A stretch of DNA of 64,000 nucleotides. Source: Phytoactinopolyspora alkaliphila (GTDB lineage Bacteria > Actinomycetota > Actinomycetes > Jiangellales > Jiangellaceae). The notes beneath the pieces were generated by a model. It was not told where the DNA came from. It was given only the letters and a program-made list of their open reading frames with translations, and made no database searches. Position 1 is the first letter of the stretch. Each line of letters opens with the position of its first letter. The stretch is taken from positions 77,844 through 141,843 of the forward strand of contig NZ_JAAGOB010000012.1 of NCBI RefSeq assembly GCF_010550695.1, in the 5' to 3' direction. Below, piece after piece: positions 1 through 64,000 of this stretch. The position numbers were made by a program, and so were the translations under genes.

Positions 1-1
1 G

Positions 2-502
2 CGGCACGAGAGCATTCACGAGATCGTCGCCGGTCTCCGGCAGGCGCGCCCCCGGGCGGAGGCTTTCCGGTCAGGGATACTCGCCGATCCTTCGGCCATC
101 CCAGCGCTCGACCCGCTGATCCCGGCTATCGCTCGCGCGGTCATCCATTGGAGTGCCGGGGTCCTTCCCGTGTCAGTCGTCCACGACCAGCAGAACTCTT
201 TGACAGCCGCCCGGATCGACCAGCTGGGGAACCTGCTCGAGCGGACGCACGCGTCGCCCGGGCGAGTCTTCGCCGGATTACGGCTCGTCGACTCCCGTGC
301 GGACTCGCGCGTCCAGCTGGCCGACATCCTGGCCGGTGTTGCGCGAAAGATCTCCTCGGACGTGCTCAACCGGCGAGCAGACGCGGAACTCAGCGGCCTG
401 TTGCGGCCACATGTGGATCCGTCGTCGACGTGGACCGAGGCCTTCGGGAGCCACGACACGGCACCCCTACCGATCGAAGGTTCAGGCGGTTCGCACACAT
501 AG
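2..502 (+). CDS. DUF3800-like protein, 5' end cut by window edge
   Basis: Only the C-terminal 166 residues are present; the reading frame is open from base 2 to a TAG at 500-502. The visible part contains HDQQNSLT followed by an RIDQLGNLL helix, then LRLVDSRADSRVQLADILAG and a helical tail. The HDxQ...SRxxxxVQLADxxAG pattern matches the C-terminal part of DUF3800-type proteins, which have an RNase H-like fold and unknown roles, often phage or defence related. The next gene starts two bases after this stop, so the two are probably co-transcribed. The family call rests on a partial sequence; an RNase H-like domain would have to be confirmed from the missing N-terminus. Confidence 0.55.
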   Translation, partial: RHESIHEIVAGLRQARPRAEAFRSGILADPSAIPALDPLIPAIARAVIHWSAGVLPVSVVHDQQNSLTAARIDQLGNLLERTHASPGRVFAGLRLVDSRADSRVQLADILAGVARKISSDVLNRRADAELSGLLRPHVDPSSTWTEAFGSHDTAPLPIEGSGGSHT

Positions 503-503
503 T

Positions 504-1616
504 GTGGTGATCGTGACTCTTGCGACTGTGCTGATGCTGGTAGGTGGATTGGCTGTCCTCATCGGCGGTGGCGAGGTGCTGGTGCGCGGTGCCGGCTCCC
601 TGGCTCGCACCTTCGGCATGGCGCCGCTGATCGTCGGCCTGACCGTGGTGTCGTTCGCCACATCGGCTCCCGAGCTGGCTGTGAGCATGGGAGCGGCGTT
701 CACCGGCTCGCCGGGGCTGGCCGTGGGCAATGTCGTCGGCAGCAATGTGGCGAACATTCTCCTGATTCTGGGCCTCTCGGCGCTGTTCCTGCCACTCGTC
801 GTGAAATCACAGCTGGTGCGAGCGGACATCCCGGTGATGGTGGTGATGGCCGTCGCGATGCTCCTGGTGGCACTCGACGGCCTCGTCAGCCGCACGGACG
901 GCCTGATACTGGTGACCGCGCTGGTGATCTACCTCGTGGTGACGGTACTGGTGGCCAGGCGGAGGAAGCTGGGCAAGCCACCTCGCCGGCCACCTGGCCG
1001 GGTCAGCGCGCGGCGCCGCTCACCGCTGCTGGACGTAGGCCTCGTCGTCCTGGGTGTGGGCCTGCTGGTGGGTGGCGCTCAGCTGCTGGTGCGCGGTGCC
1101 ACCGACATCGCGGCTGCGTTCGGTGTCAGCGACCTGATCATCGGCCTCACCGTCGTCGCGATCGGCACGTCTCTTCCCGAGCTGGCCACGAGCATCATCG
1201 CGGTCATCCGTGGAGAGCGGGAACTCGCGGTAGGCAACGTGGTCGGCAGCAACGTGTTCAACGTGGGCGCCGTGCTGGGAACCACGGCGCTGGTGGCCCC
1301 TGACGGCGTGGAGGTCGCGGCGTCGGCCGTGCGGTTCGATATTCCGATCATGGTGGCGGTCAGCCTGGTCCTGCTGCCCGTGGCATTCACCGGCCAAGCC
1401 ATCGCCCGCTGGGAGGGCGGTCTGTTCGTCGCGCTCTTCGTGGCCTATGTGGCGTACCTGTACCTGGAGGCCACCGACCATGCCGCGCTCGAGCCGTTCA
1501 GCGCCGCCATGCTGTGGTTCGTCATCCCGATCACGGCGCTGTGGCTCCTTCTCCTCGTCGCTTACGAGATCGGACTGAGGCGCGGCAAGCGGGAGGCCCG
1601 GCCTTCGGTCAGGTGA
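504..1616 (+). CDS. Calcium/sodium antiporter, CaCA family (YrbG-like)
   Basis: Inner-membrane cation exchanger of about 370 residues, close to the usual size for the family. It shows the two inverted alpha repeats that bind the ions: GLTVVSFATSAPELAVSM with GNVVGSNVANILL in the first half, and GLTVVAIGTSLPELATSI with GNVVGSNVFNVGA in the second. The acidic residue of each PEL motif and the Asn of each GSN motif are intact. A basic cytoplasmic loop rich in Arg and Lys, about 155-180, separates the two halves. Starts are possible at the adjacent GTG codons 504, 507 and 513; 504 is chosen because it sits directly after the upstream stop. The open frame extends further upstream but would overlap the DUF3800-like gene. 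The 3' end overlaps the convergent carbonic anhydrase gene by 8 bases. Confidence 0.9.
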   Translation: MVIVTLATVLMLVGGLAVLIGGGEVLVRGAGSLARTFGMAPLIVGLTVVSFATSAPELAVSMGAAFTGSPGLAVGNVVGSNVANILLILGLSALFLPLVVKSQLVRADIPVMVVMAVAMLLVALDGLVSRTDGLILVTALVIYLVVTVLVARRRKLGKPPRRPPGRVSARRRSPLLDVGLVVLGVGLLVGGAQLLVRGATDIAAAFGVSDLIIGLTVVAIGTSLPELATSIIAVIRGERELAVGNVVGSNVFNVGAVLGTTALVAPDGVEVAASAVRFDIPIMVAVSLVLLPVAFTGQAIARWEGGLFVALFVAYVAYLYLEATDHAALEPFSAAMLWFVIPITALWLLLLVAYEIGLRRGKREARPSVR

Positions 1617-2112
1617 CGTGGAGGAGACGTCCGTTCGACACGTCGTAGACAAAACCACCCACGACGATGCCCGGCGGGAGGAACGGCCACGAACGGATCT
1701 TCTGTACGTCGACGGCGAGTGACTCGCGCTGGTCGGCGACGAGACGGAAATCGAGGCTGCGCACGTCGATGGCCGATTCGGCCTCGATGATCTCGATCAC
1801 CTGGTCCCGGGTGGCGCTGGCCATCTTGCAGTTGGTGTGAGCGACGACCATCACACGCTCGACGCCGAGCAGATGCGTGGCGAGCACGAGAGTGCGTAGC
1901 ACGTCCTCCGTGACCCGGGCGCCCGCATTGCGGATGATCTTCGCATCGCCCGGCTTCAGCCCGAGCATGTCCAGGGGCTCGATGCGGGAGTCCATGCAGG
2001 TTACGATGCCCAGCCCGCGGGCGGCGCGCGGCTCCAGTCCCATCAGGTCGAAGGTACGGGTGTACTGGTCGTTGGCTGCCAGGACATCGGCGAAGTCGTC
2101 AGGCTCAGTCAC
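1609..2112 (-). CDS. Beta-class carbonic anhydrase
   Basis: Cytoplasmic zinc enzyme that interconverts CO2 and bicarbonate. The 167-residue length fits the short actinobacterial type related to Rv1284. The zinc ligands are visible as CMDSR near residue 40 (Cys plus the Asp-Arg dyad) and HTNCKM near residue 91 (His and Cys). The GARVTEDVLRTLVLATHLLG helix between them is typical. The gene is monocistronic on this strand. It is convergent with the antiporter, with an 8-base 3' overlap, and is followed on the same strand by the MFS/lipoprotein pair upstream in transcription order. No odd features were seen. Confidence 0.93.
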   Translation of the reverse strand: MTEPDDFADVLAANDQYTRTFDLMGLEPRAARGLGIVTCMDSRIEPLDMLGLKPGDAKIIRNAGARVTEDVLRTLVLATHLLGVERVMVVAHTNCKMASATRDQVIEIIEAESAIDVRSLDFRLVADQRESLAVDVQKIRSWPFLPPGIVVGGFVYDVSNGRLLHVT

Positions 2113-2168
2113 AGGGCGAGCCTAGGAGATGCCGGCACCCGGCCGGTCTCCGGGTGTCTGGCGCATGG

Positions 2169-3926
2169 TCACGACGAAACGGCGGCGACCCGCGTGCGCA
2201 GGAGTGCGGCGGCACCCACTGCGGCGAGAAGCGCGCACACGGCCGCGCCCGTGAACGTGGCCTGGAGCTGAGCGACGATCGCTTCGCGCACCGCATCGTC
2301 GTACGGCGGGCAGTTGGTGGGTGACCTCGGGCACAGCACCATGGGAGAGTCGATCCCGGCTTGCACACTGTGCAGGCGGCGCAGCCCGATGGCGGTCAAC
2401 GCGGAGAGCCCGGCGAGCATGCCGATCATCCGCGACACCACGAGCAGGGCGCTGGCCACACCATGCGTCGCCCGGGGCGTCGCCGCGAGTAAGGCGGCGT
2501 TCACCGGGGCGATGGCGAGTCCGAACCCGAGTCCCGCGGTGGCGAGCACGGCGTCGTCGGCGAGGCCGTCGAGAGATCCGGCGCTCCAGGTGGTCATAAC
2601 CCCCAGCCCGCCGGCCGCAAGCCCCATGCCCACGGTGGACACGGCCGCGGGGGAGACGTGCCGGACGAGCCAGCCGCCCAGGACGGCGCCCACGGGTAGT
2701 GCCACAAGAAACCGCAAGAGCACGAGAGCGGCGTCGAGCTGATCGGCGCCGGGCATGACGGTGCGGGCGAGGATCGGCACGTCGACGACGACGGCCACCA
2801 GCGCGGCACCGACGAAGAGGCTGACCAGCAGGGCCCCCCACGCGGGCCGTGCACGGATGGCCTCGGCTGGGACGAGTGGCGCGGCCGCCCGGCGCTGCCG
2901 CCAGGCGAACAGCACCAGCGCCACCGCGGAGGCCACCAGCATCCAGGTGCCGGCCGGCGCGATGAACTCCACCGCCGGATCGGCGACAGCGAACGTCAGG
3001 ACGACTCCGCCGAGCGCCGCACCCAGGAAGGCCGCGCCCGGCAGGTCGGACGCGCGCAGGACGGCCGGCGTCCGGCGCAGGTCGAGCAAGGGCCTGGACG
3101 CGGTGAGTTCGCGGGCCACGAAACCGGCGCCGAGGGCCGCCGCCGTCAGCGCCAGCGGGGTGGTCCACGCGTACCCACCGGCTACGGGCACCAGGAGCTC
3201 TCCCCAGGTGACGCTCTGCTCGAGCGATACCGGCCGCACCGCGGCCACGGCCGCCGCGGTGAGCGCGCCTGCGGCCAGGAGGGCCCCCGTGACGTCCCGG
3301 CGCCCGGCGGGCTCCCGGCCGGTTACCGTCGTGAGGCCGGTTCCAGACCTGCGCACGGTGGCCACACACAGCACGGCACCGACCGCGAAGTTGACCCAGA
3401 AGATCGCCCGCCAGTCGGACACCGCGAGAACGGCCGCGCCGAACAGGGGCCCGAGCACCGAGCCCAGCTCCTGGACCGCGCCCACGACGCCCAGCGGCAC
3501 GCCACGCCGTTCTGCCGGCCACATGTCGGCCACCAAGGCGAGAGTCACCGGCACCAGGGCGCCGCCCCCTGCGCCCTGCAGGAAGCGCCCGACGACGGCC
3601 TCGCCCACACCATCGGCGGAGGCGGTGAGCAGGGATCCGGCAGCGAACACAAGAAGGGCCCCACGAAGCACCGGCAACCGCCCGACGACGTCGGAGATGC
3701 GCCCCACGAGCGGCAGCACGACGACGTAGCCGAGCAGGAACATGGAGACCAGGGGAGCCGCCTGCTGCAGCTGATCGACGTCGAGGCCGACCCCGAGCAT
3801 CATGTCGGGCAGAGCCAGCACGATCACATACGTGTCGGCCGCCGCGAGAAGAATCCCGACGGCGCACAAGATCAGCACGCCCTGCCCTGCCCGGCGCGCG
3901 CCGGTGCGGCTAGCCGGTCGGCGCAC
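2169..3926 (-). CDS. MFS drug/lipid exporter, 14-TM DHA2 type (P55-like)
   Basis: Membrane exporter of about 585 residues. Motif A (GRISDVVGRLPVLRG) follows the second TM segment and motif C (ELGSVLGPLFG) lies in TM5, as expected for proton-driven drug exporters of the EmrB/QacA branch; about 14 hydrophobic segments can be counted. GTG 3926 is chosen as start: it overlaps the end of the upstream lipoprotein gene by 17 bases, implying translational coupling. GTG 3878 is the alternative, while the longer frame back to 3983 would lie deep inside the lipoprotein gene. An LppX/LprG lipoprotein followed by a 14-TM MFS protein is the arrangement of Rv1411c-Rv1410c (lprG-P55), where the pair moves triacylated lipids to the cell surface. 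The same role is inferred here from order and families. Confidence 0.85.
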   Translation of the reverse strand: MRRPASRTGARRAGQGVLILCAVGILLAAADTYVIVLALPDMMLGVGLDVDQLQQAAPLVSMFLLGYVVVLPLVGRISDVVGRLPVLRGALLVFAAGSLLTASADGVGEAVVGRFLQGAGGGALVPVTLALVADMWPAERRGVPLGVVGAVQELGSVLGPLFGAAVLAVSDWRAIFWVNFAVGAVLCVATVRRSGTGLTTVTGREPAGRRDVTGALLAAGALTAAAVAAVRPVSLEQSVTWGELLVPVAGGYAWTTPLALTAAALGAGFVARELTASRPLLDLRRTPAVLRASDLPGAAFLGAALGGVVLTFAVADPAVEFIAPAGTWMLVASAVALVLFAWRQRRAAAPLVPAEAIRARPAWGALLVSLFVGAALVAVVVDVPILARTVMPGADQLDAALVLLRFLVALPVGAVLGGWLVRHVSPAAVSTVGMGLAAGGLGVMTTWSAGSLDGLADDAVLATAGLGFGLAIAPVNAALLAATPRATHGVASALLVVSRMIGMLAGLSALTAIGLRRLHSVQAGIDSPMVLCPRSPTNCPPYDDAVREAIVAQLQATFTGAAVCALLAAVGAAALLRTRVAAVSS

Positions 3927-4614
3927 TGATCTCGGCCGGCTCGTCGTACTGGTCGAGGTGGACTGTGTAGGTCTGCTCCCCACCCTCGTAGAACGGACCG
4001 GTCAATGTGGCCTGCCGGAGCTCTCCGGTGTCCGGGTGAAGTGCCCAGGTGGCACTAACAGCCGCGCTGGGGTCGGCGATGGCCAGGATAGTGTCGACCA
4101 GCTCGCCGGGCAGCGTCGAGTGGACCTGGTTGTAGACCTCGCCGTCGAGGCGGATCCGGTCGGCTGCCGTCACCTCGGTGCCGGACCTGAGCAGCAGGCT
4201 CACGCCCTCGTCCGGGTCGATCAGCTTGCCCGGGTCTCCGAAGTCCAGGTCGCTCGCGTCGATGGGTTCATATCCGTCCGTCATGGGCAGCTGCGCCCAG
4301 AGCTGTCCGTCGATGGAGACGACGTCAATAGTGGCTGGAATCGCCCCGGCCCGGATGCGGACACCGCCGTCGAAGGAAGCCGGGGGGACCGCCACGCCCT
4401 CGGCACCGACCACCACCGTGCCTGAGCCGGGAAGGTTGTCTCCCTCCACGGTGAAGCGGACGCTGGACGAGGAGTCAAGGCGTTCTCCGGCCGCATCGAG
4501 CTGGGCCTGCGGGTCCTCATCCGATCCGCTTCCGCCGTCGTCGCTGCATCCGGCGGCGGCCAGCACAGTCGCGACCACGAGCAGGGCCCGGACCTTCGTC
4601 AATGAGCGGCGCAT
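3910..4614 (-). CDS. lprG: LppX/LprG-family lipoprotein
   Basis: Exported lipid-binding lipoprotein of 234 residues. The N-terminus has basic residues, a hydrophobic run and the lipobox LAAAGC, giving a lipidated Cys at residue 23, followed by an acidic Ser/Gly linker. The body contains the LppX_LprAFG pattern: SSSVRFTVEG, a GTVVVGAEG strand, DGQLWAQLP, DPDEGVSLLL and DPSAAVSATWALHPDTGEL. In mycobacteria this fold has a hydrophobic cavity that carries triacylated glycolipids or triacylglycerol, with P55 as membrane partner. The stop codon lies 17 bases inside the following MFS gene, which supports a functional pair. The symbol is given by family and synteny; the exact lipid cargo is unknown. 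Confidence 0.85.
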   Translation of the reverse strand: MRRSLTKVRALLVVATVLAAAGCSDDGGSGSDEDPQAQLDAAGERLDSSSSVRFTVEGDNLPGSGTVVVGAEGVAVPPASFDGGVRIRAGAIPATIDVVSIDGQLWAQLPMTDGYEPIDASDLDFGDPGKLIDPDEGVSLLLRSGTEVTAADRIRLDGEVYNQVHSTLPGELVDTILAIADPSAAVSATWALHPDTGELRQATLTGPFYEGGEQTYTVHLDQYDEPAEISAPTG

Positions 4615-4634
4615 GGCTGAAGTCTGCCAGCCGA

Positions 4635-4651
4635 ACAGGCCCGAGGCCTGT
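4635..4651. terminator. Possible small stem-loop between parC and lprG
   Basis: A 7-bp perfect inverted repeat (ACAGGCC / GGCCTGT) with a 3-base CGA loop lies in the 72-base gap between the end of parC and the start of lprG. No T-run follows, but actinobacterial terminators often lack one. It could attenuate read-through, or it could be chance in GC-rich DNA. Confidence 0.25.
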
Positions 4652-4686
4652 GAGCATCCTGAGAGCCGTAACGGGTGGCCGATGGC

Positions 4687-7134
4687 TCAGTCCCCCGTGA
4701 GATGCGTGCCGACGGCAGCGATCGGCTGGGCAGCCGGCGTGCCGGAACCGTCCCGGCGCCCTGGCGGCGGAAGGTCGATCGGCACACCGCTCGCGGCGCT
4801 GGCCCGTGCCGGAGCGTGTCCCGCCCAGGCCAGCAACAGCGTGTCTTCGCCTTTGAGGAAGCGATGGCAGCGCACTCCGCCGGTGGCCCGGCCCTTGGCC
4901 GGATACTCCGAATACGGGGTCACCTTGACATTGCCTGCCTGTGTGCCCGGAAGGGCGGACGACGAGCCGGAGACGGTCACCACGGTGGCGTCCTGGGCCG
5001 GATCGATCGCTCCGAAGAACGTGACACGGGCATCGGGACTGAGCTTGATGCCGGCGACGCCACCACCGGAGCGGCCCTGGGGCCGGACCACGCTGGCGGA
5101 GAAGTGCAGGAGCTGGGCGTCAGAGCTGACGAACACGAGGTCCTCCTCGCCGGTTCTCAACTGCACCGCGCCCACGACCCGGTCGTCGTCGAGGCGGATC
5201 ACGTCCCACGAGTCCCGGTTGGAGGGATACTCGGGCACCACTCGCTTGACCACGCCGTATTCGGTGCCAAGTGCCAGTCCGGGGGAGTCCGGTGAGAAGT
5301 CGGCCAGGCACAGCACTCGCTCTGCCGCCTCGAGCTCGACGAACTCACTGATCGGTGCTCCGCCGGCGAGCGTCGGGGACGCCGTGGGCGGCAGGGCGGG
5401 CAAGTCCAGCACGGACAACCGGATCACCCTGCCCGCGGTGGTGACCAGGCCGATCTCGCCGCGCGCCGTGGCGCCCACCGCCGAGACGACGAGGTCGTGC
5501 TTGGCACGTTTCTCGCCGGGCACGGGCGGCTCGTCGCCGGCCGTGCGGGCGAGCAGTCCCGTGGACGAGAGCAACACCTGGCATGGGTCGTCGGTGACCT
5601 CGAGCGCGGTGGCCGGGAGCCGCGGGCTGGGGGTGCCGGAGTCCTCCAGCAGGACCGTGCGGCGTGGCGTGGCGTGGGCCGCGGCGACGTCGGCGAGCTC
5701 TGCCGACACCGCCTGGCGCATCAGCGACTCGTCATCGAGGAGCGCGGTCAGCTCACTGATGGTCCGGCGCAGCTCGTCGGCCTCCTTGTCCAGCTCCAGC
5801 CGGTCATATTTGGTGAGCCGGCGCAGCGGGGTGTCCAGAATGTAGCGGGCCTGGATCTCGGAGAGGTCGAAGATCTCCATGAGGCGCTCGCGGGCCGCCG
5901 TGGCGTCGTCCGAGGACCGGATGACGGCGATGACCTCGTCGATGTCGAGCAACGCGACAAGCAACCCGTCCACCAGGTGCAGCCGGTCCGCCGCCTTGGT
6001 GCGGCGGAACTCGCTGCGCCGCCGGACCACGTCGAGGCGGTGCTTGATGAAGACCTCGAGCAGTTCCTTGAGGCCGAGCGTACGCGGCTGACCGTCGACC
6101 AGGGCCACGTTGTTCATGGAGAACGAGTCCTCCAGCGGCGTGAGCCGGTACAGCTCCTCCAGCACGGCTTCCGGCACGAACCCGCTCTTGAGCTCGATGA
6201 CGAGACGGAGGCTGGTGTTGCGGTCGGTGTAGTCGACGACGTCGGCGACACCGCCGAGCTTCTTGTTGCGCACCAGGTCGACGATGCGCTCGCGGACGCG
6301 CTCCGGCCCGACCATGTACGGCAGCTCGGTGATGACGATGCCCTTACGGCGCGCGGTGATGTTCTCGATGCGTGCGGTGGCACGGGTCTTGAACGCGCCG
6401 CGGCCGGTCTCGTAGGCGTCGCGGATACCGTCCAGGCCGACGATGCGCCCACCGCTCGGCAGGTCCGGCCCGGGGACGAAGCGCATCAGGTCGTCCAGGC
6501 TGGCGTCCGGGTTGGCGATGAGATGCCGGGTGGCGTCGATGACCTCACCGAGGTTGTGCGGCGCCATGTTCGTCGCCATCCCGACAGCGATCCCGCTGGC
6601 ACCGTTGACGAGAAGGTTGGGGAAGGCCGCCGGCAGGACGTCAGGCTGCTGGAACTGGCCGTCATAGTTGGGCACCATGTCGACGACGTTCTCGTCGAGA
6701 GAGCCCGTGAGCAGCATGGCAGGCTCGGCCATCCGGCATTCCGTGTACCTGTACGCCGCCGGACCTGCGTCCAAAGATCCAAAGTTCCCATGCCCGTCCA
6801 CCAGCGGAACCCGCATGGCCCATGGCTGGGCCATGCGCACCAGGGTGTCGTAGATGGCTCCGTCACCGTGCGGATGCAGCTTGCCCATGACGTCGCCGAC
6901 GACGCGGCCGCACTTGACGTGCGCGCGGTCCGGCCGCAAACCCATCTCGTGCATCTGGAACAGAATCCGCCGCTGTACCGGCTTCAGCCCGTCCCGAGCG
7001 TCCGGGATAGCGCGGGAGTAGATGACCGAGTACGCGTACTCGAGGAAGCTGCCGCGCATCTCCTCGGAGACGTCGACGTCGATGATCGTCTCTTCGTAGT
7101 CCTCAGGTGGGGGAGTCTTGGTTCCGCGAGCCAT
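4687..7134 (-). CDS. parC: DNA topoisomerase IV subunit A (ParC)
   Basis: Breakage-reunion subunit of the type IIA topoisomerase that decatenates daughter chromosomes, about 815 residues. The N-terminus starts MARGTKTPPPEDY, as in actinobacterial ParC; the longer open frame to 7182 has no such match. Family blocks are present in order: FLEYAYSVIYSRAIPDARDGLKP, the HPHGDGAIYDTLVRMAQ quinolone-region helix, and the catalytic Tyr in YRYTECRM near residue 120. The tower/coiled-coil segment is followed by a C-terminal beta-pinwheel with repeated GxxxRxxx blades such as ARGEIGLVTTAGRVIRLSV. No parE/gyrB lies in the window. It could in principle be labelled GyrA, but the actinobacterial ParC-type N-terminus and the degenerate pinwheel box favour ParC. 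Confidence 0.92.
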   Translation of the reverse strand: MARGTKTPPPEDYEETIIDVDVSEEMRGSFLEYAYSVIYSRAIPDARDGLKPVQRRILFQMHEMGLRPDRAHVKCGRVVGDVMGKLHPHGDGAIYDTLVRMAQPWAMRVPLVDGHGNFGSLDAGPAAYRYTECRMAEPAMLLTGSLDENVVDMVPNYDGQFQQPDVLPAAFPNLLVNGASGIAVGMATNMAPHNLGEVIDATRHLIANPDASLDDLMRFVPGPDLPSGGRIVGLDGIRDAYETGRGAFKTRATARIENITARRKGIVITELPYMVGPERVRERIVDLVRNKKLGGVADVVDYTDRNTSLRLVIELKSGFVPEAVLEELYRLTPLEDSFSMNNVALVDGQPRTLGLKELLEVFIKHRLDVVRRRSEFRRTKAADRLHLVDGLLVALLDIDEVIAVIRSSDDATAARERLMEIFDLSEIQARYILDTPLRRLTKYDRLELDKEADELRRTISELTALLDDESLMRQAVSAELADVAAAHATPRRTVLLEDSGTPSPRLPATALEVTDDPCQVLLSSTGLLARTAGDEPPVPGEKRAKHDLVVSAVGATARGEIGLVTTAGRVIRLSVLDLPALPPTASPTLAGGAPISEFVELEAAERVLCLADFSPDSPGLALGTEYGVVKRVVPEYPSNRDSWDVIRLDDDRVVGAVQLRTGEEDLVFVSSDAQLLHFSASVVRPQGRSGGGVAGIKLSPDARVTFFGAIDPAQDATVVTVSGSSSALPGTQAGNVKVTPYSEYPAKGRATGGVRCHRFLKGEDTLLLAWAGHAPARASAASGVPIDLPPPGRRDGSGTPAAQPIAAVGTHLTGD

Positions 7135-7212
7135 GCCGCCTATTCTTGCGCCTCCGGCCGACAGTTGTGCGCAGCGACCCACTGTCCGGCCCGGCCGGGT
7201 GTCCGGTTCGGC

Positions 7213-7851
7213 TCAGATGTCGGCGAACACGAGTATGCCGGCCACGATCGCTGCGATGATCGCCAGTGTCAGCACCACGGCGGACTGGATCGGGCGTCGT
7301 TCGATCCACGGCAGAGCCCGCGGGTGTGCCCGGCTGAGTTCCTTGGCGGTGACGATGCGCGGATAGGTCACCGGCCGCATGCCGAGCCGTTCGATGACAC
7401 TGGTCATGTCTTCTTCGGTCCAGTGTGTGCTCTTGAGCCGCAGGATGGGGCGGCCGCGCTGGTCGAGCACGAACAGGTTGTTGGCGATCCGCGAGTCCAT
7501 GGCCGACAGGGGCAGGGATGCGGTGACCACCGTGGCGATGTCCGCACGTGGGCGCATCTTGCGGCGAGAGGTGAAGCCGGACCGCCCGATCTCGGTGTGA
7601 GTCACCACCACGTGCACGCCCCGGAAGTAGAAGTACATGACGACGACGCACACCGCCGCCGTCGCCGCCGCGAGCACGACGCCGGTCACTCCCTGGCGCA
7701 GGACGAGGAAGGACACCGGTATGAGCAGGAGAACCGGCGTTGCCTTGAGCATCTGCTTGTACTGCTCGGTGCAGGGACGGATGACCAGTTCGCCGTCACT
7801 CACGCGCGCTTGCCTCGCGTCGAATTCATCACTGGTGGAATTGCGTGTCAT
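7213..7851 (-). CDS. Membrane protein with PH-like domain, unknown function
   Basis: A 212-residue protein with two adjacent TM helices near residues 35-75 (VLLLIPVSFLVL and VVLAAATAAVCVVVMYFYF), then a soluble beta-rich segment and a third TM helix at the C-terminus. The middle part (VVVTHTEIGRSGFTSRRKM...DIATVV, LFVLDQRGRPILRLKS) resembles bacterial PH-like domains of the YdbT/DUF304 type found in actinobacterial membrane proteins. ATG 7851 is chosen because the upstream extension is low-complexity and overlaps the histidine kinase gene. It lies just downstream of that kinase on the same strand with a 22-base gap, so co-expression is possible. No function is known. Confidence 0.7.
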   Translation of the reverse strand: MTRNSTSDEFDARQARVSDGELVIRPCTEQYKQMLKATPVLLLIPVSFLVLRQGVTGVVLAAATAAVCVVVMYFYFRGVHVVVTHTEIGRSGFTSRRKMRPRADIATVVTASLPLSAMDSRIANNLFVLDQRGRPILRLKSTHWTEEDMTSVIERLGMRPVTYPRIVTAKELSRAHPRALPWIERRPIQSAVVLTLAIIAAIVAGILVFADI

Positions 7852-7873
7852 GGCTCGAGCGTAACTGTCCCGG

Positions 7874-9238
7874 TCACGGCGTGCGGCCGGGCAGCCGCAC
7901 GATGAAGCAGGCTCCGGACGGCACGTCGCCGGCCTCGACGTCTCCACCGTGCGCACGGGCGATCTCCCGGACGATCGCCAGACCGAGCCCCGTTCCGCCG
8001 GCGTCGCGGCTGCGAGCGTCGTCCAGCCGGGTGAATCGCTCGAACACCCGCTCCCGGTGGCGCGGCGGGATCGCCGGGCCGTCGTTGCCGACCCGCACCT
8101 CGATCACGTGGTCGGTGACCGCGATCGTCACCTCCACGCGGCTGGCCGCGTGCCGGACGCCGTTGACGATCAGATTGCGCATCATTCGGGCCAGTGCCTC
8201 GGGATTTCCGTGGACCATCGCGGACTCACCGGGCTCGGCCGAGATCGGGACCCGCGCCTCCCGGAGCGTGGCCAGGACATCCCGGACGACGTCGTTCATG
8301 TCGATCAGCCAGGTCGATGACCGCCTCCCCTCCTCCAGGCGAGCCAGCACGAGCATGTCGTCGACGAGGCGGCCCATCCGGTCCACCTCCTGCAGCGCTT
8401 CTTGAGCGGTCTCGTGGGGGTCGACGGCGTCGGGATGGGCGAGGGCGACTTCCAGTTCGGTGCGCAGCGCCGCGATGGGGCTGCGCAATTCGTGGGCGGC
8501 GTCCGCGACGAACGCGCGCTGACGCGACGATGCCGCTTCCAGCCGGATGAGCATGTCGTTGAGGGTGGTGGCCAGCCGCCAGAGTTCATCGCGGGCGGCC
8601 GGCACCGGAAGCAGCCGTTGCTGGCCCGTGCCCGTGATCTCGGCCGCGCCCCGGCGCAGTTCCTCCACCGGGCGGAGAGTCCGGCCCGTGATGAACCAGC
8701 ACAGCAAGGCGACGGCCACCGCCACGCCCGAGCCGGAGGCGATGACGCCGATGCGCAGCAGGCGAGCGGTGCGGTGCTGTTCGGCGAGCGACACGGCGAC
8801 GATCACGGTCTGCGGGTGCTCCACCAGCTCGATCGGCACACCTACGGCGCGGTACGGCTCTGGCTGACCCAGCCTGGTCCCATCCAGATCGACGGCACCG
8901 CCGGACCTGACGGCCGTCAGGTCGTCGCCGCCCACGATAGGCACGAGCTGATCCCCGCCCGGCGTCGAGGCGAGGACCCGGCCCTGGTCGTCGACCACCT
9001 GTGCGATGGCGGCACCCGAACTCGGAAGCGGGTTGGTCAGCCGCCCCGCCTCGACCAGGACCGCGATGTCGTGGCCGTGGCTGCGAGCCGACTCGTCGAG
9101 CGAGTTGCGCAGCGTGAGTTCGACCACCAGGACCATGAGGAACCCGGCGACGGCGATGCCGAGCGACGCGACGACCGCTGCCGTGAAGGTGATCCTCGCG
9201 CGCAGCGAGTGCTTGGGGGAGCGGGGAGCCGCTGTCAT
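7874..9238 (-). CDS. Sensor histidine kinase, OmpR/EnvZ type
   Basis: Membrane sensor of 454 residues and partner of the response regulator just upstream in the operon. Layout: TM helix about 13-38, extracytoplasmic sensor about 40-160, TM helix about 163-188, HAMP (GRTLRPVEELRRGAAEI), then the HisKA phospho-acceptor His in VADAAHELRSPIAALR. The HATPase domain has an N-box (MRNLIVNGVRHA), G1 (VGNDGPAIP) and G2 (GGTGLGLAIV). Start ATG 9236-9238 overlaps the regulator stop by 4 bases (ATGA), showing translational coupling. The signal is unknown. The divergently transcribed LolA-like protein next to the regulator is a candidate target or accessory. Confidence 0.93.
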   Translation of the reverse strand: MTAAPRSPKHSLRARITFTAAVVASLGIAVAGFLMVLVVELTLRNSLDESARSHGHDIAVLVEAGRLTNPLPSSGAAIAQVVDDQGRVLASTPGGDQLVPIVGGDDLTAVRSGGAVDLDGTRLGQPEPYRAVGVPIELVEHPQTVIVAVSLAEQHRTARLLRIGVIASGSGVAVAVALLCWFITGRTLRPVEELRRGAAEITGTGQQRLLPVPAARDELWRLATTLNDMLIRLEAASSRQRAFVADAAHELRSPIAALRTELEVALAHPDAVDPHETAQEALQEVDRMGRLVDDMLVLARLEEGRRSSTWLIDMNDVVRDVLATLREARVPISAEPGESAMVHGNPEALARMMRNLIVNGVRHAASRVEVTIAVTDHVIEVRVGNDGPAIPPRHRERVFERFTRLDDARSRDAGGTGLGLAIVREIARAHGGDVEAGDVPSGACFIVRLPGRTP

Positions 9239-9915
9239 GCGACCTGGTCGTCGACGAGCCGGTATCCGGCGCCGCGCACGGTGCGCAGACTGTGGCGGCC
9301 GAACGGGACGTCGATCTTGCGCCTCAGGTATCCCACGTAGACCTCGACGACGTTGGGGTCGCCGTCGTAATGCGGGTCCCAGACATGCTCGAGGAGGTCC
9401 AGCTTGGACACCACCTCGTCACGGCGGTGCAGGAGGTAGCGCAGCACGCCGAACTCCCGCGGGGTCAGCTCGATGGGCTGATCGCCACGGCGGACCGCAC
9501 GCGTGGCGGGGTCGAGGAAGAGATCGCCCACGCTGAGCACGGCTGGCCGCTTGGGCGCGCCGCGCCGGATGAGCGCGCGCAGCCGAGCGACGAGCACGAC
9601 ATAGGAGAACGGCTTGGTCAGATAGTCATCAGCGCCGACGTCGAGGCCGTCCGCCTGATCGTACTCGCCGTCCTTGGCCGAGAGCATGAGAATCGGCATC
9701 CACCGGTTCTCCGCGCGCAGCGTCTGGCAGATCCGGTAGCCGGACAAGGACGGCAACATGATGTCAAGGACGACGGCGTCGTAGTCGTTCTCCCTGGCCA
9801 GGTGCAGACCCTCGAGGCCGTCGTGGGCGAGCTCCACGGAGAACCCTTCCGCGGAGAGGCCGCGCTGAAGCGCACGTGCCATGCCCCGCTCGTCTTCCAC
9901 CACGAGAATTCGCAT
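9235..9915 (-). CDS. OmpR/PhoB-family response regulator
   Basis: DNA-binding response regulator of 226 residues. The receiver domain, about 1-115, has the acidic pocket (VVEDE), the phospho-acceptor Asp near residue 51 (VVLDIMLP), the switch Ser (MLSAK) and the Lys of LTKPFSY. The winged-helix output domain (ELTPREFGVLRYLL...VEVYVGYLRRKI...TVRGAGYRL) fills the rest. It is first in a two-gene operon with the kinase, with a 4-base overlap. Its start lies 113 bases from the divergent gene at 10029, so the shared region 9916-10028 is the likely place for autoregulation and control of that neighbour. Confidence 0.94.
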   Translation of the reverse strand: MRILVVEDERGMARALQRGLSAEGFSVELAHDGLEGLHLARENDYDAVVLDIMLPSLSGYRICQTLRAENRWMPILMLSAKDGEYDQADGLDVGADDYLTKPFSYVVLVARLRALIRRGAPKRPAVLSVGDLFLDPATRAVRRGDQPIELTPREFGVLRYLLHRRDEVVSKLDLLEHVWDPHYDGDPNVVEVYVGYLRRKIDVPFGRHSLRTVRGAGYRLVDDQVA

Positions 9916-10028
9916 GTGGCCAGTGTCCCGCCTTTCCCGCCAAGATGGCCGTCAAGCTCTCAGTGTCCTCACAGCGCCGGCCGCGCACAGTGGACGTATT
10001 GGATCCGTGATGCAAGGAGAACATAGAG

Positions 10029-11210
10029 ATGGCTACCGCAGTGGACCACCCCGGCAGGCGCAAAGTGTTCGGAAAGCCGTGGGTGGTCCCCGCGGTAGCC
10101 GCGACGGCGGTGGTGGCCACGGCCGTCGCCGTGCCTCTCATCGCCGATGCCGACTCCGACCTTCCGGAGCGCAGCGCGGCGGAACTGTTCGCCGGCCTCG
10201 CCCGCGCGCCCGAGGTGCCCTTCGCCGGTACCCTCGTGTACTCCGCGGACCTGGGACTGCCCGACCTGTCGGCCTTTACCGATGACGACAGCACCACCCC
10301 GTGGTCACTGCTCAGCGGAGCCACCACGGCCCGGATCTGGTATTCCGACCTGGACACGTTCCGGATCGCGTTGCACGGAGAGTTGTCGGAGACCGACCTG
10401 ATCCGGGACGGCGACAGCTTCTGGTACTGGGACAGTGACGAGAACACCGTGACACACCTGGACGCGCCCGCGAGTCAGGAGGACCCCGCGGGTGGCCTGT
10501 TCGGAGCTGATATGGGTCGCGCGCTCGGCAGCTCGGACGTCGTCGCCCAGCTGGCCATGCACTGGCTGGCGCCTACCACCGAGATCTCCGTGGACGGCAC
10601 CGCCACCGTGGCCGGCCGTCCTGCCTATGAGCTCGTCATCGCCCCTCGCGACGAGCAGTCCCTCATCGGCTCGATCCGGGTGGCGATCGACGGTGAACAC
10701 GGTGTTCCGCTCCGGATCCAGGTTCATAGCACCGACGGCGGCGACCCCGCGATCGAGGTCGGCTTCACGTCGGTCTCGTTCAAGGAGCCGGATCCGTCGG
10801 TCTACGAGTTCACACCGCCGCCTGGGGCCAGCACGGAGGAACTCGACCTGGACTCCTGGCTCTCTGCCCACGAGGAGCATGATCCGTTCGGCGGCGCGCC
10901 GCTGGGCACCGACGAAATGGCGGTGGATGTGGTCGGCGAGTCGTGGACGTCGGTTCTTATCGTCGACGGCGTGGATCCTGCGCGCCTCGCCGCTCAGCTC
11001 GAGAAGCTGAGCACGGAGTCGGACAAGGACGTCGGTGACGTCGCTGGAGCCGTCGGCGCCCTGCTCTCACAGATGCGCCCCGTGGGTGGGCCCTACGGCT
11101 CAGGGCTCGCCCTGGAGAGCCGGCTCCTCTCGATCCTCCTGCTGGATGACGGGCGGCTCTTCGCCGGAGCGGTGAGCCTGGAAGCGCTCGAAGAGGCGGC
11201 AGCCGACTGA
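10029..11210 (+). CDS. Exported LolA/MucB-like protein (DUF2092-type)
   Basis: A 393-residue protein with an uncleaved-looking N-terminal signal anchor (WVVPAVAATAVVATAVAVPLIA, about 19-40) after a short basic leader. The rest is soluble and extracytoplasmic. The segments TTARIWYSDLDTFRIAL, DSFWYWDSDENTVTHL, VAGRPAYELVIAPRDE and GVPLRIQVHS are those of actinobacterial LolA/MucB-fold proteins, which form a half-barrel lipid or lipoprotein binding surface. These are often sensors or chaperones for envelope stress. The Shine-Dalgarno AAGGAGA at 10014-10020 lies about 8 bases before the ATG. Divergent transcription from an OmpR-type two-component operon suggests functional linkage. The specific ligand is unknown. 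Confidence 0.75.
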   Translation: MATAVDHPGRRKVFGKPWVVPAVAATAVVATAVAVPLIADADSDLPERSAAELFAGLARAPEVPFAGTLVYSADLGLPDLSAFTDDDSTTPWSLLSGATTARIWYSDLDTFRIALHGELSETDLIRDGDSFWYWDSDENTVTHLDAPASQEDPAGGLFGADMGRALGSSDVVAQLAMHWLAPTTEISVDGTATVAGRPAYELVIAPRDEQSLIGSIRVAIDGEHGVPLRIQVHSTDGGDPAIEVGFTSVSFKEPDPSVYEFTPPPGASTEELDLDSWLSAHEEHDPFGGAPLGTDEMAVDVVGESWTSVLIVDGVDPARLAAQLEKLSTESDKDVGDVAGAVGALLSQMRPVGGPYGSGLALESRLLSILLLDDGRLFAGAVSLEALEEAAAD

Positions 11211-11266
11211 GGCGTGGGCCCGTTCCCACCCGCGGGCCCACGTCCCACAGCCGCCACACTCATCAT

Positions 11267-11304
11267 GATCGGCCGGGCTTTCCGACGAGAAAGCCCGGCC
11301 GATC
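11267..11304. terminator. Bidirectional terminator, 16-bp perfect stem
   Basis: Two 16-base arms (11267-11282 and 11289-11304) are perfectly complementary, with a 6-base loop (CGACGA). The stem is GC-rich at its core, with an AAAG/CTTT segment next to the loop. It sits between the convergent genes ending at 11210 and 11333, so it can stop transcription from both sides. Confidence 0.85.
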
Positions 11305-11332
11305 ACGTTGAGCGGCATTCGTGGCGCGAGGT

Positions 11333-12289
11333 CTACTCGAAGGCGGGACCCGCTTCCTCGGCGGCTTCTTCGCCCTCGGCGACGCGCTCGGAGATGGACT
11401 CCAGCACGTCGGCCTTCACGCTGCTCGCCGAGCGAGCGGCGGCGGCGCTGCTCTTGGTGCTCAGCGAGGCCGCGGACGCAGTTTCGCACTGCTCCTCGCC
11501 GCGCACCCGGTTGTCGCTGACCACCGGAGCGGGACTGTTGTCGGCGCAGATCAGGTCGCCGCGGATGACGTTGCCGCTGATCGTTGCGTCGGCGGTGTTG
11601 CCGGTGACGCTCAGGCCGGCACCGAAGACGTTGAAGCCACAGTCGCCGACGGCACCCTGCTCACCGATCTGCAGCAGGCCGCTGTTGCCGGAGAAGCTGG
11701 CGTCGCCGTCCACCTCGGAGAAGCAGACGACGCTGCCGAGCTCCGTGCCGGCTACCGAGATGCCGCCTTCGATCACCGAGTCGTACACGTCGGTGAGCAG
11801 GCCACCCTCGGAGTTGACGTTCCGGCCGACCCGGCTGGACTCGAGGAAGGTCTCGACATTGGTGGAGTTGACGTTGCGCTCGTACGACGAGCCGAGGCTG
11901 TAGAAGAACTCCGAATCCGTGGCCACCACGTTCAGTGCGTGCGAGCTGTCCTCGGAGTAGACGCCGAAGGCTCCGTTGAGTCGGGTGACGTCCTTGGCCT
12001 CGGAGTTGTCGAGGCTGGCGAAGCCGTTGGCGTTCACCCGCAGTGCACCCTCGACGACCGAGTCCTCCAGGAGCAGGTTGGCGTTGGCCCGCACGGTGGC
12101 GGTTCCGGTGATGGTGACGTTGGTGAGCTCACACGAGGTGTCGGCCCGGACGACGAGATCGCCGGGGATGGTGACGTCGGAGGCGGTACCTTCACAGATG
12201 ATCGTCAGGCCGGCCTGGGACGGAGCCGCGAAACCTACTGCGAGGAGTGCCCCGCCTGCGAGGGCGAGTACGAGTCTTTTCACGCGCAT
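11333..12289 (-). CDS. Secreted beta-helix-like repeat protein, unknown function
   Basis: A 318-residue exported protein. The Sec signal peptide covers the first 26 residues or so (KRLVLALAGGALLAVGFAAPSQA, cleavage after AQA-like PSQA). The mature part is a run of short strands separated by Asn, Asp and Ser turns (VTIPGDLVVRADTSCELTNVTI, GALRVNANGFASLDNSEA, DATISGNVIRGDLICADNS), typical of a right-handed parallel beta-helix. Four or more Cys residues could form disulfides. The C-terminal 50 residues switch to an Ala/Ser/Glu-rich helix. ATG 12289 is preceded by a GGGGAA ribosome-binding site. The role is unknown; surface or matrix protein is a guess. It is monocistronic and ends at the shared terminator. 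Confidence 0.75.
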   Translation of the reverse strand: MRVKRLVLALAGGALLAVGFAAPSQAGLTIICEGTASDVTIPGDLVVRADTSCELTNVTITGTATVRANANLLLEDSVVEGALRVNANGFASLDNSEAKDVTRLNGAFGVYSEDSSHALNVVATDSEFFYSLGSSYERNVNSTNVETFLESSRVGRNVNSEGGLLTDVYDSVIEGGISVAGTELGSVVCFSEVDGDASFSGNSGLLQIGEQGAVGDCGFNVFGAGLSVTGNTADATISGNVIRGDLICADNSPAPVVSDNRVRGEEQCETASAASLSTKSSAAAARSASSVKADVLESISERVAEGEEAAEEAGPAFE

Positions 12290-12675
12290 GGATGTTCCCC
12301 TTGTGTCTGCTGGCGTTCTGGCCATCGCCCAGCCCGTCTCGAAAGCCGAGCCGTCCGGGTCGCGGGCGGCTTTGGCGCAGAAGACGCACCGTGGGCGATC
12401 TGGGTCGAGGCCGCGGCCTCCCACGGCGCTCACGGTCGGCAAACGCCCATGCGAGAAAGCGAAACCCCTCTGCCTTCCGAGGAAACCGGCATTTGCGAAT
12501 GCGGGTACCTAGAAGGCATTTCGTGCAGTTGGACTCTTTCGGAAAGCTCTTGCCCTGTCAAGATCTACGGCAGGTCGAGAAGGATCGGACCACGAGGCGT
12601 CGCGTACTGGACTCGTGCCGGTTACCCGGCCGTCGCTTGCGCCGCCGGTGGGCCGCCGCGCGCTAGCCTTCTCGT
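12290..12675. other. Gene-free gap between divergent genes
   Basis: These 386 bases separate the divergent beta-helix gene (minus) and the GNAT/acyl-CoA-synthetase gene (plus), so both promoters should lie here. Open frames crossing it have no codon-bias support and no recognisable motif. I could not pick out a convincing -35/-10 pair or an operator by eye. Confidence 0.5.
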
Positions 12676-15345
12676 GTGCAATCCGCCGCGACCTACCCCG
12701 CTCATTGGGAGGCCGACGTCGTTCTCGCCGACGGCGCCACGGCGCACATCCGGCCGATCCGCCCGGAGGACGCTGACCGGCTGGTCGATTTCTACGCCCG
12801 GGTCAGCGACGAGTCGAAGTACTTCCGCTTCTTCGCGCCGTACCCGCGGCTCAGCGAGCGCGACGTCGCTCATTTCACCCGTATGGACCACGTCCGGCGC
12901 GTCGCGCTGATCGTCCTCGTTGGCGACCAGATGATCGGCGTCGGCCGCTACGATCGCGTCACCGACGGCATCGCCGAGGTGTCGTTCCTGGTGGAGGACA
13001 GCCACCAGGGCCGGGGCGTCGGGAGTGTGTTGCTCGAGCACCTCGCGCAGGCCGCGCGAGAGCGCGGGGTGCACCGCTTCGTGGCCGACATCCTTCCAGT
13101 CAACCGCAAGATGATCAGCGTGTTCTCCGAGGCCGGTTACACCGTCGACGACCATTTCGAGGACGGCATCGTCCACGTCGAGTTCGAGATCGTGCCCACC
13201 GACCATTCCCTGCACGTCACGGAGGCTCGCGAACACCGAGCCGAGGCCAGATCGATCCAGCGGCTGCTCAGGCCGCAATCGGTGGCGATCGTCGGCGCCA
13301 GCCGATCGGCCGGGAAAGCGGGGCAGGCGCTGGTGCGCAACATCGTGGGCAACGGGTTCACCGGCCCGGTCTACCCCGTAAACCCCGAGGCGGTGGCCGT
13401 CGCGGGGGTGCCTGCCTACCCGTCGCTCACCGACATCCCCGCTGAAGTCGACCTGGCGGTGGTCGCCGTTCCGGCCGTGTCGGTGGGCGAGGTCGTCCTC
13501 CAGTGCGCGGCGCACGGGGTGAAGGGCCTCGTCGTCGTCGCGGCGGGCTTCGCGGAGAGCGGCAATGAGGACGGCCGGCGCAGGCAGGCCGAGCTGGTGC
13601 GGGTGGCCCGCGCCAACGGCATGCGGGTGGTGGGGCCCAACTGCCTGGGCATCATCAACACCGACCCCGCGTACTCGCTCAACGCGTCGTTGGCGCCCAT
13701 CGTGCCCCCGCCGGGGCGGATCGGCCTGTTCGCGCAGTCCGGCGCGCTGGGAACAGCGATTCTCAGTGACGGTGCGGCCCGCGGTCTGGGCTTGTCGACG
13801 TTCGTCTCCGCCGGCAACCGCGCCGACGTCTCCGGAAACGACTTGCTGCAGTACTGGCGCGACGACGCCGCCACCGAAGTCGTCCTGCTGTACCTCGAGT
13901 CGCTGGGCAACCCGCGCAAGTTCTCCCGCCTCGCCCGCGACGTCGCCGAGGTGAAGCCGGTGGTCGCGGTGAAGAGCGGGAGGACGACGCAGGGGGTGCC
14001 GACCGGACACACCGTACGGCCCATCGAGGTACCCGAGGCCGCGCTCGATGCCATGTTCCGGCAGTCCGGTGTGATCCGGGTCGACACCATCCCGGAGATG
14101 TTCGATGTGGCCCAGATCCTGGCCTACCAGCCGCTTCCGGCCGGAAACCGGGTCGGCATCGTGGGCAACTCCAGCGCGCTGTGTCTGCTGGCCAACGACG
14201 CCGTCCTCGCCGCCGGGCTCGACGTCGGATGCGAGCCGGTGGACTTGGGCGTAGCCGCGTCCGCGGACGCGTACCGGCACGCGCTAGGCGATCTCGCCTC
14301 CCGCCCGGAGATCGACGCACTCCTCGTGATGTTCACCGCCGCCGTCGACGCCTCCCGCGGGGAGGACGTGGCTCGGGTGCTGGCGCATTCATCGGAGACC
14401 AGCGGCAAGCCCATGGTCACCACCTTCCTGGGCAGCCGTGGTGTCCCCGAGGAGATGCGCAAGCTCGACGAGCACGGGGTTCCCCAGCGCGGCTCGGTGC
14501 CGTCGTACCCGTCGGTCGAGGAAGCCGCGCGAGCCCTGGCGCACGTCACCGGGTACGGCACGTGGCGGCGTCGCCGGCACGGGCAGGTGCCGGCGGTGGG
14601 CGGCGTCGACGCCGCGGCGGCCCGGGCACTGGTGGACTCGCTGCTCGCTGCATCAGCCGAGGACACGGTCGAGCTGGCCCCGACCGACGTGGCCGACCTC
14701 CTGCAGCACTACGGCGTCGAGCTGACGCCGATGACGCCCGCCCCGACGCTTGATGACGCGCTGGCCGCGATGAAGCGGTTCGGCACCGAGGTGGTTCTCA
14801 AGGCCACGGCATCACACCTGCGGCACCGCCCGGACCTCGCCGATGTCTGGCGCAATATCGACACCGCCGACGAGATGCGCGACGCGTGGGAGACCATGTC
14901 TCGTACCCTCGCCGATCCCGCCGACGCCGGGTTCGTGGTCCAGCCGATGGCCGCGGGCGGCGTGCCGGTCGCCATCTGGGGGCGAGAGGATCCCATGTTC
15001 GGCCCGGTGATCTCGTTCGGCATCTCCGGTGTCGCCACGGAGCTGCTCAGCGACCGCGCCTACCGGATCCCACCGCTGACCGACGTGGCGGCCGCGGAGA
15101 TGGTCCGCGAGGTGAAGGCCGCGCCGCTGCTGTTCGGGTACCGCGGCGGAATCATGGCTGATGTCAAAGCCGTTGAAGACCTGTTGCATCGGGTATCCCG
15201 GATGGCGGACGACCTGCCCGAGCTCGCGGCGATCGAGCTGAATCCGGTCCTGGTGGGTGAGGAAGGCGTCGCTGTGGTGAACGCCGCGGCGCGGCTGTCG
15301 AGACTCGCGCCGCGCCCGGACTGGTATGCACGCCGTCTGGCCTGA
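12676..15345 (+). CDS. GNAT acetyltransferase fused to NDP-forming acyl-CoA synthetase-like domains (Pat-type)
   Basis: An 889-residue bifunctional protein. An N-terminal GNAT domain, about 20-175, carries the acetyl-CoA loop EVSFLVEDSHQGRGVGSVLL. It is followed by a CoA-binding domain (SVAIVGASRSAGKAG, about 200-320), succinyl-CoA-ligase-like flavodoxin domains (VVGPNCLGIIN, GLFAQSGALGTA) and a C-terminal ATP-grasp domain (about 680-885, VLKATASHLRHRPDLADVW, PLLFGYRGG). The GNAT-first order matches actinobacterial Pat enzymes that acetylate Lys of AMP-forming acetyl-CoA synthetases, rather than the GNAT-last order of Salmonella Pat. The synthetase part is usually regulatory rather than catalytic in these enzymes. 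The GTG start at 12676 is well placed. The gene is single, with DUF5998 following after 24 bases. Confidence 0.88.
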   Translation: MQSAATYPAHWEADVVLADGATAHIRPIRPEDADRLVDFYARVSDESKYFRFFAPYPRLSERDVAHFTRMDHVRRVALIVLVGDQMIGVGRYDRVTDGIAEVSFLVEDSHQGRGVGSVLLEHLAQAARERGVHRFVADILPVNRKMISVFSEAGYTVDDHFEDGIVHVEFEIVPTDHSLHVTEAREHRAEARSIQRLLRPQSVAIVGASRSAGKAGQALVRNIVGNGFTGPVYPVNPEAVAVAGVPAYPSLTDIPAEVDLAVVAVPAVSVGEVVLQCAAHGVKGLVVVAAGFAESGNEDGRRRQAELVRVARANGMRVVGPNCLGIINTDPAYSLNASLAPIVPPPGRIGLFAQSGALGTAILSDGAARGLGLSTFVSAGNRADVSGNDLLQYWRDDAATEVVLLYLESLGNPRKFSRLARDVAEVKPVVAVKSGRTTQGVPTGHTVRPIEVPEAALDAMFRQSGVIRVDTIPEMFDVAQILAYQPLPAGNRVGIVGNSSALCLLANDAVLAAGLDVGCEPVDLGVAASADAYRHALGDLASRPEIDALLVMFTAAVDASRGEDVARVLAHSSETSGKPMVTTFLGSRGVPEEMRKLDEHGVPQRGSVPSYPSVEEAARALAHVTGYGTWRRRRHGQVPAVGGVDAAAARALVDSLLAASAEDTVELAPTDVADLLQHYGVELTPMTPAPTLDDALAAMKRFGTEVVLKATASHLRHRPDLADVWRNIDTADEMRDAWETMSRTLADPADAGFVVQPMAAGGVPVAIWGREDPMFGPVISFGISGVATELLSDRAYRIPPLTDVAAAEMVREVKAAPLLFGYRGGIMADVKAVEDLLHRVSRMADDLPELAAIELNPVLVGEEGVAVVNAAARLSRLAPRPDWYARRLA

Positions 15346-15369
15346 GCAGAGCGTGTAAGGATGGGGGCT

Positions 15370-15951
15370 ATGTCGGACACAGGGACTCGCGAAGGGCTGA
15401 GAATCGCGATTCAGCAGGCGGGCTACTACCCGGACCTCGTCGCGGACACGCTGGAAACAGCGCTGGCCGGGGAACCGGTCGAGTCCTTCATCGTTCATCA
15501 CGAGCCGCATTTCGACCGTGACGAGCTACGTCGCCATGTCAGCGTCCTCGTGCTCACTCCTACCCGGCTCATCGTCGGTCACTCGGACGAGTACCCGTCG
15601 GACGAGACCCACGGTGGGCCGTACGCCACCACCTCCACGGAGGCGGTCCCGCTCGATCGGGTGTCCTCGGTGGTCGTCAGCCGGACGGTTCCGTCTCCGG
15701 CGTCTCACCAGATAGGCGACCGGCCGCTGGATGTCGTGGTGACCATCGGCTGGGGAGCGATGAGCCGGATCGATCTCGAGCCCGCCACCTGCGGTGATCC
15801 AGACTGCGAGGCGGACCACGGATATACCGGTGCGTTGACCTCCGACGATTTCACCCTGCGTGTGAGCGAGGCCGGTGACGGCATCGCCCGGGTGGACGAC
15901 ATGTTGCGCTTCGCGCGGGCCTTGTCGGCCGCCACCGTGCGGGTGCGGTGA
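15370..15951 (+). CDS. DUF5998 family protein
   Basis: About 193 residues, conserved in actinomycetes but uncharacterised. Visible features are a helical N-terminus (GLRIAIQQAGYYPDLVADTLETALAGE), then VLVLTPTRLIVGHSDE and VVVTIGWGAMSRIDLEPATCGDPDCEADHGYTG, with a CxxxxC pair and a nearby His that could bind metal. ATG 15370 is preferred because a GGGGG stretch precedes it at proper spacing; ATG 15361 in the same frame is an alternative. The stop overlaps the next gene's start by 4 bases (GTGA), so the two proteins are translationally coupled and probably act together. Confidence 0.8.
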   Translation: MSDTGTREGLRIAIQQAGYYPDLVADTLETALAGEPVESFIVHHEPHFDRDELRRHVSVLVLTPTRLIVGHSDEYPSDETHGGPYATTSTEAVPLDRVSSVVVSRTVPSPASHQIGDRPLDVVVTIGWGAMSRIDLEPATCGDPDCEADHGYTGALTSDDFTLRVSEAGDGIARVDDMLRFARALSAATVRVR

Positions 15952-17075
15952 CGCGCTTGCCGGTGCTGCCTCGATACGGCGAGCGTTCGCTTGCCGATCT
16001 GCTTCCGTCGGTGCTGGGTGCCCTCGGCCTGCCGGGGGAGGACAACGCCTTGGACCTGCCGCGTGCGTCGCGATACTGCGTGCTGCTGGTGGACGGGCTC
16101 GGCTGGAACCTCCTGTCGTCGCATCCGATCCAGACGCCGTTCCTCGCCTCCTTATCCGGGCGCCCGCTCACCTGCGGTGTGCCCAGCACCACCGCCACCA
16201 GCCTGACAAGCCTCGGCACCGGACTCCCGCCGGGCCGGCACGGGGTCCTCGGCTACACCACGCGGGTACCGGGGCGCGACGAGATCTTCAACGCGCTGAA
16301 ATGGGAACCGCGAATCGATCCGGCCACGTACCAGCCGCATCCGTCCCTCTTCGAACGGGCACACCATGCGGGCGTCAGCACCGCGGTGCTGGGGGAGCGG
16401 CGGTTCCGGGAGACCGGCCTGACCATGGCTGCCCTGCGCGGGCCCTTCCGCGCGGCCGGCACCTACGGTGAACGGGTGGCTGCCGCCGCCGACGCGGTCC
16501 GCGCCGGCGACTCGAGCCTGGTCTACGTCTACGACAGCGACCTCGATCACACCGGGCACCAGAGCGGCTGCCGGTCCGCGGCGTGGCGGCACCAGCTGGT
16601 GATGGTGGACCGGTTCGCGGAGGAGCTGTACGACGCCCTACCCGACGACGCCGTGCTGATCGTCACCGGTGACCACGGCATGGTCGACATCCCGAGCGAG
16701 CTCCGGATCGACGTGGGAGATCACCCTGGGCTGCGCGAAGGTGTCTCACTCATCGCCGGCGAGGCACGCTTTCGGCACGTCTACACGCGCGACGGCGACC
16801 GCTCGAACGCCGAGGACGTCCGGGCGGCCTGGACTGATGTGCTGGACGGCGGCCGCGCCACGGTGGTGACCCGTGAGGAAGCCGTGGATCTGGGCTGGTT
16901 CGGCGCGGTGGAGAACCGGGTGCTCGAGCGGATCGGCGACGTGGTGGCCAACGTGCACGGTCAGTGCGCGGTGGAATACCGCAGTGTCTTCCCGGTCGAG
17001 ACCAAGCTGGTGGGCCTGCACGGCGCCATCAGCGAGGACGAGATGCTCGTGCCGTTGCTGACGAGCGCGGGCTAG
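15948..17075 (+). CDS. Alkaline phosphatase superfamily / nucleotide pyrophosphatase-type hydrolase
   Basis: A 375-residue hydrolase with the metal sites of the phosphodiesterase/nucleotide pyrophosphatase branch. LLVDGLGWNLL holds the first Asp, and PSTTATSLTSLGTG carries the Thr nucleophile and the family's TxTSxxTG block. DSDLDHTGHQSG supplies Asp and His, and VTGDHGMVD supplies Asp-His. No signal peptide is seen, so a cytoplasmic enzyme is expected. The GTG start at 15948 overlaps DUF5998 by 4 bases. The substrate is unknown; a phosphodiester or nucleotide is likely. It ends 21 bases before the convergent sepH. Confidence 0.87.
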   Translation: MTRLPVLPRYGERSLADLLPSVLGALGLPGEDNALDLPRASRYCVLLVDGLGWNLLSSHPIQTPFLASLSGRPLTCGVPSTTATSLTSLGTGLPPGRHGVLGYTTRVPGRDEIFNALKWEPRIDPATYQPHPSLFERAHHAGVSTAVLGERRFRETGLTMAALRGPFRAAGTYGERVAAAADAVRAGDSSLVYVYDSDLDHTGHQSGCRSAAWRHQLVMVDRFAEELYDALPDDAVLIVTGDHGMVDIPSELRIDVGDHPGLREGVSLIAGEARFRHVYTRDGDRSNAEDVRAAWTDVLDGGRATVVTREEAVDLGWFGAVENRVLERIGDVVANVHGQCAVEYRSVFPVETKLVGLHGAISEDEMLVPLLTSAG

Positions 17076-17096
17076 GACTTTTGGCGGAGTCGAGCT

Positions 17097-18239
17097 CTAT
17101 TCGGGCTTACGACGACCGAACATGATCTCGTCCCAGGTAGGAACGCTCGGACGGCGCGACCGGGACGACCCGCGAGGCTTCGCCACCGGCGGCGGTTCTT
17201 GTGCCGTGGGGGCCAGTTCAGGCTGCTCGTGCTCGTCGTCGTCGCCCTCGTCGACGTGACTGGCGATGTCGCTGAGGCGGAGGCGATCCGTGCTGGCGTT
17301 GTCTTCGTCGTCAGCGGGCTGGTCGCTCCACAGCTCCGGTTCGCGGCGACGTCGCTCGGGGCGGCCGTACCGGCCGGTGCGCCGGGGACGGCGGGCCACG
17401 GGCTCGATGGGTGTGGTGGGGTTCTCGTCGTTGGGATCGTCGTCGGCGTCGTTCTCGACCGGCGCGGTGGACCGCAGCAGGGCCGACACCGGCTCGTCGC
17501 TCACCTGGGCGGTGGTCATCGCCTCCGGCAAGGGCGCCGAATCGAATGCATCGTCCGGCGTCTCGTCCTCAGGCGCTTCGGCGACCACCGACAGCCGCGG
17601 TGGTCCGGCGGGCGCGTCGGGCTCCTCCGGGGCCGGTTCGGGCTCGGGCCGCGGCTCTCCGGAGACCAGCCGCGCGACGAGGTCCTGCGGGACGACGGAA
17701 CGGCCGGAAGGATCGAAGGAGAAGACCGCTGCCGACGGCTCGGTCGTGTCGTCCGGGGCGTCTTCGGGCGCGGTCCACGAGCATTGGACCCGCCAGCGGC
17801 CGTCGTCGGCGCGCCAGGCGTCCCACTCGACGCTCTCCGGCTCGGCGCCTATGGAGGCGGCGTAGTCGGCAGCCGCGGACTCGAGGGTACGCACCGGCCC
17901 GTCGCCCGCTGGACGGCGCAGGTTCGCCTGACGGGCCCTGCCGGCGATGTGCTCACGCTCAGCCAGCACGGGTCCGGCGAAGCGCCGCACCTTCTCCAGC
18001 GGCATCGTAGCGGCCGCGGCGACGGACTCAACCGACTCACCGGCCCGGATCCGGGCCTGGATGTCCCGCGGACGCAGTTGGCTCTCTAGCTGAATCTCCA
18101 ACTGTCCCAACCTCGCTCGGTCACCTCGGATCGCGGCGTGCAAGCGCTCGTCGGCCCGCAGCGCGAACTGTTCGTCACCGTCGGAGAGGATCAAGTACTC
18201 GCAGTCCTCGCTGACCGCAGTCAAGCGAAGCTCTCGCAT
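17097..18239 (-). CDS. sepH: Septation protein SepH (DUF3071)
   Basis: A 380-residue cell-division protein that in Streptomyces binds FtsZ and promotes filament assembly. The conserved N-terminal block (MRELRLTAVSEDCEYLILS...LRPRDIQARIRAGESVESVAAAA) includes the helix-turn-helix-like motif required for FtsZ binding, near residues 58-90. A long Pro/Glu/Asp-rich disordered middle follows (about 180-350), and the conserved C-terminal tag VPTWDEIMFG closes the protein. Length and both end motifs match the family. It is divergent from hemH, with 210 bases between the starts holding both promoters. The sepH-hemH-inositol phosphatase order is conserved in actinomycetes. Confidence 0.94.
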   Translation of the reverse strand: MRELRLTAVSEDCEYLILSDGDEQFALRADERLHAAIRGDRARLGQLEIQLESQLRPRDIQARIRAGESVESVAAAATMPLEKVRRFAGPVLAEREHIAGRARQANLRRPAGDGPVRTLESAAADYAASIGAEPESVEWDAWRADDGRWRVQCSWTAPEDAPDDTTEPSAAVFSFDPSGRSVVPQDLVARLVSGEPRPEPEPAPEEPDAPAGPPRLSVVAEAPEDETPDDAFDSAPLPEAMTTAQVSDEPVSALLRSTAPVENDADDDPNDENPTTPIEPVARRPRRTGRYGRPERRRREPELWSDQPADDEDNASTDRLRLSDIASHVDEGDDDEHEQPELAPTAQEPPPVAKPRGSSRSRRPSVPTWDEIMFGRRKPE

Positions 18240-18449
18240 ACCCTTACCTCCACACCATGACTGCTCTCATCGTCGCTTGTGAGAGTGTTTGTACCAAGCC
18301 GCCACGCCGCACGAGCAGGGACTGTTGAAGCGTATCGTGCCGAGACAAGACAAAAGCCGGATCCCGTCGCCGCCACTCCCGCGTTGCTCGCCCGGGCGTA
18401 TTCGGCACCCTCCGTGCGGCGTACGCGGCGGGCTTGGGAGGATCAGAGG

Positions 18450-19577
18450 GTGAGTAGCTCTGATTCTGTCGACTCCCGGCTCGCGCCCTACGAGGCGTTG
18501 CTGGTGGTCTCGTTCGGCGGCCCGGAGGGGCAAGAAGACGTCATTCCGTTCCTGGAGAACGTCACCCGGGGCAAGGGAATCCCCACCGAACGCCTCGAGG
18601 AGGTCGGCGAGCATTACCGCGCGTTCGGCGGCAAGAGCCCCATCAATGATCAGAACCGGTCCCTCGTGGCCGGCCTCGAGCACCGGTTGTCCGAGATGGG
18701 CCTGTCCATCCCGGTGTACTGGGGTAATCGAAACTGGGACCCATACCTCTCCGACGAGTTGCGCCGCATGGCCGCCGACGGGATCACCCGGGCGGCCGCC
18801 TTTGTGACCAGTGCGTACAGCTCTTACTCGGGATGCCGTCAGTACCGGGAGGATCTTGCCGAGGCGGTCGTGGCGATGGGGCCCGGCGTGCCCCGGATCG
18901 ATCGGCTCCGGCACTGCTTCGACCAGCCGGGATTCATCGCCGCGAATGTGGACGGGGTGGTCGGCGCACTGGGTGAGATTCCGGCGGAGTCGGCCGAGCG
19001 CGCACGGCTCGTGTACGTGACGCACTCCATCCCGGTGTCCATGGCGCAGACCTCGGGGCCGGCCGGCGGTGCCTATGTCGCGCAGCACGAAGCGGTCGCG
19101 CGTACGGTGACAGAACAGGTCGCTGCCCGCACCGGCGTCGAGTATCAGTACGACCTGGTCTACTGCTCGCGCAGCGGACCGCCGGACATGCCCTGGCTGG
19201 AGCCGGACATCAACGATCACCTCGAGGCTCTCGCGGCGGCCGGAGTGCCTGGCGTGGTGATGGCTCCCATCGGCTTCCTGTCGGACCACATGGAGGTCGC
19301 CTACGATCTCGACACGGAGGCGCTGGACACCGCTGCCCGCCTCGGCCTTTCCGCGGCCCGTGCGGCCACGGCGGGCACCCACCCCGATTTCGTCGACACC
19401 GTGGTCGACTTGCTGTTGGAGCGTGCCGCCGTTGAACGCGGCGAGAGCGTGACCCGGTCGAGCATCGGACCTCCCGGTCCGTCACACGATGTCTGCCCGG
19501 CCGCCTGCTGCCCGAACCCGCGCGGCCCGAAGCCGGCGCTGTGCGGCACGGACGAACCCCCTTACCCCAGGAGCTGA
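18450..19577 (+). CDS. hemH: Ferrochelatase (coproporphyrin-type, HemH/CpfC)
   Basis: Inserts Fe2+ into the porphyrin ring; in actinobacteria the substrate is coproporphyrin III in the coproporphyrin-dependent haem pathway. About 375 residues. Visible blocks are VVSFGGPEG, YWGNRNWDPYLSDEL, FVTSAYSSYSGCRQYRED, YVTHSIPVSM, YCSRSGPPDMPWLEPDI and APIGFLSDHMEVAYDLD with the catalytic His/Glu region. The C-terminus ends with four closely spaced Cys (VCPAACCPNPRGPKPALCG), matching the [2Fe-2S] ligands of mycobacterial ferrochelatase. GTG 18450 is chosen over the long upstream extension because GGGAGG at 18436-18441 lies 8 bases before it. The inositol-phosphatase gene starts two bases after the stop. 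Confidence 0.93.
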   Translation: MSSSDSVDSRLAPYEALLVVSFGGPEGQEDVIPFLENVTRGKGIPTERLEEVGEHYRAFGGKSPINDQNRSLVAGLEHRLSEMGLSIPVYWGNRNWDPYLSDELRRMAADGITRAAAFVTSAYSSYSGCRQYREDLAEAVVAMGPGVPRIDRLRHCFDQPGFIAANVDGVVGALGEIPAESAERARLVYVTHSIPVSMAQTSGPAGGAYVAQHEAVARTVTEQVAARTGVEYQYDLVYCSRSGPPDMPWLEPDINDHLEALAAAGVPGVVMAPIGFLSDHMEVAYDLDTEALDTAARLGLSAARAATAGTHPDFVDTVVDLLLERAAVERGESVTRSSIGPPGPSHDVCPAACCPNPRGPKPALCGTDEPPYPRS

Positions 19578-19579
19578 TT

Positions 19580-20386
19580 GTGCAAAGCGCTGATGTCACG
19601 AACCTCGTCGACCTCGCGGTCGGCGCCGCCCACGAGGCCGGTGCGCTGGCCCGCGAGCGGAGGCAGGCCGTCAGCCGCATGACCGTGGCCGCGACGAAGT
19701 CGACGCCCACCGACGTGGTGACCGAGTCCGACACGGCGGCCGAGCAACTCATCCGGGACCGGCTCCTCGGCGCCCGGCCCGGAGACGCGGTCTTCGGTGA
19801 GGAGGGTGGACACAGCTCAGGCGAGTCGGGCGTCGTATGGGTGGTGGACCCCATCGACGGCACAGTGAACTACCTGTACGGGATCCCGCAGTACGCGGTC
19901 TCCATCGCCGTGCAGATCGATGGAGTGGTCCAGGGCGGCGTCGTCCACAACCCGGAGAGCGGGGAGACATGGACGGCCGTGCGCGGCTCCGGTGCGTTTC
20001 TCGACGGTTCTCCCATTTACACCACGCAGTGCAGCGAGCTTTCGCTCGCGCTGGTGGGCACCGGCTTCGGCTACGACGCCTCGCGCCGTGTCCGGCAAGG
20101 GGCGATCCTGGCGGAGCTGATCTCCGTGGTGCGTGACATCCGGCGAGCCGGCGCCGCGGCGCTGGACCTCTGTGCGGTGGCGACGGGGCGGCTGGACGCC
20201 TACTACGAGCGGGGACTCAAGCCGTGGGACCTGGCCGCGGGTGCCCTGATCGCCTCGGAGGCGGGCGCGGTGGTCAGCGGCCTTCGTGGCGAGGAAGCGG
20301 GGGAGAGGCTGACCTTCGCCGCCACACCGAAGATCGCCGAGGAGCTGCGCGACCTTCTGGAACGTCTCGGCGCCGATCAGGACTAG
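19580..20386 (+). CDS. Inositol monophosphatase family protein
   Basis: Mg2+-dependent sugar/inositol phosphatase of about 268 residues. The metal-binding motifs are GEEGG near residue 75, WVVDPIDGTVNYLYGIPQYAVS near residue 90-110, and GLKPWDLAAG near residue 215. GTG 19580 is the start: AGGAG at 19569-19573 overlaps the ferrochelatase stop region at correct spacing. The pairing with hemH is conserved but the metabolic link is unclear. The true substrate may be inositol-1-phosphate, histidinol phosphate or another sugar phosphate. The gene ends 31 bases before the 37-bp inverted repeat. Confidence 0.9.
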   Translation: MQSADVTNLVDLAVGAAHEAGALARERRQAVSRMTVAATKSTPTDVVTESDTAAEQLIRDRLLGARPGDAVFGEEGGHSSGESGVVWVVDPIDGTVNYLYGIPQYAVSIAVQIDGVVQGGVVHNPESGETWTAVRGSGAFLDGSPIYTTQCSELSLALVGTGFGYDASRRVRQGAILAELISVVRDIRRAGAAALDLCAVATGRLDAYYERGLKPWDLAAGALIASEAGAVVSGLRGEEAGERLTFAATPKIAEELRDLLERLGADQD

Positions 20387-20417
20387 CGCCCGCACCACCG
20401 GCCGTACCCGCGGCCTA

Positions 20418-20503
20418 AATGATCATGTAAACCATGTTTTCTCGTGCTTCACCATGCCTGCAGCCCTGGTGAAGCACGAGAAAACATGGTTTACATGATC
20501 ATT
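20418..20503. repeat. 37-bp perfect inverted repeat, AT-rich, between convergent genes
   Basis: The left arm at 20418-20454 and right arm at 20467-20503 are perfectly complementary over 37 bases, with a 12-base spacer. The arms are markedly A/T-richer than the surrounding DNA (for example TGATCATGTAAACCATG). The right arm runs into the last codons of the DUF3159 gene and includes its stop. It can act as a terminator for both convergent genes, but its length, perfection and base composition suggest a dispersed repeat family or a mobile-element remnant rather than an ordinary terminator. Confidence 0.9.
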
Positions 20504-21152
20504 CGGAGGGGGCCGGGTGGCGGAGGCCGGGGTGGCCGGAAGGCAGCGTCTTGCGGATTACCGCCCAGGACACCGCGAGGCAGGCCGCGATCAGCGGCCA
20601 CGTGAGCACAACCCGTGCTATCCCCAGGGCCACCACCTCGTCGGCCAGGTAGAGGGGCAGGAACACGGCGACCCGGATCAGGTACTGCATGACCCAGACC
20701 CAGCTGCCGCGTCCGTAGGCACGCACCAGGTCGGGGTCGCGCCGCCAGCGCGCCTTCTGGCCGAGGACGCCGCCGACGACGACGCCCAACAGCGGCCATC
20801 GCAGGACGATACTGACGGCCCAGGCCAGCGCGCTGGCGACGTTGCTGGCCAGCTGGATCAGGAAGAAGTCCGAGGCCCGCCCGGTGTAGAGGACCACAAG
20901 TGCCGCGATGCCGGTGGCGAGCAGGCCGACGAGCGCGGCGCGGGGCCGTGCGCCCCGCCGCAGCCGGATACCGGCGATCACGGCGGCGGCCGCGAACGCA
21001 GCGGCGATCCCGGCCCCGATGGACTCGCCCGCGACCAGCCACGCGGTGACGAAGAAGACCGGCGGGGCCGACGCGTCGACAGCCCCGGAGCGCCCTCCGA
21101 GCAGTGCGGCCAGCGACTCCGGCTCGGGCGCCGGGCGGGTCTGGTGGCTCAC
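20499..21152 (-). CDS. DUF3159 family membrane protein
   Basis: About 217 residues with five or six hydrophobic helices (PPVFFVTAWLVAGESIGAGIAAAFA, AALVGLLATGIAALVVLYTG, WPLLGVVVGGVLGQ, IAACLAVSWAVIRKTLP). The ASNVASALAWAVSIVLRWPLLGVVVG segment and the GQKARWRRDPDLVRAYGRGSWVW loop are the conserved core of DUF3159 proteins, found near the sepH/hemH region in other actinomycetes. GTG 21152 (VSHQTRP) is chosen as start; the longer frame to 21227 has no family match. Function unknown. Its stop lies inside the 37-bp inverted repeat. Confidence 0.85.
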   Translation of the reverse strand: MSHQTRPAPEPESLAALLGGRSGAVDASAPPVFFVTAWLVAGESIGAGIAAAFAAAAVIAGIRLRRGARPRAALVGLLATGIAALVVLYTGRASDFFLIQLASNVASALAWAVSIVLRWPLLGVVVGGVLGQKARWRRDPDLVRAYGRGSWVWVMQYLIRVAVFLPLYLADEVVALGIARVVLTWPLIAACLAVSWAVIRKTLPSGHPGLRHPAPSE

Positions 21153-21437
21153 GTCTGGCAGATTACTTGGCCGCTCCCACCGGCGGCTCGCGCACCAGCT
21201 GCTTCTGCGGTGCCATCCGGCCAGCACTACCGGCGACGACGCCGGCGTGGTCCTCGTGTTCTGGGCGCATTGGGTGAAGTTTGTCGGGTGCTGAACGGTT
21301 TGTCAGGGTATTGTCAGGGCGGTGTCGCTGGGCAGCTGATAGCCGCGTACGCGACGCTAATGGTCACGCGCCTTGGTCGGCGGCGCCCATCCGGGGGGCA
21401 TGGGCGCGGCCGGCCAAGCGCGCGGTAGCGCAGAACT

Positions 21438-23822
21438 CTAGATCTGATGCAACGGGGTCTCCCGGCCACGCTGCCAAGCTGCGTCGAACGCGTCGTCATC
21501 CAGCTCGGCGCGGGCCGCCGTCAGCGTGGCTTGATGCGCGGGCGCCTCGCACACAGGCACGGGCGCGCCGATGCGGTGCCGCGCCGCGGCCGCCGCTCCC
21601 AGCATGACCACCGCTTGCTTGGCTTGGTCGCGGCGGACCATCACCGCCGCGATCGCCTCCACCGTGCTCGCGGCGCGCCATTGATCGCCGAGTTCCTGGT
21701 GTATATCGAGGCCGGCGTCCAGGAGATCGGTGGCCCGGTCCAGGTCCCCGTCGCATGTGGCCAGGACACCGAGCTGATTGCGGCACCAGGCGATTCCCTC
21801 TCGGAAGCCTTCCTCCTCAGCGTGACTGAGGGCCTGCTCCAGCATGACGCGGGCATGCTGGAGGTTCTCGGTGTACAGCTCCACCACGCCGAGATTGATC
21901 AGGGACCACACGATGCCTTCACCGTCACCGAGTCGCCGGAACCGCTCGAGGGCGTCGCGGGCATGCTGGCGCGCGATGTCCCACGCCGCCCGGAGCCATG
22001 CCACGAACGCCAGGTGGTGCACGGCCCACGCGCTTCCCGCCGCGTCGTCAAGCTCGTCATAGACCGCCAGGCTCTTCCTGTGAAGATCGGCCGACGTCGC
22101 GTAGTCGCCTCGTTCCCGTGCAACGCTGCCGAGATAGCGCAGTGTCAATCCGGTGCCGGACCGGTCGCCGAGCTCGCCATACACGACTCGGGCGGTCTCG
22201 AGCATGCGCTGGGCGACGTCGTAGTCGCATTGCAAGAACGCCAGATACCCAGCACCCAGGAGTGCTTTCGCATGCCACCGCGCGTGTTCTGGCGCCGGAC
22301 CGGCATGCTCGTAGGCGGACAGCGCGGCGTCCAGCCACCCGCGCCCCTCGGTATAGTGTCCGCGCAGGTAGCAGTAGGTATAGAGGGCGCCGGCCAACTT
22401 GAGCGCCAGAACCGGGCGCCGCCGTTCCAAGGAGCGCTTCATGGCGATCCTGAAGTTGTCCAGTTCCAGGTCGAGGCGGGTGAGCCAGTCACGATGCTCC
22501 GGGCCGTGAAGCTCCGTCTCGGCCTCCTCTGCCAGGTCGATGAAATAGATGGCGTGGTGCTGTTCAACCTCGTCGCACCGGTTTGCGCGGTCCAGTTGTC
22601 CGGCCGCGAACTCCCGGATCACTCCGAACATGTCGTAGCGGGCCTCGCCCTCCGCGCGCAGAACGTTCACGAGAGACTTGTCCGCCAGCCGGCCGATCGC
22701 GTCAATGACGGGCGATGGGTCCGGCCCCGAGCGCTCCGTGGACACCGCTTGGGCCGCGGCGATGGTCCAGCCGCCGGAGAAGACCGATAGATCCGCCAGG
22801 AAGACCTGCTCAGCCGGGCTCAGCAGGTCGTAGCTCCACGCGATCGCGGCGTGCAAGGTCTGCTGGCGTTTCGGTGCCGTCCGGCTACCGGACCCCAGGA
22901 CCCGGAACGACGAGCGCAACTCCCGCGCGATCTGCTCGATGGTCAGGACGTTCACCCGCGCCGCGGCGAGCTCGATCGCCAGGGGTAGGCCTTCGAGGCG
23001 CCGGCAGACCTCCCGGACGTGTCTGGTCTCGCTGTCGGTGACTGGCGGCGCGTGCGCCGCCGCCCGGAGGGTGAACATCCGGGCGGCGTCGGACAAGGCG
23101 AGCGGCTGTACCGTCAAGACAGTCTCGCCGGGTATGCGCAAAGTTTCCCGGCTGGTCGCGACCAGCCTGACCTGTGCGCACTCCCGTATCAGGTTCTCCG
23201 ACAACGCCGCCGCCGCGTCGATCACGTGCTCGCAGTTGTCGAGGAAGATGACCGCCTGCTGGTTCTGGAGATATCCGCTGAGAAAGCCGGGCTGGGCGTG
23301 CTCCGGAGAAACGGTGAGGCCCAGGGCAGTGGCCACAGCGGTGGTGACGGTCACCTCGTCGGTGCACGAACCCAATGCCGCCCAGCTGACGATCCCCGAC
23401 GACCGATGCATCACCTCGCCGGCCGCCTCGATGGCCAGCCGGGTCTTCCCGACGCCTGCCGGGCCGGTCAGCGTGAGCAGGCGGGGGCCGGGAGGTTGCG
23501 TCAGGATGTCGACCACGTGAGCCAGCTCGGAGGTCCGGCCGATGAAATCGTCCGCCACGGCGGTGGACCGCCCGTTCGCGGCCGGCTCTGGCCGGGGACG
23601 CTGTCGTGCCGACGAGATGAACAGCTGGCGCTGCTCGCCGGAGAGTTCCAGCGCATCCGCCAGGAGACGCACGGTCAGGGGGCGCGGCGCGCGGCGCCGC
23701 CCACGTTCCAGGGCCGCCACCGCATCGCCACTGATACCGGCGCGACGTGCGAGCTCCTCCTGGGACAGTCCGGCCGCGAATCGGTGCCTTCGGAGCATGT
23801 CGGCGAAATCGGACTGCGGCAT
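21438..23822 (-). CDS. XRE-type HTH regulator with NB-ARC ATPase and TPR repeats
   Basis: A 794-residue signal-transduction ATPase (STAND type). An N-terminal helix-turn-helix, about 5-60 (GLSQEELARRAGISGDAVAALERGRR), is followed by an NB-ARC domain with P-loop TLTGPAGVGKTRLA near residue 115, a Walker-B-like VIFLDNCEHV, and the RLVATSRETLRIPGE and EGLPLAIELAAARV motifs. A winged-helix region (AWSYDLLSPAEQVFLADLSVFSGGW) leads to about ten TPR-like helical pairs to the C-terminus. Such proteins usually control nearby biosynthetic or export genes after ligand binding. ATG 23822 is the start. It is divergent from the kinase gene at 23971, with 148 bases between. The target is unknown. Confidence 0.88.
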   Translation of the reverse strand: MPQSDFADMLRRHRFAAGLSQEELARRAGISGDAVAALERGRRRAPRPLTVRLLADALELSGEQRQLFISSARQRPRPEPAANGRSTAVADDFIGRTSELAHVVDILTQPPGPRLLTLTGPAGVGKTRLAIEAAGEVMHRSSGIVSWAALGSCTDEVTVTTAVATALGLTVSPEHAQPGFLSGYLQNQQAVIFLDNCEHVIDAAAALSENLIRECAQVRLVATSRETLRIPGETVLTVQPLALSDAARMFTLRAAAHAPPVTDSETRHVREVCRRLEGLPLAIELAAARVNVLTIEQIARELRSSFRVLGSGSRTAPKRQQTLHAAIAWSYDLLSPAEQVFLADLSVFSGGWTIAAAQAVSTERSGPDPSPVIDAIGRLADKSLVNVLRAEGEARYDMFGVIREFAAGQLDRANRCDEVEQHHAIYFIDLAEEAETELHGPEHRDWLTRLDLELDNFRIAMKRSLERRRPVLALKLAGALYTYCYLRGHYTEGRGWLDAALSAYEHAGPAPEHARWHAKALLGAGYLAFLQCDYDVAQRMLETARVVYGELGDRSGTGLTLRYLGSVARERGDYATSADLHRKSLAVYDELDDAAGSAWAVHHLAFVAWLRAAWDIARQHARDALERFRRLGDGEGIVWSLINLGVVELYTENLQHARVMLEQALSHAEEEGFREGIAWCRNQLGVLATCDGDLDRATDLLDAGLDIHQELGDQWRAASTVEAIAAVMVRRDQAKQAVVMLGAAAAARHRIGAPVPVCEAPAHQATLTAARAELDDDAFDAAWQRGRETPLHQI

Positions 23823-23970
23823 CAGGCCATCTAATGAGTAACGACGGCGCTTGTCCAGAGGCAGTTCGATCTTCGGCGTGCACCGCGCCGTGTGCAGCGC
23901 CGCGCGCGACGGCTCGTGCCAGGTGGCCGCCAGCCGCACCGACGGCCGTCACCTCGTATGCTGTCGGGCG

Positions 23971-25224
23971 ATGGCGGATTCGGCGGCGGACCAATCGAAC
24001 CCAGCGGACTCAGCCCACCTGGCGGGCCTGGCGAGCCCGGGGGCGCCGAGGTTGCGTGGTCGCACGGCGGACGCCGTCCTGGCCGCGCTGACCGCTGTGG
24101 TCGCGATAGCCGGCAGCGTGTTTCCAGAGCGCGACACCGAGATCACGCCCGTCGGCTGGCTCGTGCTCATCCTGACGTGTGCTGCCCTGTACTTTCGGCG
24201 GGCCTATCCGCTCGCGGTCACCCTGGTGACCCTCGCCGGGACAGCGGCGTATCTGTTGATGCCCGATCCCGACGGACCTGTCATCATCGCGTTCGCCATC
24301 GCCCTGTACACGCTCATGGCCACCGGCCGGTTCGCCGTCGGCGCGCTCCTTGCCGCCGTGGTGATCGTGGCGTCGTTCTACGGCGAGTACAGCACCGACA
24401 CCGAGAACCTCGGTGAGCTCGGGGTGCTGTTCTTCGCTGGTTGGTTGCTGTCGGTGATGGCGATCGGAGGCGCCGTCTACAACCGGCGGGCATACCTGCG
24501 GGAGGTCGAGCGCCGCCTGCGGGAATCCGAGCTCAACCGGGTGGCGGAGCTCGAGCGGCACACTACCGAGGAGCGGCTGCAGATCGCCCGTGAGCTGCAC
24601 GATGTCCTCGGCCACACTATCTCGCTCATCCACGTCCAGGCCGGAGCGGCATTGCACCGGATGGGCAAGGACACGTCCCAGGCGGAGGAGGCCTTGAGCG
24701 CCATCAAGGCGAGCAGCCAGGAGGCGTTGCGCGAACTTCGGGCTACCCTCGGCGTGCTCCGGCAGGTGGACGAGGCCGCCCCCACGACACCGGCGCCCCG
24801 CTTGTCCAGAGTCCACGAGGTGATCGAGCGGACCCGGTCGAGCGATCTCGACGTTCATGCGGAGATCCAGGGCGAGCCGCCGGCGTGGCTTCCGTCCGCG
24901 GTCGATGTCGCGGGCTACCGCATCGTTCAGGAAGCCCTGACCAATGTCACCCGCCACGCGGACGCGTCGACGGCCATCGTCCGCGTCCGGTTCGGTTCCG
25001 AGGCCGTCGTCATCGAGGTACTGGACGATGGGCGGGGCGGTACGCGGCAAGCCGGCAGCACACCGGACGGAACGGGAGTAGGCATCATCGGGATGACAGA
25101 GCGAGCGGCATCGGTGGCGGGCGAGCTCAACGCCGGCCCTCGCGCCGAGGGCGGGTTCCGGGTCCACGCGCGCCTGCCGTACGGGACGCCGCCAGCGGAA
25201 CGTGGCGCTGAGGAGAGCACGTGA
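23971..25224 (+). CDS. NarL-type sensor histidine kinase
   Basis: A 417-residue HPK7-family kinase. Five or six TM helices fill about 25-165 with no large extracytoplasmic domain. A short coiled coil leads to the HisKA_3 motif with the phospho-acceptor His in ARELHDVLGHTISLIHVQAG, and then HATPase (VQEALTNVTRHA, VLDDGRGG, GTGVGIIGMTERA). ATG 23971 (MADSAADQ) is the start; upstream codons lack family match. The stop overlaps the regulator's GTG by 4 bases. This architecture commonly senses membrane or envelope stress. The MMPL-oxidase operon downstream is a candidate target. Confidence 0.92.
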   Translation: MADSAADQSNPADSAHLAGLASPGAPRLRGRTADAVLAALTAVVAIAGSVFPERDTEITPVGWLVLILTCAALYFRRAYPLAVTLVTLAGTAAYLLMPDPDGPVIIAFAIALYTLMATGRFAVGALLAAVVIVASFYGEYSTDTENLGELGVLFFAGWLLSVMAIGGAVYNRRAYLREVERRLRESELNRVAELERHTTEERLQIARELHDVLGHTISLIHVQAGAALHRMGKDTSQAEEALSAIKASSQEALRELRATLGVLRQVDEAAPTTPAPRLSRVHEVIERTRSSDLDVHAEIQGEPPAWLPSAVDVAGYRIVQEALTNVTRHADASTAIVRVRFGSEAVVIEVLDDGRGGTRQAGSTPDGTGVGIIGMTERAASVAGELNAGPRAEGGFRVHARLPYGTPPAERGAEEST

Positions 25225-25886
25225 TCCGGGTACTTGTCGCCGACGACCAGCGGCTCGTTCGAGCCGGATTCGGATCCATCCTCGACGGTGAGGACGACAT
25301 CCGGGTGATCGGCGAGGCCTCCACCGGCGCCGAGGCGCTGCGGCTGACCCGTGAGCTGGGTCCGGACGTGGTGCTCATGGACATCAGGATGCCGGAGATG
25401 GACGGTCTCGAGGCTACCCGGGAGATCGTTCGCGACGACGCCCTGAGCACCGTGAAGGTCGTCATCCTGACCACCTTCGACCTGGACGACTACGTCTACG
25501 GCGCCTTGCGGGCGGGAGCCAGCGGGTTCATGGTCAAGGACACCGACCCCGTCGAACTGATCCACGCGGTCCGGGTGGCAGCCCGGGGCGATGCCCTGAT
25601 CGCGCCATCGGTGACGCGCCGGTTGATCTCGGAGATCGCGGGACGGCGTGAAAGGCCGGCGCCGGCTCCGCAGCTCGAGATGCTGACCGAACGGGAGCGT
25701 GAGGTGATGACGCTCGTCGCCGCGGGCCTGTCCAACGACGAGATCGCCGAACAACTGGTACTCAGCCCCGCGACGTCGAAGACCCACGTGAGCCGGATCA
25801 TGACCAAGCTTGGCGCCCGGGACCGCGCGCAGCTCGTCGTGATCGCCTACGAGTCGGGCCTGATCACCCCGGGCTGGCTGGACTGA
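25221..25886 (+). CDS. NarL/LuxR-family response regulator
   Basis: A 221-residue partner of the preceding kinase. The receiver domain has the phospho-acceptor Asp in VVLMDIRMPEMDG (near residue 54), TTFD as switch and Lys in MVKDTDP. The LuxR-type HTH is at the C-terminus (LTEREREVMTLVAAGLSNDEIAEQLVLSPATSKTHVSRIMTKL). The start GTG lies within the kinase stop (GTGA overlap). The next gene on the strand begins 175 bases later, beyond a small stem-loop, so the MMPL operon probably has its own promoter in that gap. Confidence 0.93.
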   Translation: MIRVLVADDQRLVRAGFGSILDGEDDIRVIGEASTGAEALRLTRELGPDVVLMDIRMPEMDGLEATREIVRDDALSTVKVVILTTFDLDDYVYGALRAGASGFMVKDTDPVELIHAVRVAARGDALIAPSVTRRLISEIAGRRERPAPAPQLEMLTEREREVMTLVAAGLSNDEIAEQLVLSPATSKTHVSRIMTKLGARDRAQLVVIAYESGLITPGWLD

Positions 25887-25892
25887 CAAGCC

Positions 25893-25911
25893 TGCCCCGC
25901 CCGTCGGGGCA
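25893..25911 (+). terminator. Short stem-loop after the response regulator
   Basis: TGCCCCG and CGGGGCA form a 7-bp stem with a 5-base loop, 6 bases after the regulator stop. It may end the two-component transcript before the MMPL-oxidase operon. It is short, so the call is tentative. Confidence 0.4.
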
Positions 25912-26061
25912 CAACCTCCGTGGTACGGCCGCGCCATGAGCCACAACCCACGGTGTACGGCAGGTGTCATCCCCAGGCCGATGCCTTGAGCAGTGCCTTT
26001 GCCTCACCCTGGACGGTGTCCGAGCGGTGCGCATGTCGCGCCCGACGTGTTCAGGAGGCTG

Positions 26062-28242
26062 ATGACCGTGGCGACGACCACGTCCGACAATGCAGGGGGA
26101 GCCGGCCGCATGGGGCGGCTGGCCGGATGGTCGCAACGGCACCGCTGGTGGGCCCTGCTGCTCTGGGTACTGGTACTCGTCGGCGTCACTGCTGTGTCGC
26201 AGAGTGTCGGCGACGACTACTACGACGATCACACTCTGCCCGGCACCGAGTCGCAACAGCTCAGCGACACGCTCGCCGAACATGCTCCCGCGCAGGCCGG
26301 TGACTCGATTCAGATCGTTCTCCATGATCCCGACGGCTTCGGGAGCGAAGCCGTCCAGGAACGGGTCGAGACGATGCTGGATGAGGTCGGCACACTACCG
26401 CACGTGGTCGGGGTCACGAGCCCGTACGAGTCGGGGCACATGGTCTCCGCCGACGGGACGATCGGCTATGCCACCGTCGCGCTCGACGGCGGTGCCACCG
26501 ATGTCCCGAGCGACGCCGTGCGGACCATCATCGACACCGCGCACGTGGCCGGCGGCGACGGCCTGCAGGTGGAACTCAGCGGCGACGCGATTCGCGGCGC
26601 CGAAGAGTCGGAAGGGGGCGCGGCCGAGGGCGCAGGGATCCTGGCGGCACTGGTGATCCTCGTCTTCATGTTCGGCTCGTTCCTGGCTGCGACACTCCCG
26701 GTGATCACCGCGATCTTCGCTGTCGGCAGCACGTTGGGCGTGATTGTCCTGATGTCGAACGTCACGACCATCGCGAGCTACACGCCGCCCTTGATGATGC
26801 TCGTGGGACTGGGTGTCGGCATCGACTACGCGCTGCTGATCTTCGCTCGTTACCGTGCCGAGCTGCTGCGTGGCGCCGGCCGGCAGGAAGCCGCACGGAC
26901 GGCCCTGGACACGGCTGGGCGAGCAGTGATCTTCGCCGGTGTGACAGTGGTGTTCGCGCTGTTCGGCCTGTTCGCACTCGGTCTCGGCTCATTGCAGGGA
27001 GTCGCGCTGGCAGTCGCGTTGACAGTGCTTGTCACGATGGTGGCGTCGTTGACCTTGCTGCCCGCGCTGTTGACGGTCTTCGGCCGCAGGATCGAGCGCC
27101 GGATCACCAAGCACGCCGCCCGGACCAAGCGCGACGAGGGTGACCGGTGGCGTCGGCTCGCCGACGGCGTTGCGCGGAAGCCGTGGCCTCCGGTGGCGAT
27201 CGCCGTGATTCTCCTGGCGGCGTTGGCGATCCCGATGTTCGGTATGCGGCTTGGCTTCGCCGACGCCGGCAACGACGCCGAGTCGACCACCAGCAGACAG
27301 GCCTACGACCTGCTGGCCGAAGGGTTCGGCCCCGGTGTCAACGGTCCGTTGTTCGTCCTGACCGACGGCGTGCCGGAACAGGACGCGGGCCTGGTTCAGG
27401 AGAGACTGTCTCAGACACCGGGCGTCGCCAGCGCGTCACCTCCGCAGCCGATACCGGATACCAGCCTCGCTACCGTCATGGTGTTCCCCGACAGTGCGCC
27501 GCAGGACGAAGCCACCAGCGACCTGGTCGCGAACCTGCGCGGCGACGTCCTTCCGGACCTGGCCGGCCAGACTGGAGGCACATACCTGGTCGGCGGATCG
27601 ACCGCGGCCGCTGACGACTTCTCCGAAGCGGTCAGTGATCGGATGCCACTGTTCCTCACCGTGGTGGTCGGCCTGTCCTCCTTGCTGCTCATGGCCGTCT
27701 TCCGATCGATCCTGATCCCACTGAAGGCCGCTGTGCTCAACCTGCTGGTCATCGCGGCATCACTGGGCGTGGTCACCATGGTGTTCGGCGAGGGCATGTT
27801 CGGCGTTCAGCCGGGGCCTGTGGAGGCCTTCGTGCCGGTCATGATCTTCGCGATCGTCTTCGGGCTGTCGATGGACTACGAGGTGTTCCTGGTCTCGCGG
27901 ATGCACGAGGAGTGGCGCCGGACAGGCGATGCCGTCGTCGCGATGCGGGAAGGCTTGGCCAAGACGGGCGGGGTGATCACAGCCGCGGCGGCGATCATGA
28001 TCGTGGTCTTCGGTGCGTTCATGTTCAGCCCGGACCGGATGTTGCAGCAGTTCGGCCTCGGTCTGGCCGTGGCGGTCTTCCTCGACGCGATCGTGGTCCG
28101 CTGCCTCGTCGTCCCTGCTGTGATGCGGCTGTTCGGAGCCAAAGCGTGGTGGCTGCCGCGCTGGCTGGATCGGGCGCTTCCGCAGATTCCGATCGAACGC
28201 GCGGAGCCGGCATTCGTGCCGCGTGATCCGGTCGCCACGTGA
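26062..28242 (+). CDS. MMPL/RND-family membrane exporter
   Basis: About 726 residues with 12 predicted TM helices in two halves, each beginning with one TM helix and a large external domain. Family marks are VGLGVGIDYALLIFARYRAEL with GRQEAARTALDTAGRAVIFAGVTVVFALFGLF in the first half, and GLSMDYEVFLVSRMHEEW with ALAKTGG-like GLAKTGGVITAAAAIMIVV in the second. The conserved Asp-Tyr of each TM4/TM10 is present. Such proteins use proton flux to export lipids or drugs. AGGAGG at 26053-26058 is only 3 bases from ATG 26062 but 9 from GTG 26068, so translation may really begin at 26068. The stop overlaps the cydA-like start by 4 bases. Confidence 0.9.
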   Translation: MTVATTTSDNAGGAGRMGRLAGWSQRHRWWALLLWVLVLVGVTAVSQSVGDDYYDDHTLPGTESQQLSDTLAEHAPAQAGDSIQIVLHDPDGFGSEAVQERVETMLDEVGTLPHVVGVTSPYESGHMVSADGTIGYATVALDGGATDVPSDAVRTIIDTAHVAGGDGLQVELSGDAIRGAEESEGGAAEGAGILAALVILVFMFGSFLAATLPVITAIFAVGSTLGVIVLMSNVTTIASYTPPLMMLVGLGVGIDYALLIFARYRAELLRGAGRQEAARTALDTAGRAVIFAGVTVVFALFGLFALGLGSLQGVALAVALTVLVTMVASLTLLPALLTVFGRRIERRITKHAARTKRDEGDRWRRLADGVARKPWPPVAIAVILLAALAIPMFGMRLGFADAGNDAESTTSRQAYDLLAEGFGPGVNGPLFVLTDGVPEQDAGLVQERLSQTPGVASASPPQPIPDTSLATVMVFPDSAPQDEATSDLVANLRGDVLPDLAGQTGGTYLVGGSTAAADDFSEAVSDRMPLFLTVVVGLSSLLLMAVFRSILIPLKAAVLNLLVIAASLGVVTMVFGEGMFGVQPGPVEAFVPVMIFAIVFGLSMDYEVFLVSRMHEEWRRTGDAVVAMREGLAKTGGVITAAAAIMIVVFGAFMFSPDRMLQQFGLGLAVAVFLDAIVVRCLVVPAVMRLFGAKAWWLPRWLDRALPQIPIERAEPAFVPRDPVAT

Positions 28243-29525
28243 ACGCCGAGACCCTGGAGCTGGCGCGGCTGCAGTTCGCGGTGACCGCGGGCGCGCACTT
28301 CCTCTTCGTCGCACTGACGCTCGGACTCGCGACCATCGTGGCCTGTGTCCAGCTCCGGGCGACGGTTTCGAGAGACCCGGTGCGGACGGAGATGGTCCGG
28401 TTCTGGGGCCAGCTTTACGTGATCAACTACGCCATGGGGATCCTGACAGGTCTTGTCATGGAGCTGCAGTTCGGGTTGAGCTGGAGCGGGCTCACGCACT
28501 TCGCGGGCAACGTGTTCGGCTCCGCGCTCGCCATGGAGACGCTGGTTGCCTTCTTCATCGAGTCGACGTTCCTCGCCGTGTGGATCTTCGGCTGGGGCCG
28601 GCTGGGCCCGTGGGCGCACGTGGCCGTGTTTTGGGTCGTCGCCCTCACGGCGTACGCGTCGGCGTACTGGATCCTGGTGGCCAACGGCCTCATGCAGAAT
28701 CCGGTGGGAACTCGCGTCGACGGCGACACGCTCGTCGTGACCGACCTCAGCGCCGTGCTCACCAATCCGAGCGCCGTCACGGCCTTCTGGCACATCGCCG
28801 GCGGTGCCCTGCTCACCGGCGGGTTCCTGGTGGCCGGGGTCAGTGCGTACCACCTGTACCGCCGAAGCCGCCACGGCGAGCTGTTCACCCGCTCGCTGCG
28901 CATCGGCGTGTTCACCGCGCTCGCGGGGTTGGTGCTCAGCGTGGTCACCGGCGGCATGCAATTCGAGTGGCTGGGCGACGTCCAGGCGATGAAGATCGCG
29001 GCGTTCGAGGGTGACAGTGCGGAGCTGGACGCCCTCCAAGCCGCGATGTCGGCGCAGTTCGGTGCCGGCGACTACACACCTCCGTCACTGGCCCGCGCCG
29101 GTGGCGTGGTGATGCTGCTGGCGTTCGCCTTGATGCTGTGGCTGCTGATCGCCGGCGCCTTGCTTGCGTCCTTCCGCCGAGCCGTGCTCAGGTTCCGGCT
29201 CTGGCACGTCGTCCTGGTGGCGTCGATCCCGCTGCCGTACATCGCGATGATCGCGGGCTGGGTCTTTCGCGAAGTAGGCCGGCAGCCGTGGGTGGTCTAC
29301 GAGATGCTGACCGTCGAGGACGCGGTCTCGGACGTCTCGGACACCGTCATGCGGGCGTCGCTGCTGACGTTCACCGCGATCTTCGGGACGCTGATCGCGG
29401 TCACGGTGTGGTTGCTCGCCCGGCATGCGCGACGCGACCCGGGCACCGGGTTCCTGGGCCGGGTGATCGACGAGCGGGGTGGCCAGGAGCCGTCCACCGC
29501 CGTCCTGACGTTCGTGGGGAGATGA
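28239..29525 (+). CDS. cydA: Cytochrome bd-type oxidase subunit I-like, without Q-loop
   Basis: A 428-residue membrane protein with nine TM helices, shorter than typical CydA (about 450-520). Conserved high-spin-haem residues are visible: His20 (AGAHFLF), Glu100 (AMETLVAFF) and Glu108 (IESTFLAVW), as well as His185 (FWHIAGG) and the GWVFREVGRQPW block near 340-351. Lys252 and Glu257 remain, but only about 30 residues separate them from the next TM helix instead of over 100, so the quinol-binding Q-loop is essentially absent. Where the RxM haem b558 ligand should be, the sequence reads RAG (286-288). It may not oxidise quinol in the usual way. GTG 28239 overlaps the exporter stop by 4 bases. 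Confidence 0.85.
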   Translation: MNAETLELARLQFAVTAGAHFLFVALTLGLATIVACVQLRATVSRDPVRTEMVRFWGQLYVINYAMGILTGLVMELQFGLSWSGLTHFAGNVFGSALAMETLVAFFIESTFLAVWIFGWGRLGPWAHVAVFWVVALTAYASAYWILVANGLMQNPVGTRVDGDTLVVTDLSAVLTNPSAVTAFWHIAGGALLTGGFLVAGVSAYHLYRRSRHGELFTRSLRIGVFTALAGLVLSVVTGGMQFEWLGDVQAMKIAAFEGDSAELDALQAAMSAQFGAGDYTPPSLARAGGVVMLLAFALMLWLLIAGALLASFRRAVLRFRLWHVVLVASIPLPYIAMIAGWVFREVGRQPWVVYEMLTVEDAVSDVSDTVMRASLLTFTAIFGTLIAVTVWLLARHARRDPGTGFLGRVIDERGGQEPSTAVLTFVGR

Positions 29526-29531
29526 GCGCCG

Positions 29532-30344
29532 ATGGAGACACTCGCTGTGGTGACGCTGGCCTTCTACGTGCTCGGCTACTTCGTCCTCGGCGGCGCGGAC
29601 CTCGGCACGGGCATGATGCTTCCGTTCCTCGCCCGCAACCGGGCCGAACGGCGGCTTGTTGTCGCGGCGATCGTGCCCTTCTTCCTGACCAGCGAGGTCT
29701 GGCTGATCGCGTCCGCCGGACTGCTGATCGGGTTCTTCCCGGCCTTGGAAGGTGAGCTGGTCAGCGGTCTGTTTCCGCTGATCGTGGTTCTCCTGGCCGG
29801 CTGGGTGACTCGTGACGCCGGTGTCTGGTTCCGCGGCAGGGTCACAGGCGACGGCGTCGCGGCACGTAGCTGGCGCGCCGGGTGTGACGCGGCCATCTGC
29901 GCCGGGAGCTGGCTTGCGGCCGGAGCGTGGGCATGGATCCTGTCCGGCATGCTGGGCGGGACCTTCACGCGCGTTCTCACCGATCCGGCGGTGATCTTCG
30001 CTGTCCTGGCCGTACTGGTGGTTTTCGGCCTGCATGGTCTGGCCTTCGCCGCGCTTCGGCTCACCGGAGCGCCGCAGCGCCGCGCGGCGCAGGGTTTCGG
30101 CGCGATGGGGGAGAAGCAGGCTTTCGCCCTCACGGCCGCGGCCCTGATGACTCTGGTCGCGGCCGCCGGGTCGGGGCTCGAGCTGACCGGATCCGCGGCC
30201 GACCCGGCGACCCTGGCGTGGCTGGTGCCGGCGGCCCTGGCACTCACTCCGCTGCTGATGGCCAGCCAGGTGTGGGTGTGGTGGCTGTTCGGCCGCCGCG
30301 TTTTCGCGCCGGAGGATCAGGACAACAACGTACTCATCCCTTGA
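29532..30344 (+). CDS. cydB: Cytochrome bd-type oxidase subunit II-like, short and divergent
   Basis: A 270-residue membrane protein with about eight TM helices; usual CydB is 330-380. It is recognised from LGGADLGTGMMLPFLARNRAERR and TSEVWLI, which align with the DGFDLGVGML...GRNDxERR and DGNEVWL blocks of CydB. In the usual protein these blocks carry conserved acidic residues. Here the first Asp of DGFD is Gly, and the WDGN segment is FLTS, so those acids are missing. It follows the subunit I-like gene by 6 bases. No cydC/cydD assembly genes are nearby. The 3' end overlaps the convergent ABC permease gene by 11 bases. Confidence 0.82.
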   Translation: METLAVVTLAFYVLGYFVLGGADLGTGMMLPFLARNRAERRLVVAAIVPFFLTSEVWLIASAGLLIGFFPALEGELVSGLFPLIVVLLAGWVTRDAGVWFRGRVTGDGVAARSWRAGCDAAICAGSWLAAGAWAWILSGMLGGTFTRVLTDPAVIFAVLAVLVVFGLHGLAFAALRLTGAPQRRAAQGFGAMGEKQAFALTAAALMTLVAAAGSGLELTGSAADPATLAWLVPAALALTPLLMASQVWVWWLFGRRVFAPEDQDNNVLIP

Positions 30345-31230
30345 GTCCTCCCGACGTCAGGCCCGCGACGATCCGCCGCTGGAACAGCAGCGCGACGATG
30401 ATCATCGGAATGACGACGACGACGCACGCCGCGGTGATGATCCCGACCGGGCGCTGGAACTCGACCTGGCCGGTGAACGCGGCGATCGCCACTGGCACGG
30501 TCTGAGCGATCTCCGGATTGCGCGGGGCGAAGGTGTTCGCGAGCAGGAACTCGTTCCATGCCGTCACGAAGATGATGATCGCCGCTGCGAAGACGCCGGG
30601 TGCCGCCAGTGGGAAGATCACCTTGTAGAAGGCCTGGAACGGGGTCGCGCCGTCCACTCGGGCCGCCTCCTCGAGCTCCCGCGGGATGGAGGCGTAGAAC
30701 GCGGTCAGGATGAAGATGGTGAGCGGCAAGGTGAACGCCGTGTAGGGCAGGTACAGGCCTTCCCAGGTATTGAGCAGACCGAGCGTGCGCCACGCCTCGT
30801 AGAGCGGCGGCACCAGAGCCACCGGAGGGAAGAGCGAGACCGCCAGGACGCCGGACAGAAGCAGGATCTTGCGCTTCATCGGCAGCCTGGCCAGGGCGTA
30901 ACCGGCGAGCGACCCGATGACGATGCAGATGATGGTGGTCATGCCGGCGATGGCCAGGGAATTGCGCAGATTCAGATGGAAGTTCTGCTCGAACACGCTG
31001 GCGTAGTTGTCCAGGCCGAACGGTCCCTGAAACAGATCGGGGCTGTTGAGCGCCCTGTCGCCGAGCTTGAGGCTGGTCATGATCAGCCAGAAGAACGGGA
31101 ACAGGCACCAGAACAAGACGATCACCAGCAGGCCAGTCCTCGCCCATGTCCGGCCCCCTGAACGCGCCTTGACCGGACCCTGGCGACCTGTGGTCTGGGT
31201 TGCGGTGGCCTCCTGCGTGACGTCGCTCAT
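30334..31230 (-). CDS. Sugar ABC transporter permease, MalG type
   Basis: A 298-residue permease with six TM helices. The ATPase-contact EAA loop is ELEEAARVDGATPFQAFYKVIFPLAAPG near residue 190. ATG 31230 (MSDVTQEA) is the start; the longer frame to 31512 would run through the other permease gene. Start and stop overlap the first permease by 4 bases (ATGA). It is the last gene of the substrate-binding protein - MalF-type - MalG-type operon. No ATPase gene accompanies it, so a shared MsmK/MsiK-like ATPase encoded elsewhere is expected, as is usual in actinomycetes. Confidence 0.92.
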   Translation of the reverse strand: MSDVTQEATATQTTGRQGPVKARSGGRTWARTGLLVIVLFWCLFPFFWLIMTSLKLGDRALNSPDLFQGPFGLDNYASVFEQNFHLNLRNSLAIAGMTTIICIVIGSLAGYALARLPMKRKILLLSGVLAVSLFPPVALVPPLYEAWRTLGLLNTWEGLYLPYTAFTLPLTIFILTAFYASIPRELEEAARVDGATPFQAFYKVIFPLAAPGVFAAAIIIFVTAWNEFLLANTFAPRNPEIAQTVPVAIAAFTGQVEFQRPVGIITAACVVVVIPMIIVALLFQRRIVAGLTSGGLKG

Positions 31231-32168
31231 CGCTCGGTTGTCCTTCCGATGACCAGTTGCCGGCCCAGCATGGAGACGAAGACCAGGCCGACGCCGAGAA
31301 TGATGACGAACGACAAGGTCGACAGCGCAGCGCCGTAGCCCGGATTGGGAGTGCGGACCACATATTGCTGGACCAGAATCGACAACGACTCCGTGTTGAA
31401 CGCCCCGCCCGTCATCACCTGCGGAAGATCGTAGACGCGCAGCGCCTCGACGGTACGGAACAGCAAAGCCACCAGGATGGCCGGGCGCAGGAGCGGAAGC
31501 GTGATGTACCACAGTCGCTGAAGCGCGTTCGCGCCGTCCGTCATCGCGCTCTCGTAGAGATCACCCGGAATCGTCTGCAATCCGGCCAGCAGCAGAAGAG
31601 CCACGAAGGGTGAGGTCTTCCACACATCGGCGAAGATCACCGCGAACGTCGCCCAGCCTTGCTGGCCCAGCCAGTTGAAGTTCCCGAGGCCGAACACGTT
31701 GTTGATGAACCCGGGCGTCACGTTGAACATGAAGAACCACATCTGGGCCGCGATCACCGTGGGGATCACCCAGGGGATGAGGATCGCCGCTCGAGTGATG
31801 CCGCGTCCCCTGAACGCCTGATTCATGATCAAGGCGAAACCGAGCCCGATGAGGAACTCCGCTCCGACGGAGGTCACCGTGAACACCAGGGTGAATCGCA
31901 ATGACTCCCAGAACCGGCCGTCGGTCAGCGCGTCGGCGTAGTTCTGCAGTCCGGCGAACCCGACATGCTGGCGGCGCGTGTATTCGTTCAGGCTCAGGAT
32001 GAATGCATAGACCACCGGGAACAGCGCCACCAGAGCCATCAGGATGATCGACGGCGCGATGAACAACCTGGCGAGTGTGCGTTCGGAGAACCCACCGGCC
32101 CGAACCGACGACTGGTCCGGGCCTGCAGGTTCGACACTCCTGGCCGGCGCGACGGGCGTGTCTGCCAT
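31227..32168 (-). CDS. Sugar ABC transporter permease, MalF type
   Basis: A 313-residue permease with six TM helices. An N-terminal cytoplasmic tail of about 30 residues is followed by the first TM helix (LFIAPSIILMALVALFPVVYAFILSL). The EAA loop is PGDLYESAMTDGANALQRLWYITLPLLRPA near residue 225. It pairs with the MalG-type permease through a 4-base overlap and lies 18 bases after the binding-protein gene, so all three are one operon. The substrate is probably a sugar or disaccharide of the trehalose/maltose group, judged from family resemblance only. Confidence 0.92.
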   Translation of the reverse strand: MADTPVAPARSVEPAGPDQSSVRAGGFSERTLARLFIAPSIILMALVALFPVVYAFILSLNEYTRRQHVGFAGLQNYADALTDGRFWESLRFTLVFTVTSVGAEFLIGLGFALIMNQAFRGRGITRAAILIPWVIPTVIAAQMWFFMFNVTPGFINNVFGLGNFNWLGQQGWATFAVIFADVWKTSPFVALLLLAGLQTIPGDLYESAMTDGANALQRLWYITLPLLRPAILVALLFRTVEALRVYDLPQVMTGGAFNTESLSILVQQYVVRTPNPGYGAALSTLSFVIILGVGLVFVSMLGRQLVIGRTTER

Positions 32169-32186
32169 GGCCGGTGCCCTACCTCG

Positions 32187-33440
32187 TCACTGCTCGACCG
32201 TGGTTTCCAGGTGAGACCGGACCGCCTCCACCGAGCTCTGGATGTCAGCCTCACCATTGACGGCCGGGAAGAGCGCGCGCTGCATCTCGACGCTGATCTC
32301 ATTCCACTCCGGGGCCGGCGGCCGCGGTTTGGCCTCGCCGAGCACGTCACCGAGCAGCGCCATCACCGGGTCGTCCGCCAGATCGTCATATACCGAGGCC
32401 ATGGTGGGTGGCACTGACCCCTCCGTGGCGAGCATCGTCTGGGCCTCCTCATTGGTCGCGGCCCAGACCACGAACTCTTTGGCAGCGTCGATGTTGTCGG
32501 AGAAGGCGCTCACGCCGTTGTTGAAGCCGCCGAGTGCTGAGATCGTCCCGTCTCCGGTGAAGGTCGGCAGGGGAGCGATGTCGAACTCCGGGGCCTCCTC
32601 GTCCTCTTCGAGCAGGGAGTGCACATACGGCCAGTTACGCATGAACACAACGTTGCCCTGCTGGAATTCGTTGCGGGCCTCTTCCTCTTGCGCGGTGTTG
32701 AACCCCGGTGCGTAGCACCCGTCGGCCATGGCGTCGGCCATGAACTCCGTCGCTTGGACACCCAGCTCGGTGTCGAACGCCACCTGTGTCTGATCTTCGT
32801 TGTACAGCTCGCCGCCTGCGCTCCAGTAGTACTCGAGCCAGTTCACGACGAAGCCCTCGTACCGTGCGCCCTGGCCGATGAAGCCGTTGATGCCCTCGTC
32901 CTCGGCGACGGAGATGGCCTCCTCGCAGAGTTCATCCCACGTGGTCGGCGGCTCATCGACGAGATCGGTCCGGTAGTAGAGGAAACCGGCGTTCGAGTTG
33001 TACGGCGCCACCCACAGCTCGTCACCCCACGTCGCCGACTCGAACGGCCCGGGCAGCGTCGCGCCCTCGATCTCGCCCCGGACATCTTCGAGACTCTCGA
33101 GCCATTCGTTCTCCGCGTACTCACCGGTCCAGATGACATCGACTCCGAGCACGTCGAAGCCGCTGCCCTGAGCCTGAAGCTCGAGCGCTTGCTGCTCGCG
33201 TTGCTGATCGGCTTCTTCGGGCAACAGCTCGATTCGGATGGGCGTGTCCGGATTCTGCTCGTTCCACAGCTCTGCGACCTGTTCGTGGACGCCTCCGGGT
33301 TGCGCCTCGGCCCCGCCGATAGCCCACACCAGTTGCCTGGTCTCGCCCTCGTCGCCGCCGTCGTCACCTCCGGGAGTACACGCCACCGCAACCAGCACCG
33401 CAACTGCCGTCAAGGACAGCCAAGCACTGCGTATTCTCAT
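32187..33440 (-). CDS. Sugar ABC transporter substrate-binding lipoprotein
   Basis: A 417-residue extracytoplasmic solute receptor. The signal peptide ends in the lipobox VAVAC (lipidated Cys at residue 21), followed by a Gly/Asp linker. The family-1 binding-protein pattern is clear: VWTIGGAE-like VWAIGGAEAQPGGVHEQVAELWNEQNP, FDVLGVDVIWTGEYAENEWLE, WGDELWVAPYNSNAGFLYYRTDLV, ARNEFQQGNVVFMRNWPY and ISALGGFNNGVSAFS. Many surface aromatic residues suit sugar binding. It resembles the LpqY/ThuE (trehalose) group. It heads the operon with two permeases. Confidence 0.9.
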   Translation of the reverse strand: MRIRSAWLSLTAVAVLVAVACTPGGDDGGDEGETRQLVWAIGGAEAQPGGVHEQVAELWNEQNPDTPIRIELLPEEADQQREQQALELQAQGSGFDVLGVDVIWTGEYAENEWLESLEDVRGEIEGATLPGPFESATWGDELWVAPYNSNAGFLYYRTDLVDEPPTTWDELCEEAISVAEDEGINGFIGQGARYEGFVVNWLEYYWSAGGELYNEDQTQVAFDTELGVQATEFMADAMADGCYAPGFNTAQEEEARNEFQQGNVVFMRNWPYVHSLLEEDEEAPEFDIAPLPTFTGDGTISALGGFNNGVSAFSDNIDAAKEFVVWAATNEEAQTMLATEGSVPPTMASVYDDLADDPVMALLGDVLGEAKPRPPAPEWNEISVEMQRALFPAVNGEADIQSSVEAVRSHLETTVEQ

Positions 33441-33521
33441 GTCCGCCTCCCCGCAAGTCAGCGAAGTCTTGGCGGTCTTGTTCCCCGAAGCCGACGATCA
33501 AAACGGACGAGAATCGAACTG

Positions 33522-34760
33522 TTACCGGGGCCAGGGCAGCTCGGCCGACAAAGTGAAGCCTCCGTCGGGTAGCGAACGATGGGAGAGCAGCCCACCGGCA
33601 AGATCCACCCGCTCGCGCAATCCCACCAGGCCGGTGCCGGCCCCGGGGATACTGCCGTCTGCGACGTGGCGGCGCAGGGGCGCGTTGTGCACGCTCACGC
33701 GCAATCCCTCTCCGGGTCCACCACCGAGGGAGATGGTCACGGCCGTGCCGGGAGCATGCTTGCGTGCGTTGGTCAGGCCCTCCTGGATGAGCCGGTACGC
33801 GCACCGGTCCACGAGCGGCGGCGGGTCGCCCTCGTCCGTGCGGGTGTCCACGACGGTGACGTCCATGCCGGCTTGCGTGGACTCGGTGACCAGGCTGGTC
33901 AGCTCCTCCAGAGCGGGCTGGCCAGCGCCGTCGGCGCGCTGAGCAGGCGTGCGCAACACCCCGATCACCTCCCGTAGATCCTGTAGCGCCTGGTGTGCGC
34001 TCTCCCGGATCACACCGGACACCCGAGCGAGATCTTCCGGAGGCGCGTCGGGCCGGTACTCCAAGGCGTTGGCGTGCACGCTGAGCAGTGACAGCCGGTG
34101 TGCCAGCACATCATGCATCTCCCGGGCGATCCGCTCACGCTCGCGATGCCTGGCCTGCTCCACGCGCAGATGCGCTTCGGATTCGGCCTGGCGGGCGCGT
34201 TCGCGAAGGGAGATCACCAGCTGGCGCCGAGCCCGCACGAACATTCCCCACGCGACGATCGCGACGGTGAACAAGGCGATGAACACCATGGAGGCCGGCC
34301 ACGACATGTCTGGCGAGGGATAGATGCGAAAGTAGAGCGCAGCTCCGAGAATGTTGGCCGCCGCAATCCCGGCCACCACCGGGAACCGGCGATGCACGGC
34401 CACGGTGAAGATCATCACCACCAGCGCGCCGCTCGTGGCGGGGGAGAACAGCCCGGCCACGGTCATGATCACGGCGAGGTGGACCGGCCAGCGACGCCGC
34501 CACCACAGGGCGACACAAGCGCTCGCCCCAACCGCGAGGTCGACGATCCGCAGCCAGGTGAACCCATCGACCTGGACGACCTCGACGAAGCCGAGGATTC
34601 CGAAGACGATGGCGATGAGAAAGGCGGCTACGTCGACGGCCCAGTCGCGCGGCGAGCGCCGGGCGTGCCGCTCCGCCGGGCTCACGTCGGCCGTCAGCAA
34701 TGCCGGCAGGAGTCCCGGTAGGTCGGGACTGGGCCGACGGCTCGGCGATGTGTCGTTCAC
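33522..34760 (-). CDS. Orphan NarL-type sensor histidine kinase
   Basis: A 412-residue HPK7-family kinase. Four to six TM helices at about 40-175 are followed by a coiled-coil linker, the phospho-acceptor His in AREMHDVLAHRLSLLSVHAN and the HATPase domain (IQEGLTNARKHA, GTGLVGLRERV). A GTG start is at 34760. No response regulator gene is next to it. It lies upstream of the sugar-transport operon on the same strand with an 81-base gap, so it might be co-transcribed and sense related signals, but a distant partner regulator is needed. Confidence 0.88.
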   Translation of the reverse strand: MNDTSPSRRPSPDLPGLLPALLTADVSPAERHARRSPRDWAVDVAAFLIAIVFGILGFVEVVQVDGFTWLRIVDLAVGASACVALWWRRRWPVHLAVIMTVAGLFSPATSGALVVMIFTVAVHRRFPVVAGIAAANILGAALYFRIYPSPDMSWPASMVFIALFTVAIVAWGMFVRARRQLVISLRERARQAESEAHLRVEQARHRERERIAREMHDVLAHRLSLLSVHANALEYRPDAPPEDLARVSGVIRESAHQALQDLREVIGVLRTPAQRADGAGQPALEELTSLVTESTQAGMDVTVVDTRTDEGDPPPLVDRCAYRLIQEGLTNARKHAPGTAVTISLGGGPGEGLRVSVHNAPLRRHVADGSIPGAGTGLVGLRERVDLAGGLLSHRSLPDGGFTLSAELPWPR

Positions 34761-34835
34761 GGCGCAACGTTATCGATGTCTGGCCGTTGCTCCCATCCGG
34801 GCGGAGTCAAACCACGCCGATGGCATGACCACCCC

Positions 34836-34865
34836 TTGTCAAGCGTGGTGTGACACGGGCATGAT
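34836..34865 (+). promoter_or_regulatory. Candidate sigma-70-type promoter for the NSS symporter
   Basis: TTGTCA (34836-34841) and CATGAT (34860-34865) are separated by 18 bases, close to the housekeeping consensus TTGACA/TATAAT. The start codon at 34904 lies 38 bases downstream of the -10 element. The call is visual only. Confidence 0.4.
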
Positions 34866-34903
34866 CACCTGCAACATGTCACGGCGGCGAATCGGGGTTC
34901 GTC

Positions 34904-36418
34904 ATGACTCAACAGAACACATCCGGCAGCGGGCGCGTCGTCTTCGCCAGCAGGTTCACATTCGTCGCCGCGGCCATCGGGATGGCCGTCGGCACCGGAA
35001 ACATCTGGCGGTTTCCGCGCGACGTTCATGCCTGGGGCGGCGGCGCCTTCCTGCTGGCCGTCGTCGTCGCCAACCTGGTCTGGGCCATCCCACTGCTGAT
35101 GGCCGAGTCCTTTATGGGCTCGAAGAGCAGGCTTGGCACGGCGGGCGCCTTCCGCGACATCATGGGCCGCCGATTCACCTGGATGGGCGGCTTCATGGGC
35201 ATGGCCACCATCGCCATCATGTTCTATTACTCGGTGGTGTGCGGCTGGGCTATCCGCTATCTCGTCTACGCGGTCACCGGTGAGTTCAGTGCCGGCATCA
35301 CCGTCGGCGAGACGACCAGTATCTGGGAGGGCTTCACAGACAGCCCGGCGCAGACCGTCCTGTTCCACGCCATCGCCATCACCCTGGTGGGCCTGATCGT
35401 CTTCCGCGGCCTCAAGGGCGGGTTCGAGGCCGTCCTGAAGATCGTCGTCCCAGCGCTGTTCGTCATCCTGGCCGTGCTGGCCGTACGGGCCATGACCCTG
35501 CCCGGCTCGGCCGAGGGGCTGCGCTACCTCTTCGTGCCGGACTGGAGCCTGCTCGGCGACGCCGAACTGTGGCTCCAGGCCTTCGCGCAGATGGCGTTCT
35601 CCACCGGCGCCGGCTGGGGGCTGTACCTGACCTACTGCGTCTACATGCGTCGTCGTGAGGACTTCGCCTTGAACGCCACCACGATCGTGGCGGGAAACCA
35701 TCTGGCCTCCCTCCTCGCGGGCATCGCCGTCGTGTGCACCATCTTCGCTCTCGGTGGCGCGTCATTCGCGGACGAGGCGACGGGAGCCGGCAACGAGGGG
35801 CTCACCTTCGTCTATCTCGCCGTACTCTTCGGCGAGATGCCGGGCGGCACCTGGTTCTTCGCGCCCCTGTTCTTCCTCGTGCTCGCCCTCGCCGGCATCT
35901 CCAGCCTGATCGCGATGGTCGAGCTTGCCGCCCGCAACGTCGTCGACATGGGTGTCCGTCGCAAGGTAGCCGTCCCGGCGATCGCAGCGGTGGCGTTCCT
36001 CGCCGGGCTTCCCGCGGCGTTCAACCTCGACTACCTGAGCAACCAGGACAACGTGTGGGGTATCGCGCTGCTCATCAGCGGTCTGTTCGCCGCGGTGGCG
36101 ATGATGAAGTACGGCCTCGAGCAAGCCCGCCGGGACATGGATGCGGACAGCGACTTCGGAGTGGGCGGCTGGTGGACGATCCTCATCCGGCTCTTCCCGG
36201 TGATGTTCGCGTTCCTGTTCGGCTGGTTCATCTACCAATCCGTGTCCGACCCGGGCAAGGCGTGGTGGGACCCCACGGACACGTTCAGTCTCGCCACCAT
36301 GGTGGTGCAGTGGGGTGCGCTGGTGGCGATCCTCCTCGTCGTGAACAACCGCCTCGCGAACCGGATCAATCCGGGACCCATCAGCACCGTGCCCGCCGAA
36401 CCCGGCCGGCACGACTGA
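34904..36418 (+). CDS. Sodium-dependent NSS/SNF amino-acid transporter (MetP-like)
   Basis: A 504-residue symporter with about 11-12 TM helices. The family signature near residue 30 is GNIWRFPRDVHAWGGGAFLL, which forms part of the sodium and substrate site. The unwound TM6 region is QAFAQMAFSTGAGWGLYLTY. The tiny membrane protein at 36434 follows after a 15-base gap, the MetP-MetS arrangement of Corynebacterium glutamicum methionine transport. The substrate is therefore probably methionine or another neutral amino acid, but this is by analogy. A plausible promoter lies at 34836-34865. Confidence 0.9.
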   Translation: MTQQNTSGSGRVVFASRFTFVAAAIGMAVGTGNIWRFPRDVHAWGGGAFLLAVVVANLVWAIPLLMAESFMGSKSRLGTAGAFRDIMGRRFTWMGGFMGMATIAIMFYYSVVCGWAIRYLVYAVTGEFSAGITVGETTSIWEGFTDSPAQTVLFHAIAITLVGLIVFRGLKGGFEAVLKIVVPALFVILAVLAVRAMTLPGSAEGLRYLFVPDWSLLGDAELWLQAFAQMAFSTGAGWGLYLTYCVYMRRREDFALNATTIVAGNHLASLLAGIAVVCTIFALGGASFADEATGAGNEGLTFVYLAVLFGEMPGGTWFFAPLFFLVLALAGISSLIAMVELAARNVVDMGVRRKVAVPAIAAVAFLAGLPAAFNLDYLSNQDNVWGIALLISGLFAAVAMMKYGLEQARRDMDADSDFGVGGWWTILIRLFPVMFAFLFGWFIYQSVSDPGKAWWDPTDTFSLATMVVQWGALVAILLVVNNRLANRINPGPISTVPAEPGRHD

Positions 36419-36433
36419 GAAGGAGTGGATGCC

Positions 36434-36562
36434 GTGGACGCGGAGACATTCATCTGGACGTTGGTCTTCTTCGGTGGAACTGTGCTGATCGTGGCGTTCT
36501 TGTTCTACTGGTCGTGGAAGAAGGACCGCGAGAAGTCACGGGGAGACGAGCCGGAGGGCTAG
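36434..36562 (+). CDS. MetS-like small subunit of NSS transporter
   Basis: A 42-residue open frame from GTG 36434 to TAG 36560-36562. It encodes a short acidic N-terminus, one TM helix (FIWTLVFFGGTVLIVAFLFY) and a charged tail starting SWKKDREKSRGDEPEG. AAGGAG at 36420-36425 lies 8 bases before the GTG, good evidence that it is translated. Size, single TM helix, basic tail and position directly after an NSS transporter all match the MetS family, whose founding member is required for methionine uptake by MetP. It is too short for common ORF cut-offs and easily missed. Confidence 0.8.
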   Translation: MDAETFIWTLVFFGGTVLIVAFLFYWSWKKDREKSRGDEPEG

Positions 36563-36616
36563 CGTCCCGTACCGCTGTCTCGAGCGCTCCTCGGGCCGAC
36601 CGTTAGGCTTGAGGGC

Positions 36617-37948
36617 ATGCCTGACTTCTCCTTGCCTGCCCCGACGCGCGCTCCAGATGCCGACGTTGTCGAACTGTGCCGAGACCTCATCAGGATCGAC
36701 ACCTCCAACTACGGTGACCACAGCGGCCCGGGAGAGCGCAAGGCCGCGGAGTACGTTGCCGGGCAACTCGCCGAGGTCGGCCTGGAGCCCATCGTCATGG
36801 AATCCGCGCCCGGCCGGGCATCCGTGTTCGCCCGGGTCGACGGCGCCGACCCTCGCCGCACGGACGCGCTGCTGATCCATGGACACCTCGACGTGGTTCC
36901 GGCGGACGCCTCCGACTGGACGTACGACCCCTTCTCCGGCGAGATCGCCGACGGGTGTGTCTGGGGACGGGGGGCGGTGGACATGAAGGACATGGACGCC
37001 ATGACCCTGTCGGTGATCCGCGACCGGGTGCGTTCCGGCCGGCTGCCCGACCGGCCGGTGGTCCTCGCCTTCCTGGCCGACGAGGAACACGGCGGCGTCA
37101 TGGGAGCGCACTGGGCCGTGGACCATCACGCCCACCTGTTCGACGGAGTCACCGAGGCGATCGGCGAGGTGGGCGGATTCAGCCTCACCGTCCGAGACGA
37201 CCTGCGCCTGTACCTCATCGAGACCGCGCAGAAGGGCATCGCGTGGATGCGGCTGACGGTCGACGGCAGGGCAGGGCACGGCTCGATGCTGTCCAGTGAG
37301 AACGCCGTGACGGAACTGTCCGAGGCTGTCGCCCGGCTCGGCCGCCACCCGTGGCCGGTGCGGATGACGCCCGCGGTCCGGGCGTTCCTCGACGCCGCAA
37401 GTGAGGCGTACGGCGTCGAGCTGGATCCCGAGAACCCGGAGCAGTTGCTCAGTGTGCTCGGGGGCATCGGCAAGATCATCGGCGCGACAGTCCGCAACAC
37501 CACCAACCCGACCATGCTGAAGGCGGGCTACAAGCACAATGTCATCCCGGGCCGCGCTGAGGCGTACGTGGACGGCCGGTTCCTTCCCGGGTACGAGGCA
37601 GAGTTCGAGGCCACGCTCGACGAGGTGCTCGGCCCCAAGGTCAAGCGCGAGAACCTGGTCCACGACATCGCGGTGGAGACGGAGTTCCACGGCAACCTGG
37701 TGGACGCCATGAGCGCGGCACTGGTCGCGGAGGACCCAGCCGCGCGCACGGTTCCGTACTCCCTGTCCGGAGGCACCGACGCCAAGGCGTTCAGCACGCT
37801 CGGCATCCGGTGCTTCGGTTTCGCCCCGCTCCGGCTGCCTCCGGAACTGGACTTCGCGGGCATGTTCCATGGTGTCGACGAGCGCGTGCCTACCGACAGT
37901 CTGCGATTCGGCGCCCGCGTCCTGGATCGCTTCCTCGATCTGGCTTGA
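36617..37948 (+). CDS. M20-family zinc metallopeptidase
   Basis: A 443-residue cytoplasmic di-zinc hydrolase of the M20/M25/M40 group (dipeptidase or deacylase). Metal and catalytic sites are visible: IHGHLDVVPA (His and catalytic Asp), GRGAVDMKDMD (bridging Asp), ADEEHGG (catalytic Glu and ligand) and, near the C-terminus, FHGVDERVP (His ligand). The dimerisation or lid domain occupies about 190-330, beginning KGIAWMRLTVDGRAGHGSM. The neighbouring DUF5703 and PPA1309 genes commonly flank it in actinomycetes. The natural substrate is not evident. Confidence 0.9.
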   Translation: MPDFSLPAPTRAPDADVVELCRDLIRIDTSNYGDHSGPGERKAAEYVAGQLAEVGLEPIVMESAPGRASVFARVDGADPRRTDALLIHGHLDVVPADASDWTYDPFSGEIADGCVWGRGAVDMKDMDAMTLSVIRDRVRSGRLPDRPVVLAFLADEEHGGVMGAHWAVDHHAHLFDGVTEAIGEVGGFSLTVRDDLRLYLIETAQKGIAWMRLTVDGRAGHGSMLSSENAVTELSEAVARLGRHPWPVRMTPAVRAFLDAASEAYGVELDPENPEQLLSVLGGIGKIIGATVRNTTNPTMLKAGYKHNVIPGRAEAYVDGRFLPGYEAEFEATLDEVLGPKVKRENLVHDIAVETEFHGNLVDAMSAALVAEDPAARTVPYSLSGGTDAKAFSTLGIRCFGFAPLRLPPELDFAGMFHGVDERVPTDSLRFGARVLDRFLDLA

Positions 37949-37989
37949 GCGCCTGGCCACCGGCAGAGCGCGGAGCCGGCGCTGAGGCG

Positions 37990-38226
37990 TCACAGCGTGC
38001 GGCGAACCCGCAGAATCCGCCGCCGGAGGGTGACCTTGCGAGTGCCGTCGGGATAGCGGCGCAGCCGGGCAAGCTCCCAGCGGCCGTACTCGGCGTGTTC
38101 GGCCAGCAGCCGGCGGGCCGCGCCGCGGGAGGTGTCCCGGGGAAGGAAGAGGTGCCAAAACTCGTACTCGGTGGCGCCGGCGAACCTCGATCCGCTCCGC
38201 GCCGCCACCGAATGTTCCATCCGCAT
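37990..38226 (-). CDS. DUF5703 family protein
   Basis: A 78-residue basic protein. The conserved core EYEFWHLFLPRDTSRGAARRLLAEHAEYGRWELARLRRYPDG and the basic C-terminus KVTLRRRILRVRRT match the DUF5703 family of actinomycetes. Function unknown; a nucleic-acid binding role is only suggested by charge. ATG 38226 is chosen because it leaves 52 bases between divergent starts; ATG 38277 would leave 1 base. It is convergent with the M20 peptidase gene (41-base gap), an arrangement conserved in related genomes as far as I recall. Confidence 0.78.
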   Translation of the reverse strand: MRMEHSVAARSGSRFAGATEYEFWHLFLPRDTSRGAARRLLAEHAEYGRWELARLRRYPDGTRKVTLRRRILRVRRTL

Positions 38227-38278
38227 ATCTTGCCACGCCTCGTGCTCAGCTCTCACGCAACCGGTACGGTCGTGCATT

Positions 38279-38896
38279 GTGACGAATGATCCGCAGGACC
38301 GCGGCCGCCTGCACGCCGCCCTCGAGGTCCTCACCGAGGCCCTCGAGAACCATCTGGAAGCCTGTCTGGCCCGCTCCGGCGAGGCGGACGTCGCTGTTCA
38401 ATCCGCGTATACAGCGTTGCGTCATGCCGCGGAGCGCTACGACGACCTGCTCTTCGAGCTCCGGGACGAGGTCACGCCCTGGGAGTTCCCGGAGGGCCCG
38501 CACGTCGACATCGAGTACGAGGACCCTGACGCCGAGCCGGCCGCCGTCGGCGTCTTCGTCCGGCGCGACTACGACATCACCGCGCCGGCGGAACTGCTGC
38601 GGGCTGGCCGGGGGGCCTACGCGGAGCTGTACCCGGCGCACCCGGGTGAGGCGGCCGAGGCCGACGTGTCGCACATCGGAAGGGCGCTGTACCAGATGCT
38701 GCACGCCTACGGGGTCGACGGACTCGACCAGCGGGCCGAGGGATCGGGACTAGGCCCGCGAGGCGGCACCGTCTGGGTGCAGGAGCTCGCCGAGGGAGAT
38801 ACCGAGACGCTGGTCGACGAGCCGTTCGGTGTCGTCGACGACGAGATGCTGATCTACCGGCTGGACGAGGTGATCGACATTGCGGACGACGACTGA
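38279..38896 (+). CDS. PPA1309 family protein
   Basis: A 205-residue acidic soluble protein. It has an N-terminal helical part (RLHAALEVLTEALENHLE), the segment AERYDDLLFELRDEVTPWEFPEGPHVDIEYEDPDAE and the C-terminal DDEMLIYRLDEVIDI typical of the PPA1309 family named after a Propionibacterium gene. No catalytic motif is visible. GTG 38279 is the start; the longer frame lies inside the divergent gene. Function unknown. Confidence 0.8.
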   Translation: MTNDPQDRGRLHAALEVLTEALENHLEACLARSGEADVAVQSAYTALRHAAERYDDLLFELRDEVTPWEFPEGPHVDIEYEDPDAEPAAVGVFVRRDYDITAPAELLRAGRGAYAELYPAHPGEAAEADVSHIGRALYQMLHAYGVDGLDQRAEGSGLGPRGGTVWVQELAEGDTETLVDEPFGVVDDEMLIYRLDEVIDIADDD

Positions 38897-38928
38897 CAGA
38901 ATCATTGGTCCAGCCTTTGGTCTACGTT

Positions 38929-38989
38929 TGCCGACCGGCCGTCCCGGTGACGGCTGAGGACGTGATCGTAGGCGGATCGCCGGTCGGCA
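38929..38989. repeat. 11-bp inverted repeat between PPA1309 and phosphatase genes
   Basis: TGCCGACCGGC (38929-38939) and its complement GCCGGTCGGCA (38979-38989) flank a 39-base spacer. It may form a stem after the PPA1309 gene or be an operator ahead of the phosphatase gene. The spacer is long for a terminator. Confidence 0.45.
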
Positions 38990-39022
38990 GAACCGGAGCG
39001 TCGATGCGAGGAGTGTGGTCAC

Positions 39023-40834
39023 GTGCGAGGACTGTCCAGGGCGATCAGGCCGCTGCTGATCGGCATCGCGGCGCTGGCGGTGGCCGTTCCAGCGCACGCC
39101 GAATCGGGAGAGCCAGCCGTGAGCCACGAGTTCCGGGTCTACCCGTACCTGCAGAATCCCTCCGACGAGGGCATGACGCTTACCTGGTTCACCACCACGG
39201 CGGAGCCGGGAGAGCTGCTGCTGCGTGGGCCCGGGCTGAAGGGAACGGCTCGCTATGCCACCGAGCCGGTGCTCGAGGAAGCACTCGACTACACCGAGGC
39301 CGAGCTCGCTCAAGAGATCGCAGGGCTGGCGCAGGGGTCCTGGTTGCATCAAGGCCGGAACTACAAGCACACCGTCGACATCACCGGTCTGCGCGCCGGG
39401 AGTCGCTACCGGTACACCGTGCGGGCCGGTGACGCGACGCGGTCCGGCGGCTTCTCCACGGCGCCGAGCACGGACCGGTGGAACCGCATCCGGTTCGTCG
39501 CGCTGGCGGACGCCGAAACCGAGCCGCTGGGCCGGGTCCAGCGGCGGGAGTGGGCTCCCGGCGCGCTGGCGGACGGATTTGCCGCTCGCCCGTCCGCTGA
39601 GGAAGGCGGCACCTGGGACGGCGTGTTCGGCACCACCGTACTGTCGCAGGTGCGCACGTTGCGGTACATGCTCACCGAAGACGAGGGCTACCGCGAGAAC
39701 TTGCGGATCATCGACAGGCGCCGTCCGGACTTCGTGATGATGCCGGGCGACCTGGTGCAGGGCGGAGGCTACCAGCCGGGCTGGGACGAGTTCTTCCGGC
39801 ATAATGCCGGCGAGGTCGGCGGCGGTCTGTCGGAGCGCCCCATACTCCCCGCGCTCGGCAACTGGGAGAACTTCGGCGCTCTCAACGGTGGCTACGGCAC
39901 GCCGGACGACCGCATGCCGGTGGTCCGCAGCCGGGACAAGTACCACGCCTACTTCGACTCGCCGGACAACGGCACGCCGGCGCACCGGGACAATTACTAC
40001 CGCGTCGACTACGGTCCCGTCACCGTCATCACCCTGGACAGCTCCAACGGTGAGCCCGATGACGCGCCGGCCAACTACCCCGACGAGCAGAAGGCCACCG
40101 GGCAGCAGTTCAACGGTCCCGGCACCGACACACAGAACAACTACACCCGGGAGGAGTACGAGGCTGCGGGAGGCACCGACCTCGCCGACTTCAACCCCGG
40201 CAGTGTCCAGTGGAACTGGGCTGAGGAACAGCTCGCCGACGCCCGCGCTCGTGGCCAGATCATCTTCGTGCAGTTCCACCATGCGCCGTTCAGCAGTGGT
40301 GAACACGGCTTGCCGATGGATCACGCCTTCACCAGCGGCCAGGGCGGTACGCCAATGCGCCAGTACCAGCCGATGTTCGAGGAGTACGACGTCACCGCGG
40401 TGCTGTCCGGACACAGTGAGATGTTCGAGCGTAGCTTCGTCGACGAGGACGGCGATGGCGTAGGCGTGTACTACTACGACGTCGGTGTGGCGGGCGACGG
40501 GCTGCGAGGCGAGCGGCGAGACGGCTCGTCGCTGGACGATCCGCTGCTTTCCTACAATCCCTTCAGCGAGTGGACCGCAGACCAGCACGAACCTGAGCGA
40601 TGGGAGCTGGTCGACGGCGTTCTCCAGCTCGTCGAAGGCGGAAAGCACTACGGCCATCTTGAGGTGGACGTCGAGCGGCGCCCGAACGGCGTCCGGGTGA
40701 CGATGACTCCTGTGTACGTCTTTCCCGTGCTGGACGGCGACTACCGTCTCCAGCGCACCGAGCGGCGCGTGTACGACGACGTGCTGGTCCTTGACCTCGA
40801 CTCCAGCGGCCGGGCCAGAGCGGTCACCGGTTAG
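39023..40834 (+). CDS. Secreted purple-acid-phosphatase-like metallophosphoesterase
   Basis: A 603-residue exported protein. The signal peptide is about 1-26 (LLIGIAALAVAVPAHA). A fibronectin-III-like N-terminal domain (about 30-145, ending RYRYTVRAGD) precedes the metallophosphoesterase core. Metal-site motifs are partly changed: the first is ADAE instead of GDxG, MPGDLVQGG keeps GD, and the Asn-His motif reads GNWEN. FHHAPF keeps its His, and the last motif is GHSE instead of GHxH. It may still bind one or two metals or may have altered activity. GTG 39023 is the start, with AGGAG at 39009-39013. The 3' end lies at a small stem-loop shared with the next, convergent gene. Confidence 0.85.
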   Translation: MRGLSRAIRPLLIGIAALAVAVPAHAESGEPAVSHEFRVYPYLQNPSDEGMTLTWFTTTAEPGELLLRGPGLKGTARYATEPVLEEALDYTEAELAQEIAGLAQGSWLHQGRNYKHTVDITGLRAGSRYRYTVRAGDATRSGGFSTAPSTDRWNRIRFVALADAETEPLGRVQRREWAPGALADGFAARPSAEEGGTWDGVFGTTVLSQVRTLRYMLTEDEGYRENLRIIDRRRPDFVMMPGDLVQGGGYQPGWDEFFRHNAGEVGGGLSERPILPALGNWENFGALNGGYGTPDDRMPVVRSRDKYHAYFDSPDNGTPAHRDNYYRVDYGPVTVITLDSSNGEPDDAPANYPDEQKATGQQFNGPGTDTQNNYTREEYEAAGGTDLADFNPGSVQWNWAEEQLADARARGQIIFVQFHHAPFSSGEHGLPMDHAFTSGQGGTPMRQYQPMFEEYDVTAVLSGHSEMFERSFVDEDGDGVGVYYYDVGVAGDGLRGERRDGSSLDDPLLSYNPFSEWTADQHEPERWELVDGVLQLVEGGKHYGHLEVDVERRPNGVRVTMTPVYVFPVLDGDYRLQRTERRVYDDVLVLDLDSSGRARAVTG

Positions 40835-40860
40835 TGCCCTGCGTGACCCGCTACAGGGCA
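40835..40860. terminator. Stem-loop between convergent genes
   Basis: TGCCCTG and CAGGGCA form a 7-bp perfect stem with a 12-base loop between the phosphatase stop and the aldo/keto reductase 3' end, overlapping the latter's last codons. It is plausible as a weak bidirectional terminator. Confidence 0.4.
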
Positions 40861-41804
40861 GGCGCGGAGACCTCGTCCAGGGCGGTTCGGATCTCCTCCG
40901 GCAGTTCGAGGTCTTCGCAGGCCAGCTGTGCATGCAACTGGTTGGCCGTGCGCGCGCCGAGAAGCGGTGCCGTGACGCCCGGGCGGTCCCTCACCCAGGC
41001 GAGTGCCACTTCCAGAGGCTGAACACCGAGTCCGCTCGCCGCGGTGCACACGGCCTCGACCACCTGCCGGGACCGGGCGTCCAGATACGGGTCGACGAAA
41101 CCGGCCATGTGAGCGGCGGCCGCCCGGGAGTCCGCCGGCGTGCCGCCACGATATTTGCCGGTGAGCACGCCGCGGCCGAGTGGGGACCACGGCAGCAGGC
41201 CGATCCCGAACTGGACGGCGGCAGGGACGATCTCGCGTTCCACGCCGCGTTGGACAAGGGAGTACTCCACCTGGGTGGAGATGAGCGGAGCGCGATCGAT
41301 GCCGCCGCGCTGATGCGCCGCCGCCCATGCGGTCTGCCAGCCGGCGTAGTTCGAGATCCCGACGTAGCGGGCCCGGCCGGACGCGACCGCGAAATCCAGA
41401 GTGGCCAGGGTCTCCTCGAGCGGCGTCTCGTCGTGCCAGGTGTGAACCTGCCACAGGTCCACGTAGTCCAGGTCCAGCCGGTCGAGTGACTCGTCGAGCT
41501 GGTCCAGCAGAGCTTTGCGAGACGTGTCGTCCACATCCTTGCCGAACGGTCCCGACCGGCCCGCCTTCGTGGCGATGACCAGATCGGACCTGGGCACCGT
41601 CTTGCCGATCAGCGCGCCCAGGACGGACTCGCTGGCGCCGTCGCCGTACGAGGCGGCCGTGTCGATCAACGTCCCTCCGGCCTCCACGAACGCCTCGAGC
41701 TGCTCCCGGGCCTCATGCTCATCGGTGTCGCGGCCCCAGCTCAGTGTCCCCAGGGCCAGCCGCGAGACGCGAAGCCCGCTGTTTCCCAGCCGTCGCATTT
41801 CCAC
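40851..41804 (-). CDS. Aldo/keto reductase
   Basis: A 317-residue NADPH-dependent TIM-barrel oxidoreductase. Catalytic tetrad residues are seen in LIDTAASYGDG (Asp, Tyr), VIATKAGR (Lys) and LWQVHTWHD (His). The cofactor-binding end is PLLGARTANQLHAQL. The start is GTG 41804 (VEMRRLGNSGLRVSRLALG); ATG 41798 is an alternative two codons later. It is divergent from the LLM oxidoreductase gene, with 141 bases between. The substrate is unknown. Confidence 0.92.
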   Translation of the reverse strand: MEMRRLGNSGLRVSRLALGTLSWGRDTDEHEAREQLEAFVEAGGTLIDTAASYGDGASESVLGALIGKTVPRSDLVIATKAGRSGPFGKDVDDTSRKALLDQLDESLDRLDLDYVDLWQVHTWHDETPLEETLATLDFAVASGRARYVGISNYAGWQTAWAAAHQRGGIDRAPLISTQVEYSLVQRGVEREIVPAAVQFGIGLLPWSPLGRGVLTGKYRGGTPADSRAAAAHMAGFVDPYLDARSRQVVEAVCTAASGLGVQPLEVALAWVRDRPGVTAPLLGARTANQLHAQLACEDLELPEEIRTALDEVSAPAL

Positions 41805-41945
41805 AGGGTGAGCGTACCTGCCGGCCACCGGTCCGCACTGGTGAACTCGCTGTGGTGACGCGCACAAGAGTGAAAGCCCCGAGCGCACCTACTCGCGACG
41901 ACGGGCCCGTCATGGGGCGAGCCGCACGACCGGTAGAGTCGCCCT

Positions 41946-42995
41946 GTGCAGCTGGCGTTGAACCTCGGGTACTGGGGCTCGGGCACTCATCAGGACAATG
42001 TTCACCTCGCTCAGGAGGCGGAACGCCTCGGCTACGCCAGCGTGTGGGCCGCCGAAGCGTACGGTTCAGACGCGCCCACGGTGCTGTCGTGGATCGCCGC
42101 CCGCACCGAGCGGATCGACGTCGGCAGTGCCGTGATGCAGATACCGGCTCGCACACCCGCCACCACGGCCATGACGGCCGCCACGATCGACGCGATGTCC
42201 GGCGGACGGTTCCGCCTCGGCCTCGGCGTCTCCGGCCCCCAGGTATCCGAGGGCTGGCACGGGGTACGGTTCGACCACCCGCTGGCGCGCACCCGGGAGT
42301 ACGTGGAGATCGTCCGCAAGGTGCTGTCCCGCGGCAGGCTGACCTATGACGGTCAGCACTGGACGCTGCCGCTGCCGGACGGTCCCGGGAAGTCCCTCCA
42401 GCTGACGGTGCATCCGGTCCGGGAGAGCATTCCGGTGTATCTGGCGGCCATCGGCCCGAAGAATCTCGAGCTCACCGGCCAGATCGCCGACGGCTGGCTC
42501 GCCATCTTCTACGCGCCCGAGCACGCCGCGGTCGCCCTGGATCGCCTTCGCGCCGGGAGTGCCGCCGCGGGCCGGTCCCTCGACGGCTTCGACGTGGTGC
42601 CCACGGTTCCCGTGGTCATCGGCGATGACGTCGCGGCCTGCGCTGATCAGGTGCGTTCCTACGCCGCCCTGTACCTCGGCGGCATGGGAAGCCGGGAGAA
42701 GAACTTCTACAACCAGCTGGCGGTCCGGATGGGTTTCGAGGCGGGCGCGGCCAAGGTCCAGGAACTGTTCCTCGATCGGCAGCACCGGGCGGCGGCGGCC
42801 GCGGTTCCTCACGACTTCATCGACCAGACGTCGCTGATCGGTTCGCAGGACCGGATCAGCGACCGGTTGCGGGTCTATGCTGACTCGGGCGTCACCACGC
42901 TATCCGTAGCACTGCCGGCGGGTACGGCTGAGGAACGCGTGCAGACCCTGCGGTCTATGGCCGACGCACTCGACGCGTCAGGCACCGGGCACTGA
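41946..42995 (+). CDS. LLM-class F420-dependent oxidoreductase
   Basis: A 349-residue luciferase-like monooxygenase-family flavin/F420 enzyme. The N-terminus (LALNLGYWGSGTHQDNVHLAQEAERLGYASVWAAEAYGSDAP) and GGRFRLGLGVSGPQVSEGWHGVRF are typical of F420-type LLM enzymes of actinobacteria. The cofactor-phosphate region AAIGPKNLELTGQIADGWL is present. GTG 41946 is the start. The uppP gene follows on the same strand after 52 bases. The reaction is unknown; F420 use is inferred from the subfamily, since no F420 biosynthesis genes are in the window. Confidence 0.9.
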   Translation: MQLALNLGYWGSGTHQDNVHLAQEAERLGYASVWAAEAYGSDAPTVLSWIAARTERIDVGSAVMQIPARTPATTAMTAATIDAMSGGRFRLGLGVSGPQVSEGWHGVRFDHPLARTREYVEIVRKVLSRGRLTYDGQHWTLPLPDGPGKSLQLTVHPVRESIPVYLAAIGPKNLELTGQIADGWLAIFYAPEHAAVALDRLRAGSAAAGRSLDGFDVVPTVPVVIGDDVAACADQVRSYAALYLGGMGSREKNFYNQLAVRMGFEAGAAKVQELFLDRQHRAAAAAVPHDFIDQTSLIGSQDRISDRLRVYADSGVTTLSVALPAGTAEERVQTLRSMADALDASGTGH

Positions 42996-43047
42996 CCTCC
43001 AGCCGCTGGGCACGTCCACTTCTTTCCGACGAGGAGCGCACTGCACG

Positions 43048-43941
43048 ATGGAATGGTTCCAGGCTGTTGTCCTTGGCGTGCTTCAAGGGCTGACGGAGTT
43101 CCTTCCCATCTCCTCGAGCGCTCACCTGCGGATCTACCCCCAGTTGTTCGGCTGGCAGGATCCGGGTGCAGCGTTCACCGCCGTGACCCAGATCGGCACC
43201 GAGACGGCCGTGATCCTGTACTTCATCAAGGACATCGGCCGGATCATCAACGCGTGGACTCGATCCTTGTTCGGAGGTGGAACCGGGTCGGCACGGATGT
43301 CCGCGTCCGCACCGGGCTCCGTGTCCGCTGGAAAGCACCGGCGGTTGAACTACGACCCCGCCGAGGCCCGTCTCGGCTGGTTCGTCATCCTCGGCACCGT
43401 CCCGATCGTGGTCGCCGGGATCGCCCTGAAGGACGTCATCGAAGGCGACTTCAGGTCGCTGTGGATCATCGGCACCACGTTGATCGTGCTCGGCATCGTA
43501 CTCGGCATCGCGGACTCCGTCGGTTCAAAGAACAGGTCGGTAGGGGACCTGAGGCTGCGCGATGCGCTCCTGGTCGGCCTTGCGCAAGCGCTCGCCCTTG
43601 TCCCAGGTGTGTCGCGGTCCGGAGCCTCGATCAGCATGGGTCTCCTGCTCGGGCTGGACCGTCCGACGGCGGCGCGGTTCGCCTTCCTGCTCGCCATCCC
43701 GGCGGTTCTGGGCGCCGGCATCTACGAATGGCCTTCGGCGATGTCCGAGGGATCGGTCTACGGAATGGGACCGACGCTGGTGGCGACCGTCGTGTCCTTC
43801 GTCGTCGGCTACTCCGTCATCGCGTGGTTGTTCCGCTGGCTGAATCGCGGCTCGTTCGCGCCGTTCGTCACCTACCGGATTCTCCTCGGAGCCCTCACGC
43901 TGATCCTCCTGACGACGGGCACGCTCGCGCCGTTTGCCTGA
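43048..43941 (+). CDS. uppP: Undecaprenyl-diphosphatase UppP (BacA)
   Basis: A 297-residue integral membrane enzyme that recycles undecaprenyl pyrophosphate for peptidoglycan synthesis; it also gives bacitracin tolerance. Catalytic regions are GLTEFLPISSSAHL near residue 15-27 and PGVSRSGASISMGLLLGL near residue 190. A cytoplasmic loop of about 35 residues (GSARMSASAPGSVSAGKHRRLN) separates the early helices. It is followed by the repeat-rich gap to the M23 peptidase gene. Confidence 0.95.
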   Translation: MEWFQAVVLGVLQGLTEFLPISSSAHLRIYPQLFGWQDPGAAFTAVTQIGTETAVILYFIKDIGRIINAWTRSLFGGGTGSARMSASAPGSVSAGKHRRLNYDPAEARLGWFVILGTVPIVVAGIALKDVIEGDFRSLWIIGTTLIVLGIVLGIADSVGSKNRSVGDLRLRDALLVGLAQALALVPGVSRSGASISMGLLLGLDRPTAARFAFLLAIPAVLGAGIYEWPSAMSEGSVYGMGPTLVATVVSFVVGYSVIAWLFRWLNRGSFAPFVTYRILLGALTLILLTTGTLAPFA

Positions 43942-43975
43942 CCTGTAGCCGGCGTGGTCCCACCGCTCGGCCGAT

Positions 43976-44063
43976 GACCGGCGGTCGTCGTTTGGCGCCG
44001 CGGCCGGTCCGGAAGACCGGCGGTCGTCGTATGGTGCCGCGGCCGGTCCGGAAGACCGGCGGT
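43976..44063. repeat. Two and a quarter copies of a 39-bp tandem repeat
   Basis: Units at 43976-44014 and 44015-44053 differ at two positions, and the first ten bases of a third unit follow (44054-44063). At each junction GCCGGTC and GACCGGC can pair around a 5-base loop (44003-44021 and 44042-44060). The hairpins could terminate uppP transcripts. No ribosome-binding site or family match supports the open frames through the repeat. Confidence 0.85.
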
Positions 44064-44133
44064 TGATCCCAGGGGCGGCCGGACTCGAGGGCGGTCGGCC
44101 CTAGGGCCGGCGGGCTCGAGGTGGTCTGCCGTC

Positions 44134-44444
44134 GGCTGTGGTGATTGCCATGGGGGTTTGGGTCGGGGCTCTCGGGCTGGAGACCGCCAGTGATGGCGCC
44201 GTGGGTGATCGTCGTGTGGGTTTGGGCCGGACTACGGGGGATCGGGCCGGGTGTGTGAATGGTCGTGTTGGGAATCGCCGTCCAGAGCGGGCGAAATTCA
44301 CTCGACGTGTCCCACGTCGACTGTGGTGATTGCCGTGTAGGATTCCGCCGCGGTGTTTGTGCTGGTCGGCGTGCTCGTGATGATCGCCGTGGGAGTTTCG
44401 CCCGGTCCACGACCGTCGTGAAGATCGTCGTGCGCAAAACAGCC
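44134..44444. repeat. Six degenerate copies of a ~30-bp intergenic repeat
   Basis: Diverged copies begin near 44134, 44198, 44251, 44320, 44374 and 44414. They share a core close to GTGGTGATYGYCGTG, most followed by a GGGTTT-like stretch and then a C/G run. Spacing is irregular (about 40-70 bases). With the tandem repeat they fill the 531-base gap between uppP and the M23 peptidase gene (43942-44472), which holds no credible gene. Open frames on both strands have low-complexity translations rich in Pro, Arg and His. The function is unknown. Confidence 0.6.
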
Positions 44445-44472
44445 GTGGTGGTAACTCCGGGCGGTCGGGTCG

Positions 44473-46044
44473 TCAGGGTAGCCAGGGCCGCGGGTCGGTG
44501 TGCTGCCCGTTGAGGCGCACCTCGAAGTGCAGATGCGGACCCGTCGAATAGCCGGTGGATCCGATCTTCCCGATGACCTGGCCCTTCTCGACCTTCTGCC
44601 CGACGCTGACGCTGAGTCCACTCTGATGAGCGTAAAGCGTGGTCAGCCGGCGCCCTTCGAAATCACCGTGGTCGACGATCACCATGTTGCCGTAGGCGGT
44701 GTTGTATTTGGCTTCGATCACCGTTCCGGCGTCGGCGGCGTAGATGTTCCCGTCGCCGCGGCCGAAGTCGATGCCGGTGTGCATCTTGACGTAGCCGAGG
44801 ATGGGATGCAGCCTCGAGCCGTATTCCGAGGTCACTGCACCATTGCCCGGGCGGATGAAGTCTCCGGTGCCGTATCCGGGCCCGAAATCTTCCTCGGCCA
44901 GGCCGCCGAGATACTCGCCGACCGCGGTGGCCTCGTCGATCTGCTCCATGTACAGCTTGTAATCCTCGAGCTTGGCCTCCTCGGCCAGCTGGAGGGCGGT
45001 CTCGTACTCCTCTTGTTTCTCTTGCCGGTTGGTACGCGCCTTCTTTGCGCGGGCCTCGGCCTTCTCGGCGTCCGAGCGGGCCTCGGCGGCTTCCTGGGCG
45101 AGCTGCTCCTGCTCCTCGCGCTGGCCTTCCAGAACCGACAGTGAATTTCGCATGTCCGCTTGGTCGGCGGCCAGCCGGCCGAGTGCGGTGTCGCTTGCCC
45201 GGAGCAAGGTCCGCATGCCGACGTACCGGTTGCTGAGATCCTCGGGCGATTCGGCACCGAGCAGTACGCCGATCGTGGCGAGTCCGTTGTTCTGGTAGGC
45301 CTCTCGAACCACAGTCCCGAGGGCATCGCGTGCGCCGTCGGTTTGAGTGCGGATCGACTCGATCTCCCGCTGCGTGCGCTCGACGACCTGAATGGCGATC
45401 TTCAGCTCTTTGCGGGCGTCTTCGTCGGCTTCCTTGGCCGCCTCAGCCTCTTCCCGCGCCGCGTCGAGATCGGCGTCCGCGTCGTCGATCTGGGACAGGA
45501 TCTCGTACAGCAGACGTTGCGCTTCCGCCACCGCGACGGTCTGGGCGTCCAGCAGCGCGGCCTCGTACACCTCTTGGGGGTCCCGCCGGTCCTGGTCCTC
45601 CGGATCGGTCGACGGGTCCTGCGTGGACGGCGACGTGGGCTGCGGGGTGTCCTCGGCGTCCGGCTCGTCGCTGGGCTCGTCGGTCGGCTCGTCACTCGGC
45701 TCCGCGGTGGGATCGTCCGTCGGAGACGGCGTGGGCCTGGGCGTCTTGGTGGGTGACGGCGTAGGGCTTGGTGTCTTGGTAGGCGTCGGTGTCGAAGACG
45801 GTGTGCTGGTAGGCGTAGGCGTCTTCGTGGGCGACGGCGTACCGGTAGCCGTGGGGGACGGCGAGCTCGTGAGCGTGGCCGTGGGAGGCGGGCTGGTGGT
45901 CTGGGTAGGACTGGAGGAGGGCGGTGGCGAGTCCGTCGGCTGGGGTGTTACCCCGTGAACCTGGGCCGGCATCGCGAGAGCCGACAACACCAGGCCAGAG
46001 CTGGCCAAGGCCGCGGCAATGACGTCACGTAGAGGGCGCCGCAT
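44473..46044 (-). CDS. Secreted M23 (LytM) peptidoglycan peptidase with coiled coil and PT-rich linker
   Basis: A 523-residue exported cell-wall hydrolase. The signal peptide is about 1-35 (VIAAALASSGLVLSALAMPAQVHG). A long Pro/Thr/Ser linker (about 38-165) turns acidic at its end, then a coiled coil runs about 165-380 (for example AAREEAEAAKEADEDARKEL). The C-terminal LytM domain has zinc ligands in SRLHPILGYVKMHTGIDFG (His...Asp) and GPHLHFEV (HxH). Coiled coil plus LytM is the layout of EnvC/RipC-type enzymes that FtsEX controls during division. ATG 46044 is the start; the longer frame lacks a signal-like N-terminus. Confidence 0.9.
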   Translation of the reverse strand: MRRPLRDVIAAALASSGLVLSALAMPAQVHGVTPQPTDSPPPSSSPTQTTSPPPTATLTSSPSPTATGTPSPTKTPTPTSTPSSTPTPTKTPSPTPSPTKTPRPTPSPTDDPTAEPSDEPTDEPSDEPDAEDTPQPTSPSTQDPSTDPEDQDRRDPQEVYEAALLDAQTVAVAEAQRLLYEILSQIDDADADLDAAREEAEAAKEADEDARKELKIAIQVVERTQREIESIRTQTDGARDALGTVVREAYQNNGLATIGVLLGAESPEDLSNRYVGMRTLLRASDTALGRLAADQADMRNSLSVLEGQREEQEQLAQEAAEARSDAEKAEARAKKARTNRQEKQEEYETALQLAEEAKLEDYKLYMEQIDEATAVGEYLGGLAEEDFGPGYGTGDFIRPGNGAVTSEYGSRLHPILGYVKMHTGIDFGRGDGNIYAADAGTVIEAKYNTAYGNMVIVDHGDFEGRRLTTLYAHQSGLSVSVGQKVEKGQVIGKIGSTGYSTGPHLHFEVRLNGQHTDPRPWLP

Positions 46045-46254
46045 CAGAAAGTGTCTACTCCTTTCGGCCCGGTGCGAGGCCTTGTGGGCCGGAGGCGCCG
46101 GAATACCACGGACGCGAAGTATGTCCTCGTCATACCTAAACCCATTCCCCGTCATTGTGCGACCCGTAGCTGTGCATTATGTGGAAAACCACCACGCCAA
46201 ATAGTACAGATCGGACGGTTGGGGCTCACTCTACGCCGTGGATAGGCTGAGGAC

Positions 46255-46935
46255 GTGCCTGTTCTCTTACTCGTGCGTCATGGCCGTACCACGGCCAACG
46301 CCGCCGCAACTCTCGCCGGAAGGAGTCCAGGCGTTCTCCTGGACGATACCGGGCAGGAACAGGTCGCCGCCCTGGCGGAACGCGCGCGGGATCTGCGGCC
46401 CAGCCTACTGGTGAGCAGCCCTCTCGAGCGCTGCCGGCAGACGGCCAAGGCATTCGGCGCGGACCCGCTGGTGGATCACCGTTTGCAGGAGTGCGACTAC
46501 GGCGACTGGACCGGACGGCCGCTGGCCGAATTGCGCCGGCTGAAGCTGTGGGCGGTGGTGCAGGAGCATCCGTCGGCGGCGACGTTTCCCGGCGGCGAGT
46601 CGCTGCGGGCGATGCAGGCCCGCGCGGTCGAGGCCGTGCGGGACCACGACGCCCAGGTCGCCCGCGAGCACGGGCCGAACGCCGTCTGGGTGGCGTTGTC
46701 CCACGGAGACGTGATCAAGTCCGTCATCGCGGACGCGCTCGGCATGCATCTCGACCTGTTTCAGCGCCTGGTCGTCGATCCGGGCTCGGTGACCGCCATC
46801 TCCTATACCGAACGACGCCCCTTCCTGCTGCGACTCAACGACACGTCGGCGGAACTGCGCTCGTTCAACCGGAGCCGTCGCGGCCGGCGGGGGCAACCAC
46901 GCAGTGATGCCACCGTGGGAGGCGGCGCGGGATAG
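46255..46935 (+). CDS. Histidine phosphatase superfamily protein (MSMEG_4193 type)
   Basis: A 226-residue phosphoglycerate-mutase-fold phosphatase. The catalytic motif is VRHGRTTAN at residue 7-15; the supporting residues are SPLERCRQTA and the second His in ALSHGDVIKS. The ECDYGDWTGRPLAEL block is family typical. The first of four plus-strand genes (phosphatase, DUF3090, SCO1664, mshC), it is conserved next to mshC in actinobacteria. Its substrate is unknown; a link to mycothiol or inositol phosphates is a guess from position. GTG 46255 is the start. Confidence 0.88.
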   Translation: MPVLLLVRHGRTTANAAATLAGRSPGVLLDDTGQEQVAALAERARDLRPSLLVSSPLERCRQTAKAFGADPLVDHRLQECDYGDWTGRPLAELRRLKLWAVVQEHPSAATFPGGESLRAMQARAVEAVRDHDAQVAREHGPNAVWVALSHGDVIKSVIADALGMHLDLFQRLVVDPGSVTAISYTERRPFLLRLNDTSAELRSFNRSRRGRRGQPRSDATVGGGAG

Positions 46936-46945
46936 GGTGTGTGAC

Positions 46946-47518
46946 GTGGCTGCTCAGGTGTTCCGTTTCGAATCGCCGGACCGGTTCATCGCCGGTACCG
47001 TCGGCGAGCCCGGCGACCGCACGTTCTTCCTCCAGGCACGGGACGATAAACAGCTCGCGAGCGTGGCTCTGGAGAAGGAGCAGGTGGCCGTCCTCGCGGA
47101 CCGGGTGGACGCGATGCTCGACGAGATCCTGCGGCGCACGGACGGACAGGCGCCCGTACCCATGACGGCCCCCGACACCGAAGACCTGGACCCCCTGGAC
47201 CAGCCGATCGTCGAGGAGTTCCGGGTGGGAACGCTCACCCTGGCCTGGGACGGCGAACAGGAGCAGGTCGTCATCACGGCTTACGCGGCGGGCGAGCCCG
47301 GAACCGAGGAGGAGGACGAGGAGCCGCCGGAGAACCCGGAGGACTCCACCCGGGACGTCTTCGTGGTGCGCCTCACCGGAGCCGAGGCCCGGGCATTCGC
47401 GAAGCGGGCGCAGGCGCTCGTGGCGGCCGGGCGGCCGCCGTGTCCCCTCTGCGGGCTGGCCTTGGAGCCGCAGGGGCACATCTGCCCCCGCCAGAACGGC
47501 TATCGCCGGCGGGATTGA
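46946..47518 (+). CDS. DUF3090 family protein with C-terminal zinc-ribbon-like motif
   Basis: A 190-residue protein. The N-terminus (QVFRFESPDRFIAGTVGEPGDRTFFLQARD) and SVALEKEQVAVLADRVD are conserved in DUF3090. The C-terminus PPCPLCGLALEPQGHICPRQNGYRR has CxxC...H/C spacing suitable for zinc. GTG 46946 gives the normal N-terminus; the upstream frame overlaps the phosphatase gene less plausibly. It starts 10 bases after the phosphatase stop and 8 bases before the next gene. Function unknown. Confidence 0.87.
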   Translation: MAAQVFRFESPDRFIAGTVGEPGDRTFFLQARDDKQLASVALEKEQVAVLADRVDAMLDEILRRTDGQAPVPMTAPDTEDLDPLDQPIVEEFRVGTLTLAWDGEQEQVVITAYAAGEPGTEEEDEEPPENPEDSTRDVFVVRLTGAEARAFAKRAQALVAAGRPPCPLCGLALEPQGHICPRQNGYRRRD

Positions 47519-47526
47519 GAAGGTCC

Positions 47527-48381
47527 GTGGATCTGCTGGGCCTGCTGGCCAACGGGGACCTTGCCGTCGAGGGGCGGCTCGTGGTCGCCTCGAACGTCAC
47601 TCTGCTCGGGCGGGTGAGTCACGGCGAGCAGCACGCCCGCTGCGTGTACAAGCCGACCGCGGGGGAGCGGCCGTTGTGGGATTTCCCTGACGCGACGCTC
47701 GCCAACCGCGAGGTGGCCGCGTATCTGGTGTCCGAGGCTGCCGGCTGGCACGTGGTTCCGCCGACCGTGCTGCGCGACGACGGCCCTATGGGGCCCGGCA
47801 TGTGTCAGGCATGGATCGAGCAAACGGAATCGCTCTCCGTGCTGGACAGCGCGGAGCTGGAGATCCCGCTGGTCGGCGCCACCGATACGCCGCCCTGGGT
47901 GGACGTCGTGCCCCCAGACCGGATACCGGCAGGCGCGCTGCCGATCCTGCAGGCGCTGGACGGTGACGGTTCCCCCGTCGTCCTCGTGCACGCCGACCAT
48001 CCGGGCTTGCGGGCGCTGGCCCTGTTCGACGTCGTCGTGAACAATGCCGACCGCAAAGGTGGACACATCCTCACTGGTGACCGGGAGATCGCCGAGCGGA
48101 TGGCCGGCGTCGTGGGCGTCGATCACGGCGTGTCGTTCCACGAGGAGCCCAAGCTGCGCACCGTGCTGTGGGGCTGGGCGGGCCAGCAGCTCGCCGACCA
48201 CGAACGGGCAGCGCTGGCCCGCCTCCGGCACAGCCTTGACGCGGAGCTGGGCGAGAGTCTCATGGCGTTGCTTGACGAGGGCGAGGTCGCCGCCCTGAAG
48301 GCACGGATTGCAGAATTGCTGCAGGTGGGAAGGATGCCTGAACCCCAAGGGCGGATGCCGGTGCCGTGGCCGGTCTTCTGA
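47527..48381 (+). CDS. SCO1664 family protein (kinase-fold-like)
   Basis: A 284-residue conserved actinobacterial protein (TIGR03843 type). Visible motifs are ASNVTLLGRV, ARCVYKPTAGERPLWDFP with a Lys that could bind ATP, FDVVVNNADRKGGHIL resembling a PI3/PI4-kinase-type catalytic loop, and GVDHGVSFHEE resembling the metal-binding Asp. The motifs suggest a phosphatidylinositol-kinase-like fold, but activity is unproven. GTG 47527 with GAAGG shortly upstream is the start; the frame beginning at 47440 overlaps DUF3090. It lies upstream of mshC. Confidence 0.85.
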   Translation: MDLLGLLANGDLAVEGRLVVASNVTLLGRVSHGEQHARCVYKPTAGERPLWDFPDATLANREVAAYLVSEAAGWHVVPPTVLRDDGPMGPGMCQAWIEQTESLSVLDSAELEIPLVGATDTPPWVDVVPPDRIPAGALPILQALDGDGSPVVLVHADHPGLRALALFDVVVNNADRKGGHILTGDREIAERMAGVVGVDHGVSFHEEPKLRTVLWGWAGQQLADHERAALARLRHSLDAELGESLMALLDEGEVAALKARIAELLQVGRMPEPQGRMPVPWPVF

Positions 48382-48400
48382 GCGATTAGGGTCTGAGGGT

Positions 48401-49636
48401 ATGCGTGCCTGGGCAGCTCCCGAACTACGTTCACTACCCGGCCGCGGCGTCGCCGTCCGGATCAGGGACACCGCGTCGGGTGAGACGAAGGCCGTCGGCG
48501 GAGCGCCGGGCGGCTCGGCATCGATGTACGTGTGCGGCATCACGCCCTACGACGCCACGCATCTGGGGCACGCGGCCACCTACGTCGCCTTCGACGTGCT
48601 CAATCGAGTTTGGCAGGATGCCGGCCTGACGGTGCGTTACGTGCAGAACGTGACCGACATCGACGACCCTCTCCTGGAGCGTGCCGAACGCGACGGGCGG
48701 AACTGGGCGGAGCTCGCCGAGGAGCAGACCGAGCTGTTCCGTGACGACATGGCGTGGCTGGGCGTCGTGCCGCCGTCGGAGTTCGTCAGCGCCGTCGATG
48801 CCATACCGTCCGTGCTCGAGCTCATCGGCAGGCTCAAGGACAGGTCCGCCGTGTACGACGTCGACGGTGACCTGTACTTCTCGGTGCGGTCCGATCCGCG
48901 GTTCGGAGAGGTGTCCGGACTCGACGCCGGGACGATGCGGGAGCTGTTCGCCGAACGCGGCGGCGACCCGGACCGGGCCGGCAAGCAGGACCCGCTGGAC
49001 TGCCTTCTGTGGCGGAGGGAGCGCCCGGGCGAGCCGTCGTGGCCGAGCCCGTACGGCCCTGGACGGCCTGGGTGGCACATCGAATGCACGGCGATCGTGT
49101 TGCGCCACCTCGACCGCGGCTCGGGCATCGACGTGCAGGCGGGCGGCAACGACCTGATCTTCCCGCATCACGAGATGTGCGCGTCTGAGGCCCACGTGGT
49201 CACCGGCCGCCCGTTCGCCCGCGTTTACGCTCACGCCGGGATGATCGGCTATGCGGGTGAGAAGATGTCGAAATCGCTCGGCAATCTCGTATTCGCCCAC
49301 AGCCTGCGTGAGGAGGGGGCGAACCCCGATGCGGTCCGGCTCGCGCTGTACGCCGACCACTACAGTGCCGACCGGGAGTGGAGCCCCGCGTTGCTGCGGG
49401 CGGCCGACGAGCGACTCCGGCGCTGGCGGGCGGCCATGGCGGCACCGTCGGGCGTCGACGGGCTCTTGGTGCTGTCCCGGATCCGGGAGCGGCTAGCTGA
49501 CAACTTGGATACGCCCGGAGCGCTTCAGGCGATCGACGCGTGGGCGGACGCGACTCTGGCTACCGGCGGCGACGACGACGCGGCTCCGGCCTTGATGCAC
49601 GCCGCGGCCGACACGTTGCTGGGTGTCCACGTGTGA
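48401..49636 (+). CDS. mshC: Mycothiol cysteine ligase MshC
   Basis: ATP-dependent ligase that joins L-cysteine to the amino group of glucosaminyl-inositol, a key mycothiol-synthesis step. 411 residues. It is a cysteinyl-tRNA-synthetase relative: a zinc Cys at residue 45 (MYVCGITPYDATHLGHA, which also holds the HIGH-like motif), zinc ligands in WHIECTAI and FPHHEM, and a KMSKS motif (EKMSKSLGN). The short C-terminal helical domain and lack of an anticodon-binding domain mark it as MshC rather than CysS. ATG 48401 is 19 bases after the previous stop. It indicates that the organism makes mycothiol. Confidence 0.95.
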   Translation: MRAWAAPELRSLPGRGVAVRIRDTASGETKAVGGAPGGSASMYVCGITPYDATHLGHAATYVAFDVLNRVWQDAGLTVRYVQNVTDIDDPLLERAERDGRNWAELAEEQTELFRDDMAWLGVVPPSEFVSAVDAIPSVLELIGRLKDRSAVYDVDGDLYFSVRSDPRFGEVSGLDAGTMRELFAERGGDPDRAGKQDPLDCLLWRRERPGEPSWPSPYGPGRPGWHIECTAIVLRHLDRGSGIDVQAGGNDLIFPHHEMCASEAHVVTGRPFARVYAHAGMIGYAGEKMSKSLGNLVFAHSLREEGANPDAVRLALYADHYSADREWSPALLRAADERLRRWRAAMAAPSGVDGLLVLSRIRERLADNLDTPGALQAIDAWADATLATGGDDDAAPALMHAAADTLLGVHV

Positions 49637-49770
49637 TCTCGGCAGCTACCAGACCACGCTGTGCGTGGCGGCGGCCACAACGGGACGGTGCGCATTTCGG
49701 CACCGGGAGGTCGTAGACTAAGGAGTTGGCAGTAGCACGTCCACTTTCAGGCAAAGAGGTTGGATCACAC

Positions 49771-50697
49771 GTGTCCGAGCAGGCGCAGTCCACGTCGCAT
49801 ACGTCCGCCCAGGTCTCCGAGACCGGCACCGCACGCGTGAAGCGGGGAATGGCCGAGATGCTCAAGGGCGGTGTGATCATGGACGTGGTCACACCGGAGC
49901 AGGCCAAGATCGCCGAGGACGCCGGCGCGGTCGCCGTGATGGCGCTGGAGCGAGTGCCAGCGGACATCAGGGCGCAGGGCGGTGTCGCCCGGATGAGCGA
50001 CCCTGACCTGATCGACGGCATCGTCAACACCGTGTCCATTCCGGTGATGGCGAAGGCCCGGATCGGCCACTTCGTCGAGGCCCAGGTGCTGCAGAGCCTG
50101 GGTGTGGACTACGTCGACGAGTCCGAGGTGCTCACCCCGGCCGACTACGCCAATCACATCGACAAGTGGCAGTTCACCGTTCCGTTCGTGTGCGGTGCCA
50201 CCAACCTCGGAGAGGCGTTGCGGCGGATCACCGAAGGCGCGGCGATGATCCGCTCCAAGGGTGAGGCCGGAACCGGCGACGTCTCCAACGCCACTACCCA
50301 CATGCGCCAGATCCGGGCGCAGATCCGGCAGCTGCAGTCGCTGCCCAAGGACGAGCTGTTCGTGGCGGCGAAGGAGCTTCAGGCTCCGTACGAGCTCGTT
50401 CGCGAGGTCGCCGAACTCGGCAAGCTGCCGGTCGTGCTGTTCACCGCTGGCGGGATCGCCACGCCGGCGGACGCCGCGATGATGATGCAGCTCGGCGCGG
50501 AGGGTGTCTTCGTCGGCTCGGGAATCTTCAAGTCCGGTGATCCGGCCCGGCGCGCCGAGGCGATCGTGAAGGCCACCACGTTCTACGACGACCCGGACGT
50601 GCTCGCCAAGGTGTCGCGCGGGCTGGGCGAGGCGATGGTCGGCATCAACGTCGAAGAGGTGCCGGAACCCCACCGGCTGGCCGAGCGCGGCTGGTAA
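49771..50697 (+). CDS. pdxS: Pyridoxal 5'-phosphate synthase subunit PdxS
   Basis: A 308-residue TIM-barrel synthase that makes PLP from ribose 5-phosphate, glyceraldehyde 3-phosphate and ammonia delivered by PdxT. The active-site Lys residues are in [15 protein letters not shown] and [11 protein letters not shown], and [29 protein letters not shown] is typical. GTG 49771 (VSEQAQ) is chosen, with AGAGG at 49755-49759; the N-terminal 25 residues are a Ser/Thr-rich extension seen in other actinobacteria. A -10-like TAGACT at 49714-49719 could be its promoter. Its partner pdxT lies 1.6 kb away. Confidence 0.96.
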
Positions 50698-50712
50698 GCG
50701 TCGCGCCGACGT

Positions 50713-51249
50713 ATGAACGCCCCCGACCCGCTGGCCGTTTTCACGGAGTGGGAACAGGATCGCGACGGCGCCTGGGTGCGCAACGCCGCGCGGGCGATCG
50801 TCGTCGACGCGCGGGGGCGAACTCTCCTGCTCGAGGGTTTCGACGTCGATGAGCCGGAGCGGCGCTGGTGGTTCACGCCCGGTGGCGGACTTCAGCCCGG
50901 CGAGCCCGAGCGTGTGGCGGCGGCGCGGGAGCTGTTCGAGGAGAGCGGCTTAGTCGTGAGCGCCGACGAGCTGGTCGGACCGGTCGCCGCGCGGACGGCG
51001 GAGTTCACGTATTTCGGGCGGCGTTGCCGGCAACGCGAGGTGCTCTATTACGCCCAGGTCCAGGAAGCGCCGGGCGTTACCACGGACGGCTGGACCGACG
51101 TCGAGCGAGCGTCCGTCACGCAGGCGCGGTGGTGGAATGTGAACGAGCTTGCCGCCAGCGCGGCTGTGGTCTATCCATCAGCGCTTCCCCAGCTGGTAAC
51201 CCAGTTGCGGGCGGAGGGATGGGACGGCCGCACGCAGGTGATCGACTGA
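50713..51249 (+). CDS. Nudix hydrolase
   Basis: A 178-residue hydrolase of nucleoside-diphosphate-linked compounds. The Nudix box is complete (GGGLQPGEPERVAAARELFEESGL: G, E, REUXEE, G). The sequence before it (IVVDARGRTLLLEGFDVDEPERRWWFTPGG) is the usual beta sheet lead-in. ATG 50713 lies 15 bases after pdxS, so the two may be co-transcribed. The substrate is unknown. It is one of two genes inserted between pdxS and pdxT. Confidence 0.9.
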   Translation: MNAPDPLAVFTEWEQDRDGAWVRNAARAIVVDARGRTLLLEGFDVDEPERRWWFTPGGGLQPGEPERVAAARELFEESGLVVSADELVGPVAARTAEFTYFGRRCRQREVLYYAQVQEAPGVTTDGWTDVERASVTQARWWNVNELAASAAVVYPSALPQLVTQLRAEGWDGRTQVID

Positions 51250-51283
51250 TCCGCTCTCGGTATCGTGAGACGCGATGCACTGG

Positions 51284-52075
51284 TCACCAGAGCGTCCATC
51301 CTCCGTCGACCACCACCTCCGAGCCGGTGACGAAACTCGCCTCGTTTGACAGAAGGAATGCGACCGTCGAGGCGACCTCGTCGGGCTCGCCCATCCGGCC
51401 CATCGGTGTGGCCTCGCCGAACCCCTGGATCATCTCATCGTCGAGTTCAAGGCTGTCGACCTTGATCATTCCCGGTGAGACGGTGTTGACCCGGATACCC
51501 AAGGACGCGGCGGCCACCGCCAGCTCACGGGACATCTGCCGGACAGCGCCCTTCGAGGTCGCGTAGGCGACGCGCCCGGGGCCGAACGGCGTCTCGGTGG
51601 AGATCCTGCCGGGATAGAACGCCGGGTTGAGCGCGAGCATGCCGTACACCGAGGCGATGTTGACGATACTGCCGCCGCCGGACTCGCTCATCCGCTTGAT
51701 GGCGTCGAACGACAAGAACGCGGTCGACTCCACGTTGAGCGCCAGGTTGGCTCGCCATTGCTCCAGGTCCTGCGCGAAAAGCGGCGCGATGTAGGTGTCT
51801 CCGACATTGTTGACCAAGCCGGTCATCCGGTGCGTCTGGGCGTCCACGGCCGCCCAGATGGTTTTGCGGCCTTCCTCCGTCGCGACGGCGGCGCTCACGG
51901 TGAACACTGTGCCGTTCTCGTCGTCGATCAGTTCGGCGGTCTCATCGAGCATCGACTGGCGCCGGCCGGCGATCAGGCACGCGCGCCCCGAGCGGGCCAA
52001 CTTGCGCGCGATGGACCGGCCGATCCCCGAGCCGCCACCGGTGACCAGGACGAGCGAGGTTTCATCAGCAGTCAT
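51284..52075 (-). CDS. Short-chain dehydrogenase/reductase (SDR)
   Basis: A 263-residue NAD(P)-dependent oxidoreductase. The Rossmann motif TGGGSGIGRSIA near residue 13, the LVNNVGD loop, and the catalytic Ser-Tyr-Lys (NIASVYGM... YATSKGA) are visible. The C-terminal VTGSEVVVDGG is typical of classical SDRs. ATG 52075 is the start; the longer frame lacks the normal N-terminus. It lies convergent to the Nudix gene. A 244-base gap separates it from the divergent pdxT gene; no obvious operator was seen there. Confidence 0.9.
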   Translation of the reverse strand: MTADETSLVLVTGGGSGIGRSIARKLARSGRACLIAGRRQSMLDETAELIDDENGTVFTVSAAVATEEGRKTIWAAVDAQTHRMTGLVNNVGDTYIAPLFAQDLEQWRANLALNVESTAFLSFDAIKRMSESGGGSIVNIASVYGMLALNPAFYPGRISTETPFGPGRVAYATSKGAVRQMSRELAVAAASLGIRVNTVSPGMIKVDSLELDDEMIQGFGEATPMGRMGEPDEVASTVAFLLSNEASFVTGSEVVVDGGWTLW

Positions 52076-52319
52076 GGCTAACCGTCCAGACACGTCGGTG
52101 GACCCGGCAAAGCTAATGAAACATACATTTCGATTACCCGGAGCTTCGCGCCCACCCGGCCGGGTCACAACGCCTTCGGTGTGAACCCGTCACCCGGAGC
52201 GGCCGGTGCGCGGAATTCCCGGCCCGGCGACTACCGTTGAACCGGGTTGGCACACACCAAAGGTGGAGGCGGCACGTCGCACACGACGGCGTCGTCCCGT
52301 GGATCGGAGATCAGTACAC

Positions 52320-52994
52320 ATGGGGAACGGACCGACCGTCGGGGTCCTGGCCTTGCAGGGCGACGTTCGCGAACACCGGGGCATCCTGGAGTCGCTCGGG
52401 GCACAGACGCGCGCCGTGCGTACCGCCGCCGAACTCGGAGCGGTCGACGGGCTCGTCATACCTGGCGGCGAGTCGACCACCATGTGGCGCCTGGCGCGCA
52501 CCTTCGGCCTGCTCGAACCTCTGCGCAAACACATCCAGTCCGGGCTGCCAGCCTACGGCTCATGCGCCGGCATGATCATGCTCGCGGACCGGATCCGGGA
52601 CGGCGTCGCAGGTCAGGAAACCATCGGAGGCCTCGACATCACCGTCCGGCGCAACGCCTTCGGACGCCAGATCGACTCCTTCGAAGGCGAACTCGACTTC
52701 CCGGCCATCGGGGACCCAGCACTCCGGGCGGTGTTCATCCGCGCACCGTGGGTCGAGGAAGTCGGTCCCGGCGTCGAGATCCTCGCCCGGGTGCGGGCCG
52801 GAACCAGCACCCCTGTCACGCCGGAGGCGAGCGTCTCGGCGGACCGTTTTCCGGCCTCGCCGGAGGCGAGCACCTCGGCCGGTAGAATCGTCGCCGTACG
52901 AGCTGGAGGGTTGCTCGCCACGTCGTTCCACCCCGAGCTCACCGCTGATGCGCGCATCCACGCGTACTTCCTCGAGATCATCAAGGAGGCCTAG
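52320..52994 (+). CDS. pdxT: PLP synthase glutaminase subunit PdxT
   Basis: A 224-residue class I glutamine amidotransferase that supplies ammonia to PdxS. Key residues are the GGESTT motif, catalytic Cys in [10 protein letters not shown], and His-Glu in TSFHPEL. The oxyanion region is normal. Between the VRAG strand and IVAVRAGG there is an insertion of about 25 residues holding two similar stretches (PEASVSADR and PEASTSAGR), encoded by a 39-base imperfect repeat (about 52821-52885). ATG 52320 is the start. yebC follows after 4 bases, a conserved actinobacterial order. Confidence 0.95.
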
Positions 52995-52998
52995 ACTG

Positions 52999-53760
52999 AT
53001 GTCCGGCCACTCCAAGTGGGCGACCACCAAGCACAAGAAGGCAGTCGTCGACGCCAGGCGAGGCAAACTCTTCGCCAAGCTGATCAAGAACATCGAGGTG
53101 GCGGCCCGGACGGGCGGGGGAGACCCGGCCGCGAACCCGACGTTGTACGACGCGATCCAGAAGGCCAAGAAGTCTTCGGTCCCCAACGACAACATCGACC
53201 GGGCCGTCAAGCGCGGCTCCGGCGCCGAGGACGGCGGAGCCGACTACCAGACCATCATGTACGAAGGCTACGGGCCCAATGGCGTGGCGGTCCTCGTGGA
53301 GTGCCTCACCGACAACCGCAATCGTGCGGCTTCCGAGGTCCGTATCGCCATGACCCGCAACGGCGGATCGATGGCCGACCCGGGCTCCGTGTCGTATCTG
53401 TTCGATCGCAAGGGCGTCGTCGTCGTTCCCCGGCAGCAAGGTGAGCGAGAGCTCACGGAGGACGAACTTCTCGAGGTGGTGCTCGACGCCGGCGCCGAGG
53501 AGGTCGAGGACCTGGGCGAGGCGTTCGAGATCCGGTCCGAGGCCAGTGAGCTCGTCGACGTCCGCACCGCCATCCAGAAGGCGGGCCTGGACTACGAATC
53601 CGCGGAGTCCTCGTTCATCCCGTCCGTCAGCGTTCCGCTCGACGAGGACGGCGCGAAGAAGATCTTCCGCCTGATCGAAACGCTCGAAGACAGTGACGAC
53701 GTCCAGAACGTGTTCGCCAACTTCGACGTCTCCGACGAGATCATGGAAGCGGTCGGCTGA
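52999..53760 (+). CDS. yebC: YebC/PmpR-family protein
   Basis: A 253-residue protein of the TACO1/YebC family, which includes DNA-binding regulators and translation factors that relieve ribosome stalling on proline stretches. The N-terminus is [53 protein letters not shown] and [27 protein letters not shown] are canonical. Its position upstream of ruvC is conserved in actinobacteria, but here an iron-uptake cluster of about 7 kb lies between yebC and ruvC. Confidence 0.96.
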
Positions 53761-53762
53761 GC

Positions 53763-54824
53763 TTGACCCAGCTGATGGCCACCGCGGGTGTGCAGGTGGC
53801 CGGCGTCACCAAGTCCTTCGGTGACGTCGAGGTCCTGCACGGCGTGTCGATGACCGTGCCTGCCGGCGGGACGCTCGCTCTGCTCGGCCCCAGCGGCTGC
53901 GGCAAGACCACACTGCTACGCATCATCGCCGGGCTGGAACAGGCCGACGCTGGGACCGTGACGGTCGGCCACGCCGTGCTCACCGACGGCCGGCGCATGG
54001 TCCCTCCGGAGCGCCGCCACGTCGGGATGGTGTTCCAGGACTGGGCATTGTTCCCGCACCTCAGCGTCGCCGCGAACGTGGCCTATGGGCTCCGGAGACT
54101 GCCCGGTGAAGAAGCGCGTCGCCGGGTCGCCGACGCACTCGCGATGGTTGGCCTGAGCGCCCTCGCGGACCGCGCTCCGGAGACGTTGTCCGGAGGGCAG
54201 CAGCAGCGGATCGCGCTCGCCCGGGCCATCGCCCCGCGCCCGGCGGTGCTTCTCCTGGACGAGCCTTTCTCCAACCTCGACGCCGCGTTGCGCGGCCAGG
54301 TGCGGACCGAGGTTCACCAGCTGCTCACGAAGCTGGGCGTCACCACCATGTTCGTCACCCACGACCAGGAGGAGGCGTTCGTCCTGGGCGACACGGTGGC
54401 GGTCGTCCGGGATGGCGCCGTCGTCCAGCAGGCTCCTCCTACGGAGGTCTACGCGCGGCCCGCGGATGCATGGGTGGCCCGCTTCGTCGGCGACGCGAAT
54501 CTCGTACCGGGGCATGCCTCTGGTCTCACCGCGTCGACGGCGCTGGGAATCGTGCCGCTAGACGCGGAGCGATCCGGACCGGTGGAGGTGCTCATCCGGC
54601 CCGAGTCACTCGCGCTGAGCCTCGATACCGACGGCTCTGCCCGGGTGGAGCTGGTCGAGTTCTACGGCCACGACACCGTGTCGCTCGTCCGCGTCGGCGA
54701 CGAGGTCTTGCGCGTGCGGACGCCGGGGGCGCCCCTCGCGCACCGCGACGAGCGGGTCAGGCTCACATACAGCGGTCCGTCCGCCGCCGTCGCCTATGTG
54801 CGCCGGCCAGCAGCCGCTCAGTAG
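53763..54824 (+). CDS. fbpC: Ferric-iron ABC transporter ATPase (FbpC-like)
   Basis: A 353-residue ABC ATPase of the iron/spermidine group. Walker A GPSGCGKTT, Q-loop FQDWALFPHLSV, signature LSGGQQQR, Walker B VLLLDEPFSNLD and switch His in VTHDQEEA are intact; a C-terminal TOBE domain (about 235-345) follows. The start is TTG 53763, two bases after yebC; ATG 53775 is an alternative. The FbpA/FbpB-like partners are 3-6 kb away on the opposite strand, so this ATPase belongs to the same uptake system but a different transcription unit, probably driven by the yebC promoter. Confidence 0.85.
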   Translation: MTQLMATAGVQVAGVTKSFGDVEVLHGVSMTVPAGGTLALLGPSGCGKTTLLRIIAGLEQADAGTVTVGHAVLTDGRRMVPPERRHVGMVFQDWALFPHLSVAANVAYGLRRLPGEEARRRVADALAMVGLSALADRAPETLSGGQQQRIALARAIAPRPAVLLLDEPFSNLDAALRGQVRTEVHQLLTKLGVTTMFVTHDQEEAFVLGDTVAVVRDGAVVQQAPPTEVYARPADAWVARFVGDANLVPGHASGLTASTALGIVPLDAERSGPVEVLIRPESLALSLDTDGSARVELVEFYGHDTVSLVRVGDEVLRVRTPGAPLAHRDERVRLTYSGPSAAVAYVRRPAAAQ

Positions 54825-54848
54825 GCGGGCCACCGGGAGCGGCAGTCC

Positions 54849-55286
54849 TCAGCGGCCGGGAACCCAGAGCTTGGAGGCTGGTGAGGGTTGCTGGGACTGA
54901 GCGGGTTGCGCCGCCGCGCCGGTTGCCGTGGCCGGGGGAGCGGGCGGCCGCGGCAGGTCGTTCTCCTCTGGCGCGCCCCGCTGCGCAACCGCCTGCTCGC
55001 CCTGGACCTGGGCCATCCGCAGCTGACCGAGAACCTGATCGAACTGCTGGGCCTGCTGAGCAGGCAGGTACTGACGGGCATGATCGAGCATGAGCGCGCT
55101 CAGGTCGATCATGAGCCGGGCGTCGTTCCGGCCGATCTTGGCCTGCGCGGCGGTCAGGACGCCGCTCATGGTCTCCAGCACTATGCGGTCCGCAGGAACC
55201 GAGCGGAGCTGGGCCAAGTACTCGCGATACTCGTTCTCGGACGGCTCAGCCGCCTGCTCTCCCCGCGTGGTCGATTCGTCGCTCAC
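54849..55286 (-). CDS. DUF1844 family protein
   Basis: A 145-residue acidic protein. The central ARLMIDLSALMLDHARQYLPAQQAQQFDQVLGQLRMA is a helical hairpin typical of DUF1844. The C-terminal third is low-complexity Pro/Ala/Gln. A GTG start is at 55286. The function is unknown. It is convergent with the FbpC-like gene and lies 84 bases downstream of the adenylation fusion. Confidence 0.8.
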   Translation of the reverse strand: MSDESTTRGEQAAEPSENEYREYLAQLRSVPADRIVLETMSGVLTAAQAKIGRNDARLMIDLSALMLDHARQYLPAQQAQQFDQVLGQLRMAQVQGEQAVAQRGAPEENDLPRPPAPPATATGAAAQPAQSQQPSPASKLWVPGR

Positions 55287-55370
55287 AGGTCACAGGATAG
55301 CCGCGCGGCTGCCGTGCCTGGTGCGCCGACCACCGGTCGGCAGTCGACTCCCGTCACGCTGGGCGAGCCC

Positions 55371-57875
55371 TCAGCGCATCAGGCGACGCTGGACAGCCCT
55401 GACCACGAGCCACGCCACGGCCCCGGCCACCAGGGAGGCCACGACGGCCAGGCCCCGATCGACGCCGACGAGGTGGGGATAGACCTGCCAGTGGATCAGA
55501 TAGATGTACAGGGAGCTGCTTGCCAGGAGACCGGCCAGCCGGCTGGCTAGAGCGGGCGACGGGACGCTGGCCGTCCACAGCAGGAGCATCAGCCCGCCGA
55601 TCATCAGAGCTTCCCGCGACGGATTGCCGAAGAAGCCCGGCACCGTAGCGACGACGACGGCTGTGAGCAGCAGGCGTTGCCACACGCGCGTGGCGCGCGC
55701 CATCGCCCATCCGAGCGCGAACAGCCACAGTGCCGGCAGCATATGGGGCACTCCGAGCCCGACCACTTCGAACCTGGTGAGGAGCCCGGCGGCCACCAAG
55801 CCGAGGGCGAACCCGAACGGGAATCGCCGCTCGAGCCGGTCGGCCCACGGAATCGACAGGAGTGCGGCGAGACCGAGCAGTATGTACACCAGGATCTCGA
55901 CGAACCAGAAGTGCCAGCGGCTGTCCCAGGTGGGGGAGCCGAGGAACCCGTTGAGCAGGGCGATGTTGGCGATGCCGTACGTACCGGACACGACGACGAC
56001 GGCGGCGATCCACACCATGCTCGGCACGGCGATCCGCGCGATGCTGCCCAGCTGCTGTCGCAGCCGGACGAGACGTCCTGCCGACGTGAGCCGGAAACGC
56101 GCGAAGTTGAAGCCGGCCACCGCGAGGAGGACATGAGCACCGCCGAGCACGCTGAACAGGCCGGCATGTGTACCGACGATCGCGACGATAGCCGCGGCAC
56201 GCAGGAGGACGCTGGTCTCGGCGGTGCGCCCGCCGAACAGCCGGCGCCGAGGGCTGGGCACCAGGTCCCGGATCGGAGTGGTGTGCCAGTTCGCCGGCAC
56301 CTGACCGAGGAGGTGTTCCAGACGGACCGACATCTCGACATAGGACAAGGAGTCTCCGCCCAGCTCGACGAACGTGTCGTCCTCGGTCGCGTCGGGCCGG
56401 TTCAGAAGCTCCGCGAACAGATCCCGAAGGCGGGCCGGATCCCCGGCAGGTGCCGTGGCCACGGCGGGATCCGCCGGCCGACGCTCGGAGAGCGCAAGCA
56501 CGGCCTGGTAGTCCGGCTTGCCGGTGGACAAGCGCGGGATTTCGACGACGGTGCGGACGTCGACGGCATGCCCCGGAAGCCCACACCGTTCCATGACGAA
56601 CCGCCAGATTTCGTCGGCATCGTGCCCACCCTCCACGGCGACGGCGAGACGCCCGTCCGTTCCTGCACAACAGGAGATCAGCCCGCGCCCCGCGAGAACC
56701 GCCTCCAGCTGCTGAAGGTCCACCCGGAGGCCGGCGACCTTGACGAACCTGGCCCGGCGGCCGACGATCTCGTACAGTCCGGCGTCGGTCAGACGGGCGA
56801 GGTCCCCGGTACGCAGCGACGTGACGTTCCGGCCGAGGCTCAAGTCCGCGGGCGTGTCCGCGTAGCCGAGCATGACGTTCGGTCCGTCGTAGACGAGCTC
56901 TCCGACACCGGGCGGGTCATCGGCCCGTCTCTCCAGGGAGAACGAGCCTCCGGGGATGGCCACACCGACGGTATGCGGGTGCGACGCCGCGAGGTCCGGC
57001 GGCAGATAGGCCATCCGGGCGGTCGCCTCGGTCTGGCCGTACATGACGAACAGGTCCCAGCCGCGCTGCTGGCCGAGCTGTGCATAGCCGCGTACCCGCT
57101 CCGCGTCCAGCCGGCCTCCCGCCTGGGTGATGTAGCGCAAACCGGGCAGTTCCATGCTCGCGAAGTCCACCCGGTCGAGGAGATCGAACGTGTGCGGCAC
57201 TCCGGCGAACGACGTTCCGGCGTGTGCCCGGAAGAGGTCCCAGAAGCACGCGTCCACTACCGACAGTTCGGTGAGGATGAGGCCGGCGCCGACGGCCAGA
57301 TGGCTGTGGACGACGGACAGGCCGTAGCAATAATGCATCGGCAGTGTCGTAGCGGAGCGATCGGACGCCCGGACACCGAGATAGCCGGCGATCGCCTCGG
57401 CGTTGGACTGGAGATTCTCGTGCGACAGCCGCACCAGCTTGGGCGAGCCGGTCGATCCGGACGTGCTCATCAGCAGCGCGAGGTCCGGATGCAGATCATG
57501 GGTGGAGCCTGGGCGCCGCTCATCGGGCTGCCATGCCCCGCCGGCCGGGCTGAGAACCACGTCGGGGTCGTAAGCGTCCGCGAGCGAGTCCGCGTGGCCC
57601 GGCGGCACGAGCAGCGCGACGTGCCCGGCCCGGAGCGTGCCCAGGTACCAGACAAGAGACTCCAGGTCGTTCGACGCCGCGATCAGCACCAGCCGGCGGG
57701 TGTCGCCCAGCTGTCGTGCCGCCGCGTCCACCCGCGCGGCCAGCTCACGGTAGGACAACTCGAGCCCGTCCGTGGCGACGGCGAGCCGGTCTCCGTGTAC
57801 GTCGAGGCGCGCGGCGAACCGCACGGCCGGCGCCGGCGTGGCCGGTTCCCGTTCAAGGGGGAGTGGCAGGGTCAC
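55371..57875 (-). CDS. Adenylation-PCP-acyltransferase-3 membrane fusion protein
   Basis: An 834-residue protein with three parts. The adenylation domain (1 to about 460) has the core motifs LLMSTSGSTGSPK (A3), MYGQTEATA (A5), TGDLARLTDAGLYEIVGR (A7/A8) and catalytic Lys453 in STGKPDY. A carrier-protein domain follows, about 475-545, with Ser509 in the LGGDSL phosphopantetheine site. The C-terminal part (about 555-834) is a ten-TM acyltransferase-3-like domain starting LRAAAIVAIVGTH, the catalytic His motif of that family. The protein should activate a carboxylic acid, hold it as a thioester and pass it to a membrane or exported acceptor. The acid and acceptor are unknown; the A domain lacks the FDxS motif of amino-acid-specific NRPS domains. 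ATG 57875 overlaps the permease stop by 4 bases, so it is co-expressed with iron uptake. Confidence 0.85.
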   Translation of the reverse strand: MTLPLPLEREPATPAPAVRFAARLDVHGDRLAVATDGLELSYRELAARVDAAARQLGDTRRLVLIAASNDLESLVWYLGTLRAGHVALLVPPGHADSLADAYDPDVVLSPAGGAWQPDERRPGSTHDLHPDLALLMSTSGSTGSPKLVRLSHENLQSNAEAIAGYLGVRASDRSATTLPMHYCYGLSVVHSHLAVGAGLILTELSVVDACFWDLFRAHAGTSFAGVPHTFDLLDRVDFASMELPGLRYITQAGGRLDAERVRGYAQLGQQRGWDLFVMYGQTEATARMAYLPPDLAASHPHTVGVAIPGGSFSLERRADDPPGVGELVYDGPNVMLGYADTPADLSLGRNVTSLRTGDLARLTDAGLYEIVGRRARFVKVAGLRVDLQQLEAVLAGRGLISCCAGTDGRLAVAVEGGHDADEIWRFVMERCGLPGHAVDVRTVVEIPRLSTGKPDYQAVLALSERRPADPAVATAPAGDPARLRDLFAELLNRPDATEDDTFVELGGDSLSYVEMSVRLEHLLGQVPANWHTTPIRDLVPSPRRRLFGGRTAETSVLLRAAAIVAIVGTHAGLFSVLGGAHVLLAVAGFNFARFRLTSAGRLVRLRQQLGSIARIAVPSMVWIAAVVVVSGTYGIANIALLNGFLGSPTWDSRWHFWFVEILVYILLGLAALLSIPWADRLERRFPFGFALGLVAAGLLTRFEVVGLGVPHMLPALWLFALGWAMARATRVWQRLLLTAVVVATVPGFFGNPSREALMIGGLMLLLWTASVPSPALASRLAGLLASSSLYIYLIHWQVYPHLVGVDRGLAVVASLVAGAVAWLVVRAVQRRLMR

Positions 57876-59554
57876 GCTCGGCCCCCGCCCGCGGCGCCGA
57901 CGGGGACGAGAACCGGTGCCCGGTCCACCGGTGTGGCCGGGGGCAACTCAACGAGGTCCGAGCGCCGTGACCGGGTCTGCCGTCGCGGGCGCGCATCGTC
58001 ACGCAGGGCCAGCACGGCGGTGGGGACGCTGGCGAGCACGACCAGCGTCAGCGCGGGCAGGGCGGCCGCGCCGTAGAAGTTCTCCGACGTGGTGCTCCAC
58101 ACCTGAGTGGCGAGCGTGGAGAAGCCCGTGGGCGCGAGCATGAGCGTAGCCGGCAACTCCTTCATGACGGTCAGGAAGACCAGGGCGGCGCCGGTGAGCA
58201 CGCCGGAGCGGGAGAGCGGCATGACCACGGAGAAGAACGTCCGGGCCGGCCCGTACCCGAGTGTGCGGGACGCCTCCTCCCACGCCGGGTTGACCTGCTG
58301 GACAGAGCTCTTCATGGGCCCGAGCGCAAGCGGGAGAAACATCACGACGTATGCCACCACCAGCATCGTGATCGTCTGATACACCGACGGCACGTGCCGG
58401 GCACCGAACGAGACCAGGCCCAGGGCCACCACCACTCCGGGGAGCGCGTAGCCGATCCAGCCGAAGCCCTCGAGCACACGCCCCGTGCGAGTGCGGTGCC
58501 GGGTGGCCAGCATAGTGACCGGCCAGGCGGCGACCACGACGGCGACAGCCGCCAGCGCCGATGCCTGCAGGCTGTTCGCTACCAGCTCGCCGGCCAGGCG
58601 CACCGGCTCGCCCGTGCGCAGCCAGCGAATCAGCCACAGCACGATCACGCCGACGGGAAGTGCAGCGCCCAGCGCGAAGACCGCGCATCCGGCGGCGAAG
58701 GCCGGCCAACGCCACCGGCCGAGCGGCTGGGACCGCGGCCGGCGTGAGCCCGCATGCAGATGTGTGGTGGCTGCGCGCCGGGCCCGCAGTTCTGGCACCA
58801 GCACCACCACCGCGAGGGCCACCAGCAGCAGCGCCAGCACGGAAGCGGCGGATCTGTCGATCACGTTGTAGCGAACATAGATGACCCTGGTGAACGCGTC
58901 GAAGCGCAGCATCGAAACCGCGCCGAAGTCGCTGAGCGCGTACAGCGCCACGAGCAACCCGCCGGAGACCAGGGCCGGACGCAAGGCTGGCACCACCACC
59001 CGCCGGAACGTCCCGAAGGCGTTCTGGCCGAGCGTACGGCTGGCTTCCTCGGCGCTCGGGTCCAGGCGGCGGAGAGTGGCCCGCACAGTCAAGAACACGT
59101 AGGGATAGGAAATGATCGTCAGGACGAACCACGCGCCCCAGTAACCGTAGATCGACGGCAGCCGGTCCACGCCGAGCGGCTGCAGCCAGCCCTGAAGCAG
59201 GCCACGCGGACCGAGGAACGACACGTAGGCGTATGCGGCGATGTACGAGGGCAACGCGAGCGGCAGCGCCAGGAGGACGGTCAGTACGCCGCGTGCCGGC
59301 ACGTCGGTGCGGATGGTCAGCCAGGCCAGTGGCGCTCCGATCAGGATTGCCCCCACTGTCACCCCGGCCATCAGTCCCACGGTGTTCACCAGGACCTCGA
59401 TGGTGCGAGGCTCGGCGAGCACCTCCCACGCCCGTTCGAGTCCGCTCTCGGTGGCGCGGATGATCAGGTAGGCAGGCGGCAGTAGGGCCAGGATCGCGAC
59501 TGCGGCGGCCGCTACAGTGAGCGCCCGGCCGGAGAACCGCCGCGTACTGGCCAC
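57872..59554 (-). CDS. fbpB: Ferric-iron ABC transporter permease (FbpB-like, two fused halves)
   Basis: A 560-residue permease with about 12 TM helices. Each half carries an ATPase-contact EAA loop: AEEASRTLGQNAFGTFRRVVVPALRPA near residue 170, and WEEASRTLGYGPARTFFSVVMPLSRSG near residue 425. The fused double-permease layout is typical of FbpB/SfuB ferric-iron systems. ATG 59554 lies just after the binding-protein gene stop (gap of 3 bases), and its stop overlaps the adenylation fusion by 4 bases. All three genes form one operon. The cognate ATPase is the fbpC-like gene at 53763. Confidence 0.92.
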   Translation of the reverse strand: MASTRRFSGRALTVAAAAVAILALLPPAYLIIRATESGLERAWEVLAEPRTIEVLVNTVGLMAGVTVGAILIGAPLAWLTIRTDVPARGVLTVLLALPLALPSYIAAYAYVSFLGPRGLLQGWLQPLGVDRLPSIYGYWGAWFVLTIISYPYVFLTVRATLRRLDPSAEEASRTLGQNAFGTFRRVVVPALRPALVSGGLLVALYALSDFGAVSMLRFDAFTRVIYVRYNVIDRSAASVLALLLVALAVVVLVPELRARRAATTHLHAGSRRPRSQPLGRWRWPAFAAGCAVFALGAALPVGVIVLWLIRWLRTGEPVRLAGELVANSLQASALAAVAVVVAAWPVTMLATRHRTRTGRVLEGFGWIGYALPGVVVALGLVSFGARHVPSVYQTITMLVVAYVVMFLPLALGPMKSSVQQVNPAWEEASRTLGYGPARTFFSVVMPLSRSGVLTGAALVFLTVMKELPATLMLAPTGFSTLATQVWSTTSENFYGAAALPALTLVVLASVPTAVLALRDDARPRRQTRSRRSDLVELPPATPVDRAPVLVPVGAAGGGRA

Positions 59555-59557
59555 GTT

Positions 59558-60556
59558 CTACAAGACCCCGGTCTCTTGAAGCAGCTGCAGTGTTCCTTCG
59601 AGGTCCTCGAGCTCGGAGAGGTCGATGGCGGGCGGGTCGAGAGACTCAAGCGTCGGCATGCCATCCGGCGGAGCCATCCCCTTGACCAGAGGGAACTCCC
59701 AGGTCTCGGTCGCGAAGTACTGCTGTCCGGCTTCGCTGAGCAAGTACTCCACGAACTCCGTGGCCGCCTCGGTGTTCTCCGACGTGGCCAGGATGCCCGC
59801 GCCGGCGACGTTGACCAGCGCACCCGGGTCGCCGTCACCGTAGAACTTGTTGGCCGCCGGGAGATCCGGCGCCTCCGCCAGTTTCGGGTAGAGGTAGTAG
59901 TGGTTCACCAAGCCCGCCTCGATCTCACCGGCAGCCACCGCGTCGACCACGGCGATGTTGTTCTCGTATGCCTGCGTGCCGTTGTCCCGCATGGCCTCGA
60001 GCCATTCCGCCGTGGCCTCCTCGCCTTCGAGCACGCGCAACGCGGTGACGAACGCCTGGAAGCTAGCGTTGGGCGGCGCCCAGCCGATCCGGCCCTGCCA
60101 GGCCGGGTCGGTGAACTCCGCCACCGTGTCCGGCAGGTCGTCCTCATCGAGCACGTCCGTGTTGTAGACCACGACCCGTGCCCGGCCGGAGAGCCCGACC
60201 CAGTGGTCCTCGGGAGAGCGGTAGGTGGCGGCCACCCGCTCGAGCAGGCCGGCGGGCAGGTCGGCGAGCAGGCCGGCGGCGGACAGCGCGCCCAGCGCTC
60301 CGGCATCTTGCCCGAAGAACACGTCGGCGGGCGAGTTCTGCCCTTCCTCCAGGATCTGTGCGGCCATTTCGGCGGTGCTGCCGTAACGCACGTCTACCGT
60401 CAGCCCGGACGCGTCCTCGAACTGCTGGATGACAGGCCCCACGAGGCTCTCGCTGCGCCCGGAATAGACCGTCAGATCGGCGTCGTCGCCGGACCCGCAT
60501 GCAGCGAGGAGGAGGACAAGAAGGGCCGCGCCGGCAGCCTTGATGCGAACCCGCAA
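59558..60556 (-). CDS. fbpA: Ferric-iron-binding lipoprotein (FbpA-like)
   Basis: A 332-residue extracytoplasmic Fe3+ receptor. Lipobox LLAAC gives a lipidated Cys near residue 19. LTVYSGRSESLVGPVIQQFEDASG and YGSTAEMAAQI match FbpA proteins; the two adjacent iron-ligating Tyr residues are seen in GLVNHYYLYPKL. GAGILATSEN and AGQQYFATETWEFPLV are family typical. The start is TTG 60556: GGAGG (60565-60569) lies 8 bases before it and the hydrophobic signal begins just after (RVRIKAAGAALLVLLLAAC). Two iron-box-like palindromes lie about 90-140 bases upstream. It is first in the operon. Confidence 0.9.
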   Translation of the reverse strand: MRVRIKAAGAALLVLLLAACGSGDDADLTVYSGRSESLVGPVIQQFEDASGLTVDVRYGSTAEMAAQILEEGQNSPADVFFGQDAGALGALSAAGLLADLPAGLLERVAATYRSPEDHWVGLSGRARVVVYNTDVLDEDDLPDTVAEFTDPAWQGRIGWAPPNASFQAFVTALRVLEGEEATAEWLEAMRDNGTQAYENNIAVVDAVAAGEIEAGLVNHYYLYPKLAEAPDLPAANKFYGDGDPGALVNVAGAGILATSENTEAATEFVEYLLSEAGQQYFATETWEFPLVKGMAPPDGMPTLESLDPPAIDLSELEDLEGTLQLLQETGVL

Positions 60557-60647
60557 GGGTGTGACCTCCGGTATGAGATTCCCGCGCTGAAGCGTTCGGG
60601 CGCGGAGGGAGCGGTTGTGCTGTGGCTGGTCCCCGCCGCACGGCGGC

Positions 60648-60666
60648 TGAGGCAAGGCTTACTTTA
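60648..60666. promoter_or_regulatory. DtxR/IdeR-type iron box 1
   Basis: The 19-base element matches the IdeR/DtxR consensus (TTAGGTTAGGCTAACCTAA) at 13 of 19 positions by eye, including AGG, AGGCT and AC in register. It lies about 90 bases upstream of the FbpA-like start. DtxR/IdeR-type proteins repress promoters when iron is sufficient. Confidence 0.6.
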
Positions 60667-60677
60667 ACTAGTGCAAG

Positions 60678-60696
60678 TGAGGTTTGCCAAACCTGA
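60678..60696. promoter_or_regulatory. DtxR/IdeR-type iron box 2
   Basis: The element matches the IdeR/DtxR consensus at 15 of 19 positions by eye and contains a perfect 15-base palindrome (AGGTTTG-C-CAAACCT, 60680-60694). Its centre is 30 bases from that of box 1, about three helical turns. The two boxes together are strong evidence that the FbpA-FbpB-acyltransferase operon is iron-regulated. Confidence 0.7.
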
Positions 60697-60815
60697 GCGC
60701 GAAGCACGTGAGCCGCCTGCCCGATCGCCGGACTGGACGCATCGGCGCGTCGGCGCCGGCCGGCCGGTCGCGTGCGAGTAAGGTGTTGCCCGAACTAGTG
60801 TTCGGTGGAGGGCAT

Positions 60816-61337
60816 ATGCGCGTGCTGGGTGTCGACCCAGGCTTGACCCGGTGCGGCGTCGGCGTCGTGGAAGGCGCGCCGGGACGGCCGCTGCGGCTCG
60901 TCGCTGTCGACGTTATCCGGACGTCGTCGCAGCTCGAACTGGGCGAACGGTTGCTGGCCATCGAGTCCGTGCTGGAGAAGTGGATCGTCGAGCACGCGCC
61001 TGATTCGGTCGCCGTCGAGCGGGTGTTCAGTCAGCACAACGTCCGGACGGTCATGGGCACCGCTCAGGCGAGCGGGATCGCGGCCCTCGTGGCGGCCCGT
61101 CGTGGGCTGCCCGTCGCCACGCATACCCCGAGTGAGGTGAAGGCCGCCGTCAGCGGCAATGGCCGAGCCGACAAGGAGCAGGTCGCGTTCATGGTGATGC
61201 GGTTGCTCCGGCTCGCGGGGAAGCCGACCCCCGCTGATGCGTCGGACGCGCTGGCGCTGGCCATCTGTCAGGTGTGGCGCGGAGGTGCGGCGAGCCGATT
61301 GGCTGCTGCCGCCGCGAAGAACGGAGCGAGGCGATGA
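60816..61337 (+). CDS. ruvC: Holliday junction resolvase RuvC
   Basis: A 173-residue endonuclease that cuts Holliday junctions in the RuvABC complex. Catalytic acids are visible: Asp7 in [11 protein letters not shown], Glu near 68 in VAVERVFSQ and the C-terminal [10 protein letters not shown] block. ATG 60816 is preceded by GGAGG at 60807-60811. It overlaps ruvA by 4 bases. The upstream frame to 60684 has no family match and runs over the iron box. Confidence 0.96.
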
Positions 61338-61945
61338 TCGCGTTTGTGCGTGGAGTGGTGTCCAGCGTCCGGCCGACGGAGGCGGTGGTCGACGTCGGCG
61401 GCATCGGCCTCGCGGTGCAATGCACCCCGGGGACCTCGGCCGAGTTGCGCGTCGGCGCGCAGACCCAGCTCGCGGCCAGTCTGGTGGTTCGTGAGGACTC
61501 GCTGACGCTGTACGGATTCGCCACCGACGACGAGCGCACGGTGTTCGAGCTCGTGCAGACCGCGAGCGGGGTCGGGCCGCGGCTGGCCCAGGCCATGCTT
61601 GCTGTGCACTCGCCGGACGACCTTCGCCGCGCCGTCGCGATGGAGGATCTTGCGGCGCTGACCAAGGTTCCCGGCATCGGCAAGAAAGGTGCCCAGCGCA
61701 TCGTCATCGAGCTCAAGGACAAGCTCGGCGGCTCCGCCGGTGCGATCCCCCCGGAGGGTGGGCGGGCGGGCACACCGTCGGGCGGCTGGCCGGAGCAGGT
61801 CCGTGGAGCGTTGCTCGGCTTGGGCTGGTCCGCTCGTGACGCAGACGCCGCGGTCGAGCAGATCACGCCGCTGGCGGCCGAGAACGGTCACGAGGCCGAC
61901 GTCCCGTCCTTGTTGAAGGCCGCGCTCAGGACGCTGGCGAAATGA
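61334..61945 (+). CDS. ruvA: Holliday junction DNA helicase subunit RuvA
   Basis: A 203-residue branch-migration protein that binds the four-way junction and loads RuvB. An OB-fold N-terminal domain ([28 protein letters not shown]), HhH motifs ([32 protein letters not shown]) and a C-terminal RuvB-contact domain are present. ATG 61334 lies within the RuvC stop (ATGA overlap). A 91-base gap separates it from ruvB. Confidence 0.96.
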
Positions 61946-62036
61946 CCGCCGCCGTGTGTGATGGCCCGTTCGCTCATTCCGATGCCGCGCCCGTCTTGCT
62001 ATTCGGGCCGCCCGCCGTCTTGGGTAGGTTGCCCAC

Positions 62037-63119
62037 GTGAGCAACTTCGGTGACGAGGACGACGCCGGCTCCCGGATGATGAGCGGGGGAGCGGCGGCCG
62101 ACGAGCGGGCGCTCGAGGCGGCACTGCGTCCCCGCAGCCTGGCCGAGTTCATCGGGCAGGAGCGCTTGCGAGAGCAGCTGTCCCTGGTTCTGGACGCGGC
62201 CCGGGGCCGCGGCCGCAGCGCAGACCACATTCTGCTGTCGGGGCCGCCAGGGCTCGGCAAGACGACCCTGGCCATGATCGTCGCCACCGAGATGGGCGTG
62301 CCGCTCCGGATCACCAGCGGTCCGGCCATTCAGCACGCAGGCGACCTCGCCGCCATCCTGTCCTCTGTCAGCGAGGGCGACGTGCTCTTCTTCGACGAGA
62401 TCCACCGCACGGCCCGGCCGGCGGAGGAGTTGCTCTATACCGCGATGGAGGACTTCCGCGTCGACGTGGTAGTCGGCAAGGGTCCGGGAGCCACCGCCAT
62501 CCCGCTCGAGCTTCCACCGTTCACACTGGTGGGCGCCACCACCAGGACGGGCCTACTCCCGGGGCCACTGCGGGACCGATTCGGTTTCACCGGACACCTG
62601 GACCTGTACGAGCCCAAAGAGCTCGAACAGGTGCTGTTCCGCTCCGCCGGCCTCCTCGACGTCGACCTGCGCGACGACGGCGCCCGGGAGATCGCCGGGC
62701 GATCCCGCGGCACGCCCCGGATCGCCAACCGGCTCCTGCGACGAGTACGCGACTTCGCCGAGGTTCGCGCTGACGCCGTGGTCACGGGAGATATCGCGCG
62801 CACCGCGCTGCGGGTGTTCGAAGTGGACGAGATCGGGCTGGACCGCCTCGACCGGGCAGTGCTGCTGGCGTTGTGCAAAAACTTCGGTGGCGGGCCGGTG
62901 GGGCTGGGAACGCTGGCCGTGGCGGTCGCCGAAGAGCGTGAGACGGTCGAGGAGGTCGCTGAGCCGTTCCTGGTGCGGGCCGGATTGCTGGCGCGGACTC
63001 CCCGTGGCAGAGTGGCCACGCCGGCCGCGTGGAGTCATCTCGGGATGGTCGCACCGGCGCAGGCTCCGTTCCGGGGCCACGGCGAGCTAGACTTGTTCGA
63101 TAACGTCGACGAGGCGTGA
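62037..63119 (+). CDS. ruvB: Holliday junction DNA helicase RuvB
   Basis: A 360-residue AAA+ motor of the RuvAB branch-migration complex. Walker [10 protein letters not shown], Walker B LFFDEIHR, sensor GATTRTG and the arginine finger region (GPLRDRFGF) are intact. The winged-helix C-terminal domain follows. The start is GTG 62037 (VSNFGDED). A longer N-terminal extension of about 15 residues is common in actinobacteria. Confidence 0.97.
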
Positions 63120-63155
63120 TGTGCACGGGGATGCCGACATGGTGGCAGGCCCTGG

Positions 63156-63185
63156 TTCGAGAATGATCGCCTTGGGCACTAGAAT
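63156..63185 (+). promoter_or_regulatory. Candidate promoter for yajC
   Basis: TTCGAG (63156-63161) and TAGAAT (63180-63185) are 18 bases apart in the 114-base gap between ruvB and yajC. The -10 element is good, the -35 element weak. The yajC ATG is 48 bases downstream of the -10. Confidence 0.4.
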
Positions 63186-63233
63186 CGCGCGAACGCTCGA
63201 GGTCACCCCCTAATCGAAGGAAGCTTGTCTCTG

Positions 63234-63608
63234 ATGGAAGCACTGCTGCTCCCGATCCTTTTGATCGCGGTCTTCTACTTTCTGCTCATCCGGCCGCAGC
63301 AACGCCAGCGTCGGCAGATGATGACGATGCAGCAGACGCTGGCCGTGGGCAGCAAGGTCATGACCGGTGGCGGACTGCTCGGCACGGTCGTCGCGCTCGA
63401 CGACGACGAGGTCGAGATCGAGGTCTCGCCCGGCGTCACCAACCGGTACGTGCGCCGCGCCATCGTCAACGTGCTTGACAGCCCCGAGTCTGCTGACCCG
63501 CTGACCGAGGAGTCTCTCGACGAGCCGTTGAGCGAATCCGAGGACACGCTGTCGAAGCCTGACGAGCGGGCCAGCCAGGATCCGGCCAACGGCAGCGAGT
63601 CGCGCTAA
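63234..63608 (+). CDS. yajC: Preprotein translocase subunit YajC
   Basis: A 124-residue accessory subunit of the Sec translocon. One TM helix is near the N-terminus (LLLPILLIAVFYFLLIRPQQRQRRQMM) with the conserved FYFLLIRPQ motif, followed by a cytoplasmic GGxxGTVVALDDDEVEIEV domain and an acidic, Ser-rich tail. ATG 63234 is chosen, with AAGGAA at 63217-63222; TTG 63225 is too near that site. secD and secF, which normally follow, are absent: apt begins 19 bases after the stop. Confidence 0.93.
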   Translation: MEALLLPILLIAVFYFLLIRPQQRQRRQMMTMQQTLAVGSKVMTGGGLLGTVVALDDDEVEIEVSPGVTNRYVRRAIVNVLDSPESADPLTEESLDEPLSESEDTLSKPDERASQDPANGSESR

Positions 63609-63626
63609 CAGCGGCGTCGTCGCTCC

Positions 63627-64000
63627 CGATGATCAGCCAGGCTGATCGCGACCTGCTGTTGTCGCACGTCCGCGACATACCCGACTGGCCGCAGCCAGGC
63701 GTCACGTTCAAGGACATCACGCCGCTGCTCCGAGACCCGGCGGGTTTCGCGACCACCGTCCGGTTGCTCTCTGAAGCAGCCGTCGGCCACGATGTGACGT
63801 CGGTGGTCGGCATCGAGGCTCGCGGCTTCATTCTCGGTGCTCCGGTCGCCTACCATCTCGACGCGGGATTCGTACCGGTCCGCAAGGAGGGCAAGCTTCC
63901 GGCCGAGACGTCGTCGGCCAGCTATGCGCTCGAGTACGGGCAGGCCACCATCGAGGTCCACCGGGACGCGTTCATGCCCGGCGAGCGGGTGCTGATCATT
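63627..64000 (+). CDS. apt: Adenine phosphoribosyltransferase Apt, 3' end cut by window edge
   Basis: The first 124 residues of the purine-salvage enzyme that converts adenine and PRPP to AMP. IPDWPQPGVTFKDITPLL, VVGIEARGFILGAPVAY and the RKEGKLP loop are typical of Apt. The sequence stops at GERVLII, just before the PRPP-binding motif. ATG 63627 has no clear Shine-Dalgarno; an upstream start inside the yajC 3' end is possible because the frame stays open there. It is placed where secD would be expected. Confidence 0.95.

Follow-up and report, generated by a model that had tools for sequence, protein, structure and literature searches.

A clade of actinobacterial cytochrome bd proteins with retained haem ligands, a shortened Q-loop and replaced proton-channel residues

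The quinol oxidation site and the proton route to haem d in cytochrome bd bear on drug design against Mycobacterium tuberculosis. Canonical CydAB enzymes (qOR1), with structures from M. tuberculosis (7nkz), Mycobacterium smegmatis (7d5i), Corynebacterium glutamicum (8b4o) and Escherichia coli (6rko and 6rx4), are recognized by a Q-loop lid with Lys252 and Glu257, together with Arg391. Three proton-channel residues, CydA Lys57, CydB Asp105 and CydB Asp58, are named in excerpts of PMC6853902 and PMC13189123. M. smegmatis carries a second enzyme beside CydAB, called AppCB or cytochrome bd-II (qOR-2 type, 9r2g), whose AppC subunit keeps the Q-loop residues Lys275 and Glu280, as stated in excerpts of PMC9498996. 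Two further branches, OR-N and OR-C, are described as being without a quinol lid, and OR-N as having the make-up CydAA′, in excerpts of PMC10839748.

A stretch of 64,000 nucleotides from Phytoactinopolyspora alkaliphila (hereafter the window) carries a gene pair related to these systems (Table 1). The first open reading frame is uninterrupted and, by translation and profile search, encodes CydA: PF01654 matches its product with an E-value of 1.4e-108 and 363.6 bits, against a cut-off of 26.2 bits. For the AF2 model of this protein (pLDDT 93.9, pTM 0.91), every top PDB match is a cytochrome bd subunit I, with Z scores of 43 to 49 for the qOR1 chains and a maximum of 48.7. By PF01654 and by its bd fold, window CydA is thus a subunit I of the cytochrome bd superfamily. 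Compared with five canonical CydA proteins of actinobacteria (alignment A1), its identity is 38 to 41% for four and 36% for the fifth, as against 26 to 30% for six more distant bd sequences. The NCBIfam equivalogs for E. coli-type CydA, PRK15097 and PRK15035, score 249 and 225 bits, below their cut-offs of 968 and 1025. AppCB shares the fold (Z 40.5) and the status of a second bd in its genome, but is only 25% identical in the structural match. The partner gene cydB starts 6 bp 3′ of cydA, and its product is some 60 to 90 residues shorter than canonical CydB proteins of about 330 to 360 residues.

Table 1. Positions in the window of the bd gene pair, its neighbours and selected residues
Feature	Position	Strand	Remarks
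HisKA_3 sensor histidine kinase, N-terminal membrane domain (DUF7134)	23851..25224	+	PF07730, PF23539; 4-base overlap with regulator
NarL/LuxR-type response regulator	25221..25886	+	PF00072, PF00196
MMPL-family exporter	25993..28242	+	PF03176, E 2.2e-90; 4-base overlap with cydA start
CydA-like subunit I	28239..29525	+	428 aa, starting at GTG; shortened Q-loop, full set of haem ligands
CydA Gln58 at place of E. coli Lys57, proton channel	codon 28410..28412	+	alignment
CydA His185, haem b558 axial ligand (E. coli His186)	codon 28791..28793	+	invariant 65/65
Q-loop remnant, CydA residues 250-274	28986..29060	+	short helices 250-257 (with Lys252) and 260-274; DSSP on model, alignment
CydA Met292, haem b558 axial ligand (E. 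coli Met393)	codon 29112..29114	+	invariant 65/65
CydA Arg344, new Arg beside haem b595 ligand Glu345 (E. coli Ala444, Glu445)	codon 29268..29270	+	alignment
CydB-like subunit II	29532..30344	+	270 aa; PF02322, E 4e-34
CydB Leu52 at place of proton-path Asp58	codon 29685..29687	+	alignment

In a tree of short-loop, canonical and more distant bd sequences, the short-loop CydA proteins form a single clade of 59 rows (SH-aLRT 100) beside ordinary CydA. The clade divides into two sub-clades, one with 30 members including the window protein and a sister with 29. Of 77 reported places, 60 entered the comparison, namely the 59 in the tree and L048; among the 17 outside it, L016 has both a short loop and the Met. 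L048, with cydA in two frames, was excluded from the larger alignments, the tree and the residue comparison; L004, with its N-terminus out of frame, was excluded from the latter two and kept in the larger alignments. The fragment set omits L004, L037 and L086, and the 58-row alignment omits the other canonical rows as well. Short-loop relatives occur in 3 of 396 genomes surveyed across the phylum, all of one class, and a scan of genome contigs found one relative only.

Could these proteins be functionless, decaying paralogues? Two loci do look broken: the Spongiactinospora locus L004 has no cydB, no regulator and an out-of-frame N-terminus, and in G014 cydA is split over two frames. However, the 59 rows share ten invariant residues at 44 to 75% identity, and their operons are conserved. 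In two close pairs dN is 0.011 against a dS of 0.079, and 0.029 against 0.17 (dN/dS about 0.14 to 0.17), which indicates that short-loop CydA is under purifying selection. We therefore regard decay as very improbable.

The ten invariant residues (E. coli His19, Glu74, Glu99, Glu107, Ser140, His186, Met393, Trp441, Glu445 and Arg448) are present in all 59 short-loop and all 25 canonical rows. In window CydA the high-spin haem residues His20, Glu100, Glu108 and the GRQPW block are all in place, just as an earlier inspection of this DNA had reported. That original prediction also held that a haem b558 ligand was missing, with RAG at the R-x-M position, but this is a register error involving R286-A287-G288. 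Alignments of 65 to 71 sequences place Met292 on Met393 in an invariant column, and His185 is kept as well; small alignments shift Met292 one residue ahead of the ligand position, where Leu293 sits instead.

The register was checked with a model of residues 1–306 that was built without canonical sequences and superposed on bd structures. Residue 306 falls on E. coli 407 (four of four entries), M. tuberculosis 358 (two of two), M. smegmatis 360 and C. glutamicum 363. If residues 292–306 are gapless, this offset at the end of the range places Met292 on Met393, Met344, Met346 and Met349, the ligand Met in eight of eight qOR1-type bd chains, as numbered by counting along the structure-match alignments. 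Because the AF2 models are haem-free, the ligand geometry of Met292 is read solely from this end of the alignment range. It is highly probable that the window complex retains three haems. A further change lies beside the b595 ligand, where all 59 short-loop rows, and none of the 25 canonical ones, have Arg at the Arg344 place.

Although the haem ligands persist, the Q-loop lid does not. Window CydA has 39 residues between its equivalents of Lys252 and Met393; canonical CydA has 83 there in actinobacteria, and the E. coli protein has 140. The same interval spans 12 to 54 residues in all 59 clade members compared, and since every member is short and dN is well below dS, the shortening is inherited rather than a product of chance or frame error. 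The shortened loop of the original prediction is thereby borne out. Its author had set against it an alignment that restores both the Met ligand and the Q-loop; the Met has been restored, the lid has not. The equivalent of E. coli Arg391, the Arg of R-x-M, is lost in 59 of 59 rows (Val290 in window CydA), and neither Asp239 nor, across the clade, Glu257 is kept. The window protein does have a Glu257, which had served as an anchor for the earlier reading; close orthologues carry Ala, Ser or Thr there, so the correspondence with E. coli Glu257 may be due to chance. Thus, of the three residues that mark qOR1, Lys252 alone is kept, and a classic quinol site of the usual form beneath the Q-loop is, judging by the alignments, impossible in window CydA. 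With the lid gone and Arg391, Asp239 and clade-wide Glu257 not kept, electrons most likely enter in a changed way. These losses agree with the earlier doubt that quinol binds in the classic site, and we are confident, if a little less so than for the haems, that the window complex does not use it. The data further suggest that, for dozens of proteins from actinobacteria, 'ubiquinol oxidase subunit I' is an unsafe name in the databases.

Another route considered was quinol oxidation at haem b595, bypassing b558, as proposed for M. tuberculosis, where MK-9 sits at b595 with Trp9 and Met397 (excerpts of PMC8413341). Window CydA has Leu11 at the Trp9 place, where Trp occurs in one of the 59 clade rows and in 24 of the 25 canonical ones, and Val346 at the Met397 place. 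This route was not adopted, as the Trp9 marker is absent and the MK-9 is now interpreted as structural (excerpts of PMC11786768).

The proton channel is altered in parallel. CydA Lys57 is found in none of 59 short-loop rows, compared with 24 of 25 canonical rows. Among 57 readable short-loop CydB proteins, position 58 is Leu in 56 and Phe in one, whereas Asp occupies it in 24 of 24 canonical proteins; the more distant bd type has an acid there (Glu, five of five readable). Similarly, position 105 is acidic in none of the 57 and Glu in all 24 canonical proteins, and in window CydB Trp99 and Arg103 replace the equivalents of Asp105 and Lys109. With the wire through CydA Lys57, CydB Asp105 and CydB Asp58 unusable, the complex would probably turn over slowly or separate less charge than canonical bd does, and we tentatively suppose, at somewhat less than an even chance, that it separates little or no charge. 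Loss of these residues could equally signal lost oxidase function.

A near-ordinary menaquinol oxidase, of a low-activity or stress type, would take quinol in an open pocket over b558 and protons by another path through the kept Glu107, Glu74 and Ser140. Consistent with this are the full set of haem residues, the retention of Lys252 in 41 of 59 rows, and the current view that Lys252, Glu257 and Glu280 serve to keep the loop in place and not as quinol ligands (excerpts of PMC13189123). The sister sub-clade adds cydDC beside cydA in 25 of its 29 members. On the other hand, the remaining 18 rows have Ser, Ala or Thr instead of Lys252, Arg391 is gone from every row and CydB Asp58 from all 57 proteins, and these losses make a near-ordinary enzyme unlikely.

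The absent lid recalls the OR-N and OR-C families, whose electrons would be supplied by cytochrome c or by a domain carrying haem c, and the original prediction had raised membership in such non-quinol branches. OR-C complexes contain haem c, bound at CXXCH. This motif is absent from window CydA, window CydB and every short-loop CydA row, and haem c as the point of electron entry was rejected for that reason. Moreover, the clade is sister to canonical CydA, and window CydA has qOR1 chains as its best PDB matches and CydB as a partner. The window pair is therefore neither an OR-C enzyme of the haem c kind nor an OR-N enzyme of the CydAA′ kind, going by the descriptions of those branches; the assignment is unsupported as it was put forward, and we give it very little credence. 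Our literature search for Q-loop-less actinobacterial bd returned no recognized description; its coverage did not include Murali et al. 2021, and we make no claim of absence from print.

The surroundings of the genes differ between the sub-clades. In that of the window, whose counts include the window itself, 24 of 30 members have an orthologue of the response regulator upstream in the same orientation, 23 have the kinase as a neighbour, and 14 the MMPL exporter. A two-component system is also present at the Nonomuraea gerenzanensis locus. No member of this sub-clade has cydDC, the bd assembly exporter, beside cydA. The neighbouring kinase and regulator might indicate that CydAB is a haem-based redox or gas sensor, whose haems take O2, NO or electrons and whose state is read by the membrane kinase, and dismantled supply lines for both electrons and protons would suit that role. 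However, the sister sub-clade, without such a kinase and mostly with cydDC, shows identical losses, which are thus independent of the kinase link, and the residues of the O2 site are kept in full, beyond what a sensor needs. A sensor is accordingly an improbable reading, though less so than decay or an OR-N or OR-C origin.

Reading haem content, substrate, rate, proton bookkeeping and regulation from the computed fold, kinship, kept ligands, lost residues and neighbourhood, we propose, with about an even chance of being right, that window CydAB works as a bd-type reductase with three haems, which electrons and protons enter in a changed way, and that it is used alongside canonical bd. Haem b558 would be held by His185 and Met292, and the b595/d pair by His20, Glu100, Glu345 and their neighbours. 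The complex may reduce O2 or a similar ligand such as NO or peroxide, and we lean modestly towards true reductase activity. Electrons could reach b558 from menaquinol bound in an open pocket that has no lid, or else from a different donor in the membrane, the case for menaquinol being evenly balanced. Enzymes encoded at other loci of the genome, a canonical cytochrome bd and a haem-copper oxidase, would carry bulk respiration; canonical CydA is also present in 20 of 20 family genomes that have short-loop CydA, and the window genome has one COX1. Window CydAB, for its part, would be made on demand under the adjoining histidine kinase and response regulator, beside the MMPL exporter.

A more specific version, which we consider possible but doubtful, is that loss of the quinol lid went together with loss of the cytoplasmic proton wire, with the Arg beside the b595 ligand replacing Arg391 at the haem propionates. 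The product would be a non-electrogenic electron valve or a scavenger of oxygen or NO, which one sub-clade runs as a unit with a two-component system of its own, joined in many members by an MMPL exporter. Regardless of the precise role, the clade constitutes a natural experiment on the workings of drug-target bd enzymes: as it keeps every haem residue and drops both supply lines, one purified member would show which canonical parts serve which half-reaction.

A close parallel to the window protein is CydA of Streptomyces sp. NBC_00019 (WP_331737331.1), which has a 38-residue loop, keeps the Met, has lost Arg391 and is paired with a CydB carrying Leu at position 58. Its locus differs in having cydDC in place of the kinase, regulator and MMPL genes. 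The PGAP name of this protein, 'cytochrome ubiquinol oxidase subunit I', implies a quinol site that is absent in its usual form.

The short-loop CydAB is a variant of cytochrome bd in which the equivalents of E. coli Lys252 and Met393 span 39 residues of the window CydA, versus 83 in five canonical (qOR1-type) actinobacterial CydA rows and 140 in E. coli. The model of the window CydA (pLDDT 93.9, pTM 0.91) has helices at residues 250-257 and 260-274, followed by one at 283-310. Both results agree with the original prediction that most of the Q-loop is gone, and FGxGDY, a relic of the loop's end, is still readable in the window CydA.

Features of the window and irregular features at the loci of relatives
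Feature	Position	Strand	Domain match
cydA, cytochrome bd subunit I, 428 residues	28239-29525	+	PF01654, E 1.4e-108
cydB, subunit II, 270 residues	29532-30344; six bases after cydA	+	PF02322, E 4e-34
Sugar-type ABC transporter (binding protein, two permeases)	30334-33440	-	
Second histidine kinase	33522-34760	-	DUF7134-HisKA_3
Relative L044, regulator-MMPL gap	5268-7250		
Relative L004 (Spongiactinospora gelatinilytica), short-loop cydA	4752-7149		
Relative L048 (genome G014), short-loop cydA	9331-10481		

The prediction had also read R286-A287-G288 as the R-x-M motif, with the haem b558 ligand lost, but larger alignments and a structural match place Met292 on Met393. Specifically, pairwise HMMER alignments and a 33-row alignment match Arg391 to Val291 and Met393 to Leu293, leaving the invariant Met292 between the two; alignments of 71 and 65 rows set Met292, again invariant, on Met393 itself. 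The window's group and six more distant CydA rows share a spacing of 49 from the Met393 equivalent to the GWxxxE Trp; the other rows fall at 46-54, apart from one at 73. Because this spacing varies among rows, a difference of one residue is ordinary. As an independent test of the register, residues 1-306 were predicted from an input of 58 short-loop rows that included no canonical sequence, and positions were read off where the structural match ends. There, residue 306 matches E. coli position 407 (four of four entries), M. tuberculosis 358 (both entries), M. smegmatis 360 and C. glutamicum 363. If the helix has no gap, this puts Met292 on 393, 344, 346 and 349, respectively, the positions at which a count along the pairwise HMMER alignments finds the R-x-M methionines. 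The same register gives 336 in the AppC structure 9r2g and 325 in G. thermodenitrificans, which we take to be its ligand Met. Thus, both b558 ligands are very probably present in the window CydA, and the Arg391 equivalent is absent. Text within PMC6853902 likewise gives Met393 as the E. coli ligand position.

Matches at E 1e-70 or better, a cut-off that leaves out canonical CydA because its loop splits the match, occur at 77 places in 59 of 393 genomes of the class. A phylum-wide sample of 396 genomes has three with a match at 1e-75, every one of them from that class. Sixty of the 77 places were taken into the comparison. In a tree from which the Q-loop columns were left out, rooted by six more distant rows, the 59 short-loop rows form one clade beside the canonical rows (SH-aLRT 100); this clade splits into sub-clades of 29 and 30 (SH-aLRT 84 and 93), making the deep split only moderately sure. 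The canonical part is unsure owing to long branches (E. coli). Passages of PMC13189123 and PMC10839748 divide the bd superfamily into qOR, OR-C and OR-N; a full-text literature search excluding the superfamily's founding paper yielded no paper that we recognized as describing the short-loop clade. Besides the short-loop pair, the window genome encodes a single canonical CydAB, on contig C23, and a single haem-copper oxidase subunit I, and a canonical CydA match is also found in 20 of 20 genomes with short-loop CydA in the window's family.

When the 59 short-loop CydA are compared with 25 canonical sequences, His19, Glu74, Glu99, Glu107, Ser140, His186, Met393, Trp441, Glu445 and Arg448 are kept in every one, Lys252 in 41, and Lys57 and Arg391 in none. 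All 59 have gained Thr101 (Nonomuraea has Ala there) and Arg344, which adjoins the b595 ligand and may substitute for Arg391. In CydB, Asp58, Glu105 and Lys109 are present in 24 of 24 canonical sequences. Among the 57 short-loop rows with a letter at position 58 (one further row is too short to read), none has Asp (56 Leu, 1 Phe); similarly, position 105 is an acid in 0 of 57 (48 Trp, 8 Gln, 1 Leu), and 53 of 57 carry Arg in place of Lys109. Position 58 is Glu in all five readable rows of a more distant bd type, the sixth being unreadable. The proton path residues include Lys57A, Lys109B, Asp105B and Asp58B in a passage of PMC6853902, and one in PMC13189123 names Lys53A, Lys57A, Asp105B, Asp58B, Glu107A and Glu74A. 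The CydB of the window's group is some 60-90 residues shorter than canonical CydB, perhaps by two membrane helices; some other short-loop rows (a Streptomyces plasmid and loci L062, L066 and L067) have a near full-length CydB.

With the haem chain and O2 site intact, the likeliest reading of these sequences is that the window CydAB is a reductase. The quinol lid and cytoplasmic proton wire are absent clade-wide, even where a member carries bd assembly genes of its own, which argues for a functional design and against decay. Such a reductase would have low flux or weak charge separation, and could receive electrons via an open quinol pocket or from another donor.

The window gene order is histidine kinase, response regulator, MMPL exporter, cydA, cydB, with 4-base overlaps at kinase/regulator and MMPL/cydA. 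The neighborhood counts that follow come from related rows and are not independent events. In the window's sub-clade, 24 of 30 loci, window included, have the regulator (62-83% identical) upstream in the same orientation; in another, L085, it is downstream on the opposite strand. The kinase is present in 23 of 30, an association that points to possible induction by a signal from the envelope or of redox origin. Nonomuraea gerenzanensis has the order kinase-regulator-cydA-cydB. An MMPL gene is found in 14 of the 30, on the upstream side in one family and the downstream side in another. No cydDC adjoins cydAB in these 30 loci, leaving uncounted a weak ABC match ~8 kb off in L039. In the other sub-clade, cydD adjoins in 25 of 29, and the window-type regulator is beside none of the 29. 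Streptomyces sp. NBC_00019 carries a plasmid-borne cydABDC annotated as ubiquinol oxidase.

The sugar-type ABC transporter converges on cydB, its last gene overlapping the cydB end by 11 bases. Of 12 family loci, 11 have beside them a kinase 54-60% identical to the window's second histidine kinase, which is nearby and of the same DUF7134-HisKA_3 type as the first. Several sub-clade members, including L044, have a regulator-MMPL gap of 1-2 kb holding a long opposite-strand ORF rich in membrane-like segments. The L004 cydA lies by a kinase without regulator or cydB, and its N-terminus is out of frame, reflecting either a damaged gene or an error in the sequencing. The L048 cydA is in two frames, and the cydB, MMPL, regulator and kinase of that locus match over their length.

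Follow-up and report, generated by a model that had tools for sequence, protein, structure and literature searches.

What could a bacterium do with a single polypeptide that would activate an acid, tether it to a carrier and pass it on at a membrane? The question is raised by a gene in a 64,000-nucleotide stretch of the Phytoactinopolyspora alkaliphila genome (hereafter, the window), whose product had been read in an initial annotation as an adenylation domain, a phosphopantetheine carrier and a ten-TM acyltransferase-3 (AT3) domain in series. Here, we describe the architecture of this protein, which we designate A-PCP-AT3, together with its family, its genomic partners and the function that these features suggest.

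Domain architecture of the A-PCP-AT3 protein

The open reading frame at positions 55371-57875 was verified as encoding 834 amino acids from a GTG start; it lies on the minus strand, which the initial annotation had not given. Full-length orthologues with 44-71% identity are present in 16 of 60 relatives, so the frame is not a product of chance. The gene, its domains and the codons of its key residues are as follows:

55371..57875, minus strand: A-PCP-AT3 protein (adenylation-carrier-TmAT), 834 aa, GTG start (ORF, Pfam and homologue alignment)
56481..57839, minus strand: adenylation (ANL) domain, residues 13-465 (Pfam; model, Z 33-36 to ANL ligases; conservation)
56517-56519, minus strand: Lys453 codon of the adenylation domain
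56256..56438, minus strand: carrier (PCP) domain, residues 480-540 (PF00550; Ser509 invariant in 50 homologues)
56349-56351, minus strand: Ser509 codon, within GGDSL of the PCP
55374..56234, minus strand: TmAT/AT3-like membrane domain, residues 548-834 (conservation, PF01757 matches, model)
56199-56201, minus strand: Arg559 codon of the TmAT domain
56166-56168, minus strand: His570 codon of the TmAT domain

A Pfam search of the 834-amino acid protein returned three domains only, and no condensation-like domain. These are, in order, AMP-binding (E 5.9e-42), PP-binding (PF00550, E 1.4e-8, 35 bits against a cut-off of 20.8) and Acyl_transf_3 (E 2.4e-5). The adenylation domain carries the ANL core motifs TSGSTG.PK, YG.TE and TGD as well as the A10 Lys, and an alignment of 50 homologues showed that Lys453, Ser509 and His570 are invariant, as is Arg559, which forms an R-x10-H motif with His570. 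The Acyl_transf_3 match reaches 24 bits in the whole protein and 28.4 bits when the AT3 part is scored alone, both under the curated PF01757 cut-off of 31. Because this score is weak, the domain was tested through its relatives and through a structure model. PF01757 was matched by 48 of 50 family members at an E value of 0.01 or better, with a top value of 3e-14.

For residues 548-834, the AlphaFold2 model (pLDDT 92.5, pTM 0.89; the full-length model has a pLDDT of 86.6) shows the ten helices of the TmAT fold. It aligned with cryo-EM structures of HGSNAT at a Z score of 13.9 over 255 residues and with GWT1 at 8.6, the best unrelated chain scoring 5.2; the published Z score of OafB against HGSNAT is 13.2 (PMC12423673). 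The HGSNAT alignment was obtained with VIA-align; a Foldseek search alone gave nothing significant (top match HGSNAT, prob 0.63), and an AT3 profile search of PDB sequences gave zero matches. In the full-length model, the adenylation domain aligned with ANL ligases at Z scores of 33-36, with VinN (26%) and HitB (24%) among the structural matches of highest identity. Thus, the domains, their order and the key residues given in the initial annotation were all borne out, and assignment of the third domain to the TmAT/AT3 type is secure from conservation and modelling.

Distribution of the family

A-PCP-AT3 is a widespread family and no lone oddity. Full-length relatives are encoded by 45 of 297 sampled Actinomycetes genomes, representing 19 of 114 genera, always as one chain, and every open frame in this class sample covers all three domains (at least 847 aa). 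A sample of the phylum showed relatives in other classes of Actinomycetota; it includes two shorter frames, one of which starts less than 1 kb from a contig end. A scan of GTDB representatives produced 296 stretches encoding relatives. The best 80 of these, which we analysed, come from Jiangella, Phytoactinopolyspora, Arthrobacter, Streptomyces, Micromonospora, Salinispora, Frankia, Kineococcus, Kocuria, Aeromicrobium and Thermoleophilia, among others. Plasmid records added relatives from Rhodococcus and Mycolicibacterium, rhizobial relatives with ca. 35% identity and more distant ones from Rhodobacterales; the spread outside Actinomycetota, to Alphaproteobacteria, is known from such plasmid records only. 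The deposited annotation of the relatives is almost throughout "AMP-binding protein", and no NCBIfam model was seen to match the family above its cut-off. With so general a label, the family is overlooked in searches for siderophore and surface-modification genes.

Association with ferric-iron transporters

In the window, the A-PCP-AT3 gene is the last of an operon that also encodes two subunits of a ferric-iron-type ABC transporter (order SBP, permease, A-PCP-AT3), the permease gene following that of the lipoprotein SBP by 3 bases. The neighbouring genes are:

59558..60556, minus strand: FbpA-type ferric-iron-binding lipoprotein with lipobox LAAC and an NHYY motif (PDB 7w3w, E 1.4e-88); a longer frame of the ORF begins at 60655
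57872..59554, minus strand: ferric-iron-type ABC permease, 560 aa (ORF and Pfam); the end of this gene and the start of A-PCP-AT3 have 4 bases in common
54849..55286, minus strand: downstream protein of 145 aa with weak similarity to DUF1844, under cut-off (Pfam)
53763..54824, plus strand: ATPase of a ferric-iron ABC transporter, convergent with the operon (Pfam and tblastn contexts)

The NHYY motif of the lipoprotein aligned with PDB 7w3w and contains the iron-binding Tyr pair. NCBIfam names would make the transporter a 2-aminoethylphosphonate or thiamine importer; their scores are far under cut-off and the match to 7w3w favours FbpA, so these assignments were rejected. The 145-amino acid protein adjoins A-PCP-AT3 within this genus only.

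When ca. 85 contexts were clustered, the three transporter subunits were the sole neighbours common to 11-12 actinobacterial genera, all other clusters being limited to at most four groups. As scored by tblastn, which was preferred because simple gene calling puts some genes of GC-rich loci on the wrong strand, a complete transporter adjoins the enzyme in 13 of 16 contexts and in 16 of 20 contexts of a further set, and a transporter adjoins it in 32 of 80 among the best 80 of the 296 stretches, with partial loci that include the SBP counted. The two are arranged co-directionally, divergently or convergently. The iron-binding Tyr pair (YY) is present in all 38 adjacent SBPs that were examined, which form two subclasses, and a lipoprotein-like Cys near the N-terminus in 35 of them. 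On the enzyme tree, the adjacent FbpA subclass switches at least three times, once within the family of the window organism (starred branches), and thus the linkage has outlived replacement of the transporter. Six Arthrobacter loci have homologues of EfeO (imelysin) and EfeB (DyP peroxidase) as divergent neighbours. Among the 11 alphaproteobacterial contexts that were read, only one, from Pararhizobium, has an adjacent iron transporter, a Fe(3+) ABC operon of FutA type.

Adjacent or not, the enzyme and FbpA occur together. At an E value of no more than 1e-30, FbpA homologues are encoded by all 45 genomes that have the enzyme and by 38 of the 252 that lack it (Fisher p 1.3e-30); at the genus level the counts are 19 of 19 and 23 of 95 (p 2e-10). 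Both p-values are weakened by shared ancestry, and the rule has zero exceptions among the 297 genomes. The 38 genomes that have FbpA alone show that FbpABC has no general need of the enzyme. Transporters encoded away from the enzyme still have complete operons; seven of these operons were examined, and each is preceded by an iron-box-like site (2-4 mismatches).

Putative iron-control sites

Three sites upstream of the operon in the window bear on its regulation:

60648..60666, no strand assigned: iron-box-like site TGAGGCAAGGCTTACTTTA, 3 mismatches to the DtxR/IdeR consensus, overlapping the predicted -10
60678..60696, no strand assigned: second, weaker iron-box-like site TGAGGTTTGCCAAACCTGA, 4 mismatches, overlapping the predicted -35
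60661..60690, minus strand: promoter-like site of the SBP-permease-A-PCP-AT3 operon, TTGGCA-18-TAAAGT (consensus match only)

Taken alone, the sites in the window are no more than suggestive of DtxR/IdeR-type control. When up to 3 mismatches were allowed, the 19-bp iron-box consensus of the DtxR/IdeR/DmdR family, TWAGGTWAGSCTWACCTWA, had a match in the 200 bp before the enzyme gene at 62 of 80 loci (the best 80 of 296), compared with 0 of 860 control upstreams from the same loci. Among the loci with iron boxes are those of Arthrobacter, Salinispora and most Micromonospora, in which the transporter does not adjoin the enzyme. The seven rhizobial-type relatives, one of them from a record labelled Roseateles, have a different motif: a RirA (IRO) box, TGA-N9-TCA (PMC6386902, PMC8822346), lies within 120 bp upstream in six of the seven and in 5 of 85 controls (p 4e-6), a count somewhat inflated by overlap of the box with the TTGAC of the promoter. 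As far as motifs can tell, the gene is therefore under two different iron repressors in two phyla.

One explanation of these data is that the enzyme remodels the envelope during iron starvation, acylating a lipid, a glycan or peptidoglycan for charge or permeability, with FbpABC merely co-regulated. AT3 proteins mostly acylate surface glycans (PMC9558356), and the enzyme frequently stands alone in Arthrobacter, Micromonospora and the rhizobia, as this explanation would have it. We nevertheless consider it unlikely, because the presence of FbpA in all 45 genomes with the enzyme, and a linkage that persists through exchange of the transporter, argue for direct partnership. Since the enzyme occurs in both Gram-positive and Gram-negative bacteria, teichoic acid is unlikely as a general acceptor.

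Substrate pocket of the adenylation domain

The pocket residues, matched to the PheA positions by motif and not from a solved complex, are C183, Y184, S187, G225, T250, A252, M278, A286, R287 and K453. The resulting code, C-Y-S-G/A-T-A-M-A-R-K, is nearly invariant across 50 aligned members, with Y184, S187, A252, M278, A286, R287 and K453 strictly so; these residues are also kept in the aligned alphaproteobacterial relatives. One conserved pocket argues for one substrate. By the same motif mapping, position 235 is Cys in 45, Ser in three and Val in two of the 50 members. Asp235 is absent from all of them, so an alpha-amino acid is an unlikely substrate and assignment as an alpha-amino-acid adenylation domain was rejected. 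An aryl-acid (DHB or salicylate) domain is also disfavoured: the DhbE adenylation domain has the pattern N235/Y236, which the HYCYGLS stretch does not resemble. The residue mapped by motif to position 331 (PheA numbering) is an invariant Arg, which, together with its polar neighbours, suggests a second acidic or hydroxyl group on the acid.

Membership in a siderophore NRPS cluster was rejected, since there is no NRPS nearby and the genome encodes two PP-binding proteins in all, the one other than A-PCP-AT3 probably being the fatty-acid ACP. The genome does encode two IucA/IucC siderophore synthetases with an iron-box-like site nearby; other means of chelation thus exist, and the enzyme would be an additional iron route. 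Their presence, and the fact that natural products are acylated by AT3 enzymes (PMC9558356), could fit an enzyme that acylates a siderophore made elsewhere in the cell, during or after export. Such tailoring seems quite improbable, given that no context read places the enzyme in a siderophore cluster and that the same adenylation pocket is kept across two phyla with differing siderophores. FbpA-type transporters, furthermore, import Fe3+ and not whole siderophores.

Putative acyl donor of the membrane domain

The R-x10-H motif of TMH1 (R559, H570) is kept in 50 of 50 members, and two other characteristic AT3 residues are lost from all of them. The TMH1 Asp of the DxxR motif is replaced by Val, Ile or Ala, and the first Arg of the TMH3 RxxR motif is Ser, Gly, Ala or Thr; the second Arg is kept in 44 of 50. 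Two canonical AT3 proteins of the same genome retain both the TMH1 Asp and the TMH3 RxxR. In TmAT enzymes, the TMH1 Asp, the TMH1 Arg and the TMH3 Arg sit at the cytosolic acyl-CoA site (PMC12423673, PMC9833829). Loss of the two CoA-associated residues fits a donor without the CoA nucleotide, namely acyl-phosphopantetheine on the adjoining PCP. We infer that Ser509 is loaded with the acid and that the acyl-PCP is the donor for outward transfer. The single phosphopantetheinyl transferase of the genome is AcpS-type, and no Sfp-type enzyme was detected there; with AcpS type alone, loading of the A-PCP-AT3 carrier is not assured. The earlier claim that one chain would carry out activation, tethering and transfer, with no need of free acyl-CoA, is supported as to domains and residues, and the part on the donor gains strength from the two losses.

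The TmAT domain might instead use ordinary acyl-CoA, with the A-PCP part separate or feeding another partner. Known AT3 proteins work with acyl-CoA (PMC9558356), and Arg559 and His570 of these enzymes are retained. We regard this as very unlikely, both in view of the lost TMH1 Asp and first TMH3 Arg and because all complete members of the class sample, like the alphaproteobacterial relatives, keep the fusion; nor is another carrier partner apparent, one other PP-binding protein being encoded in the genome.

A model for A-PCP-AT3 function

The iron-control sites and the constant co-occurrence with a ferric-iron importer make it probable that A-PCP-AT3 is part of an as yet undescribed route of iron acquisition. 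In view of the tie to FbpA, we propose that the enzyme is an iron-starvation acyltransferase and that it makes, outside the cytoplasm, a ligand from which FbpABC obtains Fe3+, a proposal whose prospects we judge to be evenly balanced. The domains, fold, catalytic residues, operon, iron boxes and FbpA co-occurrence, established from sequence or models, are its foundation. When iron is low, the promoter would be freed of its repressor, which would be of DtxR/IdeR/DmdR type in Actinomycetota and RirA in rhizobia. The adenylation domain would then use ATP to adenylate a small polar acid, probably hydroxylated or di-acidic, which would be moved onto the phosphopantetheine arm at Ser509. The acyl arm would reach the TmAT pore from the cytoplasm in place of acyl-CoA, and the Arg559/His570 site would hand the acyl group over to an acceptor outside. 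The product so formed, whether released or held at the cell surface, would bind Fe3+, which the FbpA lipoprotein would take from it for import by the permease and ATPase. The class of acid and the binding of iron by the product are guesses, as is the idea that acid and acceptor are ordinary metabolites, to which we were led because no gene for biosynthesis accompanies the enzyme from genus to genus. That the acyl group instead goes to the FbpA lipoprotein, or to some other component of the transporter, to activate or anchor it, would suit the obligate co-occurrence, the operon structure and the lipoprotein-like Cys of 35 of 38 adjacent SBPs, but is highly improbable, as at least two interchangeable FbpA subclasses, and the FutA type in Pararhizobium, leave no single acceptor residue evident.

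Fe3+ importers of FbpABC type without an obvious iron-delivering partner are common, and it is a general question how FbpA is supplied with Fe3+ in bacteria that lack transferrin receptors. The missing delivery step has a direct candidate in an enzyme that is limited, in our sample, to genomes with FbpA and that has iron-control sites in two phyla. Taken further, the family may constitute an undescribed, iron-regulated class of Fe3+ acquisition in two phyla, in which a carrier-fed TmAT transfers a common metabolite, activated with ATP by the same chain, to an extracytoplasmic acceptor and so makes a minimal ligand for FbpABC without NRPS or NIS siderophore synthesis and without acyl-CoA; this broader claim is tentative, its chances falling a little short of even. 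If true, a TmAT enzyme whose acyl groups come from a covalently attached carrier rather than from CoA would provide a clean test case for transmembrane acyl transfer.

Comparison with known systems

Taken one by one, the domains are known, and the TmAT fold is evident. The new part lies in their combination, in the probable donor within the chain and in the partnership with iron transport, in that no report of these was found in the open-licence literature, although they may be described elsewhere. Reviews of AT3 proteins give fusions with SGNH and racemase only (PMC9558356 among them). The initial annotation had called the protein a candidate new surface- or metabolite-modifying enzyme. This view is incomplete: the family is widespread, and the tie to iron transport and regulation had been missed.

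Among transport systems, the neighbouring SBP, permease and ATPase are members of the FbpABC/FutABC ferric-iron ABC transporters, with the Tyr pair kept; an adenylation-acyltransferase partner in known FbpABC operons was not found in the literature searched. EfeO- and EfeB-type genes link the enzyme to EfeUOB in the six Arthrobacter loci, and the same literature does not describe an enzyme of this kind as part of that system.

The stand-alone ANL enzymes (VinN, HitB and the TIGR03098 acyl ligase) have the adenylation fold and core motifs in common with A-PCP-AT3, whereas the window domain is fused to PCP and TmAT and has its own conserved pocket code. The Dlt system (DltA, DltC, DltB and DltD), to which the protein had first been compared, is alike in outline, with adenylation, carrier and cross-membrane transfer steps and no acyl-CoA. 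The likeness is one of analogy only: Dlt consists of four proteins, its membrane enzyme is an MBOAT and not a TmAT, its substrate is D-Ala and it has no iron link, whereas the window protein is a single TmAT chain.

Pls-type enzymes polymerise amino acids by tandem condensation-like domains. The Pls/PosA/PDAP homopoly(amino acid) synthetases are likewise one-chain adenylation-carrier-membrane enzymes and so provide a precedent (for PosA, a synthetase of Pls type, see PMC10522769); the window enzyme differs in lacking both Asp235 and a condensation-like domain and in having a TmAT membrane part. That part resembles the AT3/TmAT proteins (OafB, OatA and HGSNAT; PF01757 and its clan) in the ten-helix fold, the TMH1 R-x10-H, the W..E after TMH3 and the Y..H near the C-terminal helices. 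It differs from them in its sub-threshold PF01757 score, in the complete loss of the TMH1 Asp and first RxxR Arg across the 50 members and, above all, in carrying what would be a donor factory within its own chain.

Carrier proteins and phosphopantetheinyl transferase of the host genome

Across the 5.5-Mb genome of the window organism (completeness 99.98%), only two PP-binding proteins are encoded, namely the enzyme and a presumed fatty-acid ACP. This genome has a single PPTase, which is of the AcpS type, and no Sfp-type PPTase was detected in it; the PCP of the enzyme may belong to the natural clients of AcpS. Contig C23 of this genome (locus L145, 1-16000) carries two genes for siderophore synthetases of the IucA/IucC type, and the same locus has an iron-box-like site with three mismatches at 12645.

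Genomic neighbourhood of the enzyme gene

Other features of the window are:

44473-46155, minus strand, M23 peptidase (PF01551)
48308-49636 and 49771-53760, mycothiol cysteine-ligase-like, PdxS, PdxT, YebC and RuvC/RuvA/RuvB region, by resemblance

The N-terminal part of the peptidase is a long stretch rich in Pro, Thr and Ser. The putative ligase-like, PdxS, PdxT and YebC genes come before the ferric-iron transporter, and the putative Ruv genes follow. The order of these genes, transporter included, is in part common to members of the genus.

Rhizobial enzyme genes are often solitary, plasmid-borne and downstream of an IRO box (L159, L161, L166, L167 and other plasmids), as on p42e of Rhizobium etli CFN 42. 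Rhodococcus fascians D188, which is plant-associated, has a plasmid with an annotated relative as well. The highly divergent relative on a Paracoccus zhejiangensis plasmid (L165, 1738-8194), close to genes for an encapsulin shell protein and a DyP peroxidase, has a tree branch of >4 changes per column and no AT3 match in Pfam.

At six Arthrobacter loci, divergent EfeB (DyP peroxidase) and EfeO (imelysin) genes adjoin the enzyme gene:

L042, 6071-8343, EfeB/EfeO genes, divergent to the enzyme gene

EfeB/EfeO is a second type of iron-uptake neighbour of the enzyme gene.
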